Assembly: GCF_001610835.1 (NCBI RefSeq)
Contig: NZ_CP011270.1
Span: forward strand, 4,358,001-4,422,000
DNA length: 64,000 nt
Reading direction: 5' to 3'
Source: Planctomyces sp. SH-PL14
GTDB taxonomy: Bacteria > Planctomycetota > Planctomycetia > Planctomycetales > Planctomycetaceae
Position 1 is the first letter of the stretch. Each line of letters starts with the position of its first letter. This document shows, piece after piece, positions 1-64,000 of this stretch. Under the pieces are notes generated by a model that was given only the letters and a program-made list of their open reading frames with translations, was not told the origin of the DNA and searched no databases. Made by a program: the position numbers and the translations under genes.

Positions 1-363
1 TTCAGGTTCACTTTCACAAAAATCGGCGTTTCCATCTTGCGACCTCGAGAGTGCAGTCGTGGTCCCAAGACGCCATTTTGTCCGGAAATCTGCTTTGCTC
101 GCAAGCGAAAACGCTCGAAGACGGAAGCAGGCTCGGCTGCCCGGTCCAACCCGTCTTCCGCTCCCGAGCGGCTGGAAAAAAAGACTCGGTTGGGGGAGGA
201 ATCCGACCGAGCTAGGGCGTAGCGACTGAGAGCCGCCTCCGACCTTGTGCAGCAGCGTTCGTAGCTACTGATCCATGGGCGTTTTCCCGGACTCATACGC
301 GAGTCTGTGTGGGCATGCACTTTGCCGGCGGAAATGGCATCACTGCCTACCAAGGAGCAAAAC
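1..363. other. No supported gene
   Basis: I see no convincing coding frame here. The short open frames are arginine/serine-rich shadow translations without a recognisable start. The only clear signal is the AAGGAG ribosome-binding site at 352-357 belonging to the next gene. Confidence 0.5.
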
Positions 364-657
364 ATGGCCACGCGCGAAGTCGCAGAGCACAAGATCAACC
401 GAGGGTTCGCAATTCATTTTGCCGTATACGCGATCGTCGTAGGTGCGTTGGCGTACATGAACCACACCCGCAACCCTGATAATTTGTGGGTGATGTGGGT
501 AGCCGGAGGTTGGGGCCTAGGCGTGGTTCTTCATGCAATCCTGGCATTCACCCCGGCGACGCGTGAGAAGGGCGTCCATAACGTGATGGAACGGCAGAAC
601 GAGCGCGAAGCACGCGGCAGTAACATGACCGACAAGATGAGTCAGCCTGCTCGGTAA
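364..657 (+). CDS. 2TM domain-containing membrane protein
   Basis: A 97-residue protein with two hydrophobic segments (around residues 15-33 and 42-60) joined by a short loop rich in H/N/W, followed by a charged tail. This is the layout of the '2TM domain' family (PF13239-like) found attached to kinases or alone in many bacteria; the role of the stand-alone form is unknown. The start is the ATG at 364 because a strong AAGGAG lies 7 nt upstream; a longer frame from 307 lacks a ribosome-binding site. The gene stands alone, with no operon partner. It could also be called simply a small integral membrane protein. Confidence 0.72.
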   Translation: MATREVAEHKINRGFAIHFAVYAIVVGALAYMNHTRNPDNLWVMWVAGGWGLGVVLHAILAFTPATREKGVHNVMERQNEREARGSNMTDKMSQPAR

Positions 658-1447
658 GCAATCAATGTTCGCGACCACTGAGTCGCGTTCTGGGTTCACA
701 GCCGGAGCTTCAACTGTCCTGATTCGACGATCGCACTGGAAACCTCGTATCCAGCCAGGCACGTTGATCAGCCAGTTGAGGCTCTGGCTTGTTTTCTTGA
801 CGATGACAGCTTGGTCAAAAAGAACACCCGGGCAGGTCGGACGCCTAACCCGGGTGAGACGTGCGAGTGGCTGCCGGACCACTAGCACTCTGCTCGACTT
901 ATAAGCAGATCGTGTGCCCCGCGACCCAGGAACAATCGGGGCGAATGTACTTCGCCCACCTGGGAGTGGAGCTGCAGGACTTTGGCCCTGCGAGTCTGCC
1001 GCCCGTCTCCTCGGCATCGCCACCTTTGGATGTGAAAATCGATCGGGGCGGAAGCGGACATGAAGCCGGGCAAGCGCGACGCTGCCCCGACTCGACCATC
1101 CCCGAGCGATAACCAGTATTGGCAGGAACCGATCCGGAAAGTTCCTGATGGACACCCGCGTTGCTCAACCGACTTGAAGGCAAGTTAGAAAGGGCCAAGA
1201 AGAAGAACGCCCGGAGACGCCAGTAGGAGCGCGCCGGCATTCGTCTCATCCTCCTCGCCGTTATCCCCGGGCTACGCCAGTCTATCAGGATGGCCACCAC
1301 AAGCGTTCCCCGTGGCGCTTGAAAGTTCGCTCATCCGAGAGTTCGGAGTGGCACCTCGACCTCGACAATTGGAGGTTCGTTGGATCAAGATGCGGCCCGA
1401 CGCAGCTGAGTGCGTCTTCCGCAACCTGGTACCGTGGGGCCGTGACG
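658..1447. other. Gene-free stretch, no feature seen
   Basis: About 790 nt between two small genes. Frames on both strands are open for up to 212 codons, but the translations are low-complexity R/S/P/G-rich and overlap each other. I see no domain, ribosome-binding site or repeat that supports a gene. Confidence 0.45.
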
Positions 1448-1867
1448 ATGCGTGCTGTTCTGTCGATGGCGGTCGCTCTTTTCCTTGCTTGTGAGATCAC
1501 CACATCCGCTGCCGAAGAGGTCAAGGATCAGTTTGCCGCCGGATCCGTCTGGAACGGAGAGCTCCGTGTGGCTGGCAAGGAGGAGGCGGGGAAGGCGATC
1601 CTTACCGTCAGTGAGCGAATGGGCGAGTCATTCAAAGGTGAGTTCCTAGCCAAGAGTCCCGCAGGCAAGGTCGTTACGTTCCAGGTCAGCGGGACAGCGA
1701 CGAACAAGGCTTCCGGCGCCGTGATCTTCGAGACGGAGAAGCAGGGTGTCTCTCAGTTGAAGATGCGCGGGAAGCTCACGAACAACGCGGTCAATCTCGT
1801 GTTCGTCGGCACGAGTCCGTTCGGCGGCAAGGGCGGTGGGGCGATCGTGCTGACTCCCAAACTGTAG
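1448..1867 (+). CDS. Small secreted protein of unknown function
   Basis: A 139-residue product from the ATG at 1448. It opens with a typical signal peptide (residues 1-20, MRAVLSMAVALFLA then an A-rich cleavage zone). The mature part is beta-rich, with alternating hydrophobic residues and a late G-rich turn (SPFGGKGGGA) before the C terminus. The frame is open from 1319, but the signal peptide sets the start. I do not recognise a domain; secreted beta-rich single-domain proteins of this size are common in planctomycetes. Export is predicted, function unknown. Confidence 0.6.
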   Translation: MRAVLSMAVALFLACEITTSAAEEVKDQFAAGSVWNGELRVAGKEEAGKAILTVSERMGESFKGEFLAKSPAGKVVTFQVSGTATNKASGAVIFETEKQGVSQLKMRGKLTNNAVNLVFVGTSPFGGKGGGAIVLTPKL

Positions 1868-2071
1868 CTGGAAGTCGTTCTGCAGAAGATCAATGACCGG
1901 GGACGGGAACAGAGGCGGTCCTTCAACCTCGCCCCGTTTAGTTATCCCAGGGCCATTCGTCCAAAGCACTCGGCAGAGTGGTCCCTGCCCAAGCGTGAGA
2001 GCCAGCGGTACCGGACCGAATCTGGCTCTCAGTGTCCGAGCTAAGTATCCAGAATCCCGCAGTTCTGCGGG

Positions 2072-2290
2072 TCAAAAGTAAATTACAGCTTCGATCTCGT
2101 CCGGCCGGAGATAGGCCAAAGAGTGATCGGTGCACTGCCAGAGATCGTCTGGCAGCGGGACGAACTTCCACGCAAGCAGATACATCCGAGCTTGTTCGAG
2201 TGGCAGAGGCTCCCCGTCACGACCCGCGTTCTCGGCCAACCGCTTCAGGTTCACCCGCACGTAATACGTCGCCCGTTTCAATTCCAGCAT
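2072..2290 (-). CDS. Small hypothetical protein (possible paralogue of 7299-7520)
   Basis: A 72-residue product (MLELKRATYYVRVNLKRL...). The upstream minus-strand text GAAGGTGTTGTGGTGAAA gives a plausible Shine-Dalgarno, with GTG at 2299 as an alternative start. By eye it shares a pattern with the protein at 7299-7520: RV..RL, then a polar stretch, then L..W.F.PL..D.W. No known domain is recognised. Lone small gene in the accessory region. Confidence 0.45.
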   Translation of the reverse strand: MLELKRATYYVRVNLKRLAENAGRDGEPLPLEQARMYLLAWKFVPLPDDLWQCTDHSLAYLRPDEIEAVIYF

Positions 2291-2637
2291 TTTCACCACA
2301 ACACCTTCGATCGTCCGCGGTGAAGGAACACTGAGGTAGGGTCGCAATCGAAATGCCCGGGGACAGGAGCGGCCGCGAGGCAATCGAATCCCGTAGCTGC
2401 TCGACCGTCCCCAGGTGGAACACCAAAAGTGCCCGAGGAGGGAACTTGGGCTCGGCTAGGAAGCCACGCTCTACCGCTCCCGGGCTTCACAAGTATCCGC
2501 TGGCCGGCGAAGTCCGCAAGAAAATAACGACGCCCGGGGACAGGAACAGGGCGTGTAGGGCCAGCCACAGCTCCGCTCACCATCCCCGGGCAACAGAGTG
2601 ATAGCAGGACGAGATCCCCGCGGATATCGTTCCCCCC

Positions 2638-2874
2638 ATGAGTGATCCGTCGCGGGCCCTGCAGAATCTCAACGGTGCCGCACGTCTCGTCGCTGAGGCT
2701 GCGGCCAACCTTCGCACGATCGCCGACAAGGCTACGCTAAGGCGGTTGCGTTTGATCCAAGTCGAACTGAAGCTGATCGAGGAACAGCAGCAGGCGAAAC
2801 TCAGCCGGGCGACAGTAGCTGACAATCCCCCCTCGTCCGCCGCTGGAAAGGCGACCGACAACGCGAGCGAGTAA
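2638..2874 (+). CDS. Small helical hypothetical protein
   Basis: A 78-residue product (MSDPSRALQNLNGAARLV...) predicted to be almost entirely alpha-helical and coiled-coil-like up to residue 60, with a disordered A/S/D-rich tail. No clear ribosome-binding site precedes the ATG. Unrecognised; kept because its composition looks like a real soluble protein rather than a shadow frame. Confidence 0.35.
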   Translation: MSDPSRALQNLNGAARLVAEAAANLRTIADKATLRRLRLIQVELKLIEEQQQAKLSRATVADNPPSSAAGKATDNASE

Positions 2875-3046
2875 CAACGCTCGAGAACGGAAACGGTCGC
2901 GATGCAACACGATCTCGTGACTGCCCAACCGTCCCCAAGCGGAAAGAGACTGCGAAGCCCGGGGAGAGCCACCAGAGCGCTGCCGGGACAGTGCTCCCTC
3001 CTCCTCAGTGACATCCACCGGGCGAGGACAGCATACCGCCGACAGC

Positions 3047-3253
3047 TCACTCCGTCCCGATTCCCGCGGCCGTCAGGTCTTGGACGAATTCCGCGATCAT
3101 ACGGAGGCAGTCCTCCTCTTGTTCAACGCCTTCGATCGTGGTGCGAATCTTGTCGGTGTGCCCGACAGCGTCCGACTGGACGACGAAGGGATAAGGGCCA
3201 ATTTCGCGGTCCTTAAAGCTCTGAAGCGCCAGTCGTTGAGGCGGAGATCTCAT
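3047..3253 (-). CDS. Possible small hypothetical protein
   Basis: A 68-residue frame whose translation (core FKDREIGPYPFVVQSDAVGH, then TIEGVEQEEDCLRMIAEF) has a normal protein composition. No clear ribosome-binding site and no known domain. It may be real or a decayed fragment. Confidence 0.3.
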   Translation of the reverse strand: MRSPPQRLALQSFKDREIGPYPFVVQSDAVGHTDKIRTTIEGVEQEEDCLRMIAEFVQDLTAAGIGTE

Positions 3254-3542
3254 ACGGGGTCGCAGTCATGCCGGGAGGCGTCCCTTCCCGCGAGCGCCTA
3301 GATTCGCCCCCACCGAGCCGTGCAGATCGCCGCATACTCGGGCTGCGGTCAAAGAGCTGGTAACCGCTCTCAGACCACAAAGGATTACTGACCCCCGATC
3401 CTCTCGACGCCGACACGGCGATTTCGCGCGTGGCACCCAGATCACGTCTGGTGCGCGGTCAACCGCTTGGGAAGATGGGCGTTGGAAGCTGAGTCCTGCC
3501 GGTCCTTCCTTCCCGACCAATTGAGGGTCTGTGGGGTGGCCG

Positions 3543-3833
3543 ATGAAAGGGCTTGTTCTGCTGTCCGACGAGGTCGCGCTGCTGAAGTTCGCTGCAACGC
3601 AGGGGGCCCTCCGTCGAACGGGTGAGACGCTCGGCCACGAGATCGCTTGTGATTACTTCTGCGAGTCCGGTCTCGCCGATCTTGAAGGCGATCAGGTGCG
3701 ACTCACAGCCTTCGGTCAACGCTTGGCACGCCGGCTCATCTCAACTTCGGCGGCTGGCACCGTATCCATTCCCCCGGCCCTTCTCGATGCACTGGGGCCG
3801 CAAGTTATATTCACGCGTTCGCCGTGCGTGTAA
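3543..3833 (+). CDS. Tiny winged-helix-like protein, family A copy 1
   Basis: A 96-residue product starting MKGLVLLSDEVALLK. It belongs to a three-member local family with the proteins at 4255-4518 and 13574-13840. All share LVLLxDEVALLK, then a G-G/T-L stretch, (D/E)(F)xCExGL, and RLTxxGxxxAR(K/R/E)L. The order helix, helix, turn with 'GL', then a 'RLT..G' wing followed by a helix resembles a minimal MarR-type winged helix; that fold is my inference. The C terminus (after about residue 80) diverges from the other copies. GTG at 3531 is an alternative start. Confidence 0.5.
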   Translation: MKGLVLLSDEVALLKFAATQGALRRTGETLGHEIACDYFCESGLADLEGDQVRLTAFGQRLARRLISTSAAGTVSIPPALLDALGPQVIFTRSPCV

Positions 3834-4254
3834 TGGTCACGTGGGGGAATCGCTCTTCCTGGCTTGCCGTAGCGTGTCTGGGAACGGCGGCGAATCATGT
3901 GCTCCTTGGCTCGGCCATCTTCTCTCCGGCTGAGCCAACCGACGTTGAGACGCGGTTGCGAACAGGGCGCCGACGACGTCGTATTCGAGTAACGAGGCCG
4001 AGCAGGATCGGACGGCCGTTGACAGCGTCATCGCGGCAAACAATTGGACGCGAGTTGAACACCAATCCGAGCCTCGCATCCGCCCTGATTTCTCAGCGAC
4101 CCCGTTCCCGGGGAATTCCTGGTCTTCATGGAACTCCTGGACTGAGGTTGATTCGCAAGTAGTCGATGGTCGGCGGTTTTCGAAGGATTGAGCCAACTCG
4201 ATACGGCCTGCCGGGTGCTGCGATCGAAATCGCGATCAGCGAGGGAGTAGTTCG
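3834..4254. other. Gene-free stretch between two family A copies
   Basis: About 420 nt with no supported gene. It separates the two family A winged-helix-like genes, and GAGGGAG at 4239-4245 is a ribosome-binding site for the second. Confidence 0.4.
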
Positions 4255-4518
4255 ATGCAGGACCTGGTGCTCTTGCCTGATGAAGTTGCGTTACTGAAAC
4301 GGAGTGCGTTGCAGGGGGGGCTCTGCGGGACGCACGGAGGTCTGTCCGAAGAGGCAGCTTTCGAATTCTTTTGTGAGCAGGGACTGGCGGAACTTCGGGC
4401 GAATGGCCTTCGTCTGACTTCCTGGGGCCGCCAGGTCGCCCGTGAGCTGACCGAAGACGGCAATGTCGGCGTAGTGCGACTTCGACCGTCAACGCTGGCT
4501 GCTTTCAGGGGCGGTTGA
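4255..4518 (+). CDS. Tiny winged-helix-like protein, family A copy 2
   Basis: An 87-residue product (MQDLVLLPDEVALLKRS...), the best-preserved family A copy with good start context (GGGAG about 8 nt upstream). It shares LVLLPDEVALLK, FFCEQGLAEL and RLTSWGRQVARELT with its paralogues. 130 bp downstream begins a family B gene, cut short by the IS5 element. The same A-then-B order and spacing recurs at 13.8-13.1 kb on the other strand, so A and B probably work as a unit. No function is known; a DNA-binding or protein-binding wing is an inference. Confidence 0.6.
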   Translation: MQDLVLLPDEVALLKRSALQGGLCGTHGGLSEEAAFEFFCEQGLAELRANGLRLTSWGRQVARELTEDGNVGVVRLRPSTLAAFRGG

Positions 4519-4647
4519 CTCGCAGTGGCTGAACGGACTTTCCCAGCGACATTGGGGGAACACCTGATTCTGCCATGCGCCGTTCGGTAGTGCCCATCGC
4601 TCGACGTCTTTCCCGCAGCGCCCGTGTCAGATGACGAGAGTAAAAAC

Positions 4648-4692
4648 GTGATCGCCGAAGACTTGGTGTTCTCAGAAATCACATACGACTTA
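4648..4692 (+). pseudogene. N-terminal stub of family B gene, cut by IS5-family insertion
   Basis: From the GTG at 4648 the frame reads VIAEDLVFSEITYDL, matching the N terminus of the protein at 13113-13442 (VVAEDLMFSDMSYELL) at most positions. Even the leader is alike (AGAGTAAAAAC versus GGAGAGAAAAC before GTG). The IS left end follows directly after TTA. The sequence after the IS right end (from 5608) does not continue family B, so the remainder was lost or replaced. Confidence 0.6.
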
Positions 4693-5604
4693 GAGCCTAT
4701 CCGAGATCCCCGGCCGTCCTCCAAGCGGTGATGGCGAACTGCAGGTGGAGAAGTGCGAGGTAGTTGACGGCGGTCTTTTCCCACCGGGTTAGCAGGCGTC
4801 GGGCTCGGTTCGTCCACGAGTGCAGCCGTTCCACCACCCACCGTCGCGCCCGGCCTCGTCGCCGCACAGGACGCGGAGGCTCGGTCCCCTTCCGAGGGAT
4901 ATGGACGACGTATCCTCGACGGGCCGCCGTCTGGCGGATTGTCTGCGCGTCGTAGCCCTTGTCCGCGCACAGATGCTGACGACGACGTCGTCCCGGGGGA
5001 CGGCGGACGGGAAGGCTTTGGAACGTCTCGACCACCAACTTCTGATCGTGCACGTTGGCGCCGGCCACGGCCACTCCCACCGGCACACCCCGGCCATCAG
5101 TCAGCACCGAGCGTTTGACCCCCAGTTTCCCGCGATCTGTGGGGTTCTTCCCCGTCTTTTTCCCCCCCGAGCGGCGCTTTGGTCATGGCCCCATCCAGAC
5201 TCTGCCACTCCCAGTCGATCCCTTTCAGGTCATCGTATTCCTCAAGCGCGGTCCGCCACAGTTTGCGGAACAAGCCGCGTCTGACCCACTCCTGGAAGTA
5301 GGCGTGAATGGCGCTGCCGGAGCCGAACTCCTGGGGCATCGCCTTCCATTGGCAACCCGTCCGCAGCACGTACAGGATGCCTGTCACGACACGGCGTAGA
5401 GGCAGACGTGGACGTCCCCCTCGACAATTCGGTCTGTAAACCGGGAGCGCGGGCTCGATCCGTTCCCAGAGCGAATCGGAGATCTGGTGAAACTTTGACG
5501 CGTCGCTGACAGCCACGGGCACACCTCCATGCAACTTTCGAGAGCAGACACTTCTCGAAATGCACAGAGCGGGCCAATTCACGAGACGGTTCTCGGATAG
5601 GCTC
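4693..5604. mobile_element. IS5-family (IS427-group-like) insertion sequence, 912 bp
   Basis: The ends are a perfect 14-bp inverted repeat (GAGCCTATCCGAGA at 4693-4706, its complement at 5591-5604). The element is flanked by a TTA target duplication (4690-4692 and 5605-5607), matching the TNA duplications of this group. It encodes a DDE transposase on the minus strand in two frames. It has inserted into the start of a family B winged-helix gene. Confidence 0.92.
4697..5516 (-). CDS. IS5-family DDE transposase in two overlapping frames
   Basis: Frame 1 (5097-5516, GTG start at 5516 after GGAGGTG) carries the N-terminal region and first catalytic Asp (QSLDGAMTKA). Frame 2 (4697 to about 5155) carries the rest: GANVHDQ with the second Asp, ADKGYD, and the final Glu in ERLHSWTNRARR. 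The frames join at a G7-A5 run (minus strand, around 5156-5168), where reading must move to the +1 frame. IS427-group elements often split the transposase this way, so expression by programmed frameshifting is plausible; an inactivating indel in the homopolymer is the alternative. Confidence 0.82.
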
Positions 5605-5691
5605 TTAGAACCGACAGTGTTTAGGCCGCGAAAGACGTTCCTCAAAGATGGTCGGAGGCCCGCCCATCGGGGCGAGGGGCATGACGAAATA

Positions 5692-5737
<46 letters not shown>

Positions 5738-6009
5738 CTCCGGCCGACAGACGCCACACTCTCCGCGAATACATTGACCTTTCAGCGAACGGCACGATTC
5801 TACCGGGTTCCGTGGATTCCAGCAATTTCCGAGGATTTCAAACGCGGTGCTGCAAGGGTGTTTCTCACGTGGCAGTGAGTGGCGGGATCAGGTCTCGGCA
5901 GACCTCGAGATCCTCCAAGACTTGTGGAAGACGCTATCGACATTCGAGATTAACCCATCGGCCGTGTGCCCATGGCATTCGCAGTCGCCCAGCATGGGGG
6001 GCTAGCGGC

Positions 6010-6154
6010 GCTGGGAGTGAGCGTTAGAACCGCCGAGTGCCATCGGCAGAACATCGCTGAGAAGCTGCAGTTGTCCAGAAGGGCCGCTCTCGTTCGACTG
6101 GCCACCGCGTACGTGGTGGGCAACGCTGACACGACAGGAATGTCACCGCTCTGA
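6010..6154 (+). pseudogene. LuxR/FixJ-type HTH fragment
   Basis: The frame encodes GVSVRTAECHRQNIAEKL followed by RAALVRLATAYVVG. This is the C-terminal helix-turn-helix of a FixJ/NarL-type response regulator ('S.RTVE.HR..I..KL'). No receiver domain or start codon context lies upstream (an ATG at 5966 gives only 20 unrelated residues), so this is a decayed or decapitated regulator. Confidence 0.55.
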
Positions 6155-6270
6155 TCGGCTGGCAAGAGATTCCTAGGCATGGGACATTGGGAATACACTA
6201 GCCCTCTCTTGGGCGTTGCCTATTCGGCGGCGCTCGCCTCTCACTCGGCGGGATACTGTGAGCCTGAGGA

Positions 6271-7128
6271 TCAACTCTTTTCAGCCACGAGGAGGCCGAG
6301 TCGTTTCATGGCCAGAGCCAGAGCGTCCGCCAGGGTCGACTTCGTAATCACGCCTTCGAGGTCAATACCGAGATGAACGATCGTTTGAGCGATCTGCGGC
6401 CGGACGCCAGAGATGATGCAATCCGCTCCCATCAGCCGGATAGCGGTAACGGTCTTCAGCAGATGCTGAGCAACGAGGGTGTCGACGGTCGGCACACCAG
6501 TGATGTCGATGATCGCAATCTCCGATCCGGTCTCGACGATCCGCTGAAGGAGCGACTCCATAACAAACTGAGTCCGCTCACTGTCCAGTGTGCCAATCAT
6601 GGGCAGGGCGAGGATGCCGTCCCACAACTTCACGACGGGCGTAGAAAGTTCGAGCAGTTCCTGCTGCTGTCGGCGGATCACATCTTCCCGGGTCCTCTGG
6701 AAGGCTCGGATGGTCAGCATTCCCATGGCGTCGAGCAGTTCCGTAGCGCGCCAGATTTGCTCGGCGAGCGTGTCTGGATCATTCCCAAAGTCGGCCTTCA
6801 GTCTCACAAAAAAAGGCTCCTTAAACGAAAAGACGAAGCGAGCGGTTTCGTCAGCAGAAAACCCCTGGTGAACCTGAGTGCGCGAGACCTCAGCCAGAAA
6901 ATCCTCTATCGCTTTCCACTCGGGGCCTTTCGAACTGGCGGTGTCGCCGCATTGCGCCACCCTCTGCAGCAATGCGACAAACTCTCCTGCCCGTGATCTG
7001 AGCGAGTTTTCGTCGATCCGGTTGTCCCGCCCGGCCCCCCTCTCGCGCAGTCGACTCATCCAATCAGAGACCAATCGGGCCTCATGGTTCCTAAGCGTTT
7101 CGGCGATCGAACTTGAGGCTTTCGCCAT
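6271..7128 (-). CDS. RsbR-like STAS-domain stress-signalling protein
   Basis: 285 residues. The N-terminal half (about 1-150) is helical, as in RsbR-type sensor domains (NHEARLVSDWMSRLRERG...). A helical linker leads to a C-terminal STAS domain (about 170-280) with the family's IIDITGVPTVDT segment, where the threonines correspond to the phosphoacceptor region of RsbR/RsbS. In stressosomes such proteins scaffold a kinase (RsbT) and release it on phosphorylation. No RsbS/RsbT/RsbU gene is adjacent, so the partner must be elsewhere. Cytoplasmic, monocistronic. The start at 7128 (MAKASSSIAETL) is natural for the domain. Confidence 0.85.
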   Translation of the reverse strand: MAKASSSIAETLRNHEARLVSDWMSRLRERGAGRDNRIDENSLRSRAGEFVALLQRVAQCGDTASSKGPEWKAIEDFLAEVSRTQVHQGFSADETARFVFSFKEPFFVRLKADFGNDPDTLAEQIWRATELLDAMGMLTIRAFQRTREDVIRRQQQELLELSTPVVKLWDGILALPMIGTLDSERTQFVMESLLQRIVETGSEIAIIDITGVPTVDTLVAQHLLKTVTAIRLMGADCIISGVRPQIAQTIVHLGIDLEGVITKSTLADALALAMKRLGLLVAEKS

Positions 7129-7298
7129 TACGGTTCAACTGGAGATTGGGTTCAGGGCAAAAGCGATCGAATGCAGCGAGCGATCGTAGGACAAGTTGCC
7201 CCTGCACAACACGATCGCAGGCAAAGCATTCCGGGAACGTGCAGACATTTCCGTTTCGCGGCGGTTCAGTCGGGCACGACTGAGCGTGGCCTCCCCCT

Positions 7299-7520
7299 TC
7301 AATTGGCGCTGGGAAGCCGCGCGAACTCCCCCGTTCTGAACTGATCCAGCCGATTCTGTGGACCAATCCACACGTCCCAGGAGAGCGGCCGGAACCCCCA
7401 GACGTCGAGCATCAGCTGTATGTCATCCTCGGTGACCTGTATTCCAAGCGCTGTGCAGTTGGCGAATAATAGCCGAGTATCGACGCGGATCATCACTTCC
7501 TGAGCTCTCTCAGCGGGCAT
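7299..7520 (-). CDS. Small hypothetical protein
   Basis: 73 residues, or 64 from the internal ATG at 7493 (MIRVDTRLLFANC...). Rich in hydrophobics and tryptophan (VWGFRPLSWDVWIG). It shows a faint pattern match to 2072-2290 (RV..RL..N, then L..W.F.PL..D.W). Unrecognised; its position between the STAS gene and the receiver cluster gives no functional clue. Confidence 0.4.
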   Translation of the reverse strand: MPAERAQEVMIRVDTRLLFANCTALGIQVTEDDIQLMLDVWGFRPLSWDVWIGPQNRLDQFRTGEFARLPSAN

Positions 7521-7619
7521 TCAAAGTTCTCATTCAGCCGCTGCCTTTCAGGGGAAACGCGGGAGCCGCCAGTGATCGAGCGACATTCGGCGGCGGAGTT
7601 CCAATTTGATCGGGACAGT

Positions 7620-8003
7620 CTACGTTGTGGCGACGATGGTACCTGTCGTTTCGAACAACAGACGAATCAATGTCGAGGCATCAATCGGACGGGGCAAGCA
7701 GAGTTCGCGCGGCCACTGCCATTGATCGGCCAGCTTTGCGCTGGAGGCGTCGCCCGTGAGAAACACCCGCGCGCGGTCACTTTCTCCATCGGCGCGCGCC
7801 ATCCATCTCATCGTTCGGTCGAGAGGAGCAGGCTGCGTACCCGAAGCGACAATCAGGAAGTCCGGACGATACGCCTGAACCGCCCCGTAGCACTCGCTCG
7901 CGTGGTTCAGGTAGCCAACATCCATGCCTCGCAGAGAGAGCGCCGCGATGAGCCCCCGGCCGAGTTTCAACGGCGGGTCGCAGATCAGCAGGAGCTGGGG
8001 CAC
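7620..8003 (-). CDS. Degenerate receiver-like (CheY-fold) protein 1
   Basis: 127 residues from the GTG at 8003 (upstream AAAAGAG). Beta1 is PQLLLICDP, the phosphoacceptor strand reads PDFLIVAS (no Asp at the usual site), and the distal region keeps (A/V)FLTGDA and ELCLPRPID, where receivers have the K-P turn. It is a paralogue of 8331-8765 and 8815-9198, and is divergent from them. Most likely a phosphorylation-independent receiver fold used for protein interaction. The frame is open upstream to 8537, but that part overlaps the opposite gene and has no domain. Confidence 0.55.
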   Translation of the reverse strand: MPQLLLICDPPLKLGRGLIAALSLRGMDVGYLNHASECYGAVQAYRPDFLIVASGTQPAPLDRTMRWMARADGESDRARVFLTGDASSAKLADQWQWPRELCLPRPIDASTLIRLLFETTGTIVATT

Positions 8004-8330
8004 AGATCTCTTTTCTGTCTCAGGCGAGCTTCCGAACTCTGAGACGGTCAGCCGGTGTCTCGTTCCGAAGAGAGCGAGGTCTGACTGTATCCGGTGGGCG
8101 CCGCGATTGGGGAAGATTCGGTTGGTCCGGACGATTTGGTCAGGAATCGCAGGCCATGGAGCGCTTCGCCACCGATATCGAACATTCGGTCGGAGACACT
8201 CGCAATTCCTGAGGCGGGAGGGAGGGATGTGCGACAATGAGCGCGCCGCCGGTCGCTCAACGCCGGCGCCATCGGCTGCCGCCACCTTCTGACGGACCGG
8301 ATTTGCTGAGCTGAACAAGGACGGTGCGCC
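8004..8330. promoter_or_regulatory. Divergent intergenic region between receiver-like genes
   Basis: 327 nt between the minus-strand gene ending at 7620 and the plus-strand pair starting at 8331, so promoters for both directions should lie here. I cannot assign a confident -35/-10 or -24/-12 box. Confidence 0.35.
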
Positions 8331-8765
8331 ATGCCTCCGCTTCTGCTGATTTGTGATCCCACTTACGACTACCCGCGCTCCTTCCGCGAGCATCTCAACC
8401 GCCGCGAGATCGTGACTCGCCATAGCCGGACCGGGAGGGAATGCCTCCAGGCGGTCCAGATCCATCTGCCGGACTTTGTCCTGATCTCCTCCGAGACGGA
8501 TGGTGGACAGCTTGGCGAGGTGGTGCGGGGACTCCACAACATGACCAACCGCACGCCGCGGGTGTTCTATGCCAGCTTCAAACCGGCGTGGCGCTTCTCG
8601 GAAGAGCAGGGGCTTCCAGCCGGGCAGTGCGTTCAGCGGCCGTTTGACGAGGCGGCCTTTGCCGAACGTCTGGTCTCGCTCTGGAACGAAGACGGGGCAG
8701 CGGCGGACTCCCCGGCGGAGGGGACGCAGCCCGCGGGGCCCGGTCTCCGGAATCTGCCTTTGTGA
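8331..8765 (+). CDS. Degenerate receiver-like protein 2
   Basis: 144 residues (MPPLLLICDPTYDYPRSFRE...). It has the receiver layout: LLLICDP in beta1, PDFVLISS where the phospho-Asp should be (Ser instead), then VFYASF and CVQRPFDEAAF, aligning with the beta4/beta5 turns. The last 30 residues are a disordered A/P/G-rich tail absent from its paralogues. It lies 49 bp upstream of the third copy and is probably co-transcribed with it. Phosphotransfer is not expected; a scaffold or ligand role is inferred. Confidence 0.6.
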   Translation: MPPLLLICDPTYDYPRSFREHLNRREIVTRHSRTGRECLQAVQIHLPDFVLISSETDGGQLGEVVRGLHNMTNRTPRVFYASFKPAWRFSEEQGLPAGQCVQRPFDEAAFAERLVSLWNEDGAAADSPAEGTQPAGPGLRNLPL

Positions 8766-8814
8766 GGCGTAGAGGGACCTGTCGCGCGCAACAGAACTTC
8801 AGAAAGAAGAACTC

Positions 8815-9198
8815 ATGAATCGTGTCCTGTTGGTTTCGGACTCCGAGATCGAGTATTCCCAACCGTTCGTCGAACGGCTACGGGAGATGGGAATCGAGGT
8901 CTGCTACGCGAGAGATGAGGCGGCCTGCCTGCGAGGGCTGAAGCAACTGGCGCCCGACTTTCTGCTTGTCGATCCCGCGGAGCATCTGACGACCCTGGAG
9001 AGCCTGCTGGATCAGCTGGAGCGGGGCCGGGGACGAGAGAGCCACCCGGAGGTGCTGGTGACCGGACAGGGATCGGATCAGGATCTGGCGGACTCCTGGG
9101 GATGGCCCCGTGCCCAGTGCTTTACGCGGCCCCTCGATGAAGCGCGATTGGGAAGGATGCTGGGAATGGACGATGTCCCGGCGGCGGTCGAGGTCTGA
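8815..9198 (+). CDS. Degenerate receiver-like protein 3 (phospho-Asp retained)
   Basis: 127 residues (MNRVLLVSDSEIEYSQPFVE...). Of the three local copies this is closest to a true receiver: VLLVSDS for the acidic beta1 pocket, FLLVDPAEH with an Asp at the phosphoacceptor position, EVLVTGQG, and CFTRPLDEARL where a Lys-Pro is expected. The start has AAAGAAGA upstream. No output domain and no neighbouring histidine kinase is present. Confidence 0.6.
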   Translation: MNRVLLVSDSEIEYSQPFVERLREMGIEVCYARDEAACLRGLKQLAPDFLLVDPAEHLTTLESLLDQLERGRGRESHPEVLVTGQGSDQDLADSWGWPRAQCFTRPLDEARLGRMLGMDDVPAAVEV

Positions 9199-9297
9199 AG
9201 TCCGCTCCCTTCCCGGTCAGCGAAGACGCTGTTCCCGAACGCCCCGGCCTCCCGGGCCCGATCAGGCGGCCCGCGTTCCCCGTCTGAGAATGAGAAG

Positions 9298-9721
9298 ATG
9301 AGCTCGTCCGTCGCCGCAGTGACCTTTCGTCCGCTGGAGATGACTATGGACGTCGTAGTCCGGCCGAACGAGCGGGCCGGTGTCGACGGCTCCTCCATGT
9401 CGACCCTGGTGAAGTGGCTCGAACTGGGACGGATGGAGCTGTTCCGGAAGCAGGGAATCAGTCCGCGTCAGTTGGAAGACCTGGGCTACTTCCTCGTGCT
9501 GATCCACGTGGAATGTGACGTGATCGAGCCCCTCGCGATCGCTGAACGGTTTACGCTGCGCACATGGGAATCGCGTCTCACTCCCGCCAAGGTGGAGCAT
9601 TCGTACGAGTTCCGGTCGCGGGGGGGCCGTGGCTGTGGGGAAAACCGTCGTGGCATGCATCGATCGCGATCGAGTCGTGCAGAAACTGGAAGAGACTCTT
9701 CTGCGGGTGTTCGCCGGATGA
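9298..9721 (+). pseudogene. Acyl-CoA thioesterase-like (hotdog/4HBT) gene with frameshift
   Basis: The first frame gives a 4HBT-type hotdog fold: VDGSSMSTLVKWLELGRMELFR is the central helix and hinge, followed by VECDVIEPLAIAE and LRTWESRLT. It breaks at a seven-G run near 9620. Removing one G restores AVAVGKTVVACIDRDRVVQK and LLRVFAG, ending at the TGA at 9719-9721, which is the expected length (about 140 residues) for the family. Family members hydrolyse acyl-CoA or carrier thioesters. Either a recent inactivation or a base-call error in the homopolymer. Confidence 0.65.
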
Positions 9722-10043
9722 CGGGCTGCAAAGGATGCGTGCGGACAGTAGTCCCGCCTCTCACCCGGTCCCGATGAACGGGACGGAACGTTCTCTGGAT
9801 GTCGTCTCCGGCCCGCGAAAGGAACCGCTTTCAAACCGAGCGCCGCGCGATTTGCTGTATTCCGAGGGACTCGCGTGTTTCCCTCGCCGTTCGCCGATCG
9901 CGTTCTGCTAAGATCGCTTCATCTCATTCCACTTTGTTGCTGGATGAACGACCCGTCTGCTTTGGCCGGGTCCCCATCGCTTCTCGTCCAGCGAAACCGT
10001 TCCTTCGGATGCGGCCCCGCGCGCGACGATCGAAAGGAACGTC
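9722..10043. promoter_or_regulatory. Intergenic region upstream of RRM gene
   Basis: About 320 nt without a supported gene. It ends with AAAGGA at 10034-10039, the ribosome-binding site of the RRM protein gene. I see no riboswitch or terminator I can name. Confidence 0.35.
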
Positions 10044-10346
10044 ATGGCTACGAAACTCTATGTAGGCAACCTGACCTACGATACGACAAGTCAGACCCTG
10101 CAGGATTTGTTCGGCGCGCACGGAGAAGTCCGGTCCGCTGAGGTCATCATGGACCGGGACACCGGTCGCTCGAAGGGCTTCGGCTTCGTCGAGATGTCGA
10201 ACGACAACGGAGCGAAGGCCGCCATCAACGCCCTGAACGGCCACGATGTCGGTGGACGTTCGCTGACCGTCAACGAGGCGCGGCCTCGCGAGTCCCGCAG
10301 CGGCGGCGGGGGCGGGGGCGGCGGTTTCCGGGGCGGTCGATACTAG
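10044..10346 (+). CDS. Single-RRM glycine-rich RNA-binding protein
   Basis: 100 residues. One RRM fills residues 3-82 with textbook motifs: RNP2 LYVGNL (residues 5-10) and RNP1 KGFGFVEM (about residues 45-52), plus a conserved ALNG segment. A short glycine-rich tail (SGGGGGGGGFRGGRY) follows. Bacterial proteins of this type (cyanobacterial Rbp-like, also widespread in planctomycetes) bind single-stranded RNA and are often cold- or stress-induced. Cytoplasmic and monocistronic. The start is fixed by AAAGGA about 5 nt before the ATG. Confidence 0.93.
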   Translation: MATKLYVGNLTYDTTSQTLQDLFGAHGEVRSAEVIMDRDTGRSKGFGFVEMSNDNGAKAAINALNGHDVGGRSLTVNEARPRESRSGGGGGGGGFRGGRY

Positions 10347-10525
10347 GACGGGTTCAGAAGCGTTCTTCCGTCGTCGGTTGTGAGTTGGCGGTCGCGTGTT
10401 CGCGGCACCATCGGGTGATGGCTGAACAGCGAAGCTGAAGCGACTCCAGCCGGCGGCCGGGAAACGGCGGAGCCTTGCTCGCGAGACGCGCGGCGGGGCT
10501 TCGCGTTCTCTTCGGTCAAGACCAT

Positions 10526-10708
10526 GTGGCAGCATTCTTAGGACGCTGGGAGCGGATCATCTCGAAGAATCGGAACACGCTCGTCAAGAGGCAGCGAGAG
10601 CAGGACAAGCGCCGTCGCGCGGAGGACAAGCGGGTCCGTAAGGACCTCAAGAAGGCGGATCGAGGGACGGCGGCCGTGGATGGCCCCAAGCCACCGCTGG
10701 GCCCCTAA
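10526..10708 (+). CDS. Possible small lysine/arginine-rich protein
   Basis: The frame encodes SKNRNTLVKRQREQDKRRRA and a further basic stretch, ending in PKPPLGP. It is strongly basic and helical, like small planctomycete 'KNRNTxAKRQRE' proteins I recall. No ATG lies in a useful place: GTG at 10526 is possible, and ATC at 10559 directly before SKNRNT follows a GGGAGCGG, suggesting either a rare ATC start or a mutated ATG. The start is uncertain. Confidence 0.4.
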   Translation: MAAFLGRWERIISKNRNTLVKRQREQDKRRRAEDKRVRKDLKKADRGTAAVDGPKPPLGP

Positions 10709-10873
10709 TAGACCACCCGGTGATCAATGTCGCATTCGGAAGAGGCGAATTCTAAGAGAACACTGGCCCAGATGTGCGACATCGATCGATTGGTCGACCA
10801 CTAGGTGGCTCAGGCGGGCGGGCTTTGTCGGAGACTCGGACGCCTCGTGGCGTTCTTTGTGGGAATGAATGTG

Positions 10874-11101
10874 ATGGCGACCGCAGAGCGAATGAACTAC
10901 GACGACTTTGACCTCATCTGCTGTGCCGCGGATGCCTCGAAGCCGCTCTCCGCCGCGGAACTGTCGGCGTCGCTGCGGGGGGTCAACCTCGAGCCACGGG
11001 GATTGATCGCGCTGCAACGGCTCATCCGTCAGGGCTATATCGAATCCGTCGCAGAGGATCAGTACCGCATCACCGGAGAGGGGCGGAAGGCTCTGGCGTG
11101 A
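10874..11101 (+). CDS. Tiny winged-helix-like protein, family D
   Basis: 75 residues from the ATG at 10874. The order resembles a compact winged helix: helix (FDLICCAADA), helix (LSAAELSASL), recognition-like helix (PRGLIALQRLIRQGYI), then wing (EDQYRITGEGRKAL). The pattern 'L..GYI......YRIT..G' is the same end-motif as 'RLT..G' in family A and 'YRVTELG' in family C, so it may be a distant relative. No partner domain. Operator or partner unknown. Confidence 0.5.
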   Translation: MATAERMNYDDFDLICCAADASKPLSAAELSASLRGVNLEPRGLIALQRLIRQGYIESVAEDQYRITGEGRKALA

Positions 11102-11179
11102 CGTTGAGCTCGGGGCCGCGTCGACTGCGGATTCTGTCGTCGATGTCCCGGCATTTCCGGCGGCCAAAAGGAGACCAGC

Positions 11180-11509
11180 GTGCTTGATCGAGATTCAAAG
11201 ACGTTGGTTCACGACCCGGCGGCCGAGCAGGAAGCCATTGACGAGTTTGCGGAACGGCGATTGAACGCCCGCGGGGCCAGAACGTACCGGGACACGTACG
11301 AGCGTGCGGCATCGATGTATAACAAGCATGCGTCGATCATCGAGATCCGGGACGAGTTGCTTCGCGAGCCATTACCGCCGGCCCCCGTCAAACAAGGGAT
11401 CGCCCCTCTTCAGAAGCGGAAGGAGTTCGCGGCGGAGCAAGGCATGGTTGCCGTTCGACTCAAGGCCATCGAGGACGCAGTTCACAAGCGACCCGCCTTA
11501 TACAGATGA
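11180..11509 (+). CDS. Small soluble helical hypothetical protein
   Basis: 109 residues with a GTG start at 11180, chosen because AAAAGGAG lies 7 nt upstream. Predicted almost wholly helical and charged (MLDRDSKTLVHDPAAEQEAI...). No recognised domain. Its DNA composition is like the neighbours. Confidence 0.5.
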   Translation: MLDRDSKTLVHDPAAEQEAIDEFAERRLNARGARTYRDTYERAASMYNKHASIIEIRDELLREPLPPAPVKQGIAPLQKRKEFAAEQGMVAVRLKAIEDAVHKRPALYR

Positions 11510-11746
11510 AGCCCGCGGGATACTGGCCGGCATGCTTCTTCTATTCAGATCAGTCTGGCCCGAACATCGGCAGATCATTGGCGGCGAGATCGAGGCGACG
11601 ATCCGTCGCGATGAAGGGTTCTCGTGGTTGTCCTAGGGAGTGAGGTCGAGGCTTGGTTAGACGCCCATGAAGCTGGCCTCGCATAAGGCTCGCGGTGTGC
11701 AGCCGCCCCCAGTTCCCCGGACCGTCCCCGCCTTTGGAGAGCTAAA

Positions 11747-11983
11747 ATGAGATATTCCCTTGCCTCAGAAGAACGACCGTCGCGACTTGGCCGTTTGCTC
11801 CTCTTCGTCGCCTGTCTGGGTTGCGGCTTCGCGGTTCTGATCTTGGCACAGCGGTCTGTCTCGCGAGAGCGTGACGCGAACGCTCGTGAGATGCGAGAGC
11901 ATGTCGAGGACGTCCGACACGACCTCAACGGCGTCACCAAGGAGACGCGAACTGCCGAGACGACGTCGTCGCAGAGTCCCTGA
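11747..11983 (+). CDS. Small single-pass membrane protein
   Basis: 78 residues. A short basic N terminus leads to one transmembrane helix (about residues 14-34, LGRLLLFVACLGCGFAVLIL), then a charged helix (about 36-66) that could form a coiled coil in the cytoplasm or periplasm. No recognised family. The start ATG at 11747 has only a weak upstream site. Confidence 0.45.
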   Translation: MRYSLASEERPSRLGRLLLFVACLGCGFAVLILAQRSVSRERDANAREMREHVEDVRHDLNGVTKETRTAETTSSQSP

Positions 11984-12196
11984 AGCTGCCAACGGGAGTC
12001 GCGGCAGGGCGGCAGACGATGCTGGAGTCTCCCTGTGGAATGACAGACGAGAATACTGCAGCCGAGGCGACAGATGCGGTGGCGCAGTTGTTGCGATAGT
12101 CGAGCAGCCTTCGGACAGAATGCATGATCGCTGGAAAGATCATCGGTCTCAGTTCGTATCAGTCGGACAGCAGCACCGCTTCCACGGAATAAAATC

Positions 12197-12472
12197 ATGA
12201 CCAGGACCATCGAGTTTACCGGGCAGCGAGAGTACCTCTTCGAACGAGACGCTGTGCGATTCGCGGCATTTGTGAACGGGCGACCAACATGGTGCGTTGT
12301 CTCAACCGCGATGATCACCGATGGCGGCCTTCCATGCTCCAGGCCTGTAGACCTGCTGCACGTCTTCGATACCCGTTTCCGAGAGTTCGAGACCGCGGCC
12401 AAGAGAAAGCTCGACGCAGCCGAGGCGGGAGAAGAAATTGTGATCGGTCAAGTGGACCTTGAACATGATTAG
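12197..12472 (+). CDS. DUF1488-like small protein
   Basis: 91 residues. The arrangement VRFAAFVNGRPTWCVVSTAM, then LLHVFDTRFREFETAAKRKL and a final acidic strand matches my recollection of the DUF1488 family: beta-strand with 'V.F.a.v.g..v.c.is', then a long helix ending in AA.RKL. The function of DUF1488 is unknown. Small, cytoplasmic, alone. Confidence 0.5.
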   Translation: MTRTIEFTGQREYLFERDAVRFAAFVNGRPTWCVVSTAMITDGGLPCSRPVDLLHVFDTRFREFETAAKRKLDAAEAGEEIVIGQVDLEHD

Positions 12473-12796
12473 GTGTCCTGCCTTTAGCTCGCTTACTAGT
12501 CGAACTCCGCGGATGCCGACAGGCCCCTGCGGTGTTCAGGTCGGAGCGAGGTTGACTTGAGAGCATCGCCGCCGTCCCGATCCGCCCTCGGCGTAGTCAT
12601 TTAGCGGTGACACCTGTGCCGGAATTCCGAATGCGGCAGAGCAGTTGCGGGCCGCTCCCGGTCCTCCAAGGCCTAGCGACTGCCCATTTGCTCACCGGCA
12701 CAGAAAGGGCAATGCGGCTCGCCGCTGTCATCGGGAGGTTCGCCGCCCCGCATGACCTGAGACAAGTTGCCCCGAGAAACCCCAGAACATTGCCTG
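12473..12796. other. Gene-free stretch
   Basis: About 320 nt; the overlapping frames are low-complexity and I support no gene, RNA or repeat here. Confidence 0.4.
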
Positions 12797-13110
12797 TTAG
12801 ATGGGGCAGGCCGGGGGGCTACGGTCGTTTTCCGCAATCAACTCCGCGGGCAGCGCCGGGAGTTCAGCCAGGCCTGTCCAGACCCGCGGGCCGCCATGAC
12901 CGAACGCCGGCATCTCCGCCCTCACCCGCCGGCCAAGTTCAGTGACGCGGTAACCGTTCGGCACCTCTTCGATCAAGCCCGCGCGCTCCAGTCCATCCAT
13001 CGCCAACGGAGCCCATCCGGTTCGTAGCGCCTGTGATTGAACCCGTCCTCCAAGTCGACCAGCAACCGCCACTCCTCCTCGGAGATCTTCAGATGTCGCA
13101 CCGGTTCCAT
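12797..13110 (-). pseudogene. Tiny winged-helix-like gene, family C, with frameshift
   Basis: Starts at the ATG at 13110, 2 nt after the stop of the family B gene, so it is translationally coupled. The first frame gives MEPVRHLKISEEEWRLLVDL then EDGF. Near 13035 the sensible reading moves to another frame: ALRTGWAPLAMDGLERAGLI, then EEVPNGYRVTELGRRV. The joined protein has the layout helix, helix, 'GL', wing with 'YRVT.LG', as in a MarR-like winged helix. A single-base indel separates the halves. Confidence 0.5.
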
Positions 13111-13112
13111 GC

Positions 13113-13442
13113 CTATGAGCCTTCGCGTCCCCACGGGCTTCGAGCCAGGTCGTCCAGTGCAGCCCACTCCTCGGCGAGCTCAGTTGCCCAGAGGGCGCCT
13201 GCCCTGACCCGGATACCGACCCAAGCCGCCGATGTCTCCGCCTCGGCGCGACACACCATGTGCCCGCGAGGTGTCGCCATCAAGCGGCCCCCCTCCTGGG
13301 TCACCAAGCGGAGCTGGGCCAACCGGCAAGCAGCTGCCGTCGTCGACATCGTCAGCCGCTCAAGGGCAACCCCGTCCCTCGCAGCCGTCGACTGTAGGAG
13401 CTCGTAACTCATGTCTGAAAACATCAGGTCTTCCGCTACCAC
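13113..13442 (-). CDS. Tiny winged-helix-like protein, family B
   Basis: 109 residues from the GTG at 13442 (GGAGAG upstream). N terminus VVAEDLMFSDMSYELLQSTA, then helices and a short beta-wing (RLVTQEGGRLMATPRGHMV), again recalling a compact winged helix. A stub of the same gene sits at 4648, beside the IS. It lies 131 bp downstream of a family A gene and 2 bp upstream of the family C gene, giving the order A-B-C on this strand. Function unknown. Confidence 0.55.
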   Translation of the reverse strand: MVAEDLMFSDMSYELLQSTAARDGVALERLTMSTTAAACRLAQLRLVTQEGGRLMATPRGHMVCRAEAETSAAWVGIRVRAGALWATELAEEWAALDDLARSPWGREGS

Positions 13443-13573
13443 GTTTTCTCTCCATTCAAGCAAAGTGGCGTTGCGGAAAAGCTGCGTCGGCGACCGTTCT
13501 TCACGATCGCTGCCGACTCAGACACGTCTTTTCCGCGACGGGCGGCCTTGGGATCTCTACGCAACGGCAATTC

Positions 13574-13840
13574 TCAGCTTCTTCGAAGCACGTCGAGCTG
13601 CGACTCCAGCAGCCAGACCGTGCCGATAGAGCCGTCACGAATTAACTTACGTGCGACGCAATCGCCCCACGGCGTTAGGCGGAAGTCGTCTCCCTGCCGT
13701 TCGCCGAGACCATGCTCGCAGCAGAAGTCACACGCACCATCTTGCGACAGCGTTCCGCCCGTCCCGCTGATCACTCGCTGCATGGAGGTCATTTTAAGTA
13801 ACGCCACCTCGTCCCGTAACAAAACCAGATCTGTCTTCAT
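13574..13840 (-). CDS. Tiny winged-helix-like protein, family A copy 3
   Basis: 88 residues (MKTDLVLLRDEVALLKMTSM...). It shares LVLLRDEVALLK, CDFCCEHGLGE and RLTPWGDCVARKLI with the two plus-strand copies at 3.5 and 4.3 kb. It is the first gene of the A-B-C cluster on the minus strand. The two cysteines in FCCE are absent from copy 1 (YFCE), so they are unlikely to form a metal site. Confidence 0.6.
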   Translation of the reverse strand: MKTDLVLLRDEVALLKMTSMQRVISGTGGTLSQDGACDFCCEHGLGERQGDDFRLTPWGDCVARKLIRDGSIGTVWLLESQLDVLRRS

Positions 13841-14746
13841 TTCATTCCCTTGTGAGTCACTCTGCCGAAGGTGGCGACCGGCAGGTCACTCCATCCTGCC
13901 TCCATTCTCCCCCACTCTCCGTCAGGGGACACCCCGCACCTGGCGTCCCTCCCGGCATTGTCCACGGACTAGGCTTTTCCGGGGACGGACGGCCACATCA
14001 GCCCGAAGCGCGTCTAGCCGACGGCGACAACGCTTTGGATGTGGCTATGGCGGATGCAATCTGGTGTGAACGACGTTGGATGTTCGTGCTGATTTGCTGC
14101 GGTCTTCATCCGTCGCGGTTGGGGCTCGTTCTGGGGGGCCCGGACCCCGATGGAGGAAGACTGCACGAGCGAAGGAAAATGCCCCCCGTCCTGGATCAGA
14201 ATGGGGAACTCGGGGGGCGACGAGAACTTGACTCGCGTCAAGTCCTCGCGTGAGAGCGGAATGCCGCATCGTTTCCTTCGAGCGGGGTGGTATCGGGCTT
14301 GCGTGGCCAAGCCAGGACTTGGCGTCATTGATCATGCCTGGGAAAGTGGACGGTCGTGAGGTGGACTTGTAAGGAGTACAAGCCAGCACTTCCTTTCTCA
14401 CAGCCGAAGAGCGGGGGGGCGAGGTCGGATTCCTGATGAACCAATCGACTGCGGCGGAGCTTGATGGCAGCTGAAACACCGATTGACGTGACTTATCGAC
14501 ACTCGTAGAGTTTTCCCCACTCACCAACTTCACCCGGCTCTCGCTGGGAACTGTCTGCGACAGCATAAATCAACAAAGCATCCACTCGATTGCGGCCCAT
14601 GATGGCTGCACGAGTTCACTCCACTAACCCGCTTCTTTGCGGGTGACACGGTGCCCAGAATCCGGGTCGTGTCGAACCTTGCCATCGCGGATTCGCCCTC
14701 GTCGATTCTTTCATCGGCGAGTCTCTTCTCGCGATGGAGTGAACGG
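13841..14746. other. Long gene-free stretch before the Rep gene
   Basis: About 900 nt. Open frames on the minus strand (14014-14328 and 14045-14566) give partly protein-like text (SREDLTRVKFSSPPEFPILI) but no start context or recognised domain. This is also where an origin for the downstream Rep would be expected, but I cannot point to an iteron array or nick site. Confidence 0.35.
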
Positions 14747-16117
14747 ATGAGTCCGTTGGAAGATGGCCAGAACTGGTCCGCGCAGCAGGGATGTCACGGG
14801 GACGGCAGCGGGGATGTACTGCACGAACGCGAACGATCAAATGGTGCGGAACACGGTACGGAACAGCCCTCGCCGCTGTCGGCAGATAGCGGTCCCGCCG
14901 GTGGTGAGGAGCGACGAGCGGCCACGCTCGGAGCGATCGAACTGTCCGGCGGGGATTGCTGGGAGTCACTTCTGGAGGAGGAGGAAGACGCCGTTGAGAC
15001 CGGATCACCTATAACATCCGGTCTCAACATTTCAGTGCCAGGGGAGTGCAGCTACCTCGCGCACGGAATCGACTCGCTCGACATCGGGATCTACGGGCAG
15101 TTTGGGCCGATGCGATGGCAGCAGCTGGAAGGCGAGCTGACCAAGCTCAAGGAGTCGGCCAAGAACACGAGGGGTGTACTGCACCCATCGATTCCCGGAT
15201 GTCTCGTTCTGGCGCATGGAAAGCGATTTTATGAATGGCAGCTGACTCTTCCGGAATTCCACATCTTCATCCGGAGAAGCGAGTCCGCGAACGGCCAGGC
15301 TCCGAAGGTGATGGCCGCACTCGACTCCAGCCTCCTCTGGAAACACGGAGTCCACGGGGCTGTCGGCCTCGTCTTGGAGCAGGTAACGCAGCTCGGCATG
15401 TCGATAGACCGAGTGCAGGTTAGCCGATGCGATGTCTGCGCCGACTTCCACATCCCCGGCGGGCTCGACGACCAAGCGCTCCGGACACTGTTGGTGCCGA
15501 GGAACCTGAAGTATCGCGTCTTCGGCAAGAAGCGAATGGAGACGTTCCATGTCGGAGCCGGCACGTCATCGATTCAGTGCCGGATCTACGACAAGACGAA
15601 GGAGATCATCAAGAGCAAGAAGGAGTGGTTCTACGACATCTGGAAGCTGGAACGGGCGGAAGACGTGTGGCGAGTCGAGTTCCAACTGCGCCGTGAGGCG
15701 CTGAAGTCCTTTCAGATCGACTCTCTCGACGATCTGGACAAGAAGCTGGGTGGGCTGTGGAAAGCCCTCACAACGCTGTGCATCTCCTTCCGACACCGTG
15801 ACAACAAGAACGTCTCGCGTCGGACCGTCATTCCGATGTGGGCCAAGGTTCAGGACGTGGCGAGTCGGTTTGGCGAGGTCTCCGAGCTTCGCAGGATCAA
15901 CCCGCAACCGAGGGCTGATCTCAAGGGAGCGCTCGCGCAGCTCTGGGGACGGTTCGTCTCCGTTTGTGCCTTCTTCGGGATCACGGATCTCAAGGAAGGG
16001 CTCGCCGTCGTGCTGATGCTACTGGAGAACTATTCCAAAGCCGAGAGGTTTGGCGAGCTCGTGGCCATCCGAATGGTTCTGTTCGGCGTCTCAGAGGACA
16101 CGGAGGGGGACGAGTGA
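14747..16117 (+). CDS. Rep_trans-type replication initiation factor
   Basis: 456 residues from the ATG at 14747 (GGAG 7 nt upstream). The first 90 residues are acidic and disordered. The core (about 95-390) matches the 'replication initiation factor' (Rep_trans) family: a GIDSLDIGIYG strand, VQVSRCDVCADF, SSIQCRIYDKTKEI and WRVEFQLRREALK, corresponding to the family's 'R.D...D', 'RIYDK' and 'R.E..LR' motifs. Members nick the origin of rolling-circle plasmids, integrative elements and filamentous phages. The stop overlaps the start of the HTH gene (TGATG), and a tyrosine integrase lies opposite, so this is probably the replication module of an integrated mobile element. Confidence 0.78.
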   Translation: MSPLEDGQNWSAQQGCHGDGSGDVLHERERSNGAEHGTEQPSPLSADSGPAGGEERRAATLGAIELSGGDCWESLLEEEEDAVETGSPITSGLNISVPGECSYLAHGIDSLDIGIYGQFGPMRWQQLEGELTKLKESAKNTRGVLHPSIPGCLVLAHGKRFYEWQLTLPEFHIFIRRSESANGQAPKVMAALDSSLLWKHGVHGAVGLVLEQVTQLGMSIDRVQVSRCDVCADFHIPGGLDDQALRTLLVPRNLKYRVFGKKRMETFHVGAGTSSIQCRIYDKTKEIIKSKKEWFYDIWKLERAEDVWRVEFQLRREALKSFQIDSLDDLDKKLGGLWKALTTLCISFRHRDNKNVSRRTVIPMWAKVQDVASRFGEVSELRRINPQPRADLKGALAQLWGRFVSVCAFFGITDLKEGLAVVLMLLENYSKAERFGELVAIRMVLFGVSEDTEGDE

Positions 16118-16353
16118 TGTTCCTCACTGTTCAGGAAGTCGCCAATCGTCTCAGCATCAGTCGCGCGGCCGCGTATCAGCTGGTCGAGTCCGGGAAGCTG
16201 GCCCATCATCGAATCGGAGTGGGGCGCGGCGTGATTCGGGTTTCGGAAGAGGATCTCTCCCTCTACCTCGAATCCTGTCGCCGCGCTCCCGCTGAGAAGG
16301 CTCCGCAGTTACCCGTTGTTCCTCCCGTCCGTCTCAAGCACGTTCGGCTGTGA
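16117..16353 (+). CDS. Excisionase-like MerR/HTH_17 DNA-binding protein
   Basis: 78 residues. LTVQEVANRLSISRAAAYQL, then a GKLAHHRIG wing and a VSEEDLSLYLES helix form a classic helix-turn-helix of the excisionase (HTH_17) family. The ATG overlaps the Rep stop codon, so the two are coupled. The last 45 nt overlap the convergent integrase gene. It probably acts as recombination directionality factor, or as repressor of the element. Confidence 0.82.
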   Translation: MFLTVQEVANRLSISRAAAYQLVESGKLAHHRIGVGRGVIRVSEEDLSLYLESCRRAPAEKAPQLPVVPPVRLKHVRL

Positions 16354-17388
16354 CGTGATCGCCTGCTGGGCCGCCTTCTGAAGGTACTCCGGCTTCTTCG
16401 CCAAGTGCTGGTAGGTCCTGGCGAGCGTTGTGGCGTCGGAGTGGCCCATCAGGACGCTGACGGTGATGGGGTCGAGGTTCTGAAGTGCATTCGTCGCGAA
16501 GGAGTGTCGGAAGTGGTACGCGCAAACGGAGATTCCTGTCTTCTGCTTGATCCTGCGGAAGCGGCAATTGAGCGAGTCCTTGTTCCAGGGCCTACGCATC
16601 ACGTTCTTGAAGATCGCTCCCTCCACCGGGTGGCCCTTTCGGGTGACCATGTGTTGGCTGACGATCTCAAACGCGGGATCACTCAGGTAGATGACCCGTG
16701 GAGCCTTTTTGCCCTTCGCCTCGGACGGCGGAAATACGATTCGCCGGAGGTTCGGGTCGACGTGGCGGCGTTCGATCTTGGCTGCCTCTTGGGGGCGGAC
16801 GCCGGTGTGCCACAAGAACAACAGCAAATCCTTAAAACACTGGTCGCGGCTGACGGACAGAATCAGCTGGAACTGCTCCGGAGTGATGATTGTCTCTCGC
16901 CGAAGCTTCGGCGGGGCCTTCATGTGGGCGATCGGGGACGTCTCGATGTATCCCTCCTCCATTGCCCACTTGAGAGCCCGCTTTACGGCTCGCACGCCGT
17001 TGTGCTTCGTGCTGGTGTTCCAGCCTGTTTTCTTTGCCAGCCATGCTGTGACGTGGAACGGCTTGAGGGCGGGAATCTGCATCCGGCGGTCGATTGTCCG
17101 GCAGAAAGAGCTGAGAAACAGCTCGTAGTAATCGAACGTCGCGGGAGAGAGTTCTCGTTTGACGTAGTCCAGAAAAACGTCAACCAGCCCGATCAGCGAC
17201 ATCGCGCGGGCAGCATCCGCGATCGACTGCGGAGAATCTCCGGTCAGCATCAGCTGATGCCAACGGCGGACTGCTTCCGCCTCGTTCTCCTGCCCTTTGA
17301 CCAGCTTGACCTGGCGGCGTGCCCCGTCTGTTCGGACCTGAACATACCACCAGCCATCGTGGGCGCGAAACCAAGGTTTGGGATCCAT
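16309..17388 (-). CDS. Tyrosine recombinase / phage-type integrase
   Basis: 359 residues from the ATG at 17388; the longer open frame upstream crosses a terminator hairpin and is not used. An N-terminal AP2-like part (WFRAHDGWWYVQVRTDG) is followed by a SAM-like core-binding domain (about 75-165) and the catalytic domain. The active site is recognisable: Arg in LWHTGVRPQEAA, YHFRHSFAT (HxxR), GHSDATTLARTY with the nucleophilic Tyr. It is convergent with the Rep-HTH pair. The tRNA-Pro-like 25-bp core lies about 140 bp upstream at 17528-17552, a typical int-att arrangement. Confidence 0.9.
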   Translation of the reverse strand: MDPKPWFRAHDGWWYVQVRTDGARRQVKLVKGQENEAEAVRRWHQLMLTGDSPQSIADAARAMSLIGLVDVFLDYVKRELSPATFDYYELFLSSFCRTIDRRMQIPALKPFHVTAWLAKKTGWNTSTKHNGVRAVKRALKWAMEEGYIETSPIAHMKAPPKLRRETIITPEQFQLILSVSRDQCFKDLLLFLWHTGVRPQEAAKIERRHVDPNLRRIVFPPSEAKGKKAPRVIYLSDPAFEIVSQHMVTRKGHPVEGAIFKNVMRRPWNKDSLNCRFRRIKQKTGISVCAYHFRHSFATNALQNLDPITVSVLMGHSDATTLARTYQHLAKKPEYLQKAAQQAITSQPNVLETDGRNNG

Positions 17389-17439
17389 GACGAACCTCTC
17401 AACTGAGTGAAACCACTCGCTGAGCTGAAAGGCTCGCGG

Positions 17440-17475
17440 GGCCTCATCGAGTTGCAGCTCGATGAGGCCTTTTTT
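17440..17475 (+). terminator. Rho-independent terminator
   Basis: A perfect 12-bp stem (GGCCTCATCGAG / CTCGATGAGGCC) with a 6-nt loop and six T residues on the plus strand. It lies just upstream of the minus-strand integrase and would stop plus-strand transcription reaching the att region. Confidence 0.8.
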
Positions 17476-17527
17476 CATGGGGTTGCTGCAAAAGCTGCTG
17501 CAAGTCCCTTTTCGCGTCGTCGTAAGT

Positions 17528-17552
17528 AAAGTCGGGGTGACAGGATTTGAAC
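17528..17552. repeat. Second copy of the tRNA-Pro-derived 25-bp core (candidate att)
   Basis: Identical over 25 bp to 5692-5716 (begins AAAGTCGGGGTGACAGGATT). On the minus strand it is the T-loop to acceptor end of tRNA-Pro. Sequence to the right does not continue a tRNA. It lies about 140 bp from the integrase start, as expected for an attachment site; polarity and partner are unproven. Confidence 0.6.
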
Positions 17553-18489
17553 TCGCCGAGGGTAAGGCCAAGCTGCGGACTTGGAAATCATCGTCATTCG
17601 CACCCGCGAACGATGGCCATTTCCATGTCACCAACACATGTCGTAACCGATTCTGTCTCCAAAGGTTATGTCCGCCCATGGAATGGGCCAATCGGTCGCA
17701 AAGCGACCGAGAGACCTGCTTCTCGCGATCGACGAAGAGCACAAGGGTCGGCGACCTCGAACCCTTACTGATGGCCGGAAGCATGCGTTCTGACCTGCTC
17801 TGCTCCCATTGCGGCCGGATTACTGCCTGCGACGTTTCATGGGCCAAAGCCGAACACCGAGCCAGGCCAGGGACAAGGGCGGCGGATGCTACCCGAACGA
17901 GGCGTCGGGCTCCGACGGAATTTGACGGAGAATCACCCACCCGACGATCGCCGCGCATCTGAATGTAGGCCTCGCGTGCCACCTACCGCGTCGACCGGAG
18001 TTCGGTGGGGCCGCACGAATCGTTCAAAGAAGCCGCCCGTCCATGCTGATCTTCGACGAAGTCGAGCGTCTTCTGACAGGCCCTGGCAGCGTCTTTCTTC
18101 GCTTTGTCCCCGCCTGTCTGCGCGCGGCAGATCGATACTTCCACGTGACAACCGACAGTCACATTGAGCCAGTGGTTCTTGGGCGTGCGCGGTTTCAGAG
18201 CTCAGATGTCAGGCGGCCGCAACGAGTGATCCTGAACCAGTCCACGAGTCGACGGGAGTCTCATCCTTCCGCTCCTCAACCGATGCATGTGGAGTGAACC
18301 GTGACTGAGGCGCTTCGTTGCTACTGCACTCCCAAATACCCCCCCCCCGAAAAGCTTGGCCTGTTTTTCAAGCGAGAACTCGATCACGCATGTGAAGGTG
18401 TGTACACTACACTGGTCGTGCGAACCACTAGGCAAGGAAGCGCCGCAGGAGAGAACTTGATTTTGCTGCATTCGTGACAGGTACTTTTC
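17553..18489. promoter_or_regulatory. Gene-free region and presumed Wadjet promoter
   Basis: Over 900 nt with no supported gene. The operon starting at 18490 must be transcribed from the right end, where an A/T-richer segment (about 18350-18470, after a nine-C run near 18341) contains GTGTACACTACACTGG and CGCAGGAGAGAAC. I cannot name a sigma-factor box with confidence. Confidence 0.35.
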
Positions 18490-19968
18490 ATGCGACTCGG
18501 CAAGCTCCTCGTCTACTTCGAGACCTCGCCGGCATTGCATTTACTCCGCGCCCGAAACGCTCCATTCATCATCGATTTCTTGGACCGTCAGTTTAAGCAG
18601 AGTCGACAGATCGCAGTTCCGCACTCAGATCTGCTCGCAAGCCTGACCGCCTATCAGGAAGAGCTGCAGGAAAGTCATCCCGAAGCGCTTATAGGGAAGC
18701 CCGAGGTCTACATCAGCGACTGGTGCTCGCGCGAGACGCGATGGCTCCAGCGATTTCTGGAGGCGGGGCGCGAAGAACCGGTGTACCAACTCACGCCCCA
18801 CACTGAGGACGTGTTCGCCTTCCTCGATCGTGTTCTGGATCAGGATCTTGGGTTCGTTGGGACAGAGTCCCGCCTCAAATTGGTGATCGAAACGTTGTCA
18901 GACCTGGTGATCGGGGCGTCCGATGATCCCCAAACCCGGCTCCACCATCTCCGCGAAGAGCGAGACAAGCTGCAAACGGAGATCGAACAGATCGAGAACG
19001 ATGGCCGGATCTCGAAGTACCGACCGGCACAGATCCGGGAACGATTTGCGACGGCGGTGTCCTTGCTTCGCCAGCTCCAAGGCGACTTCCGAGCGGTGGA
19101 AGAGTCATTCCGCGACATCACGACGCAGGTCCAGCAGCGGCAAGTCGGTGGGGAGCAGACGCGCGGTAAGATCCTTGAGTTCGCGTTGGATGCCGAAGAC
19201 CTTCTGATGCAGGAAGACCAGGGGGTCAGCTTCTACGAGTTTGTTCGGCTGATTCTTTCCCCAACGCAGACGGAACGACTCGAAAAGATCATTCGCGAAA
19301 TCCGCCAGATTCCAGAACTGGTCCAGCAGCAGGACGGTCTGGAAACGGTTCGCAATATGGTCACGTTGCTTCAGAGCGAGGCCGAGAAGGTCAAACGCAC
19401 GAATCAGCGACTTTCCGCCAGCTTACGGCGCCTTCTGGATGTGCGAGCCCATGCCGAGCGGCAACGGATTGCAAAGCTCCTTCAAGAGATTCAAGTTTTG
19501 GCGGCCGACTTCGCCGAGTCTCCAGACTCGACGGAGGTGGGGATCCAGCTCGACCTTGATCTCGCTATCGAATCTCCCTTTCGCCGGACCTTCTGGGTCG
19601 ATCCCCCTCGCTTTGAGGACATCGATCTATCCAACTTCGAACCCGACGCCGCTGAGAGAAACGCCGCATTTGCGCAACTTGCCGCTTTGAAACGGCTCGA
19701 CTGGCACGGGATGCGGGACTGCATTCGTCACATGTTGGCGATTCACCATTCGCCAACGCTCAAGCAACTGCTGGAGCTCCATCCCGCGGATGCGGGAGTG
19801 GTGGAAGTGATCGGTTACATCCAGATCGCTGCAGATGACGGGCATTCAATCGATTCCGCTCTCATGGAGACGGTCGTCGTCTCGTCCGGGCCGCCGGGGA
19901 ACCATTTCTTTCGCGTCACGATTCCCCGTGTCACCTTCCATCCCGCGAGGAATCATCATGCGAAATGA
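18490..19968 (+). CDS. jetA: Wadjet protein JetA (DUF3375, MukF/kleisin-like)
   Basis: 492 residues. The N-terminal winged-helix region (LLRARNAPFIIDFLDRQF...) and the following helices match DUF3375, the JetA kleisin-like subunit of type I Wadjet. A coiled-coil stretch (about 155-215, EERDKLQTEIEQIE) and a C-terminal helical region follow. JetA bridges the JetC SMC heads and binds JetB, forming the loop-extruding complex that senses small circular DNA. It is the first gene of jetABCD; its end overlaps jetB by 11 nt. No strong Shine-Dalgarno is visible before the ATG, but the N-terminal homology begins right here. Confidence 0.9.
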   Translation: MRLGKLLVYFETSPALHLLRARNAPFIIDFLDRQFKQSRQIAVPHSDLLASLTAYQEELQESHPEALIGKPEVYISDWCSRETRWLQRFLEAGREEPVYQLTPHTEDVFAFLDRVLDQDLGFVGTESRLKLVIETLSDLVIGASDDPQTRLHHLREERDKLQTEIEQIENDGRISKYRPAQIRERFATAVSLLRQLQGDFRAVEESFRDITTQVQQRQVGGEQTRGKILEFALDAEDLLMQEDQGVSFYEFVRLILSPTQTERLEKIIREIRQIPELVQQQDGLETVRNMVTLLQSEAEKVKRTNQRLSASLRRLLDVRAHAERQRIAKLLQEIQVLAADFAESPDSTEVGIQLDLDLAIESPFRRTFWVDPPRFEDIDLSNFEPDAAERNAAFAQLAALKRLDWHGMRDCIRHMLAIHHSPTLKQLLELHPADAGVVEVIGYIQIAADDGHSIDSALMETVVVSSGPPGNHFFRVTIPRVTFHPARNHHAK

Positions 19969-20572
19969 GTATCCGGAGTTTCGCGACTGGAGCGTGGCCG
20001 CAGTGAAGCTGCTGCAGGGAGTCGTCGAGTTCGAGGACGGCCGCGCCTGGAATCTTGTCCTCGCGAACAGCTCGCAACTCGAGCAGTATTTCGCTCGGCT
20101 GGGACTGCAACTGGTCGTCGACGAATCCGAAGGCTTGGCCTACTTGCGGCAGTTCGCGGCAGAGACTCTTCCGGCCGGGTACGAGGCAATCCCCAAGCTC
20201 TTCAAGGCGACCCGGCTTAGCTTCGGACAGACGCTTCTGTGCGTACTGCTCCGAGACGCACTTCGTCGCTTCGAGGATGAGGACACCCGCGACGACCGAT
20301 GCGTTGTCGATGAGTCCGAACTCCTTGATCAGTGGAAGGGCTACTTTGCAGCCCACGGCGATGAGGTTCGGCAGCAGCGAGAGCTGCAGTCCAACCTGAA
20401 GAGACTCGAAGATCTCGGCTTCGTTCGGCGATTCGGTGAAGAGCCTTCCCGCTGGGAAGTGCGTCGTATTCTCAAAGCTCGCCTCACCGCCGAAGAACTT
20501 GAGCATTTGCAACGACAGTTACGGACGGCCATCGAGCGACGAGGCCAGAATAGTCTGTCAACGGCGTCCTGA
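19958..20572 (+). CDS. jetB: Wadjet protein JetB (DUF4194, MukE-like)
   Basis: 204 residues from the ATG at 19958, with GCGAGGA about 7 nt before it inside the end of jetA. The body has the DUF4194/MukE-like layout: paired winged helices, with GLAYLRQFAAE, RLSFGQTLLCVLLRDAL and a C-terminal wing LEDLGFVRRFGEEPSRWEV followed by RRILKA. JetB binds the JetA kleisin and DNA. The 11-nt overlap with jetA implies translational coupling; jetC follows after 39 nt. Confidence 0.9.
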   Translation: MRNEYPEFRDWSVAAVKLLQGVVEFEDGRAWNLVLANSSQLEQYFARLGLQLVVDESEGLAYLRQFAAETLPAGYEAIPKLFKATRLSFGQTLLCVLLRDALRRFEDEDTRDDRCVVDESELLDQWKGYFAAHGDEVRQQRELQSNLKRLEDLGFVRRFGEEPSRWEVRRILKARLTAEELEHLQRQLRTAIERRGQNSLSTAS

Positions 20573-20611
20573 GAGGAAGAACGCAGGTACTGAGCAAGTG
20601 GAAACGGAGCT

Positions 20612-23600
20612 ATGATCACGCAGCATCGGAGTCTATCCTCGTTCGTCGAATCGAGGTCCAAGGGATATCGACTTCGCAAAGTCGAACTCTGGAACTGGGG
20701 TACGTTCGACGAGCATATTTTCACTGTTGCTCCGAAGGGCGAATCGACCCTTCTGATTGGCCAGAACGGTTCAGGCAAATCGACCTTGGTCGATGCCATT
20801 CTGACATTGCTCGTTCGTCCAGGCGTTAGGAACTTCAATGTCGCCGCGGGAGCCAAGAAGCGCGAACGGGACGAGCGTTCGTATCTGCTCGGTGCCTACG
20901 ACCGTGGGAGTGACGACGATGGAGGAGTTCGCGTCAAGTATCTCCGGCCGAAGGGGGAAAAGTACTCGGTGATCCTGGCTTGTTTCCGCAATCAGGGCAT
21001 CGACAAGGTCTTTACGATCGCTCAGGTTCTCTATCTGGCCGGAGACCAGAGCGTCGAGAAGGTGTATTGCTGCGCCGAGGGCGAACGGTCCATTCGCGAG
21101 GACTTTGGACATCTGGAGTCCACGGAGAACATTGTCAAAGTCCTGAAGGGCCGCGGCATTCGCGCGACCCGGACCTTCCAAGAGTTTGAGGCGTGGTTCA
21201 GCAAGGCGACGCACGTCAAACCGAAGGCGATGGAGGTCTTCAATCAGACTGTCGCAGTGAAGGACATCCAGCGGCTAAACGATTTCATTCGCGACCACAT
21301 GCTGGAACCTCACAACTGGGAAGAAAAGTTTGATCGTCTCCTGGGGCACTTCACACAGCTGAGTGAAGCGCACGACAGCCTCGTCCGCGTCCGCCAACAG
21401 CGAGATCTTTTGGAACCTGTCGCCCGCATCGGCGAAGAATACCGGCATGCAAAGACCCGACTGGACCACGCCGAAAGGCTTGTGAATGCCTCCGCCGCCT
21501 ATTTCGCTCAGAGAACAGTCGACCTTTTCGTGCCGGCCATCGCCGAGGAGGAACGTCAGCGGAAGGAAACTGCCGAACAACGAGAAACGGTGAAGGAGCA
21601 GATTCGCGTTCTTCAGGAGCGCGCTCGGCTTCTTCGAAACGAGATCGAGAACGTCGGTGGGGATCGGCTCAAACTGATCCCCGGACTGATCGCTTTCGAA
21701 GGCGCCCATGCCGGTCAAAAACGAAAGGCGCACGGAAGGTTCCAGGAAGCGCTGGACCGTTTGTCTCTCTCTGTCGAAGTTCACGACGAAGCCTCACTCG
21801 TGTTAGTGCGGAGGTGCGTTGCAGAACTCCAGGCTGAGTTCACGGCAGAAGCGGCGAGGCTCACCAGTGAACGAGACGCATCGCTCCTTGTTCGTGGCGA
21901 AGCCCGCCGAGACCTCGTCACGTGCCGCGAAGAACTGGATGGACTGAACCGTCGCAAAGAGAATATCCCTGAATGGTCGGTTCAGCTCCGCGACGCCCTC
22001 TGCCGCGAGCTGGGATTGCCGCTACGCGAGTTCCCCTTTGCTGCGGAGTTGATGCAAGTCAGTGCAACGGCCCGGGACTGGGAGTCCTCGATCGAGAAAG
22101 TGCTCCGGGGGCTCGCATTGAGCCTGCTGGTGCCCGACAGGTACTACCGAACGGTTTCTCAGTACATCGACAGGACTCGGCTGACCGCCCAAGGGCGAGG
22201 ACAGCGACTTGTGTACCTTCATGTGGCAGCGCGTCCCACTGGGCCTGGAACGAAGCCAGATCGCAATTCGCTGGTTGGCAAACTGGACTTTCGTGAAGGC
22301 CACTCGCTGCTTCCGTGGCTGAAAGGAGAACTGCTCGATCGCTTCGACTATCGATGCTGCGAGACGATTGAGGAGTTCCATGAGCAGCGGGGAATGGCGA
22401 TCACCCGGAATCGACATGTGAAGGCTGGACGCCAGCGGCATGAAAAGGACGACCGCGAGCAGGCGGTCGACCCTCGCAACTTCGTCTTGGGATGGGACAA
22501 CCGTGAGAAGAAGCAGCGGATCGCAGCCGCGATCAAACGCCTTGAGGAGATCGATGCCGTCGAGTCGTCCAAAATCCAGACCGTCGATGACGCGACGGCC
22601 CAGCTGCAGTTCCAGCATAGTGCGATTCTGGAGATCCAGCGGGTAACACGCTTTGCTGAGATCGACTTCGCCACGCACGATCGAGAGGTTCGCCGACTCG
22701 AAGAAGAGCGGGATGCCATCGAGGCCGGATCAAGTACCCTCCGGTCGTTGAAGACGAGGCTGAGCGACACCGAAGCGGAAGAGGCCGATCTGAGACAGCG
22801 GGATGAGGGACTGGTTGGTGACGAACGAGAGCACCAACTCCGGATTCGCGAGGCGAACACGCTTGTTGTCAATGCCCGGTCTGAGCTGGGGCGTCGCGAA
22901 GCCGGTGGTCGATTGGAAGCCGATCGGAAAGTCTTCAGCGAACTCGACTCGGAGTTGGCCAGTCCGCCACTGACGACGGACAATTTCTTCGACCGTCGAG
23001 AGCGATTCCGCAGGGAACAGGATCGACGAATTGCAGACCTGAAGGAAGAGGTCGCGCCGAAACAGAATCATCTGACGGAGGCGATGTCACGTTTCTTGCG
23101 ATCGGCTCCCGAAGAGTCGGCCGACTTGAGCGCGTCAGTGGACTACCTCGGCAGTTTCTTGGGGCTTCGACAACGGATTCTGGAGGATGACCTTCCTCGA
23201 CATGAGCAGCGGTTCAAGGAACGGCTCAATCGGAACGTCATCGAAGACATCGGGTTCTTTCGCAGCGCTCTGGAACAGGAGCGGCGCAAGATCGAGGAGA
23301 AGATCGAACTGCTCAATGCCTCGCTGCAAAAACTCGAGTACCGGCTGGGGACGCACATCCAGCTGGAGCCACGGCCGATCCGGGACGTCGACATCACAGA
23401 TTTTCAAACCCGACTCCGCGAGTGCGTGGAGGGGAGTTTTGAAGACACGGCCGAAGCCAACGAGGCGCGCTTCATTCGGATTAAAGAGTTGATTCTGCGT
23501 CTGCAGGACGAGGAGAATCGCACTTGGCGGAACAAGGTCACCGACGTCCGTCGCTGGTTCGATTTTCTCGCGGTCGTCATCGACCGTGAGACAGGCAAGT

Positions 23601-24010
23601 CGGTCTCGGTCTACCAGGACAGCAGTGGGCAGTCCGGAGGCGAGAAAGCGAAGCTGGCTTTCACGATTCTGGTGGCCGCCATCGCCTACCAGTATGACCT
23701 CGACCCGGAGAGTTCCGTCAGCGACCGCTTTCACTTTGTCGTCGTCGACGAGATGTTCTCCAAGGTCGACGACCAACACGCCGAGTATGCCTTGGAACTG
23801 TTCAAGCAGTTCGGACTCCAAGTGCTGATTGTGGCCCCATTGGATGCCAAGGCGCGAGTCACTCAACCGTACGTGGGTTCTTACCTCCACGCGGTGAAGA
23901 AGAACAATCGGTCGGCGATCTATGAGATGACAGCGGAAGCGTTCGAGGAGTGCGCCGGGCATCATGAGACTTCCGAACCGACGGCAGCACATCACCATGA
24001 TTCGGCCTGA
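20612..24010 (+). CDS. jetC: Wadjet protein JetC (MukB/SMC-like ATPase)
   Basis: 1132 residues, the usual JetC length. Walker A is GQNGSGKST (about residues 50-58). Long coiled coils with a hinge region lie in the middle (about 290-720). The ABC signature SGQSGGEKAKLAF is near residue 1010 and Walker B FVVVDEMFS near 1042, with an Asp-Glu pair for ATP hydrolysis. It is the motor of the plasmid-targeting loop extruder. The start at 20612 is preceded by CGGAG. All ATPase motifs look intact. It overlaps jetD by 14 nt. Confidence 0.95.
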   Translation: MITQHRSLSSFVESRSKGYRLRKVELWNWGTFDEHIFTVAPKGESTLLIGQNGSGKSTLVDAILTLLVRPGVRNFNVAAGAKKRERDERSYLLGAYDRGSDDDGGVRVKYLRPKGEKYSVILACFRNQGIDKVFTIAQVLYLAGDQSVEKVYCCAEGERSIREDFGHLESTENIVKVLKGRGIRATRTFQEFEAWFSKATHVKPKAMEVFNQTVAVKDIQRLNDFIRDHMLEPHNWEEKFDRLLGHFTQLSEAHDSLVRVRQQRDLLEPVARIGEEYRHAKTRLDHAERLVNASAAYFAQRTVDLFVPAIAEEERQRKETAEQRETVKEQIRVLQERARLLRNEIENVGGDRLKLIPGLIAFEGAHAGQKRKAHGRFQEALDRLSLSVEVHDEASLVLVRRCVAELQAEFTAEAARLTSERDASLLVRGEARRDLVTCREELDGLNRRKENIPEWSVQLRDALCRELGLPLREFPFAAELMQVSATARDWESSIEKVLRGLALSLLVPDRYYRTVSQYIDRTRLTAQGRGQRLVYLHVAARPTGPGTKPDRNSLVGKLDFREGHSLLPWLKGELLDRFDYRCCETIEEFHEQRGMAITRNRHVKAGRQRHEKDDREQAVDPRNFVLGWDNREKKQRIAAAIKRLEEIDAVESSKIQTVDDATAQLQFQHSAILEIQRVTRFAEIDFATHDREVRRLEEERDAIEAGSSTLRSLKTRLSDTEAEEADLRQRDEGLVGDEREHQLRIREANTLVVNARSELGRREAGGRLEADRKVFSELDSELASPPLTTDNFFDRRERFRREQDRRIADLKEEVAPKQNHLTEAMSRFLRSAPEESADLSASVDYLGSFLGLRQRILEDDLPRHEQRFKERLNRNVIEDIGFFRSALEQERRKIEEKIELLNASLQKLEYRLGTHIQLEPRPIRDVDITDFQTRLRECVEGSFEDTAEANEARFIRIKELILRLQDEENRTWRNKVTDVRRWFDFLAVVIDRETGKSVSVYQDSSGQSGGEKAKLAFTILVAAIAYQYDLDPESSVSDRFHFVVVDEMFSKVDDQHAEYALELFKQFGLQVLIVAPLDAKARVTQPYVGSYLHAVKKNNRSAIYEMTAEAFEECAGHHETSEPTAAHHHDSA

Positions 24011-25154
24011 AGACATCCAGCGAAAGGCGACGAGCCTCTATCGGCCATTCCAATGGGCTTGGCTCGATGACCAGCCGTTCTTTCCGAGAGTGATTCCCTG
24101 CGACAAGACCTTGGACTCTAACCTAGCCGTTGCAAGTGAATCCGTCCAACAGCTCAGAAATGGCTCCAAGGAAAGGATCGGCTTTGGATACACCGTGGAA
24201 TGGGAGGATCGCAATTCACGAACACATGGTCGCAATCGCTTTCCGCGGCAGATTCTGTTCGAGACCCAGGACGATTTCTTAGGTCTCATTGGAAAAGAAC
24301 GCGAGTTTGCTCAGTTCGCCCGCTCCGTCTCGGAGCTGCGCAAGAGATATCCGCAGTTGGCACCGTGGGTACGCGCTCATCCCGCTGAGGTCGTCGATTC
24401 CGCCGCGGAGCTCGACGGGCTGTTGCAGGTGCTCGATTTCTTGTTGGCCCATCCGTGGCCGCAGCTCTTCGCTCGGGAATTGCCTTTGCCGCTCGACACC
24501 AAGTTCGTAGAGCGCAATCGTGGCATTTTGAGGTCTTGGCTCGACCTTGTTCTTCCTCCCCACGCGATCCGTGCGGACGAGGAGCACTTCGATCGACGGT
24601 TCGGGCTCCGTTACGTCGAACCGTTGATCTCCGTGCGATTTCTGGATGAGGCTGTCAGGCAGAGGGCGAACCTGCCCTGGAGCGAATGCGCGATTCCGTT
24701 GCATTCACTGGCATCCCATCCGATCGCGGCGGAGTCGGTGTTGATCGTCGAGAACAAGATCAATCTGCTGACACTACCTCCGATCGCGGGGGCTATTGCG
24801 CTGGGAGGCCTTGGTAACAGCGTCAGCGATCTTCGATACGTTACATGGCTGTCTCAGCTAGCTGTCTGGTACTGGGGAGATATCGACGTCGACGGATTCG
24901 AGATTCTCTCGCGCCTCCGAACCGTCTTTCCGAATGTCAGAAGCCTGTTCATGGACCAGAAGTCGCTGTTTGCCCTGCGCCCCACCGTCAGGGGTGTCGG
25001 AAATGGACGATTAGGAAGACTGGGAATGAACCTTCTTCCTGAAGAAGCAGCCGCGTTCCAGGTCTGCTCAGCCTCGAATCTCCGCATCGAACAGGAGCGG
25101 ATTCCTCAGGACTTCGTGGTCTCACACATCCAGGCGGCTTTTGTCGCTAGATGA
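23997..25154 (+). CDS. jetD: Wadjet nuclease JetD (DUF3322-DUF2220, Toprim-like)
   Basis: 385 residues from the ATG at 23997 (MIRPEDIQRKATS); an ATG at 23964 would add 11 residues. The N-terminal DUF3322 part is followed by a DUF2220 Toprim-like nuclease domain. Its acidic residues are visible: Glu in LIVENKINLL (about residue 250) and the DxDxD set in GDIDVDGFE (about 294-300). JetD cleaves small circular DNA once the JetABC motors stall, giving anti-plasmid immunity. Fourth gene of an unbroken jetABCD operon. Confidence 0.92.
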   Translation: MIRPEDIQRKATSLYRPFQWAWLDDQPFFPRVIPCDKTLDSNLAVASESVQQLRNGSKERIGFGYTVEWEDRNSRTHGRNRFPRQILFETQDDFLGLIGKEREFAQFARSVSELRKRYPQLAPWVRAHPAEVVDSAAELDGLLQVLDFLLAHPWPQLFARELPLPLDTKFVERNRGILRSWLDLVLPPHAIRADEEHFDRRFGLRYVEPLISVRFLDEAVRQRANLPWSECAIPLHSLASHPIAAESVLIVENKINLLTLPPIAGAIALGGLGNSVSDLRYVTWLSQLAVWYWGDIDVDGFEILSRLRTVFPNVRSLFMDQKSLFALRPTVRGVGNGRLGRLGMNLLPEEAAAFQVCSASNLRIEQERIPQDFVVSHIQAAFVAR

Positions 25155-25517
25155 TCGCTTTGCCGACCTTGCGAAGTCGGATCGTCAATGCGGCGTGCAG
25201 TGTGCCCGTTGACCAGAACAGGGCATTGCGTAAAGGTATGGCCATTCATGGTGGCGCCTGCAGTTCAAGGCGTTGGCGGTTCCTATGTTGGAAGGGGCTC
25301 CGCCGCCCGTCTACACGACGCCTCAATGCCAGCCGCATACTTCCGGAACGTGGCGTACCAGATCCACAATCTGACGAACCAGAATTCCAACACGCGATTC
25401 TGCAAGAACTTACGACTTCTTCGGACTCCGGATGCACCACTGGATGCACCAGCTTCGAGCTGGTCTCGTTCATTCTAAGCTGGCCATCCCTCTCAGTTTC
25501 ACTGAGGGCCGCCCTCA

Positions 25518-25565
25518 CGAAAATCGCCTCCACACCATTACCTAACGAGGTGGAGGCGATTTTCG
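25518..25565. repeat. Perfect 16-bp inverted repeat
   Basis: The arms 25518-25533 (CGAAAATCGCCTCCAC) and 25550-25565 are exact complements, with a 16-nt spacer. No T-run follows in either direction beyond the TTTTCG inside the arm. It could be a transcription terminator, a recombination site or a relic of a mobile-element end. Confidence 0.7.
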
Positions 25566-25632
25566 TTGCGATGGCGCAGACGCTGGAGGGACGACAACGG
25601 AGCGGAACCGAACGACTCACGCCCTACGAATG

Positions 25633-25665
25633 ACACCCCGGTCAGATGATCGGGGTGTTTTCGTT
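25633..25665 (+). terminator. Rho-independent terminator
   Basis: An 8-bp GC-rich stem (ACACCCCG / CGGGGTGT) with a 10-nt loop, followed by TTTCGTTT. It is well placed to end transcription arriving from the Wadjet operon. Confidence 0.65.
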
Positions 25666-26081
25666 TAACTCGCCCCAAAGCTGCAATCATCGGACACAGA
25701 GCGAGGTCTTCGACTACAGAACTGGACACATGGTCATTCGTGGCATTTGATCACCACTTTTTGTTTTCTGAAAAATCATCACAAGATGATGCGATCGAGG
25801 TGGTTGCGTAGACGTCGCCTACGCTGTCGGCGCTGAAAAACATTTTTTTTCGGCGATGGGAAGCCACAGTCACGCGTAAAATACGGGTTATGAGAGTCGA
25901 AGCGGAGCTTCCGATTCTGCATTGCGGCCGTGATGGAAGTTGAGGATGCGGACCAGGGGCTACAGGGGCTTACAAGGCCTTTGTGCAAAACGGTTTGCGT
26001 GTACGGGATCAATCTACTGCCGGATTTGCGGTGCGCATGGTGCCTCCCGAATCCAAGTGACCATTGGTTTGGGAGTTTCAA

Positions 26082-27230
26082 ATGCACAAGATGACGTTCT
26101 ATCCCCTGGGCAACGCGGATTCATGCCTAATTGATCTGGAGAACGGGAAGAAGATCCTGTTCGACTTCGGCGATGAAGGGAACCCGGACGACCAGGATGA
26201 CAAGCGGATCGACCTCTGCACGACGCTGCGGGAGGACATGGAAGCCGCAGACAAAACCAGTTACGAGATCGTTGCGATCACGCACCTCGACAACGACCAC
26301 ACCTGCAAGGCGGAAACATTCTTCTGGCTCGATCACGCCAAGAAGTACCAGGGTGATGGCCGGTTCAAGATCGACACGTTGTGGGTGCCGGCCGGCGCGA
26401 TCACTGAGTGTCGCAACGATCTTGGTGATGGTGCAAAGGCCCTCCAGGCAGAGGCTCGACACCGGCTCAAGAAGGGATACGGCATCTGCGTCTTCTCACG
26501 CCCCGAAGCCCTGAAGGACTGGCTCGAAGAACAGGGTCTCACGTTGGAGGATCGCGACCAGTTCTTCAAGGATGCCGGTGAGCTTGCGCCCGGGTTGAGT
26601 CTTGCCGCCGACAACGTCGAGTTCTTCGTCCACAGTCCGTTTGCCTCTCGGCAAGATGGGGTGCTCTTCGACCGCAATCGCGACTCGCTTGTCATGCAGG
26701 CGACGTTCAATGTTCTCGGCACCACTACACGTGCCATCCTCGGCTCGGATGCGGACCACGAAGATTGGACCGAGATCGTCAACATCACTAAGTACCACAA
26801 GCGAGAAGAGCGGCTGGAGTGGGACATTTTCAAACTGCCTCACCACTGCTCATATCTGACGCTCGGCCCCAAGGAGAACAAGGGCGTTGACAAGACAACG
26901 CCTGTCGCTGCCACCAAGTGGCTGTTTGAAGAAAAGTCTAACCGCGGGTGCATCATCATCTCGCCGAGTTGGCCTATTCCGGCGAAGGGCACTCAGGAAG
27001 ACAAAGACATTCAACCGCCTCACCGGCAGGCGAAGAACTACTATGTGGAAGACGTGGTCAATCCGAAAGACGGCGAATGGAAGGTAACGATGGAACATCC
27101 CAAGGTCGCCAGTCCTGAACCGATCACGATTGAGATCACAAGACGGGGGGCGATGCTTCAGAAGCGGATTGCCGTCGGTGCCGCTGCCGTTACGACTGTC
27201 AGTGCTCCTCGGGCCGGGAAACGCAAGTGA
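26082..27230 (+). CDS. MBL-fold (ComEC/Rec2-type) metallohydrolase
   Basis: 382 residues from the ATG at 26082 (GGGAG upstream; a TTG at 26064 is less likely). Metallo-beta-lactamase fold of the ComEC/Rec2-like branch: FDFGDEG early, metal motif THLDNDH (His68, Asp70, Asp72, His73), a later Asp in LGSDADHEDW, and His in LPHHCSY. Substrates of this branch are usually nucleic acids or nucleotides. No membrane segment, so cytoplasmic. The TGA overlaps the GTG start of the ubiquitin-like gene, so the two are made together. I recall MBL proteins described next to prokaryotic E2/E1/JAB fusions; its target here is unknown. Confidence 0.85.
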   Translation: MHKMTFYPLGNADSCLIDLENGKKILFDFGDEGNPDDQDDKRIDLCTTLREDMEAADKTSYEIVAITHLDNDHTCKAETFFWLDHAKKYQGDGRFKIDTLWVPAGAITECRNDLGDGAKALQAEARHRLKKGYGICVFSRPEALKDWLEEQGLTLEDRDQFFKDAGELAPGLSLAADNVEFFVHSPFASRQDGVLFDRNRDSLVMQATFNVLGTTTRAILGSDADHEDWTEIVNITKYHKREERLEWDIFKLPHHCSYLTLGPKENKGVDKTTPVAATKWLFEEKSNRGCIIISPSWPIPAKGTQEDKDIQPPHRQAKNYYVEDVVNPKDGEWKVTMEHPKVASPEPITIEITRRGAMLQKRIAVGAAAVTTVSAPRAGKRK

Positions 27231-29479
27231 ACTACCTGGAACCAAGTGGCATCATCGCAGACCGGGCTGCACTCCAAATCCCGCGAGCAATCGCGCTTGC
27301 GGCGGCTGTGGCCGATTATGGGCTGCCCTATGTTGAGTTCGTCGAATGTCGACAGCACGTGGACGGCGATGACCTCGCCGAAACCGTCGTGTTCGACGTC
27401 GAGGTAGAACGGCCGCAGCAGACTGCGAACGATATCCGGAAGAAGGAGCGGATCTCAGTCACGTTCCTTCCTTCCGACAATTGGTACCCCGAGGTGCTCG
27501 CACTTCGCGATAACTTCCCACGAGTCTCACACACGAACGTGCGGGAGAAGGAGTTTCCCCGCAGCCTGTGTCTCTACGATCAGCCTTGGGAACAGATTGC
27601 AATCCGTTGGACGGCAGCCAGCGTCGTCGAGCGAATCAGGTTTTGGCTGGCGGAGACCGCCAAGGGAACCCTTCACCAGGATGATCAGCCACTCGAACCG
27701 ATGTTGCTCGGAAACGGCTATCGGATTGTCCTTCCGTTCGACTTCTTTGACGGCGAGAGCAACGAAACGTTCGAGGAACTGAAGGTCTCCTTCGCGACGA
27801 ACGAGAAGGACTGCCGGCTCCTTCGCGCCGAGAAGGGACAAGGAGCCGGGGGGCTTCCGTTCCTTGCACTCTCCTTCGTGGCAGAGGCACAGATGCATGG
27901 TGCGATTCGCCATGCTCCGAAGAACCTCAAGGAACTGGATGAGTTCCTGAAGCCGGCCGGTGTCCCCATTGTCGAACTCCTCTACAAGAAGCTGGAGGAC
28001 TGGAACAAGAAAGAATTGCTGGACAAGAAAATCCTGCTGGTCGTCGCGTTCCCACTGACACGGAACGGTGAGGAAACGATCGAAAGCAGTGATTTGTGGG
28101 TCTTCTTGACCACCCGCAGTGTTGGTGATGTCGGCGTCGCAATCGGCCTTTGGGACAAGCTCGCCGAGCACTCGTACGGCCGACCAATCCTTCGAGATCC
28201 GAAATCCGATGGACAAGCCATTGGCTTGAGTATCTTGTCTCCTCTGTTCCACCTTTCAGCAGAGACGGCGGCAATATCCAGCGGACTCACTTCCGATCTC
28301 CGTCCGAGCATTGCGATCGGGGCGGGGGCTCTCGGGTCCCAAGTTCTGCGTCTGCTGGCTCAGTCGGGATTTGGGGCCTGGTGCGTAGTCGACAAGGATG
28401 TTCTCCTACCTCATAACGTCGCCCGCCACGCCCTGGACAACCGCTGGATCGGTTTCCCCAAAGCTCTGCCAGTTGCCATCGAGTTGCGGAGCTTCTATGA
28501 CCGGGACGGTGATCTGAAATGGATCGATGCTGATCTGCTCCGCCCTGACGACAAAAAGCAGCAGCTCGACAAGGAGTTGGCCGAAGCAGAGCTGGTGCTT
28601 GATCTCGCCGCGTCTATTCCGGTTTCTCGCCATCTCACGTATGACGTCCAGAGCAACGGGAGGCGGATTGCAGCGTTCTTAAATCCCCGGGGGACGGACC
28701 TCGTGCTGCTCGTGGAGGACACAGCGCGAACGATTGGGCTGGATTTCCTGGAGATGCAGTATTACCGAGCGATCTGCCAGACCGCTGAGCTGGAGAATCA
28801 CCTGTCACCGCCAGACGGTCGCCTTCGATATGCTAGGTCATGCCGAGACGTCAGCTCGACGATCCCGAATTACGCAGTCGCAATGCATGCGGCCATCGCC
28901 GCGAAAGCGATTCGTGATGCTGTCCAAGGTGCGAACGCGGAAATTCGGATCTGGACTTCTGATCCGGAGAGCCTCGAAGTCCGTCACCTTCGGGTAGCGG
29001 TGTCGTCATCGAAGCGAAGCCGTCTCGGAGAATGGACGCTGGTCGTGGATGACCAATTGACGGCCCGAATCGCGAAACTTCGGCTCGCAAAACTTCCACA
29101 CGAAACCGGCGGTGTGCTGATCGGCTCCTACGATCTGGCTCGAAAGATTGTCTACGTAGTCGATACGATCCCTTCGCCCCCCGACAGCGAAGAATGGCCG
29201 ACGTTGTACATTCGTGGGATGAAGGGACTGAAGTTCCAGGTGGACAAGGTCCAGGAGATGACGGGTGGCCAAATCGAATATGTCGGGGAGTGGCACTCTC
29301 ATCCAGCCGGCTGCCCCTGCCTGCCGAGTGACGACGATCTTAAGGTCTTCAGTTGGCTGACTGAGAACATGGACGTGGCTGGCCTTCCGGCGTTGATGGG
29401 TATCGCTGGGGATCACGGCTACACAGAGTGGTACCTTGGCCAGATGCTACGAAGCGGTGGGTGGAGGGCCGGAACTTAG
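27227..29479 (+). CDS. E2-like / E1 (ThiF) / JAB fusion protein of a ubiquitin-like pathway
   Basis: 750 residues with a GTG start overlapping the upstream stop. Residues about 50-165 look E2-like: a strand ISVTFLPSDNWYP, then RSLCLYDQPWE with Cys115 at the likely catalytic site, then a long helix. Residues about 350-580 are an E1/ThiF adenylating domain: GAGALGS (365-371), VVDKD (388-392), HNVARHALD, and Cys539 in SCRDVSST as candidate catalytic Cys. Residues about 605-750 are a JAB/JAMM protease: Glu626 in LPHETGG, HSHP (His690, His692), Ser701 and Asp704. This combines conjugation and deconjugation in one chain; no separate ubiquitin-like gene is seen. A 200-residue middle part (about 165-345) is unassigned. 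Confidence 0.85.
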   Translation: MNYLEPSGIIADRAALQIPRAIALAAAVADYGLPYVEFVECRQHVDGDDLAETVVFDVEVERPQQTANDIRKKERISVTFLPSDNWYPEVLALRDNFPRVSHTNVREKEFPRSLCLYDQPWEQIAIRWTAASVVERIRFWLAETAKGTLHQDDQPLEPMLLGNGYRIVLPFDFFDGESNETFEELKVSFATNEKDCRLLRAEKGQGAGGLPFLALSFVAEAQMHGAIRHAPKNLKELDEFLKPAGVPIVELLYKKLEDWNKKELLDKKILLVVAFPLTRNGEETIESSDLWVFLTTRSVGDVGVAIGLWDKLAEHSYGRPILRDPKSDGQAIGLSILSPLFHLSAETAAISSGLTSDLRPSIAIGAGALGSQVLRLLAQSGFGAWCVVDKDVLLPHNVARHALDNRWIGFPKALPVAIELRSFYDRDGDLKWIDADLLRPDDKKQQLDKELAEAELVLDLAASIPVSRHLTYDVQSNGRRIAAFLNPRGTDLVLLVEDTARTIGLDFLEMQYYRAICQTAELENHLSPPDGRLRYARSCRDVSSTIPNYAVAMHAAIAAKAIRDAVQGANAEIRIWTSDPESLEVRHLRVAVSSSKRSRLGEWTLVVDDQLTARIAKLRLAKLPHETGGVLIGSYDLARKIVYVVDTIPSPPDSEEWPTLYIRGMKGLKFQVDKVQEMTGGQIEYVGEWHSHPAGCPCLPSDDDLKVFSWLTENMDVAGLPALMGIAGDHGYTEWYLGQMLRSGGWRAGT

Positions 29480-29482
29480 ACA

Positions 29483-30199
29483 ATGCACAACTCGGACGAG
29501 CATCAGAGTGAGGACAGCGTGAAGATCCCTTTTTCTGTCTACGACTTCTTCGCCTTCCTCGCGACGGGCTTCATCGTGCTCTGCGCTGCAGACTACGCGT
29601 TCGATCTCGGCTGGCTCCAGAAGGATAAGCTACCTCCAGGAATGATCGTGTTCCTGACCCTTGGGGCCTATGTGCTCGGCCACATAGTTGCGAACCTGTC
29701 GAGTTACTTCTTGGAGCACAAGTTCCTTCGAGGCGTCCTGAAGTCCCCAGAGGAGACGCTGTTCATCGAGACCGTTGGGGGATGGTCTTATCTTTTTCCG
29801 ATTTTCTACAAGCCGTTCCCTGTCGAGACGCAGAAGAAGATCCTGGATCGTGCCAAGGCGGCGGGATTAGATTGCCCCGGTCGTGGCCTGTTTTTTCATT
29901 GCCACACCATCGTAAAACGCGATAAGGGTACGGCGGATCGACTGAGCAATTTCTTGAACGTCTATGGGTTCTGCCGGAACGCCTGCATGGCATCGTTGAT
30001 CGCCGCCGCGATGTTGTTCGTCGCAGCCGTTCGACATTTGAAGCTGAAATCTGGCGCTGTCCTTGACGGCGATAAACTGGTTTGGGCCGGCGTTGCTGTG
30101 CTCGTCGCCGTCGGCCTGTTCTATCGGTATCTCAAGTTCTTCAAGCACTACACGGAAGAGGTCTTCCGGGATTACGCCGAGCCGGCAACTAAGTCGTAA
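29483..30199 (+). CDS. Four-helix membrane protein, candidate effector
   Basis: 238 residues starting 3 nt after the previous stop. Four hydrophobic helices lie near residues 18-38 (FFAFLATGFIVLCAADYAF), 52-75 (MIVFLTLGAYVLGHIVANL), 165-185 (ACMASLIAAAMLFVAAV) and 196-217 (LVWAGVAVLVAVGLFYRYL), with a roughly 90-residue cytoplasmic or periplasmic loop between helices 2 and 3. No family recognised. As third gene of the MBL / E2-E1-JAB operon it may be the membrane-acting effector or the protein that is modified; that is inference from context. Confidence 0.7.
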   Translation: MHNSDEHQSEDSVKIPFSVYDFFAFLATGFIVLCAADYAFDLGWLQKDKLPPGMIVFLTLGAYVLGHIVANLSSYFLEHKFLRGVLKSPEETLFIETVGGWSYLFPIFYKPFPVETQKKILDRAKAAGLDCPGRGLFFHCHTIVKRDKGTADRLSNFLNVYGFCRNACMASLIAAAMLFVAAVRHLKLKSGAVLDGDKLVWAGVAVLVAVGLFYRYLKFFKHYTEEVFRDYAEPATKS

Positions 30200-30486
30200 C
30201 GACTTCGATGCTCATGCCAGAGAAAAGTCGTCCTGAGGCTTTCCTGGTTGCGGCCATCGAGGGGGAGGCTACCCACAGCGACCCGCGTGAGATTCATCGA
30301 CACCAGCGTTGCGGCGATCATACGGCCCGGCAGCGGACGTCCTGCGGCTCGCAGGAGGGCATTTCGACTTACGGTAAGATTGACCGCGTCGGACCTTCCC
30401 GCAAATCTGCCCGAATCGCGAATACTGCTGCGGCGATTGGCCGTGTCCCGGCCCCGCCGTCCACCGCCGAAAAGACCCTCCCACCC

Positions 30487-31156
30487 CTACCCGAGGACTC
30501 GCATGACCTGCACCTGATTCCAGGGCAGTCCGCGGCGGGTAGTGTGACCGTCCTCGTTCAGACGGTCGGCGATCCCTCGCAGGGAGAGTCCCTGATCCCG
30601 AAGCTCTCGCATGATCGGGGCGAGATCAGCGTACGCTGCGACAGCGTTGGCCCGGTTCACCTCGGCAGCCCGCTTGGCTCCTCGTCTCCGGCCCGCTGCG
30701 GTCAGATCCCGACACTCGGGCCGGCTGCCGCCCCGAAGCCCGCCACGACGCTTGTAGGCCTTTCAGAGCGGCCGTGGTCCTCTCGCTGATCCGGCGAGCT
30801 TCGTCTTCGGCCACGGCGCTCATGATGTGCAGGGTCAGGCGGTTCGCGAAAGGCATGTCCGCCGCGGAGAACTCGACTCCGCTTTCCATAAGAGTCGATA
30901 CGAAGCGAACCGAGCGGGCGAGGCGGTCCAACTTGGCGACGATCAGCGTGGCCCGTTGGCGCTTGGCGTAGGCGATCGCCTTCGCAAGCTCCGGCCGCTC
31001 ATCGTCACGGCCGCTCTCGACCTCTGTGAAGCTGCCGACGATCTTTGCGTCATGCTGGGCCGCGAACTCGCGGACAGCGTTCTCTTGAGCCGACAGGCCA
31101 AGTCCCGATCGGCCCTGGCGTTGCGTGCTGACACGGATGTAGGTCACGAGCTTCAT
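30487..31156 (-). pseudogene. Serine recombinase (resolvase family) gene with frameshift
   Basis: From the ATG at 31156 the resolvase N-terminal domain is clear: YIRVSTQRQGRSGLGLSAQ with the nucleophilic Ser, then ATLIVAKLDRLARS and EDEARRISERTTAALK. At a three-A run (30761-30763) the frame breaks. Dropping one A gives AYKRRGGLRGGSRPECRDL..., then LRDQGLSLRGIADRLNEDG and a TAG at 30487-30489, the expected C-terminal part of this family. Probably once part of a mobile element beside the defence genes. Inactive as written, unless the indel is a sequencing error. Confidence 0.72.
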
Positions 31157-31335
31157 GGCTGCCCCTCGCTGTGGTTGGACAGGCAAGTGTTACACATCCT
31201 TCAACGAACGACCAACTGTGTGTAACTCTTACGATGTCAGACGGCCCTGTCGGCCATCTGCGGCGCACAGTACCTTCATCTTGGATGGTGTCCACCGCGT
31301 CGACTCTTACTCGGAATGTGCCGTGCCCTGCGGAT

Positions 31336-33378
31336 TCACTGACGTCGTGTCGCAAGTGCGAGAGCGCCATCAGCCGCTGTCCAACGGTGCGTCATGTCTG
31401 CGAGGCGGCGACTCAGCTCATCGTGTTGTGACCAGCATCCTTGAAGTTCGGTGTTCACGCGCTGACAGCATCTTTCGGCCTCAGAGGTCAGAACAGCCGC
31501 CTGATTGAACACTTGGTTTCGCTGCTGGGTTTGCCGCTGAAGCAAACGGTTGAGCTCTCCTTGGGGTAAGGCCGTTGACGGGTTAAATCGAAACTGACTT
31601 GCCAGAGCGGAACGCCAGGCAAGTAGCGTCGAAGCCAGAACTGGGCCGAAACCCGGGACGAGCGAGAGTGCGTAATCCTCGATGTCCGCCGCGGTCTCGA
31701 TGCCGAAGCTCTCGAGCGTCGCCACTCGCCCAAGGCCAATTTTCGGGAGCTGCGCATCCGAGATGAAGAATTGTCGCAGGAATGCATCAAGCTGTAGTTC
31801 CCTCTTCTTCATCTCAAGCTGAGAGCGCTGCGCAGCAAACTCGCCATCCAGCCTTTGGTACTGAGTGAACGCCGCTTTGGCACGCTGAACGACTTCACCC
31901 AGCCCCGTCTTGCCTCTCTCAACACGGCTCAAGATGTCCTTCTTCACCTCGGCTCGCTCCCATTCGGCGACCTCAATTGCCCTTCGCATCTCCTGAGTAG
32001 ACCGTCTGAGGCGAGCAAGAAGCTCGTTGCGCATCGAGTTGGCGCCTCGATAGCGATCGCGAGCGTCGAGCTCCATAACGGCCCACCAAATGGCCATCCC
32101 AAAGACAATCGGGAGTCCGATCGGAATCAAAGTGGTGAAACAGAGGAGGATTCCAATCACGGCGACACACACGGCAATAGTCTGAGTGATGGGACGCTGC
32201 AGCGGGATCTCCGGCGGAATGACGATCTCAGGAGGGGCGGTATTGGAAACTCCCGAGGAGGCTGTCAGAAAGGATCGCTCCAAAATCTTTAGCCCGTTGA
32301 TCCTAAGTTGAAACGACGCAATGGTTCGGGGACCAGAGTGCAGGGTCGCTTGGACCGAGACGGTTACGAAGAAATTTGGGGACCCGCGCGTCACAAGGTC
32401 GCACCAGGGACAGGAGGAGAGATGCCTTCCGTATCGGTGGCCTCGGTCGGTCTTGCAGACGTTCAGCTCCCCGCTGATGCGCGACAGACCGTCAAGCCAC
32501 TGCTGTGCGCTCGGACGGCGCGAGGAAGCTGCAGCCGGAACCGCAAAGGCCTGTTCAAACAGCTCGGCCACTGGTCGGGGAACCAGCGTCAGTTGCGGCG
32601 CATGGGGCGGCGGCTGCATCTGAAGCCTTGCGGCGTTAACGCTAAATGCGAAGCGCCCTTCGCTGATCGCTTGCTCGATGGTAGGTCCATCTCCTGAGCC
32701 GGTGGATCGTCCCGAAAAGGGGTGACGTCCCATGAAAAGCAAATGAAAGATCAACACCGCCAGGCCAAAAAGATCGTGCGATTCCGCGCGGTCGACGTCC
32801 CGGAAATTCTTGCCCTGCAATTCGGGAGGGGTGAAAAGAGGGACACCCACTTCACAGGGGAACGAGCGACCATTGAAGCTCACTCGAAACGAATCGGTGT
32901 CGATCAGCTTCACCAGGGCGTCCGAGGCCACCAGCACATTGCTCTGATTCACATCACCAATAACCTGACCGTTCCGGTGTAGCACCGAAAACGCCCTCGC
33001 TAAGTTTTCAGCAGTTCGAAGCAAGAAGCCCCAATCCGCCTTCGGGAACGCGCTGTTCCGATGAGCCGGGCTGTAGAGCGTGTGAATTTCACGGTACCCG
33101 CTAACGCGGTCCATGATGATTCCACGAATCGCTCGGTTTGTTTCCGAATGAACAGTCGCCTTCGGCCACGCTGAAACCTTGAAGAGTTGGTCGTTCGATG
33201 CCTCGACCATCACCTTGAGCTTTGCGGCCTTAATGTCCGGTACTGTCTTCGAGTGGTAGAGCTTTGCAACGGCACCAACTTGGCCCACGACCTCGTAGAC
33301 CGTTCCTTCTCCTCCTTTACCGATGACATTCCCAAGCTCGATCCGTCGACCTCGATGATCAACGAATCGCTCACTCAT
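31336..33378 (-). CDS. YegI-like Ser/Thr protein kinase with C-terminal HhH
   Basis: 680 residues. The kinase domain (1-300) has a glycine loop GKGGEGTVYE (20-29), Lys39 and a catalytic loop GDVNQSN (Asp142, Asn147) in place of HRDxxxxN. The Mg-binding Asp is Asp162 in IDTDSF. These variants are normal for the YegI/TerY-P kinase family. A CPWC-type segment follows near residue 325, then two membrane helices (about 400-440), a coiled coil, and a helix-hairpin-helix region (TLESFGIETAADI, VPGFGPVLASTLL) of the DNA-binding type. Last gene of the vWA-PP2C-kinase operon, overlapping the phosphatase by 8 nt. Confidence 0.87.
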   Translation of the reverse strand: MSERFVDHRGRRIELGNVIGKGGEGTVYEVVGQVGAVAKLYHSKTVPDIKAAKLKVMVEASNDQLFKVSAWPKATVHSETNRAIRGIIMDRVSGYREIHTLYSPAHRNSAFPKADWGFLLRTAENLARAFSVLHRNGQVIGDVNQSNVLVASDALVKLIDTDSFRVSFNGRSFPCEVGVPLFTPPELQGKNFRDVDRAESHDLFGLAVLIFHLLFMGRHPFSGRSTGSGDGPTIEQAISEGRFAFSVNAARLQMQPPPHAPQLTLVPRPVAELFEQAFAVPAAASSRRPSAQQWLDGLSRISGELNVCKTDRGHRYGRHLSSCPWCDLVTRGSPNFFVTVSVQATLHSGPRTIASFQLRINGLKILERSFLTASSGVSNTAPPEIVIPPEIPLQRPITQTIAVCVAVIGILLCFTTLIPIGLPIVFGMAIWWAVMELDARDRYRGANSMRNELLARLRRSTQEMRRAIEVAEWERAEVKKDILSRVERGKTGLGEVVQRAKAAFTQYQRLDGEFAAQRSQLEMKKRELQLDAFLRQFFISDAQLPKIGLGRVATLESFGIETAADIEDYALSLVPGFGPVLASTLLAWRSALASQFRFNPSTALPQGELNRLLQRQTQQRNQVFNQAAVLTSEAERCCQRVNTELQGCWSQHDELSRRLADMTHRWTAADGALALATRRQ

Positions 33379-34129
33379 TCGTTTTCCTCCGCGTTACTAA
33401 GACGAGAGTCTTGTCGTCGTCCGTCCGATCGATGACTGGTTTCGACTCCAGAAATCGAGACAGCGGTTCCTGAAGACTTTCAGCGCAATCCACTCTGTGA
33501 AGATGCTCGAACATCGAATGAAAGAAGGGGGCGTATGCTTCACGCTTCGCTACGTCGAGGGCCAGGAGCTGCAGCCCATCCGTAAAGACGGCAAGGCGAT
33601 CGATACGGCCGCAGCTGTGGAACACGAGCGACTGTTCGAGATCACAGTGAGAGACGAAAGTCGTGATGTTTGCGTACTCGCCAGTCTGCGGCCAACAACC
33701 AATGTGGTACGTTCCGTCGACGACATAGACCGAAGCGCCATCCCCGATCTGAGCGAAAACTGTTTGCGACTCTCCGGCAATTGCCAGGATTAGAGTCGTC
33801 GCCAAATCTCTCAGAGGCTTCTGGTGGAACGCAGCCGCGTCAGCAATCGCTTGCTGAGCCGCTCGAAACACAGCAATCAGATCTGCTCGCGCGAGTAATT
33901 CCGCTGGTCGCTCGTCGAGAAGCGCCTTGCTCGCCTCACAGGCCCGTTCGCAGGCGACCCGAGCTCCAATTTCCGAAAAGCTCGCGCTGCCGGCGCCGTC
34001 CGCGCACGTAACGATCAGATAGTCTCCCGCATGAGTATGAGTCTGCTCGATGCGGAAGAAGTCCTGGCAAGCCGTCTCCGTCCGGATATGGGACGTTCCG
34101 CGAACGCTCGCACCAACGAACTTCCACAT
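33371..34129 (-). CDS. PP2C-type Ser/Thr phosphatase (YegK/PphC-like)
   Basis: 252 residues. PP2C motifs: an N-terminal GxSxxGxxH-like entry (GASVRGTSHI), CADGAGSA with the metal-binding Asp44, QIGDGASVYV, and the C-terminal TDDDKTLVLV with metal-binding Asp residues. This is the compact PP2C form of TerY-P triads and E. coli YegK/PphC. It should counteract the adjacent kinase. It lies 15 nt after the vWA gene and overlaps the kinase start by 8 nt, so all three are translated together. Cytoplasmic. Confidence 0.87.
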   Translation of the reverse strand: MWKFVGASVRGTSHIRTETACQDFFRIEQTHTHAGDYLIVTCADGAGSASFSEIGARVACERACEASKALLDERPAELLARADLIAVFRAAQQAIADAAAFHQKPLRDLATTLILAIAGESQTVFAQIGDGASVYVVDGTYHIGCWPQTGEYANITTFVSHCDLEQSLVFHSCGRIDRLAVFTDGLQLLALDVAKREAYAPFFHSMFEHLHRVDCAESLQEPLSRFLESKPVIDRTDDDKTLVLVTRRKTNE

Positions 34130-34144
34130 TCTGTTCCCCTGGTC

Positions 34145-34822
34145 TTAGATCGATGCCCAGCCTTCAGGCCCGGTCGGATTCTCGAGCGGAACAGCATCGC
34201 CCGGGGAAGAGCGAGACACGGACTGCTGGGAGTGCGAGAGCCACTGAAAGAGGTCCCTGAAACGAAGCCCCTTCAACCGCAGTGCCTGCCGGTTCGAAAG
34301 CTGATTCAGAACCTCAAAGTTCGCACCTTCGACCCCCACAGCGAAGAAGGCAAATGACTTACTTTGTTCGCCTCGCTTGATCTCCTCGGCTGCTGTTTTC
34401 CAAAGATTACCGTCAGTAGGGCCTCCGTCGGTGATCAAGAAGATCCAAGGGCGATAGTGGGAGATCCCATTTGCCTTGTACTCAGCCTTCCGGTCGCGAA
34501 GCAGATCAATTGCGCTCATGATCGCCTGCCCCATCGGCGTGTCTCCATCCGCGTGGAGGGGCGATGGGACAAAGTTTTCCGACGTCGTAAAGGGACAATC
34601 GACTGAGACTTTGCCGCCGAAGGTGACAACTGCCACTTCGACCCGTTTAGATGCCAATGCGTCGGCAGCCAACTCATCTCGATAGACAGTGAGGCCATCA
34701 TTCAGTTCAGAGATCGGCTGGCCTGCCATCGATCCGGAAACATCGAGCAACAGGATACAAGGAACCCGCGGCTCCGGGTTTAGGGCAAAGTCATTTGTAC
34801 CAAAGGGAATCTGATCATCCAC
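34145..34822 (-). CDS. TerY/YegL-like von Willebrand factor A protein
   Basis: 225 residues. One vWA domain with a complete MIDAS: DVSGSM (DxSxS, around residues 27-31), a Thr in DGDTPMG, and Asp in ITDGGPTDG. It matches the TerY/YegL group, the small vWA proteins that with a PP2C and a kinase form the TerY-P triad. The MIDAS metal probably mediates protein-protein contact. The C-terminal 30 residues are disordered and S/P-rich. Second in the operon after the DUF4236 gene (54-nt gap). Confidence 0.88.
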
Positions 34823-34876
34823 GGGCAGTCTCCTCCTCCGTCTTCTGCACTATCGATTGAGTTGTTGAACGGAACA

Positions 34877-35986
34877 TCAAGGGCGGCGGCGCGTTTCTAC
34901 AGGCATCCTCTGCGAGAGCGTTGCCAAGCTTCGGGCGAGATCAGGTCCCGCTCCCAAGCCGGAGCACTGCAGGTGTTGCTGGAGTCCCGTTCTGCTCATG
35001 AACACGAGTTCCTCGTAGAGACAGACCGGCAACTCACGGTTGTCCTTGAATCTTCTGTCAGGACCCCCAGATTTGTTGACGTACTGCCAAGTTCGGTCGA
35101 CGACTTTGGCATCCCGGGGGACTGACTCGCTCTCAATGAATCGATTCTGGCTCGCCTGAAGCGAAAGGTCCGAGTAGGCGACGGCTCCGAGTTCGCCGCC
35201 AGAGAAGATGAGAATACGATCCGGAAAGAAGTACAGGGTCTGCCGTCCGAAGGGAATCGCAAACACATCGATGTTCGATTTCACGAATGGCGGCGTCCCT
35301 AGCGCAATGCGATTTGCACGGCGGCTCACCAGTTGGCTGGCCCCTGCATGATATTTGCGATCGTGCACAGGTCCGGAAGCCTCAATATGCCACGTTCTCG
35401 AGCAAGATCGCAGCTTCTCCATTGCCGCGGCAAACGACTCGTAGAGAGCCTGCATCTGCGGATCGAATTCGTAGAAGAGGACCGTCGTCTTCCGGAATGC
35501 ATCCCATTGCGCAGCTAGGACTGCCGCTCCGATTCCCATCACACCGAGTGACGTTGTCATCCAAGTCGGTCGGCCAGACATGACCGCCATCACAACGGCG
35601 GCAACTGCGACAAGCACGACTAAGGGGCAAATCGCCAACTTGGCGTGCTTGGTCTTGAGTTCGTCGAGCAATTGGTCGGAAGAGCCATCGATCAACTGCG
35701 TGACATCTGCGGATACGAGCGGCGTCAGCGGGGCGTGCGTCGTTGCAGCAGGAGGAGTCGTGGCGTTCAAGAAGCGTCGGGGCGACGACGCCGGACTCCG
35801 AGGGGAGGACGCACGTGGGATCAACGTTCGATAGGAAAGGCCCCCGCATCCCATGTGAACGTAGTTGCCGCGTGGGCCCATCCCCACTCGAAATCCTGGA
35901 ATTCCGGTGGACACACCGAGTCCTGACCGAGAGAGATTGAACCGAAAGGGCCCGACACGGACTGATCGTCTCAGAAGTAGTCCCAT
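34877..35986 (-). CDS. DUF4236 membrane protein
   Basis: 369 residues. The first 55 residues match DUF4236: LRRSVRVGPFRFNLSRSGLG, then GVSTGIPGFRVGMGPRGNYV. After a P/S/T-rich linker, two transmembrane helices follow (about 120-137 and 143-162). The remainder is a soluble domain resembling 'restriction-endonuclease-neighbour' beta-rich modules (SNIDVFAIPFGRQTLYFFPD), which I do not recognise by name. It leads the operon that continues into vWA, PP2C and kinase, so it may be the membrane sensor or the effector controlled by phosphorylation. Confidence 0.75.
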   Translation of the reverse strand: MGLLLRRSVRVGPFRFNLSRSGLGVSTGIPGFRVGMGPRGNYVHMGCGGLSYRTLIPRASSPRSPASSPRRFLNATTPPAATTHAPLTPLVSADVTQLIDGSSDQLLDELKTKHAKLAICPLVVLVAVAAVVMAVMSGRPTWMTTSLGVMGIGAAVLAAQWDAFRKTTVLFYEFDPQMQALYESFAAAMEKLRSCSRTWHIEASGPVHDRKYHAGASQLVSRRANRIALGTPPFVKSNIDVFAIPFGRQTLYFFPDRILIFSGGELGAVAYSDLSLQASQNRFIESESVPRDAKVVDRTWQYVNKSGGPDRRFKDNRELPVCLYEELVFMSRTGLQQHLQCSGLGAGPDLARSLATLSQRMPVETRRRP

Positions 35987-36217
35987 GAGGCGCGCTCAAT
36001 GCACGAGGAGATCGGACTTGGCACTGTTTTGCCCTCAAGGTCGGCAGAGCGACCTGCGTAGCGCTAGGCTACCCCACTGCGTCACGCAGTAAAAGTGACG
36101 GCTGCCCGACTTTTTCGAGTCCTCCATCCGCTCTGAGTGAGGCCCCGGCGTCCGGGAATCGAACAATGCCAGGTGGGGCGGTCGGGTTGGTGGGGTCGAG
36201 CTAGAGCGGTTCTCTTC

Positions 36218-37245
36218 AGTCTCTAGCGCCATCCGCGGGAATTGAGTAAGACAGGTAACCTCAAGGAGGCTGCCGATGAAGGCTTACTCGATGGATCTCA
36301 GGAACCGGGTGCTGGCCGACTGCGACGCTGGGATGGAGGCCCGACAGGTTGCCGTGAAGTACAACGCAGTGAGTCTTGGATCAGACGCCTCCGCCAGAGA
36401 CGGCGGGAGAGCGGTGAAACGGCTCCCCGGCGACCGAAGACGTCTCCTCCCAAATGGCAACCTTATGCTGACTCGATTGAGCAGTTCGTGACGGACCAGC
36501 CGGATGCCACGCTCGCGGAGCTCAAAGAGCATCTGGAAATTCCCCTCAGCATCCCGACTCTCTCCCGGGCGCTGATCGCCCTCCGGTTCACCTTGAAAAA
36601 AAGTCTTCCGCGCCGCGGAACAGGACCGGCCAGACGTCGCCAGCCAACGCACGGATTGGCGGAAGTGGCAAAGCGCGCTGAGTCCAGAGGACATGAGCCG
36701 GTTCGTCTTTATCGACGAGACCTGGGCCTCGACGAACATGAGCCGCCGATATGGCCGCAGCCGCAAGGGCCAGCGGCTGATCGGTGCCGTCCCCCATGGG
36801 CACTGGAAGACCACGACGTTCGTGGCGGCACTCCGGCTAGAGGGACTCACCGCGCCGGTGGTGATCGACGGCGCCATCAATGGGCGGATCTTCCTGGCCT
36901 ACGTGCGCCAACAGCTGGTGCCAACCTTGCGGACTGGCAACATCGTGGTGATGGACAACCTGGCCTCGCACAAGGTGCTGGGTGTGCGGGAAGCCATTGA
37001 GGGGGCCGGAGCGCGGGTGGCCTACCTACCGCCGTACAGTCCAGACCTGAACCCCATCGAACTGGTGTTCTCGAAGCTGAAGCGGCTGCTGCGGAGTGCC
37101 AAGGAACGGACGGTGGAGGGGCTGTGGGAACTGCTGGGGAAGATTCTTGACCGCTTCTCCGCGGACGAATGTGGCCGCTACATCACCCATTGCGGGTACC
37201 ACCCCAGTTCCAAGCCCGCCGTTACACCGCCGTGAAAACGAGACT
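36218..37245. mobile_element. IS630-family insertion sequence, degraded
   Basis: Encloses a broken IS630-type transposase. Candidate ends share AGTCTC at 36218-36223 and its complement GAGACT at 37240-37245, with weaker matches inward. The flanking TA duplication typical of the family cannot be placed with certainty, so the boundaries are approximate. Confidence 0.6.
36276..37235 (+). pseudogene. IS630-family transposase in three frames
   Basis: N-terminal HTH part MKAYSMDLRNRVLADCDAGM then EARQVAVKYN breaks near 36370. It continues in another frame as SESWIRRLRQRRRESGE with the rest of the HTH. At an A7 run near 36597-36603 the reading moves again into the DDE domain: [17 protein letters not shown] and [11 protein letters not shown]. 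The second shift, at the A-run, is the kind used for programmed frameshifting in this family. The first lacks a slippery site and probably inactivates this copy. Confidence 0.78.
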
Positions 37246-37407
37246 AAATTCGCCGCCAAAACGCGTCAAGTCTCTTTGCTGGGCTGCTTAGCCTCTGGCG
37301 GACCGCATTTCCGCCTCAGGGCTTGGCAAAACGGGCTTCGTCGACGTAGCGTCACGCCCTCAGGCATGAAGCCGTCACCTTCCCGCTTGTTGACGAAGAG
37401 ACATGCC

Positions 37408-38463
37408 ATGGACTCAGCCGACCAAACTCCTGTGTTCGCTTGCCTCACGACTCCGAAGGCGACGGCGTACGAATTCGTCGATCTCTTCGCCTCTCATCCG
37501 GAGCTGAAGTACTCATACTACTACATCTTGCCGGAGCGGCTCTGCGATCTGCTGAGACGTCATGGACGACCGGATTGGAAACCCTGGATCGAGAACGAGC
37601 GGGCCATCACGCAGTTGGCCCTCCGAAACACCGTCGGATTTCAGGCTGGCGCTCCCATCCAAGACGTATGCCTCGAGGCTCCGCAAATCTCGCCCGCGTT
37701 CAAAAAGATGTTCGAGGAGTCTCGCGCCGAGTGGGGGCACTCGGTTTCATTTCGAGAGTATCAGGCTGCGCAGAAGCCGGCGGACTCGATTGTTGGTTAC
37801 CTCGGTTGGCTCTGGACGAATCCCGTGTTTCGTGGCGAACTCCAAGCCCTGGACAAGGAATTCGGCACCTTCACCGACGCCCGGCCGCTTCCGACGCCTC
37901 TCCCCCCTCAACGGGAACCCATCGCCCCCGAGAATCCCCTTCTGAAACCGGAGTCGTCTCCCGATCGGCACTCTCTTGCCGTGGGTGAGTTCTGCCGACG
38001 GTGGCGACTGCAGGCAATCAACGGACTGATGACGGTGTTTCCGGTGGCCGCATCGGTCCCGTCGTTGATGCCCGAGTGGGATGCGGCGTTGGTCGAAGAC
38101 AGGGGCATCGTTGTTTCCCATCCCGATACGACCCCAATTCCAGATCGTGATGTCCTGAGGCGTCAGCGTCGCGAATCGTCGATGCAGTCGCAGGCAGAAT
38201 CGCCACACCTTGCGGACTGGTTTCGGCTTTGTGGCGGCGACAAGCGAGGGACAAACCAAATCACGCAGTATTCCCGGGTCTACCGGCTGCATCACTACAT
38301 GCGTGTTCTGTTCGAGCGGCATCCAGAAGCCGTGAAGCGATCCGGCGAGTTTTTGGGGGCGGTGTTCGGCGAGTATCTCGCGATCAGCGATCGGACGATC
38401 AAACGCGACCTCGCACTGATCGGTCGCCGTCTAGGCCCTCAATGGCAGTCCCGCGGTATCTGA
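37408..38463 (+). CDS. Hypothetical protein of integrase module
   Basis: 351 residues from the ATG at 37408 (GACGAAGAGAC upstream). Soluble and mixed alpha/beta, with a proline-rich linker around residues 165-190. The C-terminal part (YSRVYRLHHYMRVLFERHP then FGEYLAISDRTIKRDLALIG) resembles a helix-turn-helix with 'S.RTIKRDL', so it may bind DNA. The gene sits directly before an HTH gene and a tyrosine integrase, as Rep does in the 14.7-17.4 kb module, hinting at a replication or regulation role. No family recognised. Confidence 0.5.
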   Translation: MDSADQTPVFACLTTPKATAYEFVDLFASHPELKYSYYYILPERLCDLLRRHGRPDWKPWIENERAITQLALRNTVGFQAGAPIQDVCLEAPQISPAFKKMFEESRAEWGHSVSFREYQAAQKPADSIVGYLGWLWTNPVFRGELQALDKEFGTFTDARPLPTPLPPQREPIAPENPLLKPESSPDRHSLAVGEFCRRWRLQAINGLMTVFPVAASVPSLMPEWDAALVEDRGIVVSHPDTTPIPDRDVLRRQRRESSMQSQAESPHLADWFRLCGGDKRGTNQITQYSRVYRLHHYMRVLFERHPEAVKRSGEFLGAVFGEYLAISDRTIKRDLALIGRRLGPQWQSRGI

Positions 38464-38588
38464 ACCGGGCAGAAGTATGACACTCCTCGGCGAAACCGTG
38501 TCCTAGTACAGAATCAATTCCGGGCCATCCTACGTGCGTCGTTGAGCTCACCAATCGAGCTCCAACGCAACGGATGAGGATGACCACG

Positions 38589-38849
38589 ATGGGGACGGAC
38601 TCCCAACCGGAGTACTTGACTCCGGCCCAGTTTGCTCAGCGAGCCGGACTCTCTCTGGCCACTGTACGCCGAAGGATCCGCGACGGTTCTCTGCCGACTT
38701 ACCAGCCCGGCGGGCCGCGGACGGCAATTCGCGTTCCCGCATCGGCTCTTCGATCTGGGCCGTCCAACTTCGGACCGCCGGAACAGACTCGGCCCAAACA
38801 GCTGCGGCACGCACGCACCACGCCGCACTGGACACGCCACCTCAAATAA
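38589..38849 (+). CDS. Excisionase-like HTH protein
   Basis: 86 residues from the ATG at 38589, preferred over 38574 because GAGGA is spaced about 8 nt from it. YLTPAQFAQRAGLSLATVRR and the following RIRDGSLPTYQPGG wing form an HTH_17/MerR-like excisionase fold. The tail is basic and disordered. It lies 17 nt upstream of the integrase and is probably co-transcribed as its directionality factor. Confidence 0.78.
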   Translation: MGTDSQPEYLTPAQFAQRAGLSLATVRRRIRDGSLPTYQPGGPRTAIRVPASALRSGPSNFGPPEQTRPKQLRHARTTPHWTRHLK

Positions 38850-38866
38850 TCTGAAAGGACAACGAC

Positions 38867-40123
38867 ATGTCAAAGCGGAAAGGCGGACCGGAGAAAGTCC
38901 ATGCCGAGTTCTTTGTCTGGCTGCTGTATAAGCGGGGGGCTGTCTACTACGCGGATGGCCGAGGTTCTTTGCCAACCCTTGGACGTCGCTCCCTCGGAAC
39001 GGGCAGCCGTGAGGAAGCTCGACATGCTCTCGATGCGTTAGATCGCCAGATGGCAGTCAAGGAAGGATTGCTGTCCGTCAGCGAGTTCGTGGCTAGGAAT
39101 TCGGGCGACAACCGCCTGCCCCTCGCGGAGGGCCGGCGGCTGTATGAGGAGTACGTTGCTCGACCGTCGATTGCACATGGCGTCCGGCCGAAGACCCGGC
39201 AGCGGTACAAAGCGGTCTTCGACAAATTCTTGCCCTTCGCAGAGACCGTCTCGGTTGGTTATTGGAACCAGGTCAACAAGGACATTTTGTCTAAGTACGC
39301 TCGCTGGCTTGAGGGAGAGGGATACGCCCATGCAACTCAGTGTCTGGAGCTCTCCACAGTCAAACAGACTCACAAATGGCTCATCGATGAGAAGTACCTG
39401 CCCGAGTCCTGTAGCTTCAAGTATCCGCTGAGGAAAAATCATGACTCGACGCGGTATTGCTGGACGGTCGAGCAGTTCACGGCGATCATTGAGCACTGCC
39501 GCCAGTCTGCAGAACTCACCTGGCTTGGAGACCTCTGCTTCACGCTGGGCCACACGGGAATGCGGATTTCCGAGGCGGCCAATCTGAGGTGGTCGGACAT
39601 CGATCTCGTGGAGGGGAGAATTACCCTGGTCGATGAGAGTCGACAGGCCAAGACCGGTGGAGAGAAGCGAACGTTAAAGAACCATCGCAGCCGGTCCTTC
39701 CCGATTCATGCGGACCTTCTCCCCGTGCTTCATCGTCTCCCGCGTACCGGCAAGCATGTCTTCGCCGGTCCCCGGGGCGGGCGTCTCAAGCCGGACACGG
39801 TTAGAAGAATTCTCATCCGCGATGTGCTCGAACCTATCAAGGGGCGCTTCCCCAGCGCACCCGGCGAGGAAGGATTCATTGATGGTCGCGTACACTCCTT
39901 TCGTCACTATTTTTGCTCCCGCTGCGCCAACAGCAATACGGCGGAGCGAATGGTGATGACGTGGCTCGGGCACGCCGATGCGGCGATGGTCCGCCGCTAC
40001 TACCATCTCGATCACGACGAGGCCCGTCGCCAGATGGCGCGAGTCTCGATGACCGTGTCGCCGGAGACCAACGTCGGTCCCGGCCAGTCCCCCCCGTCAG
40101 GAGGCCCGACCGCGGCTGTGTGA
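38867..40123 (+). CDS. Tyrosine recombinase / phage-type integrase
   Basis: 418 residues, start supported by GAAAGGA. A core-binding domain (about 100-195) is followed by the catalytic domain: Arg in GHTGMRISEAANLRW, HSFRHYFCSRCANS (HxxR), GHADAAMVRRYYHL with the nucleophilic Tyr. It is clearly a different integrase from the one at 16.3-17.4 kb. It lies at the right-hand edge of the accessory DNA, just before the backbone gene uxuA, consistent with an integration boundary about 40.1-40.3 kb. Confidence 0.92.
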   Translation: MSKRKGGPEKVHAEFFVWLLYKRGAVYYADGRGSLPTLGRRSLGTGSREEARHALDALDRQMAVKEGLLSVSEFVARNSGDNRLPLAEGRRLYEEYVARPSIAHGVRPKTRQRYKAVFDKFLPFAETVSVGYWNQVNKDILSKYARWLEGEGYAHATQCLELSTVKQTHKWLIDEKYLPESCSFKYPLRKNHDSTRYCWTVEQFTAIIEHCRQSAELTWLGDLCFTLGHTGMRISEAANLRWSDIDLVEGRITLVDESRQAKTGGEKRTLKNHRSRSFPIHADLLPVLHRLPRTGKHVFAGPRGGRLKPDTVRRILIRDVLEPIKGRFPSAPGEEGFIDGRVHSFRHYFCSRCANSNTAERMVMTWLGHADAAMVRRYYHLDHDEARRQMARVSMTVSPETNVGPGQSPPSGGPTAAV

Positions 40124-40288
40124 CTGTGACCAACGCCTGCAGCGAGGTATTGATGGCACACTCTTGGCACAACGTCGAATCGGAGCGAAACGCCAACGCC
40201 ACAAGTGGTGAATTGGCCGGTTCTTCCGGAGGCGAGGCAAGATGCAATGGAGAGGACGCGGTTCGACACCGTGGTATAGGGCTACCTC

Positions 40289-41245
40289 TCACAGACCACT
40301 ATCCCGCGCCGTCGCCTGCATCAGCCCACGGATGTAGCCGTACGCAAACAGCCGCCCCAGCATCGTGTATCCCGGCTCCCCCTCCTCGCCGACATACACC
40401 GGCACATGGTCCGGCCGGAGCGGACCATCGAACCCGATCGCCCGGTACGCCCGCATCGCCTCCGCCATATCGGTCGGCCCGTCGTCATGAAACGTCTCGA
40501 CGAACGACTCCGGTGTCCCCGCCACATCGCGAAAGTGCACGTACCGGATGTGCGACCCGAGCCGGCGGATCGTCGCCGGGATATCGACCCCCATCGTGGC
40601 GAACGTCCCCTGGCAGAAACAGATCGCATTGCGGGAGCTCGGAGCCAGAGCCATCAGCCGCTCGAAGCTTTCGACCGTGTTCATGATCCGCGCCCGACCC
40701 AGAAACATCGGCAGCGGCGGATCATCCGGATGCATCGCCAGCGTCACCCCCGCCGCCTCGGCAACGGGAAGCAGCTCCTGCAGGAACCGCTCGACGTTCA
40801 CCCACAGCTCTTCGGCCGTGACCAACGGTTTGACGGGCGTCGGATTGGCATTCAGCGAAATCGCCCGCTCGACATCCTGGAGCCGGAACTCCGTCACCGT
40901 CGCGCCGCCGCGGGCCGGCGCGTGAAGCTTCGTCCGCACCCAGTCGGTCCCGGACATGAAGTTGTAACAGAGGAGCGGGACCCCCGCGTCCCCCATCTGG
41001 CGAAGGAGCCGCTTCATCGCCGCCAGCTCGGTCCCGTCGTCGGTCCCCAGCTTGAGCCGTTCGATCGGCAGATAACCCTCCACAACGGACACCCGCAGGC
41101 CATGCCGCTCGGCCAACCGCTGGGTTGCCTCCAGCGAGGCAATTTCCGGCCCGAAATAGCGCGAAACGAGGTCCGTCACGCCGCATTGGGCGGCCAGTTG
41201 CAGGTTGGCCTCATTGATCGGTGTCAGGACTGTTGCAAGACGCAT
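40289..41245 (-). CDS. uxuA: Mannonate dehydratase (UxuA family)
   Basis: 318 residues. TIM-barrel protein with UxuA motifs: AMHPDDPPLPMFLGRARIMN for metal and substrate binding, FCQGTFATMG, HFRDV and, near the end, RPDHVPVYVGEEGEPGYTML then GYIRGLMQA. The enzyme dehydrates D-mannonate to 2-keto-3-deoxygluconate in hexuronate breakdown. It is shorter than the E. coli enzyme (about 390 residues) but like the compact bacterial form. Cytoplasmic. No other uronate genes are adjacent; the first backbone gene after the accessory region. Confidence 0.85.
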   Translation of the reverse strand: MRLATVLTPINEANLQLAAQCGVTDLVSRYFGPEIASLEATQRLAERHGLRVSVVEGYLPIERLKLGTDDGTELAAMKRLLRQMGDAGVPLLCYNFMSGTDWVRTKLHAPARGGATVTEFRLQDVERAISLNANPTPVKPLVTAEELWVNVERFLQELLPVAEAAGVTLAMHPDDPPLPMFLGRARIMNTVESFERLMALAPSSRNAICFCQGTFATMGVDIPATIRRLGSHIRYVHFRDVAGTPESFVETFHDDGPTDMAEAMRAYRAIGFDGPLRPDHVPVYVGEEGEPGYTMLGRLFAYGYIRGLMQATARDSGL

Positions 41246-41368
41246 CAGATCCCCGAGTTAGGAACAGGCTGTCCGAGAAATCCGCGTGAAGGCCGCCGCT
41301 CAATGCGCATGACATTTGCAGTTCCAGGAGGCCACGACAACTGAGTTCGCCCCTTTCGATGCCACACC

Positions 41369-42232
41369 ATGATCTTTCTCTGCTCGGCAACGCTGGAGTA
41401 CGCGGTCAAGTTCCCCTCGACCCTGATCCTGAACCTCCACGCGCAGCGGAACGCCTCCCAGACGATTCTCGAGGAGCAATTCACCATCGACCCCCACGTG
41501 AGGGTGGAGGAGTTTCATCTCCGCGGGAGCGACAACCGCTTTCTCCGGCTGGAGACCGGCCGCCGCAAACGGCTCACCATCCAGTATCAGGCCAAGGTCG
41601 AGTGCGACTACCAGCTCCTCGCGGCAGGCAAGATTGACGACGAGACGGTGGCGGAGATGGACCGCAACGCCATCCCGTTCCTGTTCCCCAGCCGCTACTG
41701 CCAGTCGGACCGCCTGGGACGCCTTGCGTGGGACCTCTTCGGCAAGATCGCCAACCCGTACGAGCGGGTCGTCGCCATCGTCGACTGGATTCACGACAAC
41801 GTCGAATACGTCCGCGGCTCGACGAACTCGGAGACCTCCGCCTACGACACCGTCACCCAGCGGGCCGGTGTCTGCCGCGACTTCGCCCACCTGGGGATCG
41901 CGCTCTGCCGCGCGCTCAACATCCCCGCGCGGTATTTCTCCGGCTACGCCTACCAGCTCGATCCCCCGGACTTCCACGCCTGCTTCGAGGCGTACGTCGG
42001 GGGACGCTGGATGATCTTCGACGCCACGCGGCTCGCGCATCTCAACGGCCTGGTCCGGATCGGGACGGGTCGCGATGCGGCCGAAGCCGCGGTCGCCAGC
42101 ATCTTCGGTTCGGTCCGGTGCGAGCGGATGGTCGTCGACTGTCAGCTCGGGCCGGGGCAGAAGTATGCTCCCCTCGGCAGGAAGCAACTCGCCCGCAAGG
42201 GCATCTCGCTGGACGCGGCGTCCCCCCGTTAG
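41369..42232 (+). CDS. Transglutaminase-like cysteine peptidase family protein
   Basis: 287 residues. An N-terminal beta domain precedes a transglutaminase-like core with the triad visible: Cys in AGVCRDFAHL, His in DFHACFEAYVG and Asp in MIFDATRLAH. No signal peptide, so cytoplasmic. Paired with a second member 13 nt downstream. Such twin genes occur in bacteria beside proteasome-like or circularly permuted ATP-grasp genes, which are absent here. Specific substrate unknown. Confidence 0.85.
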   Translation: MIFLCSATLEYAVKFPSTLILNLHAQRNASQTILEEQFTIDPHVRVEEFHLRGSDNRFLRLETGRRKRLTIQYQAKVECDYQLLAAGKIDDETVAEMDRNAIPFLFPSRYCQSDRLGRLAWDLFGKIANPYERVVAIVDWIHDNVEYVRGSTNSETSAYDTVTQRAGVCRDFAHLGIALCRALNIPARYFSGYAYQLDPPDFHACFEAYVGGRWMIFDATRLAHLNGLVRIGTGRDAAEAAVASIFGSVRCERMVVDCQLGPGQKYAPLGRKQLARKGISLDAASPR

Positions 42233-42245
42233 ATCGGGAGAAGAG

Positions 42246-43121
42246 ATGACCACGCTCCGAATCGATCACCGCACGATCTACCGCTATTCCGGCCCGGTCA
42301 CTTTCGGGCGGCACCGGCTGGTCCTCCGTCCGCGGGAAGGGCACGAGCAGCAGATCCTCCGGATGACGCTGGAGATCTTTCCTCGGAACCACGTCACCTG
42401 GACCCGCGACGTCTTCGGGAACTCCGTCGCCTTCGTCCACTTCCTCGAGCCGGCCGACCGGCTCGAGATCCACAGCGAGGTCGTACTCCATCGCGAGGTC
42501 CCGTTTCCCGCGGAGGAGCCGCATGAGCCCTGGACGGTCCCGATGCCGGTCCTCTACGACCGGCTCGAATCGGTGGTGACGGACGCCTACCTGCTTCCCT
42601 CCTACCCGGACGACGCGGCCGCGGTCCGGCAGTGGATGGATCGCGAGATGCCGGCGCCGGACCAGACCAATGCCGAGGCGGTCCTGTTGGCGCTCGGTTC
42701 GATCGTCCATCAGCGGATCAAGTACAACCGCCGGCCCGAGAAGGGGGTGCAGACTCCGGCCGAGACGCTGAAGCTTCAAAGCGGCTCGTGCCGCGACATG
42801 GCGACGCTGATGATGGACGCGGCCCGGCAGCTGGGGATCGCGTCGCGGTTTGTCAGCGGATATCTCGACTGTCCGGCGTCGCTGGCGGGGCGGGCCTCGA
42901 CGCACGCGTGGATCGAGTACTACCTGCCGCTCCTGGGCTGGCGCGGGTTCGATCCGACGATCGGGGAGCCGACGTCGCTGAAGCATGTGGTTGTCGGCGT
43001 CAGCAATCATCCGCGAGGAGTGATGCCGATCTCGGGGGTCTTCGGGGGGACCTCGGCCGACTTCCTCGGCCTCACGGTCACGGTCCAGACGAGCATCCCG
43101 TTGGACCGGGTGGCTGAATAA
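42246..43121 (+). CDS. Transglutaminase-like family protein with N-terminal beta domain
   Basis: 291 residues from the ATG at 42246 (GGGAGAAGAG upstream). The N-terminal Bact_transglu_N-like domain (about 1-80, IDHRTIYRYSGPVTFGRHRL) is followed by the catalytic core: Cys in SGSCRDMATL, His in STHAWIEYYLP, and Asp in GWRGFDPTIGEP. It overlaps functionally with the gene 13 nt upstream; the two probably form one operon. Soluble, with no export signal. Confidence 0.88.
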   Translation: MTTLRIDHRTIYRYSGPVTFGRHRLVLRPREGHEQQILRMTLEIFPRNHVTWTRDVFGNSVAFVHFLEPADRLEIHSEVVLHREVPFPAEEPHEPWTVPMPVLYDRLESVVTDAYLLPSYPDDAAAVRQWMDREMPAPDQTNAEAVLLALGSIVHQRIKYNRRPEKGVQTPAETLKLQSGSCRDMATLMMDAARQLGIASRFVSGYLDCPASLAGRASTHAWIEYYLPLLGWRGFDPTIGEPTSLKHVVVGVSNHPRGVMPISGVFGGTSADFLGLTVTVQTSIPLDRVAE

Positions 43122-43158
43122 GGGGCGAAGGAATCCCGTGTCCAGGCTGGAAACTAGA

Positions 43159-43206
43159 CGCAACGGACATTTTGTCGCCGGCGATGGCGAAGAAATGTCC
43201 GTTGCG
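43159..43206. repeat. Perfect 14-bp inverted repeat upstream of prepilin gene
   Basis: CGCAACGGACATTT (43159-43172) and its exact complement (43193-43206), with a spacer that itself holds TCGCCGGCGA. No T-run follows, so it is not a classic terminator. It may be an mRNA structure between the transglutaminase operon and the prepilin gene, or an operator. Confidence 0.6.
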
Positions 43207-43341
43207 CCGCGACGGCTCAAGCGGCGGTGTGTCGCCGCCTAACGTTTTCTCAAGCCGAAGCCTGTCGGAATCGTAATTTCTCAGCGCGATGCCATTTGCT
43301 GTGGGCGAAAAGTTTCCACACGCTGTCGCTCCGGGCAAACA

Positions 43342-44346
43342 ATGAAGAAGAAATCGGGTTTCACGCTGATCGAGTTGTTGGTCGTCATTGCCATTATCGC
43401 CGTCCTGGTGGCGATTCTGCTGCCGGCCGTGCAGCAGGCCCGGGAAGCCGCGCGGCGGTCGCAGTGCCAGAACAATCTCAAGCAGATCGGCCTGGCCTCT
43501 CACAACTACCTGTCGACCTTCTCTCTCTTCCCGCCCAGCGCCTGCGTCAATAACACGCTGTCGAACAACAGCACCTGGTCGATCCATGGACGGCTGATGC
43601 CCTACATGGAGCAGACGAACCTCTACAACAAGATCGACCTCGCTGTCGGCTGGAGTGCCTTCCCGGTCATCAGCAACTTCCGCGTCCCGAACTACGCCTG
43701 CCAGAGCGACGCCAAGGCCGGAACCGCCCGCGATGCCGGCGGCGGCATCTTCCTGCTGCCGACGAGCTACGGCTTCAACTTCGGCACCTGGTTCGTCTAT
43801 GACCCGGCGACGAATCGCGGCGGCGACGGATTCACCTATCCGAACTCGAACCTCAACGCCGGCAGCTTTACCGACGGGACGAGCAACACGCTCCTGGCGT
43901 CGGAGGTCCACACCTGGCAGGCCTACACCCGCAACGGCGGTCCCCCCAGCACGACCGTCCCGAACACCCCGGCGGAAGTCGCGGTCATCGCGGATTCGGG
44001 GGTCAAGGACCGGCTCCAGCCGGCGACCGCGGACGGCACCGGCCACACGGAGTGGGCGAACGGCCACTGCCATCACAGCGGCTTCACGACGACGCTGACG
44101 CCGAACACGCGGGTGAACTACTCCTATATGGGCGTCACTTACAACTCGGACTTCAACTCACGGCAGGAGGGGAGCAGCACGACGTCGGCGAGCTATGCCG
44201 TGCTGACCTCCCGCAGCTTCCACAACGGCCTCGTCAACTCGGTGCTGGTGGACGGTTCGGTGAAGTCGTTCAGCGACAACATCGCCTTTGACGTGTGGCG
44301 CGGTCTCGGCACGCGGGCTGGTGGGGAGAAGCTGTCCGAGTTCTAG
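43342..44346 (+). CDS. DUF1559 prepilin-like protein
   Basis: 334 residues. N terminus [20 protein letters not shown]: a short basic leader, the prepilin peptidase site (G|FTLIE) and a hydrophobic helix for membrane retention or fibre assembly. The DUF1559 body follows, with its N-terminal [19 protein letters not shown] segment and the C-terminal H-x9-DG signature ([13 protein letters not shown]). This is a very large paralogous family in planctomycetes. It is thought to act as a pseudopilin or surface protein; individual functions are unknown. A strong terminator follows. Confidence 0.95.
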
Positions 44347-44373
44347 GGGAGCCGGTCCGCGGCAAAGATATGC

Positions 44374-44424
44374 GAGGGGTAGGCCGGTCCGCATTTGGGG
44401 ACCGGCCTACCCCTCAGTTTTTTT
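44374..44424 (+). terminator. Rho-independent terminator after prepilin gene
   Basis: A 17-bp perfect stem (GAGGGGTAGGCCGGTCC at 44374-44390, complement at 44399-44415) with an 8-nt loop and a run of seven Ts shortly after. Confidence 0.9.
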
Positions 44425-44433
44425 GACACCGTT

Positions 44434-44745
44434 CTTGCCGGCACGGCGCTGGTAGCTCAAACCCAACGTGCGACGGCCGCTGGGGTCAAGGGGGTCTCAC
44501 CCCCTTGCCGCCGGAGGCACTCCTGTGAGGAACCGTGGGACAGAGCGGATGTCCCCTTTGTGGAACCGGCGTTGAGGACTCACTGCTCGCTTTGCACTCC
44601 TCGCGGGTTGGTGAGGGGGGCATCCGGCACGTTTTCCGCGATTGGACACTCGCTCCTTCAGATTGGTCGAGACGAGACGGGCCTCCGGCGGGCAAAGGGG
44701 CGTTGCCCCTCTGCACTCCCCACCAGGGGTACCCCCTGGACCCGG
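44434..44745 (+). repeat. Dispersed structured repeat, copy R1
   Basis: About 312 bp, reference orientation. It begins CTTGCCGGCAC, then CTCAAACCCAACGTGCGACG, a GGGGG/CCCCC hairpin and GCCGCCGGAGGC. The middle carries GAGGAACCGTGG and CACGTTTTCCGCG. It ends with GCCTCCGGCGGGC, a GGGGC-GTT-GCCCC hairpin and CCAGGGG-TAC-CCCCTGG. GCCGCCGGAGGC and GCCTCCGGCGGGC are complementary, so the whole unit can fold back on itself. Lies between the prepilin and PVC cytochrome genes. Confidence 0.85.
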
Positions 44746-44763
44746 TCGGCATAGCGCGATGTT

Positions 44764-44872
44764 CCAGCTTTCACCGAAAGCTCGAACACCGCCCCCGCCT
44801 GAACGGACTCTGCCACCTCAAACCCATCGTGCGACGGCCACCCAGTACAGCGGGACGCTGGTCACTTCCGAA
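44764..44872 (+). repeat. Short accessory repeat (S) next to R1
   Basis: About 105 bp (key parts CACCGAAAGCTCGAACACCG, GAACGGACTCTG, CATCGTGCGACGG, CAGCGGGACGCTGG). It matches the complement of 53685-53790 beside R4 with few changes, and occupies the same relative place with respect to the large repeat. Confidence 0.7.
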
Positions 44873-44936
44873 CTCGACGCTCCCCGTCCATAGTATCGGG
44901 TTCCTCCCAGATTCCCGACCTGGACACGAGCCCTCC

Positions 44937-47900
44937 ATGCGTCCACTGATCGCCGCCACCCTCGGCCTGCTCCTCAGCACCACGCCGCTCTACGCCCAGC
45001 GGGACCTCAAAGACATCCCCCTCCCCGATCCGGAACTGGAACGAAAGACCTTCGTCCTCCCCGAAGGTTTCGAGGTCAACCTCTTCGCCGCCGACCCCCA
45101 GATCGCCAAACCGATCCAGATGAACTTCGACCCGCAAGGGCGGCTCTGGATCGTCTCCAGCGAGGTCTACCCCCAGATCGAACCGGGACAGGTCGCCAAC
45201 GACAAGGTCCTGATCGTCGAAGACAAGAACCACGACGGCGTCGCCGACTCGACCTCCGTCTTCGCTGACGGCCTCCTGATCCCGACCGGCATCGCCCCCG
45301 GCGACGGCGGAGCCTACGTCGGCGCCAGCACGGAACTGCTGTTCCTCAAGGACACCGACGGCGACGGCAAGGCCGACCACCGCCGCGTCGTTCTCTCCGG
45401 CTTCGGCACCGAAGACACCCACCACATCATCCACACCTTCCGCTGGGGCCCGGAACAGCTCCTGTACTTCAGCCAGTCGATCTACATCCACAGCCACATC
45501 GAAACGCCGTGGGGCGTCAAACGGCTCAACGCCGGCGGCATCTGGCAGATGCGGCCCGAAAACCTCGAGCTCGACATCATCCTCCGCGGCCTGGTCAACA
45601 CCTGGGGAACCGCCTGGGACCAGTGGGGAGCGACGTTCGCCACCGACGGAGCCGGCGGCGAAGGGATCAACTACGTCGTCCCCGGCGCGTCCTACACCAC
45701 CGCCTACGGTGCCCCGCGAATCCTGCGGGGACTCAATCCCGGAAGCCCCAAGGACTGCGGCCTGGAGATCGTTTCCGGCGCCCACCTGCCGGACGACTGG
45801 CAGGGGAGCCTGATCACAAACGACTTCCGCGGCCACCGGGTCTGCCGGTACGTGCTGAAGGAACAGGGCTCGGGCTACCTCTCGCAGGAGCAGCAGGAAG
45901 TCATCAAGTCGGACCATGTCGCCTTCCGGCCGATCGACGTGAAGCAGGGACCGGACGGCGCGATCTACATCGCCGACTGGTACAACCCGATCATCCAGCA
46001 CGGGGAAGTCGACTTCCGCGATCCGCGGCGGGACAAGGTCCACGGCCGGATCTGGCGCGTCAGCTACAAGGGAAAACCGGCCGTCGCGCCGACGAAGCTC
46101 GTCGGAACCACGACCGAACAACTCCTCGAACAGCTGAAGTCTCCCGAAGGCTTCGTCCGGCAGCAGGCCAAGCGGGTCCTGCGGGAGCGGGCGAGTCTCG
46201 AAGGGAAGCAGGACGAGATCGTCGCGGCGCTGCGGACCTGGTCGCAGAGCATGGACAACACCGCCCCCGGCTATCACCGAGCGCGGCTCGAAGCCCTGTG
46301 GATGTACGTTGGCCTCGACGTCGTCGAACCGGAACTGCTGGGCTGGCTGCTGCGGTGCTCGGACCACCACGTCCGCGCCGCGGCGACGCGGGTCGTCGGA
46401 CAGTGGCTCAATCGGCTTCCGGACGCCCTCGCGCTCCTGCAGAAGCAGGTGACGGATGCCCATCCGCAGGTCCGGCTGGAAGCGGTCCGGGTCCTCGGCC
46501 GCGTGCAGGACCCGCGGGCGATCGAGATCGCCGCCCTGGCGCTCGATAAGGAAATGGACGAGTGGCTCGACTACTCGCTGTGGCTCACGTCGCGTGAGCT
46601 CCAACCGGTCTGGCAGCCGGCGCTGACGAAAGGTGAGATCACGTTCGGGAACAACGCCCGGCACCTCGCCTTCGTCCTCAAGTCGGCCGGCTCGCCCGAA
46701 GCGGTCCCGGCCCTCGTCAAGATGCTTCAGAACAAGCAAGTCCAGGACGCCGACCGCCCGCAGGTCCTCGATGTCATCGGAGAGTTCGGCCGCGGCGAAG
46801 ATCTGAAGTCGGTCTTCGATCTGGCGATCGCGAATCAGGACCCGGGGCTGCTCGCCTCGCTGCTGACCGCGCATGCCAAGCGGAACGTGAGCCCGGCCGG
46901 CGACCTGGCGGCGATCGCGCCGCTGCTGAAGTCGGAGAACGCGGCGCTGCGGACCCAGGCGGCCCGCGGCGTCGGAGCATGGCACGTTGAATCCCAGTGG
47001 GAGGCGCTGCGAGGGCTGATCGAAGACAAAGACCCGGCGGTCGTCGACGCCGCGATTCTGGGAATCGCGGACTTTGGCGGGAAGGACGCCGTCGCGCTGC
47101 TCGAGAAGCTCAGCGGTGACGCGAAGACGTTCCGTCCGGCGATCACCGGACTCCTGAAGCATCGGCCGGAGGAGGCCGCCAAGGCCTTCGTGACGTACCT
47201 CCAGGACGGCGCCCGCACGAGCGGCGGGACGCAGGATGCGGATCTGGCGGCCCTGTTTGCCGCGTTCCTGCAGCGGAAGGACGGCGCGGGCCTGCTGGCG
47301 GCGGCCCTCAAGGACCAGAAGATCAAGGCGGACGCGGCAGTCATCGGCCAGCGGGCGATCGGTGCCAGCGGACAGGCGCATGAAGCCCTCACCAAGGCCC
47401 TCGCGACGGCGGCCAACATCGCCACCGGCCCGCGCGTCCTGACGCCGGAGCAGATGACGAAGGAGATCGAGTTCGTCCAGGCGCACGGCAACGCGGCCCG
47501 CGGCGAGGCGATCTTCCGCCGGGCCGAGCTGAACTGCTTCAAGTGCCACGCCGTCGGCGATGCCGGCGGACAGGTCGGCCCGAACCTCGTGAGCCTCGGG
47601 GCGACCGCGCAGCTCGACTACGTCATCAACTCGCTTCTCGACCCGAACAAGAACGTCAAGGAAGGGTTCACGACGGTCGTGGTCGTGACCGACGAGGGGA
47701 AAGTGCTCTCGGGAGTGAAGCTCCGCGAGTCCGATACGGACCTCATCATCCGGGACGCCGACGACCGGGAGATCTCGATCCCGAAGAGCCAGATCGACGA
47801 GCAGAAGGCGGGGGCTTCAATCATGCCGGTGGGCTTGGCCGACCGGCTGACGGAGTCCGAACTCGCCGACCTTGTGGCGTTCCTCGCGGCGCTTGGCAAA

Positions 47901-48389
47901 CAGCCGGACTTCACGATCAAGCCGGAGCTTGTCGTCCGCCGCTGGCTGGCCCTGCAGGCGAGCGAGCCGGCCGCTAACGCGATTCGTCGGACCAGTTACG
48001 CGACGGCCGCGACGGATGATCCGGCCTTCCAGTTTGCTCCCGTCTACAGCACGGTCGGGGGAGCTTTGCCGCTGGGTGAGCTGCCGACCCTCCGGGCGAC
48101 TTATGCCCTGAAGCCCGGTGAGCGGGGGGCGAGCTATGTGCGGACGGAGATGGAAGTCGTGCAGGCTGGGAAGGGGCGGATCGTTGTTTCTCCGGCCAAG
48201 GGGGTGGCGGGGTGGCTGAACGATAAGCCGTTCGATCCGGCGAGTGATGCTCTGCTCGACCTTCCGGTTGGGAAGCACCGGATTACGCTGGCGATCAATC
48301 GCGACGTGGCGGGAGATGGTCCGCTGAACGTTCGGATTCAGACTCCGGAGCAAGGTGGAGCGCTCGTGAAGCTTGTTGGCGGCAAGTAG
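44937..48389 (+). CDS. PVC-type membrane-bound dehydrogenase / HEAT / cytochrome c protein
   Basis: 1150 residues from the ATG at 44937, fixed by the signal peptide MRPLIAATLGLLLSTTPLYA. A PVC-type dehydrogenase beta-propeller (about 35-370: LPEGFEVNLFAADPQI, FDPQGRLWI, repeated metal-like DTDGDGKAD) is followed by HEAT-type repeats (about 390-780). A heme domain follows with CFKCH (near residue 868), GQVGPNLVSLG and MPVG as likely Met ligand. The C-terminal beta domain is unassigned. This huge secreted family is typical of Planctomycetes. Substrates are usually presumed to be sugars; unproven here. Confidence 0.92.
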   Translation: MRPLIAATLGLLLSTTPLYAQRDLKDIPLPDPELERKTFVLPEGFEVNLFAADPQIAKPIQMNFDPQGRLWIVSSEVYPQIEPGQVANDKVLIVEDKNHDGVADSTSVFADGLLIPTGIAPGDGGAYVGASTELLFLKDTDGDGKADHRRVVLSGFGTEDTHHIIHTFRWGPEQLLYFSQSIYIHSHIETPWGVKRLNAGGIWQMRPENLELDIILRGLVNTWGTAWDQWGATFATDGAGGEGINYVVPGASYTTAYGAPRILRGLNPGSPKDCGLEIVSGAHLPDDWQGSLITNDFRGHRVCRYVLKEQGSGYLSQEQQEVIKSDHVAFRPIDVKQGPDGAIYIADWYNPIIQHGEVDFRDPRRDKVHGRIWRVSYKGKPAVAPTKLVGTTTEQLLEQLKSPEGFVRQQAKRVLRERASLEGKQDEIVAALRTWSQSMDNTAPGYHRARLEALWMYVGLDVVEPELLGWLLRCSDHHVRAAATRVVGQWLNRLPDALALLQKQVTDAHPQVRLEAVRVLGRVQDPRAIEIAALALDKEMDEWLDYSLWLTSRELQPVWQPALTKGEITFGNNARHLAFVLKSAGSPEAVPALVKMLQNKQVQDADRPQVLDVIGEFGRGEDLKSVFDLAIANQDPGLLASLLTAHAKRNVSPAGDLAAIAPLLKSENAALRTQAARGVGAWHVESQWEALRGLIEDKDPAVVDAAILGIADFGGKDAVALLEKLSGDAKTFRPAITGLLKHRPEEAAKAFVTYLQDGARTSGGTQDADLAALFAAFLQRKDGAGLLAAALKDQKIKADAAVIGQRAIGASGQAHEALTKALATAANIATGPRVLTPEQMTKEIEFVQAHGNAARGEAIFRRAELNCFKCHAVGDAGGQVGPNLVSLGATAQLDYVINSLLDPNKNVKEGFTTVVVVTDEGKVLSGVKLRESDTDLIIRDADDREISIPKSQIDEQKAGASIMPVGLADRLTESELADLVAFLAALGKQPDFTIKPELVVRRWLALQASEPAANAIRRTSYATAATDDPAFQFAPVYSTVGGALPLGELPTLRATYALKPGERGASYVRTEMEVVQAGKGRIVVSPAKGVAGWLNDKPFDPASDALLDLPVGKHRITLAINRDVAGDGPLNVRIQTPEQGGALVKLVGGK

Positions 48390-48403
48390 GCCCGAACCGC
48401 GCC

Positions 48404-48711
48404 CTTGCCGGCGCAGCGATGCCACCTCAAACCCAACGTGCGACGGCAGCCGGGGTCAAGGGGGCAACCCCTTGCCGCCGGAGGCGCTTCCATGAGGAAC
48501 CGTGGTACACAACGGGCGTGCCTTTTGTGGAACCGGCGTTGAGGACTCCGCCGCTCGCTTTGCAATCCCCCGCGGGTTGTTGAGGGGGGCATCCGGCACG
48601 TTTTCCGCGTTTGGACACTCGCTCCTGCAGACATCTCTCGACGGCCAGGCCTCCGGCGGGCAAGGAGGCGTTGCCCCCTTGCATCCCCCACCAGGGTGCC
48701 CCTGGACCCGG
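48404..48711 (+). repeat. Dispersed structured repeat, copy R2
   Basis: Same orientation as R1, with all landmarks (CTTGCCGGCGC, CTCAAACCCAACGTGCGACG, GCCGCCGGAGGC, GCCTCCGGCGGGC, CCAGGGTGCCCCTGG). The first hairpin is shortened (GGGGG-CAA-CCCC). Lies between two convergent genes. Confidence 0.85.
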
Positions 48712-48735
48712 ATGGGTGGCGCGACAAAGGAGCCA

Positions 48736-49194
48736 TCACGAGTTGTGAAGCATCGCTTCCCGCCGCTCCCGGCGACGAGAGTGGATCTTAGCCGGCTGCA
48801 GCCGCCCCCACGTCACCAGTCCGGAAAGGACTCCCAGCACCAGAGGAAGCGGCACGGCGCTGAACTCCTTCCGGGTGAGATGGAACAGCACCGCCAGCGT
48901 CATCACCACCGTCAGGCTCAGCGAAGCAAACGGCGTCAGGATCGGCGAGATCCGCGTTGCAGCGGGAAGGATCAGCCCCACCGCTCCAATCAGCTCCGCG
49001 ATCCCGATGAACCGCACCATCAGCTCCGGCGCATCATGAACCCAGGGAAGCATCTTCCCCAGTTCCTCAATGGGGGCCGAGAGCTTCAAAATCCCCGAGG
49101 CTCCGAAGACGACCGCGAGCAGAATCTGAAGAACCCAGAACGTGGTTCGCAACCCGCCATTGGCTGGCGGCGAGGAAGCCATGGGGACGGACAT
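48736..49194 (-). CDS. DoxX-like membrane protein
   Basis: 152 residues with four hydrophobic helices (about 19-38, 58-80, 84-107, 112-128). VVFGASGILKLSAP and GIAELIGAVGLILPA match the DoxX/DoxD-like family ('G..K......F..IG..E..GA.gLi.p'). Inner membrane. Family roles are vague (quinone or oxidative-stress links). No operon partner; R2 follows its stop. Confidence 0.85.
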   Translation of the reverse strand: MSVPMASSPPANGGLRTTFWVLQILLAVVFGASGILKLSAPIEELGKMLPWVHDAPELMVRFIGIAELIGAVGLILPAATRISPILTPFASLSLTVVMTLAVLFHLTRKEFSAVPLPLVLGVLSGLVTWGRLQPAKIHSRRRERREAMLHNS

Positions 49195-49299
49195 GACTCA
49201 ACTCCATCAGGGGTCAGGTGTGCCGGGCTCCTCTCTGCAATTATCGCTCCACTTTCTCCGTGAGGAAGCTGAATCCTGAAAGTCCCCGTGCGGGCCGGC

Positions 49300-50493
49300 T
49301 TAGGGAGACTTCGGAATCGCGATCATGTCCCACGTGATCGTCCGCCCCGGTTGTCCCACCCCTTTGACCTGAGCTTTCGAGGCCGCTGGCGGACGCGCCG
49401 GATCGTAGTACTCAGGACGGAGCCGATTGTGCTGCTGGCTGCTTCCGGGGGCGCTGACGTAGTACGTCGCCTTCACCAAGTGCCGCAGATCGCTTACTCC
49501 GGCTTCGGCGAGGCTCCTGGTCTTGTCGAAGAGCTCGCGGAGTTCCGCTTCGCCGTTTGGATCCTCCTGGGTTCCGTAGAGGCCGGAGAGGAAGATCGTG
49601 GCGGGATGCTGGACCCGGGCGACGCGGCAGTAGACGGTCGGCGTCGTCATCCCCGGCGGGGTGAGGAACTCAAGTGCCGGACGGTCCGATGGGACGGGCG
49701 CGGTCGAAGCGGCGACGAGTTCGATCTCGACCGGATACGCCGCCGACTCCCACTCCACAAGGGAAACGGGGGGACAGGCCTCGGGGCTGAAGACCGCCGC
49801 GATCTCCTTCACCACCGCGTCGGCATCCGACATCGGCATCACGAAGGCTTTCACCTGGACCACGTCCGCCGTCTGCAGTTCGAGGAACTGCAGCGTCTTC
49901 ACGAGGCTGGCCATGGTCTGCCGCGTTCCCTCGGCGGCCGTCAGGGCTTTCTCGGCCTGTCCCGAGACGTAGGAGCGGGAGGTGGCCTTCGCCGGCAGGA
50001 CCGAGTAGCGGACTCCATCGACCGTTGCGACCTTGGCCCGATCCGCCTTGGCGGGAGCCGCGGCGATGATGTCCATCGCGACTGCCTCGCGGTTCGGAAG
50101 CGAGGTCATGACCCAGCTCACCGCGGGGGGTGAATCGGGATCGACGCGCTCGGCAAGGACACTCCGCACCGCGGCGGCGTGCTGGTCGTCCGCCACATAG
50201 ACGTGGATCCGGACGGCCTGCCGGAGGCTGGAGCCGAGTCCCTTGAGCAGGGCGTCGATCTGGGTGCAGACGTCGCGAGCCTGGTCGGCGACGGATGTTC
50301 CGGATGGTGTCCGCGGCAGGACCTGGTCGGTCTGGACGAGATCGAAGCCCTGGACGAGGACGGCCCCGGAGGCTCCGACGGCGGCGTTGGGTGAGAGGGC
50401 TTTTCGAAGGGGGGATCCTTCGTCAGCGGCGAGGCTTCGGTTCAAGAGGAGCCACGTCATCATTGCCAGGCACAGACAGCGCATCATCGACAC
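49300..50493 (-). CDS. Secreted protein with tandem RidA (YjgF/UK114) domains
   Basis: 397 residues with a signal peptide (about 1-22, MMRCLCLAMMTWLLLNRSLA). Three RidA-like units follow: about 35-145 (LVQGFDLVQTDQVLP, IHVYVADDQH, REAVAMDIIA), about 155-250 (VSGQAEKALTAAE, VKAFVMPMSDAD, VSLVEWESAAYPVEI) and about 275-395 (IFLSGLYGTQED, KATYYVSAPG, ITWDMIAIPKSP). RidA enzymes deaminate reactive enamines/imines in the cytoplasm, but this one is predicted exported. The catalytic Arg of RidA is not obvious in the units, so a structural or binding role is possible. Confidence 0.75.
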   Translation of the reverse strand: MSMMRCLCLAMMTWLLLNRSLAADEGSPLRKALSPNAAVGASGAVLVQGFDLVQTDQVLPRTPSGTSVADQARDVCTQIDALLKGLGSSLRQAVRIHVYVADDQHAAAVRSVLAERVDPDSPPAVSWVMTSLPNREAVAMDIIAAAPAKADRAKVATVDGVRYSVLPAKATSRSYVSGQAEKALTAAEGTRQTMASLVKTLQFLELQTADVVQVKAFVMPMSDADAVVKEIAAVFSPEACPPVSLVEWESAAYPVEIELVAASTAPVPSDRPALEFLTPPGMTTPTVYCRVARVQHPATIFLSGLYGTQEDPNGEAELRELFDKTRSLAEAGVSDLRHLVKATYYVSAPGSSQQHNRLRPEYYDPARPPAASKAQVKGVGQPGRTITWDMIAIPKSP

Positions 50494-50570
50494 ATCCCGG
50501 GGATTTCGAAACGGCGGCGAGCGCCCGACACCGTAGCGGTCGGGCGCTCGCGGACCAAGTGTTGAAGCAC

Positions 50571-50879
50571 CGGGTCCAGGGGCACCCTGGTCAGGGGGTG
50601 CAGGGGGCAGAATGCCCCTTGCCCGCCGGAGGCCTGGCCGTCGAGAGATGTCTGAAGGAGGTCGTGTCCAAACGCGGACATCGTGCCGTATGCCCCCTTA
50701 CCAACCCGCGGAGATTCTAGAGCGAGCGGTGAGTTCCCGACGCCGGTTCCACAAAGCGGACATCCGTTCTGTCCCACGGTTCCTCACAGGAGTGCCTCCG
50801 GCGGCAAGGGGGTGAGACCCCCTTGACCCCAGCTGCCGTAGCACGTTGGGTTTGAGCTAACAACGCTCTTCCGGCAAAG
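50571..50879 (-). repeat. Dispersed structured repeat, copy R3
   Basis: Reverse orientation, complete: starts CGGGTCCAGGGGCACCCTGG and ends GCTCTTCCGGCAAAG. It fills most of the divergent space between the RidA gene and the oxidoreductase gene, so promoters of both lie next to or inside it. Confidence 0.85.
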
Positions 50880-50959
50880 ACGTTGTTCCATGCCCAATCG
50901 CATGTCGCCTCCGTATCATGCGGGTCTCAACACCACACCGGCGCTCAACGGAGATCAAC

Positions 50960-51934
50960 ATGACGATTCGATTTGGCAGCCTCGGATGCGGACGGATCGT
51001 CGGACGAGGACTTCTCCCCGGAATCCAAGCCTGCAAGAAGGCCACCCTCCACGCCATCGCCAGCGAACGACCCGGCGTCGCTCGCGAAACCGCCGACAAG
51101 AACGGCATCCCCAAAGCCTACGACTCCTACGAAGCCCTCCTCGCCGACCCCGAGATCCAGGCGGTCTACGTCCCCTGCACGGGCGACCAGCACAAACAAT
51201 GGACCATCGCCGCCGCCAAGGCCGGCAAACACGTCCTCTGCGAAAAACCCCTCGCCCTGACGGTCGCCGAAGCGGACGAGATGGCCACGGCTTGTCTCCG
51301 CGCCGGAGTCATCCTCCAGGAAGCCTTCATGTGGCGGCACCACCCGCGGACGAAGCTCGCCAAGAAGATGGTCGAGAACGGCGACATCGGCGAACTGCGG
51401 CTCATCAACGCCAGCTTCAGCTTCGACATCGACCGCACCGACTGGCGGCTGAAACCCGAACGCGGCGGCGGAGCGATGTGGGACGTTGGCTGCTACGGCG
51501 TGAACTGCGCCCGCCACTTCACCGGCGCCGAGCCGACCCACGTCTACGCCCGCGCCCACTGGTGGCCGACCGGGGTCGATATGACGATGCAGATCGCCCT
51601 CGCCTTCCCCGGCGACGTCCTGGCCAACATCGACTGCAGCTTCGAGACCCCCTACCGCTGCCGCGCCGAGCTCGTCGGGACCAAGGGACGGATCGTCCTC
51701 GAAGAAGCCTTCCTCCCTCCCGCCGGCACCCCGCTCCTCTACACGACCGCGACCGAGTGGGCTGGCAAGCTCGACTCGATCGACATCCCGCCGGCCAACG
51801 AGTTCGGTGAGGAGATCGACGACTTCTGTCGCTCGATCGAAGCGGGCAAGCTCGTCGGCCCCGGAGAGGACGGCGTCGCCAACATGCGGGCGCTCGAGTG
51901 GATCCTCGAAACGGCCAAGATGCAGCCGAAATAG
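50960..51934 (+). CDS. Gfo/Idh/MocA-family oxidoreductase
   Basis: 324 residues from the ATG at 50960 (CGGAG upstream). An N-terminal Rossmann fold with GCGRIVGRGLLPG (about 9-21) for NAD(P) binding and a CEKPLAL signature (EKP motif, about residue 95) precede a C-terminal alpha/beta substrate domain with GGGAMWDVGCYGVN carrying likely catalytic His/Asp neighbours. Members oxidise sugars, inositol or similar polyols. Cytoplasmic, without signal peptide. Specific substrate not predictable; no pathway partner next to it. Confidence 0.9.
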   Translation: MTIRFGSLGCGRIVGRGLLPGIQACKKATLHAIASERPGVARETADKNGIPKAYDSYEALLADPEIQAVYVPCTGDQHKQWTIAAAKAGKHVLCEKPLALTVAEADEMATACLRAGVILQEAFMWRHHPRTKLAKKMVENGDIGELRLINASFSFDIDRTDWRLKPERGGGAMWDVGCYGVNCARHFTGAEPTHVYARAHWWPTGVDMTMQIALAFPGDVLANIDCSFETPYRCRAELVGTKGRIVLEEAFLPPAGTPLLYTTATEWAGKLDSIDIPPANEFGEEIDDFCRSIEAGKLVGPGEDGVANMRALEWILETAKMQPK

Positions 51935-51946
51935 AGACAGAGAATT

Positions 51947-52046
51947 GAGCCACAGATCAACACGGATGAACACAGATCAGACTTCGATCCTCACGAGGAT
52001 CGCGTTTCTGCCTTTATCTGTGTCGATCTGTGTTCATCTGTGGCTC
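51947..52046. repeat. 100-bp imperfect palindrome of the 'GAGCCACAGAT...' type
   Basis: Left arm starts GAGCCACAGATCAACACGGA and the right arm ends GTGTTCATCTGTGGCTC; the two are complementary over most of about 35 bp, with a GATCCTC-ACGAGGATC inner hairpin. I recall near-identical 'ATCTGTGTTCATCTGTGGCTC' palindromes dispersed in planctomycete and verrucomicrobial genomes. Lies between the oxidoreductase and ctpA genes. Confidence 0.75.
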
Positions 52047-52088
52047 CATCCAGCGCCGGGAAGCTGTTGAACGGCTTTGAGACAAAAA

Positions 52089-52114
52089 GAAAGCCCGGCG
52101 ATGAAGCCGGGCTT
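52089..52114 (-). terminator. Rho-independent terminator of the CtpA gene
   Basis: On the minus strand AAAGCCCGGC-TTCATC-GCCGGGCTTT, followed by CTTTTTGTCTC. It lies 28 nt past the CtpA stop. Confidence 0.85.
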
Positions 52115-52141
52115 TCTGCGTTTCCGCGGTGATGTCGGCGA

Positions 52142-53557
52142 TCAGGCCGCCTTCTTCTCGGGCTCCGCCGGAGCCTTCGCAATCTCCTCGCGGAGATATT
52201 CGATCGCCTTGTCGAGCTGGGTGTCGTCGAACTCGATCTTCTCGAAGCCCTCCGCGCGGGCGTCCCGCTTCTGGCGGGAGATCTGGTACTGGATCAGCTG
52301 CTCGTTGTTGAACTTCACCTCATAGCCGTCGTTCGGCTTGACCCCCCACTCCGCCTTCTCGTCGTCGCCGGGAGAACGGTGGATGTTCTTGCCGCTCGGC
52401 CGATGGTACGTCGCGATCGTCAGCTTGAGCTTGCTCTTGCCGTCCTCGACATCCATCACGTTCTGCACGCTCCCCTTGCCCCACGACCGCTCGCCGATGA
52501 CGACCGCCCGGTTGTGGTCCTGCAGGCACGCGCTCACGATCTCGCTTGCTGAAGCACTGAACCGGTTCACCAGGACCACCATCGGGAAGCCGCTGTAGGT
52601 CCCGAACTTCTTGGCGGTCCAGACCCGTTCCGGGCTGTTCCGCCCTTCGGTGCTGACGATCTTTCCATCGTCGATGAACAGGTCCGAGATCTGAATCGCC
52701 GACTGCAGGTAACCACCGGGGTTGAACCGCAGGTCCAGAATCAGCCCCTTCATTCCTTCGCCCTTGAGCTTTTTGAGGGCGTCTCGCATCTCGGTTGCGC
52801 TGCGGCTGGTGAAGTGCGTCAGCCGCAGGTAGGCGATCTTCTTGTCGGCATCGACCATGTAGTCCCAGGTCCCGTCGGCGTTGTGGTTGTCCCCCAGCAC
52901 CGTGTCGAGCTGGATGATCTCCCGCTTCATCGAGACCTTCTTGACGTCGTCGCTCGTGCCGCGCTTGTAGCCGAAGCTGACCGTGACGCCGGGCTCACCC
53001 TTGAGCATCTTGATCGCGGTCTGCATCTCCTTGCCGGCTCCGAAGTCCGCGACCGGCTTCCCTTCAATCTCGACGACCCGGTCACCCGACTGGATTCCCG
53101 CCTTGTATGCCGGGCTTCCCGGGAGCGGGGTGGTGACGACGATTTCACGGGCGGCGTCATCGAAGCGGACCTGGATCCCGACGCCGCCAAACTCCTGGTC
53201 GACCGCCTCGCTGAACTCCGTGACCTCTTCGGGGTTGATGTAGTTGGAGTATGGGTCCTTGAGCTCGGTCAGCATCCCGCGGACCGCCGCTTCCACAAGC
53301 TTCCGGCGGTCGACGCCGGTGACGTAGTTGCGGTCGATCTCCTCGAAGGAGTCGGCGAAGATCCGCATCAGCTCGTAGTACTCGTCTTCCTTGGAGAGCT
53401 TGGGGGGAGTGGTGTTCCCCTCTTCCTTGGCGGCGACCTCTTTGGAGTCCTTGGCCGGGGACGAGGGCGTGTCTTCCGCCGTGAGGAGATTCAGCGAACC
53501 GGCGACGAACAGCCCGAGAACCGCGCCAACGCACCAGGGGCGAAGCAAACCGCGCAT
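52142..53557 (-). CDS. S41-family C-terminal processing peptidase (CtpA-like)
   Basis: 471 residues from the ATG at 53557 (GGAG 7 nt upstream; an ATG at 53572 is possible). A signal or anchor segment (LLRPWCVGAVLGLFVAGSLN) and a charged linker are followed by an N-terminal helical part, a PDZ domain (about 110-200, GVGIQVRFDDAAREIVVTTP, SPAYKAGIQSGDRVVEI) and the S41 catalytic domain. The catalytic Ser lies in NRFSASASEI and Lys in RSWGKGSVQ; GGYLQSAIQISDLFID is also typical. It cleaves C-terminal tails of periplasmic proteins. The gene ends with a strong terminator; repeats S and R4 lie upstream. Confidence 0.93.
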   Translation of the reverse strand: MRGLLRPWCVGAVLGLFVAGSLNLLTAEDTPSSPAKDSKEVAAKEEGNTTPPKLSKEDEYYELMRIFADSFEEIDRNYVTGVDRRKLVEAAVRGMLTELKDPYSNYINPEEVTEFSEAVDQEFGGVGIQVRFDDAAREIVVTTPLPGSPAYKAGIQSGDRVVEIEGKPVADFGAGKEMQTAIKMLKGEPGVTVSFGYKRGTSDDVKKVSMKREIIQLDTVLGDNHNADGTWDYMVDADKKIAYLRLTHFTSRSATEMRDALKKLKGEGMKGLILDLRFNPGGYLQSAIQISDLFIDDGKIVSTEGRNSPERVWTAKKFGTYSGFPMVVLVNRFSASASEIVSACLQDHNRAVVIGERSWGKGSVQNVMDVEDGKSKLKLTIATYHRPSGKNIHRSPGDDEKAEWGVKPNDGYEVKFNNEQLIQYQISRQKRDARAEGFEKIEFDDTQLDKAIEYLREEIAKAPAEPEKKAA

Positions 53558-53684
53558 GCACAGACTCCACATTCCCGTCGGCCTTGGTGGGCCGCGTTGT
53601 CCTGGATCGCGCCCGTGGCTTCCGCACGGGCGAACCGTTCGATTCTAGTCGTGACCGGGAAAGTGAGGGAAGGAAGAATTCCCA

Positions 53685-53790
53685 GCGTCCCGCTGGACCG
53701 GGTTCCGTCGCACGATGGGATTGAGGTGACAGAGTCCGTTCGGGCGGGGGCGGTGTTCGGGCTTTCGGTGAAACGAACGGTCCGTGAAGC
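53685..53790 (-). repeat. Short accessory repeat (S) next to R4
   Basis: Complement of the copy at 44764-44872. Readable parts on the plus strand are CCAGCGTCCCGCTGG, CGTCGCACGATGGG and GTGTTCGGGCTTTCGGTG. Same position relative to the large repeat as near R1, so S and R probably form a composite unit in some copies. Confidence 0.7.
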
Positions 53791-53806
53791 GATCGCTGCT
53801 CGTCCA

Positions 53807-54128
53807 CCGGGTCCAGGGGCACCCTGGTGGGGAGTGCAGAGGGGCAACGCCCCTTTGCCCGCCGGAGGCCCGTCTCGTAGGGGCCTCTCTGAAGGAGCAC
53901 ATGTCCAATCGCGGAAAACGTGCCGGATGCCCCCTCACCAACCCGCGGGGATTGCAACGCGAGCGGTGTATGTGGAGGGAGTCCTCAACGCAGCTTCTAC
54001 AAAGGGGACATCCATTGTGTCCCACGGTTCCGCTACGAAAATGCCTCCGGCGGCAAGGGGGTGAGACCCCCTTGACCCCAGCTGCCGTCGCACGTCGGGT
54101 TTGAGCTATGGAAGCCGTGCCGGCAAGG
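53807..54128 (-). repeat. Dispersed structured repeat, copy R4
   Basis: Complete reverse-orientation copy (CCGGGTCCAGGGGCACCCTGG at the left; TTTGAGCTATGG and CCGGCAAGGAC at the right). Lies between the ctpA start and the stop of purine nucleoside phosphorylase. Confidence 0.85.
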
Positions 54129-54148
54129 ACGCGATCTTGCCCCTCGCC

Positions 54149-54985
54149 TTACTTTTTCCGCTTCGCCTCGTGAGCCAGAACCCCCGTGACCAGCGACGTC
54201 AGCTTCGGCTCCGCGGCGTTCGCAATGGCAATGATCTCCGCCACGTTGGCCGCATGGAGATTGTCCGGCAGGCACATGTCAGTCACGACCGACAAGCCCA
54301 GCGTCCGCAGGCCGGCATGAACCGCCACGATCACCTCGGGAACGGTCGACATACCGACCACGTCCGCCCCGATCTGGCGGAGGAACCGGTATTCGGCCCG
54401 CGTCTCGAGATTCGGCCCGGCCACGGCCACCAGCACCCCGCGATGGCAGGGGAAATTCTCCTTCCGGGCGATTTCCAGGGCGGCGTCGCCAAGCTCCCGG
54501 TCAAACGGCGCGCTCATGTCCGGGAAACGGGGTCCCAGGCGGTCGTCGTTGATCCCGATGAGAGGGTTCATCCCCATCAGGTTGATATGGTCGTCAATGA
54601 CCATGATGTCGCCGCAGGCATAGTTGGGATTCATCCCCCCCACGGCGTTGGTCACGATCATCAGCTCCGCCCCCAGGGCGCGGAAAATCCGCACCGGAAG
54701 CGTGATGTCCTGCAGGGAATAGCCCTCGTAAGCATGAAAGCGGCCTTCCATGGCCAGGACCGGCAAGCCGGTCAGTTCCCCGCAGTAGAGTCGCCCTTTG
54801 TGGCTGGTGGCGGTCGGTTTCAGGAAGTTCGGGATCTCGGCGTAATCGATGACCGTATCGACCTGGATCCGTTCGACCAGGGGACCGAGCCCCGTACCGA
54901 GAATGATACCCGCGTGCGGCGTTTTTCCCCACCGACTGCGGAGGAAGGCGCACGTTTCCTGAATCTTGTCGAACAGATGGAGCAT
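54149..54985 (-). CDS. Purine nucleoside phosphorylase (trimeric PunA/Pnp type)
   Basis: 278 residues from the ATG at 54985 (MLHLFDKIQETC). Family motifs: GIILGTGLGPL (phosphate loop), TSHKGRLYCGEL, EGRFHAYEGYSLQD, VTNAVGGMNPNY, and MSTVPEVIVAVHAGL near the base-binding site. The enzyme splits inosine/guanosine (or adenosine) to base and ribose-1-phosphate in purine salvage. Length is right for the family. No adjacent nucleoside gene; a HIRAN gene lies 64 nt upstream on the same strand. Confidence 0.93.
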   Translation of the reverse strand: MLHLFDKIQETCAFLRSRWGKTPHAGIILGTGLGPLVERIQVDTVIDYAEIPNFLKPTATSHKGRLYCGELTGLPVLAMEGRFHAYEGYSLQDITLPVRIFRALGAELMIVTNAVGGMNPNYACGDIMVIDDHINLMGMNPLIGINDDRLGPRFPDMSAPFDRELGDAALEIARKENFPCHRGVLVAVAGPNLETRAEYRFLRQIGADVVGMSTVPEVIVAVHAGLRTLGLSVVTDMCLPDNLHAANVAEIIAIANAAEPKLTSLVTGVLAHEAKRKK

Positions 54986-55049
54986 GGAACCGTTCCGAGG
55001 GACGAACCGCCGAGGCGAGGGGCGATTGTGGAAACGCGAGCCCCTGCGG

Positions 55050-55583
55050 TCAAACGGCCGGGCGAGGACTCGCACCGAATTCATCCGCCTCGGCTTCGAT
55101 ACCTCCCCAGTCGTCGAGCGGCGCCGAGGGGGCGATGTCCACGACCACGGACAAGGCCTCCCACGGATCCGCGTTCCCGTCGATGCGGCAGACCGTGCAG
55201 GCCGCCGGACAGCCTTGCCTGAGAAGAGACGAGAGCGTCCGGTTCTGACCGCGGGGAACGTATCCGAGCAGACACCCTTCAAACTCGATTCGAACCGCGT
55301 TCTCGTCGTGAGCGTTGAGCGGTTCGGGAACAAGCCGGAGCCGGTCTCCCGGCCGGAGTCGCGCCAGCACTCTGGGTCCATCGTGATATCGGAACCCGGC
55401 CACGGCAAAATCCGCGAGACGGAACGCCGAGGCGGGCCGCCTGGTCCGACCCGGCAGGAGGGTCAACGGCGAGACCGTGAGCCCCGCGAGAAACCGGCGT
55501 CGCGACGTCGAGTGACCCGGGAGACGGAGGAGCTGCCGCAGGAAGGTGAAAATGGTCACGCCGACCTCCGGAACGCCGGACAA
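55050..55583 (-). CDS. HIRAN-domain protein with twin-arginine-like N terminus
   Basis: 177 residues. The HIRAN core (about 55-145) is clear: FAVAGFRYHDGPRVLARLRP, VPEPLNAHDENAVRIEFEG and LGYVPRGQNRTLSSLL. HIRAN domains usually bind 3' DNA ends or occur with helicases. Here the domain is alone, preceded by SRRRFLAGLTVSPLTLLPG (residues 27-45), which looks like a Tat signal. If exported, it would act outside the cytoplasm, a role I cannot explain. An internal start would remove the signal. Same strand as the phosphorylase gene, possibly one transcript. Confidence 0.75.
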   Translation of the reverse strand: MSGVPEVGVTIFTFLRQLLRLPGHSTSRRRFLAGLTVSPLTLLPGRTRRPASAFRLADFAVAGFRYHDGPRVLARLRPGDRLRLVPEPLNAHDENAVRIEFEGCLLGYVPRGQNRTLSSLLRQGCPAACTVCRIDGNADPWEALSVVVDIAPSAPLDDWGGIEAEADEFGASPRPAV

Positions 55584-55699
55584 ACGGACCCCCTGAAGGC
55601 TCGGTGAATCCCGGATTTCTGAATCCAGGTCCGCTCGATTCAGGTATCGTGATCGAACAGTTTGGTATGGTAGCAGCGTTCGATTCGGGGAGGTTGGGA

Positions 55700-57400
55700 A
55701 TGCGGCGCTGGTCTCTTGTGGTGGTCCTGGTTCTGGGGCTTGTGAGCCCGCTGCTCGTTTGTCCTGTGGCTTACGGCCAGCAGGCGGACGAGCCCGCGAC
55801 GAAGCTCCCCCCCGTCAACCCGGTTGCGATCGTGACGTGCGCCAGCATCGAACGGTTCCTGGTCGACATCGACTGGACCTTCGAGACCGCCGGACGGCCG
55901 GAACTGACCGACTTCATCGCCGGGCAGCTCGGGAACGTCAACGACCTGAAGGGGATCGACCGGAACAAGCCGTTCGGCATCCTGCTCTTCCTGGCCCCCG
56001 GACTTCCGCCGCGGCCGGTCCCGGTCGCCTTCGTCCCCGTGACCGATGTCGAGGACCTCATCAAGACCGTCGGCTTGGGGCCGATGAAGATGACTCCCGT
56101 CGAAGGCCGGACCGATCGGTATGAGCTCAAGGGGCCCCGCCGCTCCGGCAGCATCATGGTCCAGGACGGGTTCGCCTTCCTGACGAACGAGAAGGACTTC
56201 TTCGAGGATCAGGAGATCGCCAACCCGATCCCCCTCGTGGCCCCCCTGGCCGCCCGGTACGACTTCTCGGTCAACCTCCGCATTCGCGAGATCCCCTCCA
56301 CGATCCGCGACGTCGTGGTCGGGATGCTGCGGACCACCTTCGCCGCCGAGATGCAGCAGCGGGACGAGGAGCCCGACTCCATCTACAAGATGCGCAAGGC
56401 GAACGGAACGAGCCTGCTGGAGTTTCTGACAAACGTTCTCGACCAGGGGGACCAGTTCCTCCTGGGCTGGGACGCCTCCAAGGAGAACAAGTCGGCGGTC
56501 CTGGAATGGCAGATCGACGCCGTCCCGGGGAGCGGCTTCGGCAAGTACCTCAAGGAGGTTGCCGGGAAGCCGACGACGTTCCACGCCATGCTGAACGACG
56601 CCCACCCCCTGACGATCGCGGGCTCCTGGTCGATGGACAAGCGGGAGAAGAAGGCGGCCGCCGAGGGGATGGAGGGGCTGACCGTCGAGCTCAACAAGGC
56701 GCTCAACGACAACATGTACACGGACGTCATTCATCCGGGACTCAGGAAGATTCACGACGTCGTCCAGGCCTCAATCGAGGACGGCCACATCGACCTCTGC
56801 ATCCAGATGATCGCCCTCGAAAAGGGGAAGTTCGGACTCGTCGGCGGCGCCCGGGTCGCCGGGGCCGAGACCCTGGCCGTCGGGATCCGGGAGATCCTCG
56901 ACGAGCTCCGCACGCGGCACGACGTGAAGGGGATCGAGCTCGACACCGACACGCATCTCAACATCAGTTTCCACCACCTGACCCCTCCCGGCGTCAGCGA
57001 CGGCGAGAAGCGGATGTACGGCGGTCAGCCGAGCGGATGGATCGGCGCCGGGGGGCGGAACTTCTGGTTCTGCTTCGGCACCCCCGAGGTCTTCACGACC
57101 CTGACCCAGACGATCGACCTCGTCCAGACCTCCGGCCCGCCGACGGCGACGACTCCTTCAGCCCCTTTTCAGGTTGTCTTCCGGATGGCCCCCTGGCTGC
57201 AGATTCCGCCGGACGAGGACGAGGATTCGGCGGAACGGGAAATGGCGCAGGAGTCGTTCTCGGCACAGGACGACGCGGCGCGGCTCACGGTTCGCCCCAC
57301 CGACACCGGGATACGAACGCGAATCCAGTTGGATGAGGGTTTTGTCCGATGGGTAGGAAGATCCCTGGCCCAGCAGATCGACGGACTCGAAGTTCCGTAA
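55700..57400 (+). CDS. Large secreted protein of unknown function
   Basis: 566 residues from the ATG at 55700, with GGGGAGG 7 nt upstream and a signal peptide (MRRWSLVVVLVLGLVSPLLV, cleavage after VAYG near residue 27). The mature part is alpha/beta with repeated ~200-residue units (an 'F.I.L.....PRPVPVAFVPV' segment and later LGWDASKENKSAVLEWQIDA) resembling DUF-type planctomycete lipid- or cell-wall-linked proteins, but I recognise no named domain. No heme or protease motif. Monocistronic; the next gene is also secreted. Confidence 0.65.
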   Translation: MRRWSLVVVLVLGLVSPLLVCPVAYGQQADEPATKLPPVNPVAIVTCASIERFLVDIDWTFETAGRPELTDFIAGQLGNVNDLKGIDRNKPFGILLFLAPGLPPRPVPVAFVPVTDVEDLIKTVGLGPMKMTPVEGRTDRYELKGPRRSGSIMVQDGFAFLTNEKDFFEDQEIANPIPLVAPLAARYDFSVNLRIREIPSTIRDVVVGMLRTTFAAEMQQRDEEPDSIYKMRKANGTSLLEFLTNVLDQGDQFLLGWDASKENKSAVLEWQIDAVPGSGFGKYLKEVAGKPTTFHAMLNDAHPLTIAGSWSMDKREKKAAAEGMEGLTVELNKALNDNMYTDVIHPGLRKIHDVVQASIEDGHIDLCIQMIALEKGKFGLVGGARVAGAETLAVGIREILDELRTRHDVKGIELDTDTHLNISFHHLTPPGVSDGEKRMYGGQPSGWIGAGGRNFWFCFGTPEVFTTLTQTIDLVQTSGPPTATTPSAPFQVVFRMAPWLQIPPDEDEDSAEREMAQESFSAQDDAARLTVRPTDTGIRTRIQLDEGFVRWVGRSLAQQIDGLEVP

Positions 57401-57536
57401 ATTCCGGATGAGATTCGTTCGGCGGTCTGTAGACTGATTTGTTGCCCGGAAGGGGCGATTCCCGCCCGGGCTCCCCGGAATTGGGATCCCCGGACGGGAT
57501 CAGGTCGGAACGGTGACTTCGGCGCGAGACGCAGAC

Positions 57537-58343
57537 ATGAAGCGGACCCTCGTTTTCGGTGTGTTGGCGCTCGGTGTCTCGTTCTTCGGGGCAGGCTGGG
57601 ACAACGCCGCGCAGGCTCAGCAGAGTTCCCTCTTCGGAAGCGGGAGCAGCGGGCGTGGCGGCGGCTCCGGCTCGTCCGGCGGCGTCACGACGATCGGTGG
57701 TTCGTCGGGAAGCGGCGGCGGCGGCACGTCCGGAATGGGGGGAAGCTCCATGGGTGGCTCGACCGGCGGTCGAGGCGCGACCGGCGGCAGCAACACCAGC
57801 AGCTTCGGTTCGGCGAACGGGCGGGGCGGAGCGGGACAGAACGGGGCCGGCGGGATGAACCAGCCCCAGTTCAACGAGTTCGGCTCGGTCGGGAACCAGA
57901 TCGGCCAGGGAGGCTTTGTCGGCCGCAGCGACAACTCGGGCCGCTTCGTCGGGCAGACGCAGGCGGGCCAGCAGCAGTCGATGTCCCGGTCGAACTTCGG
58001 CGGACTGGGAGGCCGCGGGGGCCAGAACGGCAACAACAACCAGAATTTCAACCAGGGCAATCAGGCGCAGAACGCGCGAAGGGTGCGGCCGCAGCTGAAG
58101 CTCGGCTTCGCCATCCCTCCGATGGCGACCCCGGCTGTCAGCAACACGCTGGCGGTGCGGCTCACCGCTGCACAGCCGTCGCTCGGCTCGATCGACAACG
58201 TGAACCTCAAGCTGGATGACGCGGGGGTCGTGACCCTGACGGGCCGTGTCGAGTCTCAGGATGCCAAGTCGTTGGCGGCGGCGATTCTCCGGCTCGAGCC
58301 GGGGGTTCGTAAGGTCGTGAACGAGCTGGAAGTCGCTCCCTGA
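57537..58343 (+). CDS. Secreted glycine/serine-rich protein with C-terminal BON domain
   Basis: 268 residues from the ATG at 57537; the signal peptide is MKRTLVFGVLALGVSFFGAG then a cleavable QAQ. Residues about 30-175 are a low-complexity GGS/GQN-rich region with many Asn/Gln. The last 70 residues form a BON domain (NVNLKLDDAGVVTLTGRVES, AAAILRLEPGVRKVVNELEV), a lipid- or protein-binding module of the periplasm or outer membrane. The linker suggests a surface-exposed or flexible tether. Confidence 0.82.
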   Translation: MKRTLVFGVLALGVSFFGAGWDNAAQAQQSSLFGSGSSGRGGGSGSSGGVTTIGGSSGSGGGGTSGMGGSSMGGSTGGRGATGGSNTSSFGSANGRGGAGQNGAGGMNQPQFNEFGSVGNQIGQGGFVGRSDNSGRFVGQTQAGQQQSMSRSNFGGLGGRGGQNGNNNQNFNQGNQAQNARRVRPQLKLGFAIPPMATPAVSNTLAVRLTAAQPSLGSIDNVNLKLDDAGVVTLTGRVESQDAKSLAAAILRLEPGVRKVVNELEVAP

Positions 58344-58396
58344 ATTGCGGGTCGTGATGGGTGCCGAGCGCGCCTCCGACATTGCTGACCGAAGAA

Positions 58397-58707
58397 CCGG
58401 GTCCAGGGTCCCCCTGGTGGGGAGTGCAGAGGGGCAACGCCCCTTTGCCCGCCGGAGGCCTGGCCGTCGAGAGATGTCTGAAGGAGCGAGTGTCCAAGCG
58501 CGGAAAACGTGCCGGATGCCCCCTCACCAACCCGCGGGGATCGCAGTCCGAGCGTTGAGTCTTCGACGCGGGTTCCCCAAAGTGGTCATCCGTTGCTGAC
58601 CACGGTTCCTCATGGAAGCGCCTCCGGGGTCAAGGGGGCGTGGCCCCCTTGACCCCGGCTGCCGTTGCACGTTGGGTTTGAGCTATGGGAGTCGTGCCGG
58701 CAAGGAC
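58397..58707 (-). repeat. Dispersed structured repeat, copy R5
   Basis: Complete reverse-orientation copy (CCGGGTCCAGGGTCCCCCTGG at the left, GCTATGGGAGTCGTGCCGGC at the right). Lies between two plus-strand secreted-protein genes, before the sigma-54 promoter. Confidence 0.85.
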
Positions 58708-58840
58708 GTCGTTTATTCGGGATCTGACGTACGGCGGCGAGGTCTCCCGTCGGCCACCTCGCCCGCTATGTGGTCACTCCGCCACCCCTTCAGCGACATA
58801 AGTCCTTTTGAGGCGACGAACCGTCCCGGTTTAGGCCGTC

Positions 58841-58856
58841 TGGCACGTCGCCTGCT
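58841..58856 (+). promoter_or_regulatory. Sigma-54 (RpoN) promoter
   Basis: TGGCACGTCGCCTGCT fits the consensus TGGCACGNNNNTTGCW at 15 of 16 positions if N is free, with GG and GC in the required -24/-12 spacing. It lies about 85 nt before the next start codon, giving a leader of roughly 70 nt. An enhancer-binding activator would be required; no site for one was identified. Confidence 0.8.
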
Positions 58857-58940
58857 TTTTCTCTCCTCCCCGGGGCACTGCCGGTTTGGATCGGTTTCTG
58901 AGCCGAAACCGCCCCGCCGTTTTTGATGAAGGAGAGAATC

Positions 58941-59207
58941 ATGAGAAATCGCATCCTGACCGCCATGGCGGTCGCGATTGTCTGTCTGGGGGGCTTGGCG
59001 GCGACGGCGGACGCCCATCCGCGGGTCAACGTCCGCGTGAAGCCCAATGCAAACTGGAACAAAGCCGCGCGGAACTACAACCGCGCATTCAATCAGGGAT
59101 ATCGCTACGGCCGGAGCGTGGATCGAGGCTGGGCTGGACCGCGGTCCGGCTGGTACGGTCCTCCCCGGACGGGCATCTACGGCCGCGGCTTCGGCGTCTA
59201 CTTCTAG
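58941..59207 (+). CDS. Small secreted protein under sigma-54 control
   Basis: 88 residues from the ATG at 58941 (AAGGAGAGAATC upstream). The signal peptide is MRNRILTAMAVAIVCLGGLA, cleaved after ADA near residue 27. The mature part is about 60 residues, basic and rich in Asn, Arg, Gly and Tyr (NYNRAFNQGYRYGRS, then GWYGPPRTG), like many planctomycete surface or extracellular peptides. No cysteines. The strong sigma-54 promoter and 14-bp terminator make it a tightly regulated monocistron. Confidence 0.7.
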   Translation: MRNRILTAMAVAIVCLGGLAATADAHPRVNVRVKPNANWNKAARNYNRAFNQGYRYGRSVDRGWAGPRSGWYGPPRTGIYGRGFGVYF

Positions 59208-59239
59208 TCGATCGCCGATCTCGTGCCCGCGAGTGCGCG

Positions 59240-60673
59240 TCACGAGCCCTTCGCTTCCTCGGGAGGCGGAGGGCTTTTTCGTTCCTGCTCCGCGGGGTCC
59301 GCTGCCCCGTCTCGGCTCAACTCGACCGCCCGTCGTCCGCGCTCCCGACGCCTCTCCCGTTCCGCCTTCAGCGAGCGCGGGATGTCGCCGGCCGGACCGG
59401 GGACCTTTGGCGCCGTGATCCGCTGGGAGAGATAGATCCCCGTATGACCGCTGGCGACATAGGCCAGGCAGCAGGCCACCGCGAGCGGGACGGCCAGCCC
59501 GCTCCCGAACAGTTCGATCCCCATCAGCGTGCAGGCGAGAGGCGTATTGGTCGCCCCGGCGAAGACCGCGGCGAAACCCAGCGCCGCGAGCACGTCCACC
59601 GGCAGCCCGAGCGCCGTCGCGAGGACGTTGCCGAGCGCGGCTCCGATGAAGAACAGCGGAGTCACCTCCCCCCCTTTGAAACCGCTGGCGAGGGTGACCG
59701 CCGTGAAGAGGAGTTTCCAGAGCCAGCTCCAGAGATGAGCACCGCCGGGCTCGAAGCAGCGGACGATCGTGACGGCGGCGGGGTCCGGTGATGAGACTCC
59801 CAGCCCCAGCGAATCGCGGTTTCCCACGAGGAACGTCAGGCCGATGACGATCAGCCCCCCCAGGAACGGTCGGACCAGCGGGCTCCCGGAGAGTCTGCGG
59901 AAGGCCGCGTGAAGTCCGTGGGTCAGCTCGGAGAAGAGGGCGCTCGCCAGTCCCGAGAGGGCTCCGATGAGCGCCGCCGCGGCCAGGATGCTTCCTCCCA
60001 GCGGGTGGGCGGCGCCGGACACCGGATCGACCAGGCTGTTGATCGGATAGTGCGTGTGGCCGATCCCCCAGGCGAGGCAGGTCCGATCGCTGACGAGGCT
60101 GGCGATCAGGCAGGGGACGAGCGCGGCGTGGCTGATCCGGCCGATCGAGAGGACTTCGAGGGCGAACACGGTCCCGGCGATCGGCGTCCCGAAGACGCCA
60201 CTGAACCCGGCTGCGATCCCGGTCATGAGCAGGATCCGGACCTCCTCGGCCGAGAGTCCCGGGACCAGCCGGGCGAACCCCTGGGCCAGGCTTCCCCCCA
60301 TCTGGACCGCGGTTCCTTCGCGGCCCGCCGAGCCGCCGAAGAGGTGGGTCGCGAGCGTTCCGAACAGGACCAGGGGGGCCATGCGGAGCGGAACGCCGCC
60401 GCCCGGCTCATGGATCTCGTCCATGATGAGGTTGTTGCCCCGTTCGGCGGACTCTCCCCAGCGGGAGTAGACCCACCCGATCGCGATCCCGGCGATCGGC
60501 AGGGCGTAGAGGAGGGAAGGATTCTGGAAGCGGTGATTGGTGACCCGGTCGAGGGACCAGAGGAAGAGGGCGCAGGCGGAGCCGGTCGCCAGGCCGACGG
60601 GGAGCGTCAGAAGTCCCCAGCGCGCGACCCAGCGGAGGCTTTGGAACAGATCGGAGAAGAAGGCCGACGGCAC
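59240..60673 (-). CDS. CLC-F fluoride/proton antiporter
   Basis: 477 residues with a GTG start at 60673 (GAGGTG upstream). About 10-12 membrane segments as in CLC channels/antiporters. Selectivity motifs are of the CLC-F type: ERGNNLIMDE (GNNLI in place of GSGIP), GSAGREGTAVQMGG (GREGT in place of GREGP), and GFSGVFGTPIAGTVFALEV. These substitutions mark fluoride-exporting CLC-F proteins. A fluoride riboswitch precedes it, confirming the substrate. The last codons overlap the terminator of the convergent small secreted gene. Confidence 0.93.
   Translation of the reverse strand: MPSAFFSDLFQSLRWVARWGLLTLPVGLATGSACALFLWSLDRVTNHRFQNPSLLYALPIAGIAIGWVYSRWGESAERGNNLIMDEIHEPGGGVPLRMAPLVLFGTLATHLFGGSAGREGTAVQMGGSLAQGFARLVPGLSAEEVRILLMTGIAAGFSGVFGTPIAGTVFALEVLSIGRISHAALVPCLIASLVSDRTCLAWGIGHTHYPINSLVDPVSGAAHPLGGSILAAAALIGALSGLASALFSELTHGLHAAFRRLSGSPLVRPFLGGLIVIGLTFLVGNRDSLGLGVSSPDPAAVTIVRCFEPGGAHLWSWLWKLLFTAVTLASGFKGGEVTPLFFIGAALGNVLATALGLPVDVLAALGFAAVFAGATNTPLACTLMGIELFGSGLAVPLAVACCLAYVASGHTGIYLSQRITAPKVPGPAGDIPRSLKAERERRRERGRRAVELSRDGAADPAEQERKSPPPPEEAKGS
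59245..59279 (+). terminator. Rho-independent terminator of the sigma-54-controlled gene
   Basis: A 14-bp stem (AGCCCTTCGCTTCC / GGAGGCGGAGGGCT, two G-T pairs) with a TCG loop and TTTTTC after it. It lies within the coding end of the convergent CLC-F gene. Confidence 0.85.
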
Positions 60674-60735
60674 TGGGCACCTCGCGGAGTCGATGTCATC
60701 GATCGCGGGAGCCGGCGGCTCGAAGGAGGCGCACC

Positions 60736-60818
60736 CCTACCGCAATCGGTAGGAGTCATCAGCGCGGGAGGCAGACCTTGCGGCATTCTCCCGGCGGTTA
60801 TGGCGGAACCCCATCGCC
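60736..60818 (-). promoter_or_regulatory. Fluoride (crcB-type) riboswitch with expression platform
   Basis: On the minus strand the sequence reads GGCGATGGGGTTCCGCCATA, then ACCGCC, a variable loop with AATGCC, and CTGATGACTCCTACC. These are the conserved parts of the crcB fluoride riboswitch. The 3' CCTACC pairs with GGTAGG (hairpin CCTACCG-ATTG-CGGTAGG), an evident switching hairpin just before the CLC-F gene. Fluoride binding should favour expression of the exporter. Confidence 0.93.
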
Positions 60819-60933
60819 AAGGTATTCAGGATAGGTTGGTGGGCGGGGCTGTCAATCGGCGGCTGCGGCGCCCCACCGTGAAGAAGTGTGTTTTGTAGAT
60901 GGTGATCGAGGTGTCGTGGCGTCCCAACCTGAC

Positions 60934-61198
60934 GGGGTCCAGGGGCACCCTGGTGGGGGATGCAAGGGGGCAACGCACCCTTGCCCGCCGGAGGCCTGGC
61001 CGTCGGATGCTGTCTGAAGGAGCACGTGTCCAAACGCGGACGACGTGCCGTATGCCCTTTTACCTATGAGGCGGGGAGTGCAAAGCGAGCGGTGTCGGTT
61101 GTGGGAGTCCTCAGCGCCGGTCCCACAAAGGAGACGTCCGTTGTTCACAACGGTTTCTCACCGGAATGCCGCCGGCGGCAAGGGGTGACCCCCTTGAC
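60934..61198 (-). repeat. Dispersed structured repeat, copy R6 (truncated)
   Basis: Reverse-orientation copy starting GGGGTCCAGGGGCACCCTGG. It ends after CCCTTGAC, missing the CAGCTGCCGTCGCACG-CTCAAACCC part present in complete copies. It lies upstream of the riboswitch and CLC-F gene. Confidence 0.8.
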
Positions 61199-61384
61199 TT
61201 ACCCCTTTCAAGGTCGTTTGCGTTTGCGTTTCTCAAGGAGTCTGGCGGTCGAAAGGTGATCGTTGCGGCGTCCTGTTTTCGCGGGAGGCGGGTGTTTCGG
61301 ACCTCGCTTCCGCTTGGGATACCGGGACAACTTCACCCTCTTCGCCAGACGAACCAGCTCCTTCGCCAGCCCCTGGGGGCACAA

Positions 61385-62909
61385 CCCAGTGCTGTGACTA
61401 TGTTTTCCTCCTGACCTTTTGGGTCTGTAGGATGCGGAACACGGCGGCGTGGCCTCCTCGAACAGGCTTCTTGGCTTTGACCTTGGCGCTCCGGTGCGTG
61501 TTCGACGGTGACTTCCACCAGCGATCCGTCCACCGCGTCCCCAGCAGCTCCCTCAGGTGGTCGATCACATCCGATACGCTCATCAGTGGAGGGAGCTGAT
61601 CCACCGTCTGAGAGACGTCCAGCAGCTCCGTCCACCCGTTCAACTGACGGTGCACATCCACGAACAGCAACTCCGATGAGATCGTCTCCACAGACTCGAT
61701 CTCCTGCCCCTCCGCAATATACGCCCGCAGCACCTGGATCAGGTTGTAGAGCAGGAAGCAGAAGGAGGCCTGGAACACCGTCGCCTTCGGGCTGCTCCCG
61801 ATCAGCGACTCCAGGGAGAAGACTTCCGTCACCTGCTGGAACATCCGCTCGATGTTCCACCTCTTGAGATAGGCCTCCAGCAGGTCGTCGGCCGGGTACT
61901 GATCAGGATCTTCCAGATCCGTCAGCAGGATCAGTTCGTCCTTGATCCCGGGGCGGTGCAACTGAATCCGCCGAACGGGACGTCGCTCGGGATGATCGGG
62001 GCCGCCCAGCCAGCCCCAGTCCTCCGTGTAGGACCGTCCATAACGGTCCATTCCCTCTGCGGGTTCCCAGTCGCCATTCTCGTGAAAAGCCAGCCGCTGC
62101 TTGTGAAATCGCAGGAAAAAATGGTCCCCGTGTTCCTGGCAGGCGTTCATCTGGGGCGACCCGCAGTAGCCCCGATCGCACACATGCAGCCGCGTTCTGG
62201 CGATCACTTCCCGGGTTTGCCGCAAGGCTTCTGGCAAGAGGCGAGTCTCTCCGCTCTCGCCGTCTTCACTGGCCGAGAGCGCCACCGCCATGCCGGTCCG
62301 ATAGGACTGACTGACGACCAATCGGCCCCCGAGAAGACTCCCGGAGATCCCCTGCAACACCTTCAGCCGTTTCTGGACGTGCTTGATGGTCTTGCCGTCG
62401 TGGCACAGGATCTCGAACTCTCCCAGGGACGGGGGGATGGGGCAGTAGTTCACCTCCTGTGGGAACACCTGCTGGAGACGCTTGGTGGTCTCATGGAAGA
62501 AGCCCATCGAGAGTGACAGCGGCAGGTCGGCGAGCTTGCGATAGACGGAGTGGATCCCGCAATCGATCTCGCCTTCTTCCTTGGCTCGGGCAAAGCTCTG
62601 CCGCACGCTTCCATGGTGCTGCAGGAGCGCGTCACAGACCAGCTGGACCATCTGGGGAAACGTCAGGAGCTTCTCGTAGGATCGGCCGCGGTGCTGCCGA
62701 AAGACCTCGGCCAGGAACTCCTCCTCACAGATCCACCGGAAGAGTCTCATGACGGCCTGAGCTAGAGGAAGACGCGCAGCGACCTCGCGACAAAACCCCT
62801 CCATGCTTCCCTCCTTGTTCAAAACGAGCGTGTTTCCGAACACCCCTTACGGCCTAAGTCTCCTGTCGAGAATCGCTTACGTAAACCCAATCATCGTCAC
62901 AGCACTGGG
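61385..62909. mobile_element. IS4-family insertion sequence
   Basis: About 1.5 kb with inverted ends CCCAGTGCTGTGACTATG (61385-61402) and CATCGTCACAGCACTGGG (62892-62909), differing at one base. It contains a full IS4-type transposase. Its right end abuts and truncates repeat copy R7. Flanking sequences GGGGGCACAACCC (left) and GGGGGCAACCCC (right, inside R7) are near-identical and may be the target duplication with a small change. Confidence 0.85.
61398..62843 (-). CDS. IS4-family DDE transposase
   Basis: 481 residues, GTG start at 62843. Catalytic residues visible: Asp in CHDGKTIK, Asp in VCDRGYCGS, and Glu in AYLKRWNIERMFQQVTE (the Y-x2-R-W-x-I-E-x3-F signature of IS4). The frame is uninterrupted over the length expected for the family, so the copy could be active. 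The coding region fills nearly the entire element and the stop lies in the left inverted repeat. Confidence 0.92.
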   Translation of the reverse strand: MFGNTLVLNKEGSMEGFCREVAARLPLAQAVMRLFRWICEEEFLAEVFRQHRGRSYEKLLTFPQMVQLVCDALLQHHGSVRQSFARAKEEGEIDCGIHSVYRKLADLPLSLSMGFFHETTKRLQQVFPQEVNYCPIPPSLGEFEILCHDGKTIKHVQKRLKVLQGISGSLLGGRLVVSQSYRTGMAVALSASEDGESGETRLLPEALRQTREVIARTRLHVCDRGYCGSPQMNACQEHGDHFFLRFHKQRLAFHENGDWEPAEGMDRYGRSYTEDWGWLGGPDHPERRPVRRIQLHRPGIKDELILLTDLEDPDQYPADDLLEAYLKRWNIERMFQQVTEVFSLESLIGSSPKATVFQASFCFLLYNLIQVLRAYIAEGQEIESVETISSELLFVDVHRQLNGWTELLDVSQTVDQLPPLMSVSDVIDHLRELLGTRWTDRWWKSPSNTHRSAKVKAKKPVRGGHAAVFRILQTQKVRRKT

Positions 62910-63166
62910 GGCAACCCCTTGCCGCCGGAGGCACTCCTGTGAGGAACCGTGGTAAGCAACGGATGTCCCCTTTGTGGTACGGCTATGAGGACTCCCTCAG
63001 CCTGCGCCGCCGGCTTTGCAATCCCCGCGTGTTGGTGATGGGGGCATACGGCACGTTGTCCGAGCTTGGATATTCACTCCTTCAGACATCTCTCGACGGC
63101 CAGGCCTCCGGCGGGCAAAGGGGCGTTGCCCCTCTGCACTCCCCACCAGGGTGCCCCTGGACCCGG
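62908..63166 (+). repeat. Dispersed structured repeat, copy R7 (truncated by IS4)
   Basis: Starts at GGGGGCAACCCC directly after the IS4 right end, missing the 5' CTCAAACCCAACGTGCGACG part. The remainder (GCCGCCGGAGGC, GAGGAACCGTGG, GCCTCCGGCGGGC, CCAGGGTGCCCCTGG) is present. Lies just before the stop of the Tm-1-like gene. Confidence 0.8.
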
Positions 63167-63180
63167 CGAGGGCGAGACGG

Positions 63181-64000
63181 TTACGGGAGCGGAACACGAA
63201 GTCGCCGGGCCCACAAATGACAGAACTTGTCGACGAGCCGCTTGGCGAACTTCACATCGTTGATGTGCTCGGGGTACCGCTTGACCGTCACATGGCTGTT
63301 GCCGCGGGTCGCCCGCTCCAGTTCGGAAAACAGGGCCTCATCCGCCTCGGGATCGTGGAAGGCCTCGCCCGGCGCATCGATCGCAGAGACCCCCCCTTCG
63401 GGAACCACCACGACCACGGGGGCCCGGGCATGCTGCAGCTTGGCCGCGATCCACCGCGCAAACTCCCGGTTCTCCTCCGGCTTCGTCCGCATCAGCGTGA
63501 CCTGCGGATTGTGGATGTAGAAGTTCCGGCGGGCAAAGTTCGCCGGGACCGTGTTGCGGGCCCCGAAGTTCACCATGTCGAGGGCGCCGAGGCTCAGGAC
63601 GTACGGCACCCCCTGGTGCAGGATCGCGTCGAGCCGCTCCGGCCCGGCCGAGAGGATCCCGCCCACGACCTCGTCGGCGATCTCGGTCGTCGTGACGTCG
63701 ATCACCCCCTCGATCATCCCGGAGGCGACCAGCTTCTCCATTGCCCGCCCGCCCGAGCCGGTGGCGTGGAACACGAGGCAGTCGAACCCGTCCTCCTCGA
63801 GAAGCCGGCGGACCTCGGTCACGCAGGGAGTCGTGACCCCGAACATCGTCATCCCGAGTGCCGGCTTCACCGGGGCCCGCGGCGCCTTGTGAAGGACCAT
63901 GCCGGCCATGGCGTGCGCGGCGTTCGCCAGGACGCGGGTCGAGACCGCGTTGAGCCCGGCGATGTCGACGACGGAGTAGAGGAGCGCGATGTCGCTCGTC
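63181..64000 (-). CDS. Tm-1-like / UPF0261 ATP-binding protein (5' part outside window)
   Basis: The frame is open across the window edge, covering the C-terminal 272 residues (TSDIALLYSVVDIAGLNAVS...). Motifs ALGMTMFGVTTPCV, VFHATGSGGRAMEKL, IDVTTTEIADEVVGG and LDMVNFGARNTVP match the Tm-1-like/UPF0261 family; plant Tm-1 binds ATP and blocks tobamovirus replication. Bacterial members are usually near 400 residues and sit beside phosphoenolpyruvate hydrolase-like TIM-barrel genes. Function in bacteria unknown. Confidence 0.85.
   Translation of the reverse strand, partial: TSDIALLYSVVDIAGLNAVSTRVLANAAHAMAGMVLHKAPRAPVKPALGMTMFGVTTPCVTEVRRLLEEDGFDCLVFHATGSGGRAMEKLVASGMIEGVIDVTTTEIADEVVGGILSAGPERLDAILHQGVPYVLSLGALDMVNFGARNTVPANFARRNFYIHNPQVTLMRTKPEENREFARWIAAKLQHARAPVVVVVPEGGVSAIDAPGEAFHDPEADEALFSELERATRGNSHVTVKRYPEHINDVKFAKRLVDKFCHLWARRLRVPLP

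What the first reader, a model, noticed from the sequence alone, without database searches (positions are those of the whole stretch)
18490..25154. Complete, apparently intact type I Wadjet system
Seen: jetA (DUF3375), jetB (DUF4194), jetC (SMC with Walker A, signature and Walker B) and jetD (DUF3322-DUF2220 with Glu and DxDxD) in tight order with overlaps at A/B and C/D and no frameshift. Established: Wadjet cleaves small circular DNA. The system is known, but its place beside the E2-E1-JAB operon and a kinase triad suggests a multi-system island.
Basis: partly seen in the sequence, partly recalled or inferred. Interest (0 to 1): 0.5.

Follow-up and report, generated by a model that had tools for sequence, protein, structure and literature searches.

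The report
Ordinary type I Wadjet plasmid-defence operon
A planctomycete bacterium carries, on a probably acquired stretch of its chromosome, an intact four-gene Wadjet system of the well-known kind that cuts small circular DNA such as plasmids; the find is ordinary, apart from one subunit being shorter than in the best-studied examples.

Summary
Four intact genes, jetA-jetB-jetC-jetD, lie at 18490-25154. Every subunit matches PADLOC type I models best, and the JetC ATPase and JetD nuclease residues are all kept (25 of 25 JetC and 20 of 20 JetD checked). It is a new member of a known kind: a type I Wadjet on a planctomycete chromosome. Corrections: JetD most likely starts at 23997, and only the first two Asp of "DxDxD" are invariant. 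The multi-system island is partly supported: GC is low (0.580 against 0.656), recombinases flank it, and the neighbour is the 6A-MBL anti-phage system by NCBIfam. That adjacency occurs in 0 of 24 related loci (7 of them shorter than 20 kb), so it looks like shared real estate rather than one machine. JetC and RpoB identities disagree, which points to horizontal transfer. The point of some interest: JetB as called lacks the N-terminal tail with the JetD-contacting IFDR motif, whereas a same-family genome (G181) carries a different Wadjet with a tailed JetB starting MSNIFDR. Two type I lineages thus occur in one planctomycete family, perhaps with different ways of holding the nuclease.

The parts
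18490..19968 (+). jetA (kleisin-like subunit, DUF3375), 492 aa
   Evidence: Pfam DUF3375 1.7e-93; PADLOC JetA1 6.7e-100; PDB JetA 8dk1_A 8.5e-18
19958..20572 (+). jetB (KITE subunit, DUF4194), 204 aa from the likely start; begins about 40 residues later than solved JetB chains; overlaps jetA by 11 nt
   Evidence: Pfam DUF4194 2e-34; PADLOC JetB1 2.1e-47, best model 195 positions long; offsets of 39 and 43 residues to PDB JetB chains; start judged from relatives
20612..24010 (+). jetC (SMC ATPase), 1132 aa; Walker A GQNGSGKS from residue 50, signature SGQSGGEK from 1005, Walker B VVVDE from 1043
   Evidence: Pfam AAA_29, SbcC_Walker_B; PADLOC JetC1 1081.9 bits; PDB JetC 8dk2_C 2.4e-65; motif columns
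23997..25154 (+). jetD (nuclease: DUF3322 and Toprim JetD_C), 385 aa from the likely start (ORF open from 23964); E252, D295, D297, E365, E367; overlaps jetC by 14 nt
   Evidence: Pfam DUF3322 5e-37, JetD_C 5.5e-36; PADLOC JetD1 6.1e-126; PDB MksG 8b7f 6.9e-15, JetD 8q72 1.3e-9, 7til 2.4e-7; model pLDDT 83.3; Foldseek
25518..25565 (+). 16-bp perfect inverted repeat (25518-25533 and 25550-25565) downstream of jetD, possible end of the Wadjet transcript
   Evidence: read from the sequence; inference
25632..25659 (+). 12-pair hairpin with T-rich tail between the Wadjet and 6A-MBL operons
   Evidence: the number of terminator-like sites there (7) is not above shuffles (mean 7.9), so suggestive only

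Best explanation
This is a complete type I Wadjet (JetABCD) system. JetA (kleisin), JetB (KITE) and JetC (SMC ATPase) form a loop-extruding motor that reels in DNA until, on a small circle, its two halves meet; this licenses the Toprim nuclease JetD to cut, so that small circular plasmids are destroyed and the chromosome is spared. Shown here: four intact genes, type I assignment, retention of ATPase and nuclease residues. Taken from work on other type I systems: loop extrusion, sensing of small circles, cleavage, plasmid exclusion. Inferred more weakly: since JetB lacks the N-terminal tail that contacts JetD in another type I system, JetD is probably held by the kleisin JetA, as found for C. 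glutamicum MksF and MksG. The operon was probably acquired horizontally.
For: Type I models for all four subunits. Solved relatives at E <= 0.001 are only JetA, JetB, JetC, JetD and MksG chains. JetC G50, G53, G55, K56, S1008-G1009-G1010, D1046-E1047 are the same in 25 of 25 sequences, and JetD E252, D295, D297, E365, E367 in 20 of 20. In the alignments these JetD residues fall on E248 of 8q72 (mutated to Ala in that chain) and, taking 106 off the fusion-chain numbers of 8b7f, on MksG E236, D279, D281, E349 and E351; E236A and D279A drastically impaired MksG nuclease activity (PMC10123090, passages). JetD model: the only Foldseek hits with E <= 0.001 are 8b7f (MksG) and the two chains of 7til (JetD). 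The assembly is one contig, so no plasmid is seen, which agrees with plasmid exclusion but does not prove it. Transfer: window JetC is 61.3% identical to that of G327 (another family; RpoB 68.6%) but 50.4 and 49.9% to the two of G024 (same family; RpoB 79.6%); JetC of G024 and G257 is 94.5% identical with RpoB 77.5%.
Against: No assay. JetB as called lacks the JetD-contacting tail, so coupling may differ. PMC10123090 (passages) thinks MksG Tyr258 the likely catalytic Tyr; the window has Asn there (N274; Tyr in 3 of 20 JetD). The same paper says that Tyr is not conserved in JetD, for which two conserved Glu were proposed instead; the window keeps both. Foldseek TM-scores for the whole JetD are low (about 0.4), so the model supports the family, not a conformation.
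Confidence: 0.93

Rival explanations
1. The operon mainly organises the chromosome, as a MukBEF/Mks-type condensin, and plasmid restriction is a side effect.
For: JetB also matches Pfam MksE (5.6e-13) and the best solved relative of JetD is MksG. Two related genomes keep intact jetABC with no JetD_C match in the genome, with dN/dS between them of 0.206 (JetA), 0.209 (JetB) and 0.106 (JetC).
Against: Those values are higher than that of a neighbouring transporter gene (0.06), so constraint may already be relaxed there. The window keeps jetD intact. DUF3375 passes its cut-off in only 13 of 392 sampled planctomycete genomes, with a transfer-like pattern, unlike a core condensin. C. glutamicum MksBEFG is itself a plasmid-defence system (PMC10123090, passages).
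Confidence: 0.08
2. The system is intact in sequence but disarmed: without the JetB tail the nuclease cannot be coupled to the motor.
For: Window JetB begins 39 and 43 residues later than two solved JetB sequences. A review reports JetD contacts with an IFDR motif at the JetB N-terminus (PMC10586767, passages).
Against: 18 of 23 JetB examined lack such a tail as called, from planctomycetes, one Bacteroidota genome, Streptomyces and Thiodictyon, while JetD residues stay fixed. The best PADLOC JetB1 model is 195 positions long. In C. glutamicum the kleisin binds the nuclease (PMC10123090 section 29).
Confidence: 0.04
3. Wadjet is cargo of an integrative element that uses it against competing plasmids, as one functional island with the neighbouring 6A-MBL system.
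For: GC of 16309-36038 is 0.580 against a mean of 0.656 (sd 0.016, lowest 0.606) in 20 chromosome samples of 20 kb. Tyrosine recombinases at 16309-17982 and 38867-40123, and a weak Rep_trans-like gene at 14651-16117. A homologue of the right recombinase (47.7%) lies about 2 kb beyond jetD in G238.
Against: Of direct repeats of 18 nt or more in 8000-46000 only two pairs were found, and the one that brackets the region (8255 and 45524, 95%) has its right copy inside the ORF at 44535-48389; shorter repeats were not sought. 0 of 24 related loci carry the 6A-MBL, triad, Rep-like or left-integrase genes. 6A-MBL cap2_3 passes its cut-off in 2 of 392 genomes, and the other one, G044, has no DUF3375 match. 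Low GC (0.61) continues over 1-14000.
Confidence: 0.25

Closest known systems
Type I Wadjet JetABCD with solved structures (8q72 E. coli; 7til P. aeruginosa; 8dk1-3)
   Same: Four subunits, JetC ATPase motifs, JetD Toprim residues
   Different: JetB begins about 40 residues later; after the DxD the solved JetDs read W where the window has D299. P. aeruginosa and Cupriavidus plasmid copies are 26.5 and 25.8% identical at JetC and form a separate JetC clade
MksBEFG of Corynebacterium glutamicum (called type I Wadjet in PMC10123090)
   Same: MksG is the best solved relative of JetD by sequence and fold, with the same metal-binding residues, both Glu, and DxDxD
   Different: MksG Tyr258 is Asn274 in the window; MksE itself was not examined here
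Wadjet loci of planctomycete MAG ACE_PLA28 (L004, L007)
   Same: All four genes; JetC 74 and 70% identical
   Different: No 6A-MBL, triad or window-type integrase in the stretches held
Wadjet of G181 (L039), same family as the host
   Same: Four ORFs in the same order, catalytic residues kept
   Different: JetC 24% identical; JetB of 237 aa starting MSNIFDR, JetD with W after DxD
6A-MBL anti-phage system (NCBIfam NF058523, NF058524), the neighbour at 26064-29479
   Same: Both proteins above the curated cut-offs (652.2 against 320; 385.7 against 220 bits)
   Different: Not part of Wadjet; probably its own transcript

Membership tests
Type I Wadjet | Four genes jetA-jetB-jetC-jetD in order on one strand, no frameshift | tested here: met
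Type I Wadjet | Subunits match type I rather than type II or III models | tested here: met
   Best PADLOC hits JetA1, JetB1, JetC1, JetD1. Among rows shown, type II/III models appear only for JetD (best 0.017 for JetD2, 0.00045 for JetD3); for JetC 25 of 56 rows were shown
Type I Wadjet | SMC ATPase motifs (Walker A, signature, Walker B) | tested here: met
   25 of 25 JetC examined
Type I Wadjet | JetD Toprim nuclease with its acidic residues | tested here: met
   E252, D295, D297, E365, E367 in 20 of 20; Foldseek
Type I Wadjet | JetB N-terminal tail with IFDR motif (reported for one system; not part of the definition of the type) | tested here: not met
   Absent in the window as called; even the longest open frame (ATG 19835) has no such motif
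Type I Wadjet | Cleavage or exclusion of small circular DNA | not testable with these tools
   needs expression
6A-MBL anti-phage system (neighbour) | MBL-fold protein and E2-E1-JAB (cap2_3) fusion | tested here: met
Integrative mobile element | Recombinase with flanking attachment repeats | tested here: inconclusive
   Recombinases present; no convincing repeats of 18 nt or more

The most novel reading that the evidence does not exclude
Type I Wadjet comprises two coupling designs: a tailed one, in which the JetB N-terminal IFDR tail holds the nuclease and JetD reads DxDxW, and a tail-less one (the window, most planctomycete copies seen here, Streptomyces, Thiodictyon), in which the kleisin JetA holds and releases JetD. 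Both circulate in one planctomycete family and even one genus, and in the tail-less kind JetABC can outlive the loss of JetD.
Probability: 0.2. Interest if true: 0.45.

Novelty: new member of a known kind. Interest (0 to 1): 0.2.

Why it matters
It adds a planctomycete example of an established anti-plasmid system, with quantified signs of horizontal transfer. Practically, such hosts may resist the small plasmids used for genetics. The tailed and tail-less JetB in one family offer a natural comparison for how the nuclease is tied to the motor.

Tried and rejected
Another Wadjet type: rejected. Loss of catalytic residues: rejected. A fifth operon gene at 25151-25633, overlapping the jetD stop: rejected; best Pfam hit 0.042, no PADLOC hit, no homologue in 24 related loci, and the inverted repeat lies inside it. 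A second Wadjet in the genome: none seen; one JetC match, one JetD_C match, and the second DUF3375 match is below the cut-off (22.8 against 28.6 bits). A conserved Wadjet/6A-MBL pair: rejected. Literature: no paper held with "6A-MBL"; 7 with Wadjet and planctomycet-, none with Wadjet in title or abstract (listing only); listings were otherwise not read beyond the three papers opened (PMC10586767 and PMC12287153, PMC10123090: passages, with section 15 of the second and section 29 of the third).

Limits: 17 of the 24 related loci are 20 kb or longer, seven shorter, so absence of neighbours is only partly testable. Rows not in the residue counts: JetC of L008 and L013 (cut), L036 (match over residues 16-446 only) and L046 (none). 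A first RpoB comparison took a wrong frame for G000 and gave 22-24%; it was redone and only those values are used. In the RpoB tree the G000-G024 fork has support 88/96, so family branching is not fully settled; the transfer argument rests on identities.
Full report
What is there. The window is bases 4358001-4422000 of a single-contig genome of 8,442,773 bases. The nearest JetC relatives among named genomes are planctomycete MAGs. At 18490-25154 four genes run on +: jetA 18490-19968, jetB 19958-20572, jetC 20612-24010, jetD to 25154. jetA and jetB overlap by 11 nt; 39 nt separate jetB and jetC. The jetB frame is open further up, to ATG 19835 (41 codons), but L004, L006 and L007, near relatives with this gene, have 9 open codons and no start there. 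The listed jetD ORF starts at 23964; 14 of 15 homologous hits begin at its residues 7-12, so ATG 23997 is likelier.

Identity. Pfam finds DUF3375, DUF4194, AAA_29 with SbcC_Walker_B, and DUF3322 with JetD_C. PADLOC puts all four in type I: 333, 160, 1082 and 419 bits. NCBIfam names none of the four above its cut-offs. Solved relatives at E <= 0.001 are Wadjet and Mks subunits only. A JetD model from seven aligned sequences (pLDDT 83.3) has as its only Foldseek hits with E <= 0.001 the MksG chain 8b7f and two JetD chains of 7til, with TM-scores of about 0.4.

Catalytic residues. JetC G50, G53, G55, K56, S1008, G1009, G1010, D1046 and E1047 are the same in 25 of 25 sequences, and JetD E252, D295, D297, E365 and E367 in 20 of 20. 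In one search, E252 falls on E248 of 8q72 and on MksG E236, D295 on MksG D279, and E365 and E367 on E349 and E351. PMC10123090 (passages) reports that E236A and D279A drastically impair MksG. The third Asp, D299, is D in 6 of 20; it is W in three, the P. aeruginosa and Cupriavidus plasmid copies and L039. MksG Tyr258, which that paper favours as catalytic in MksG, corresponds to N274 and is Tyr in 3 of 20; the paper notes that it is not conserved in JetD.

How it works. The review PMC10586767 (passages) describes type I JetABCD as sensing small circular DNA, probably by loop extrusion, with meeting of the motors activating JetD. Nothing here contradicts or proves this for the window. One feature differs from the solved systems. 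Window JetB residue 26 aligns with residue 65 of the chain 8as8_C (also in 8q72, an E. coli system by its title), and residue 29 with residue 72 of 8dk1_E. The review places a JetD-contacting IFDR motif at the JetB N-terminus, citing work that I take, by recall, to be on P. aeruginosa. Of 23 JetB examined, three carry a tail: the P. aeruginosa plasmid copy (251 aa, with LFDQ), the Cupriavidus plasmid copy (251 aa, starting MSIFDT) and L039 of G181 (237 aa, starting MSNIFDR). Two Bacteroidota copies, L011 and L014, are ambiguous: an upstream ATG would add a short stretch with IFSE. The other 18 are 187-214 aa as called, with no such motif after a usable start codon; in a few of them, the window included, the frame stays open upstream. 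The same three tailed systems are those with W after the DxD of JetD. In one search the two solved JetDs also have W there, and MksG has D, like the window. In C. glutamicum the kleisin MksF binds MksG with KD 6 uM, and no MksG-MksE binding was seen (PMC10123090 section 29); the length of MksE was not looked up. I therefore infer that JetA holds JetD in the window's system. This is a hypothesis.

Distribution and transfer. DUF3375 passes its cut-off in 13 of 392 planctomycete genomes sampled. Eight of the 13 (the host included) have all four genes by tblastn. G181 has four ORFs in order, with JetA by DUF3375, JetC and JetD by tblastn, and JetB by place and motif. G048 and G069 have jetABC and no JetD; G368 has JetA, JetB and a JetC match over residues 16-446 only, no JetD; G353 has a JetA fragment. 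In genus g3, 4 of the 9 sampled genomes have DUF3375 above the cut-off, in three states: tailed, complete (G181); tail-less, complete (G238); without jetD (G048, G069). G181 and G238 share 98.0% RpoB. Window JetC against RpoB identity: G327 (another family) 61.3 and 68.6; G024 50.4 and 49.9 with 79.6; G257 50.3 and 77.3; G307 48.6 and 74.3; G238 41.0 and 76.3; G048 41.4 and 75.9; G069 41.3 and 75.9. G024 and G257 share 94.5% JetC and 77.5% RpoB. The JetC tree joins the window with L004, then L007, then G327, each fork starred. Transfer explains this best; old paralogy is not excluded for deeper splits, as G024 and the ACE_PLA28 MAG each hold two copies.

Surroundings. GC is 0.580 over 16309-36038 against 0.656 (sd 0.016, lowest 0.606) in 20 chromosome stretches; 1-14000 is 0.61 and 41000-64000 is 0.652. 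Tyrosine recombinases lie at 16309-17982 and 38867-40123, a serine recombinase fragment at 30626-31186, a sub-threshold Rep_trans match at 14651-16117. An inverted repeat (25518-25565) and a terminator-like hairpin (25632-25659) lie between the two operons, which suggests separate transcripts. None of 24 related loci carries the 6A-MBL or triad genes at tblastn 1e-5; one (G238) has a homologue of the right recombinase. cap2_3 passes its cut-off in 2 of 392 genomes, G000 and G044; a match at E <= 0.001 of any strength is in 372 of 392, and in 10 of 14 control genomes, none of the latter above the cut-off. G044 has no DUF3375 match.

Verdict. An intact type I Wadjet; new member of a known kind; low interest. 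The tailed and tail-less JetB and the relatives that keep jetABC without jetD are what a specialist might follow.

Noticed in passing
L042 and L043 (genomes G048, G069): Intact jetABC without jetD; no JetD_C match in either genome. dN/dS between the two: JetA 0.206, JetB 0.209, JetC 0.106, against 0.06 for a neighbouring transporter gene. A 21-residue JetD-start-like stretch follows jetC in L042 (E 4.3, suggestive only).
   Followed up: partly
L039 7625-14270 (genome G181): A second, distant kind of type I Wadjet in the host's family, with tailed JetB starting MSNIFDR; G238, with 98.0% identical RpoB, has the tail-less kind.
   Followed up: partly
L011 and L014 (Bacteroidota), upstream of jetB: An upstream ATG would give JetB a short N-terminal stretch with IFSE, possibly a version of the JetD-contacting motif.
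   Followed up: no
window 26064-30199: 6A-MBL anti-phage system (MBL-fold protein and E2-E1-JAB cap2_3 fusion), followed by a 238-aa probable membrane protein at 29483-30199.
   Followed up: partly
window 31336-35986 (-): Kinase, PP2C phosphatase and VWA protein in a row, with a DUF4236 gene upstream at 34877-35986.
   Followed up: no
window 14651-16117: Weak Rep_trans-like protein (E 2.6e-4, below cut-off) beside a tyrosine recombinase; three distant matches elsewhere in the genome.
   Followed up: partly
window 36242-37235: Two overlapping ORFs in different frames, the second with DDE_3 (4.2e-33), looking like one frameshifted transposase gene.
   Followed up: no
L036 (G368) and L046 (G353): Wadjet remnants: JetC match over residues 16-446 without JetD, and a JetA fragment only.
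   Followed up: partly
L047 and L050 (plasmids NZ_CP133756.1, NZ_CP044066.1); phage record MT835499.1: Wadjet operons on circular plasmids of 522 kb and (conjugative) 249 kb, and a JetC homologue on a phage record.
   Followed up: no
window 1-14000: Stretch poor in long ORFs, with a DUF4096 transposase-like ORF at 5097-5825 and an RsbRD_N/STAS gene at 6271-7128.
   Followed up: no
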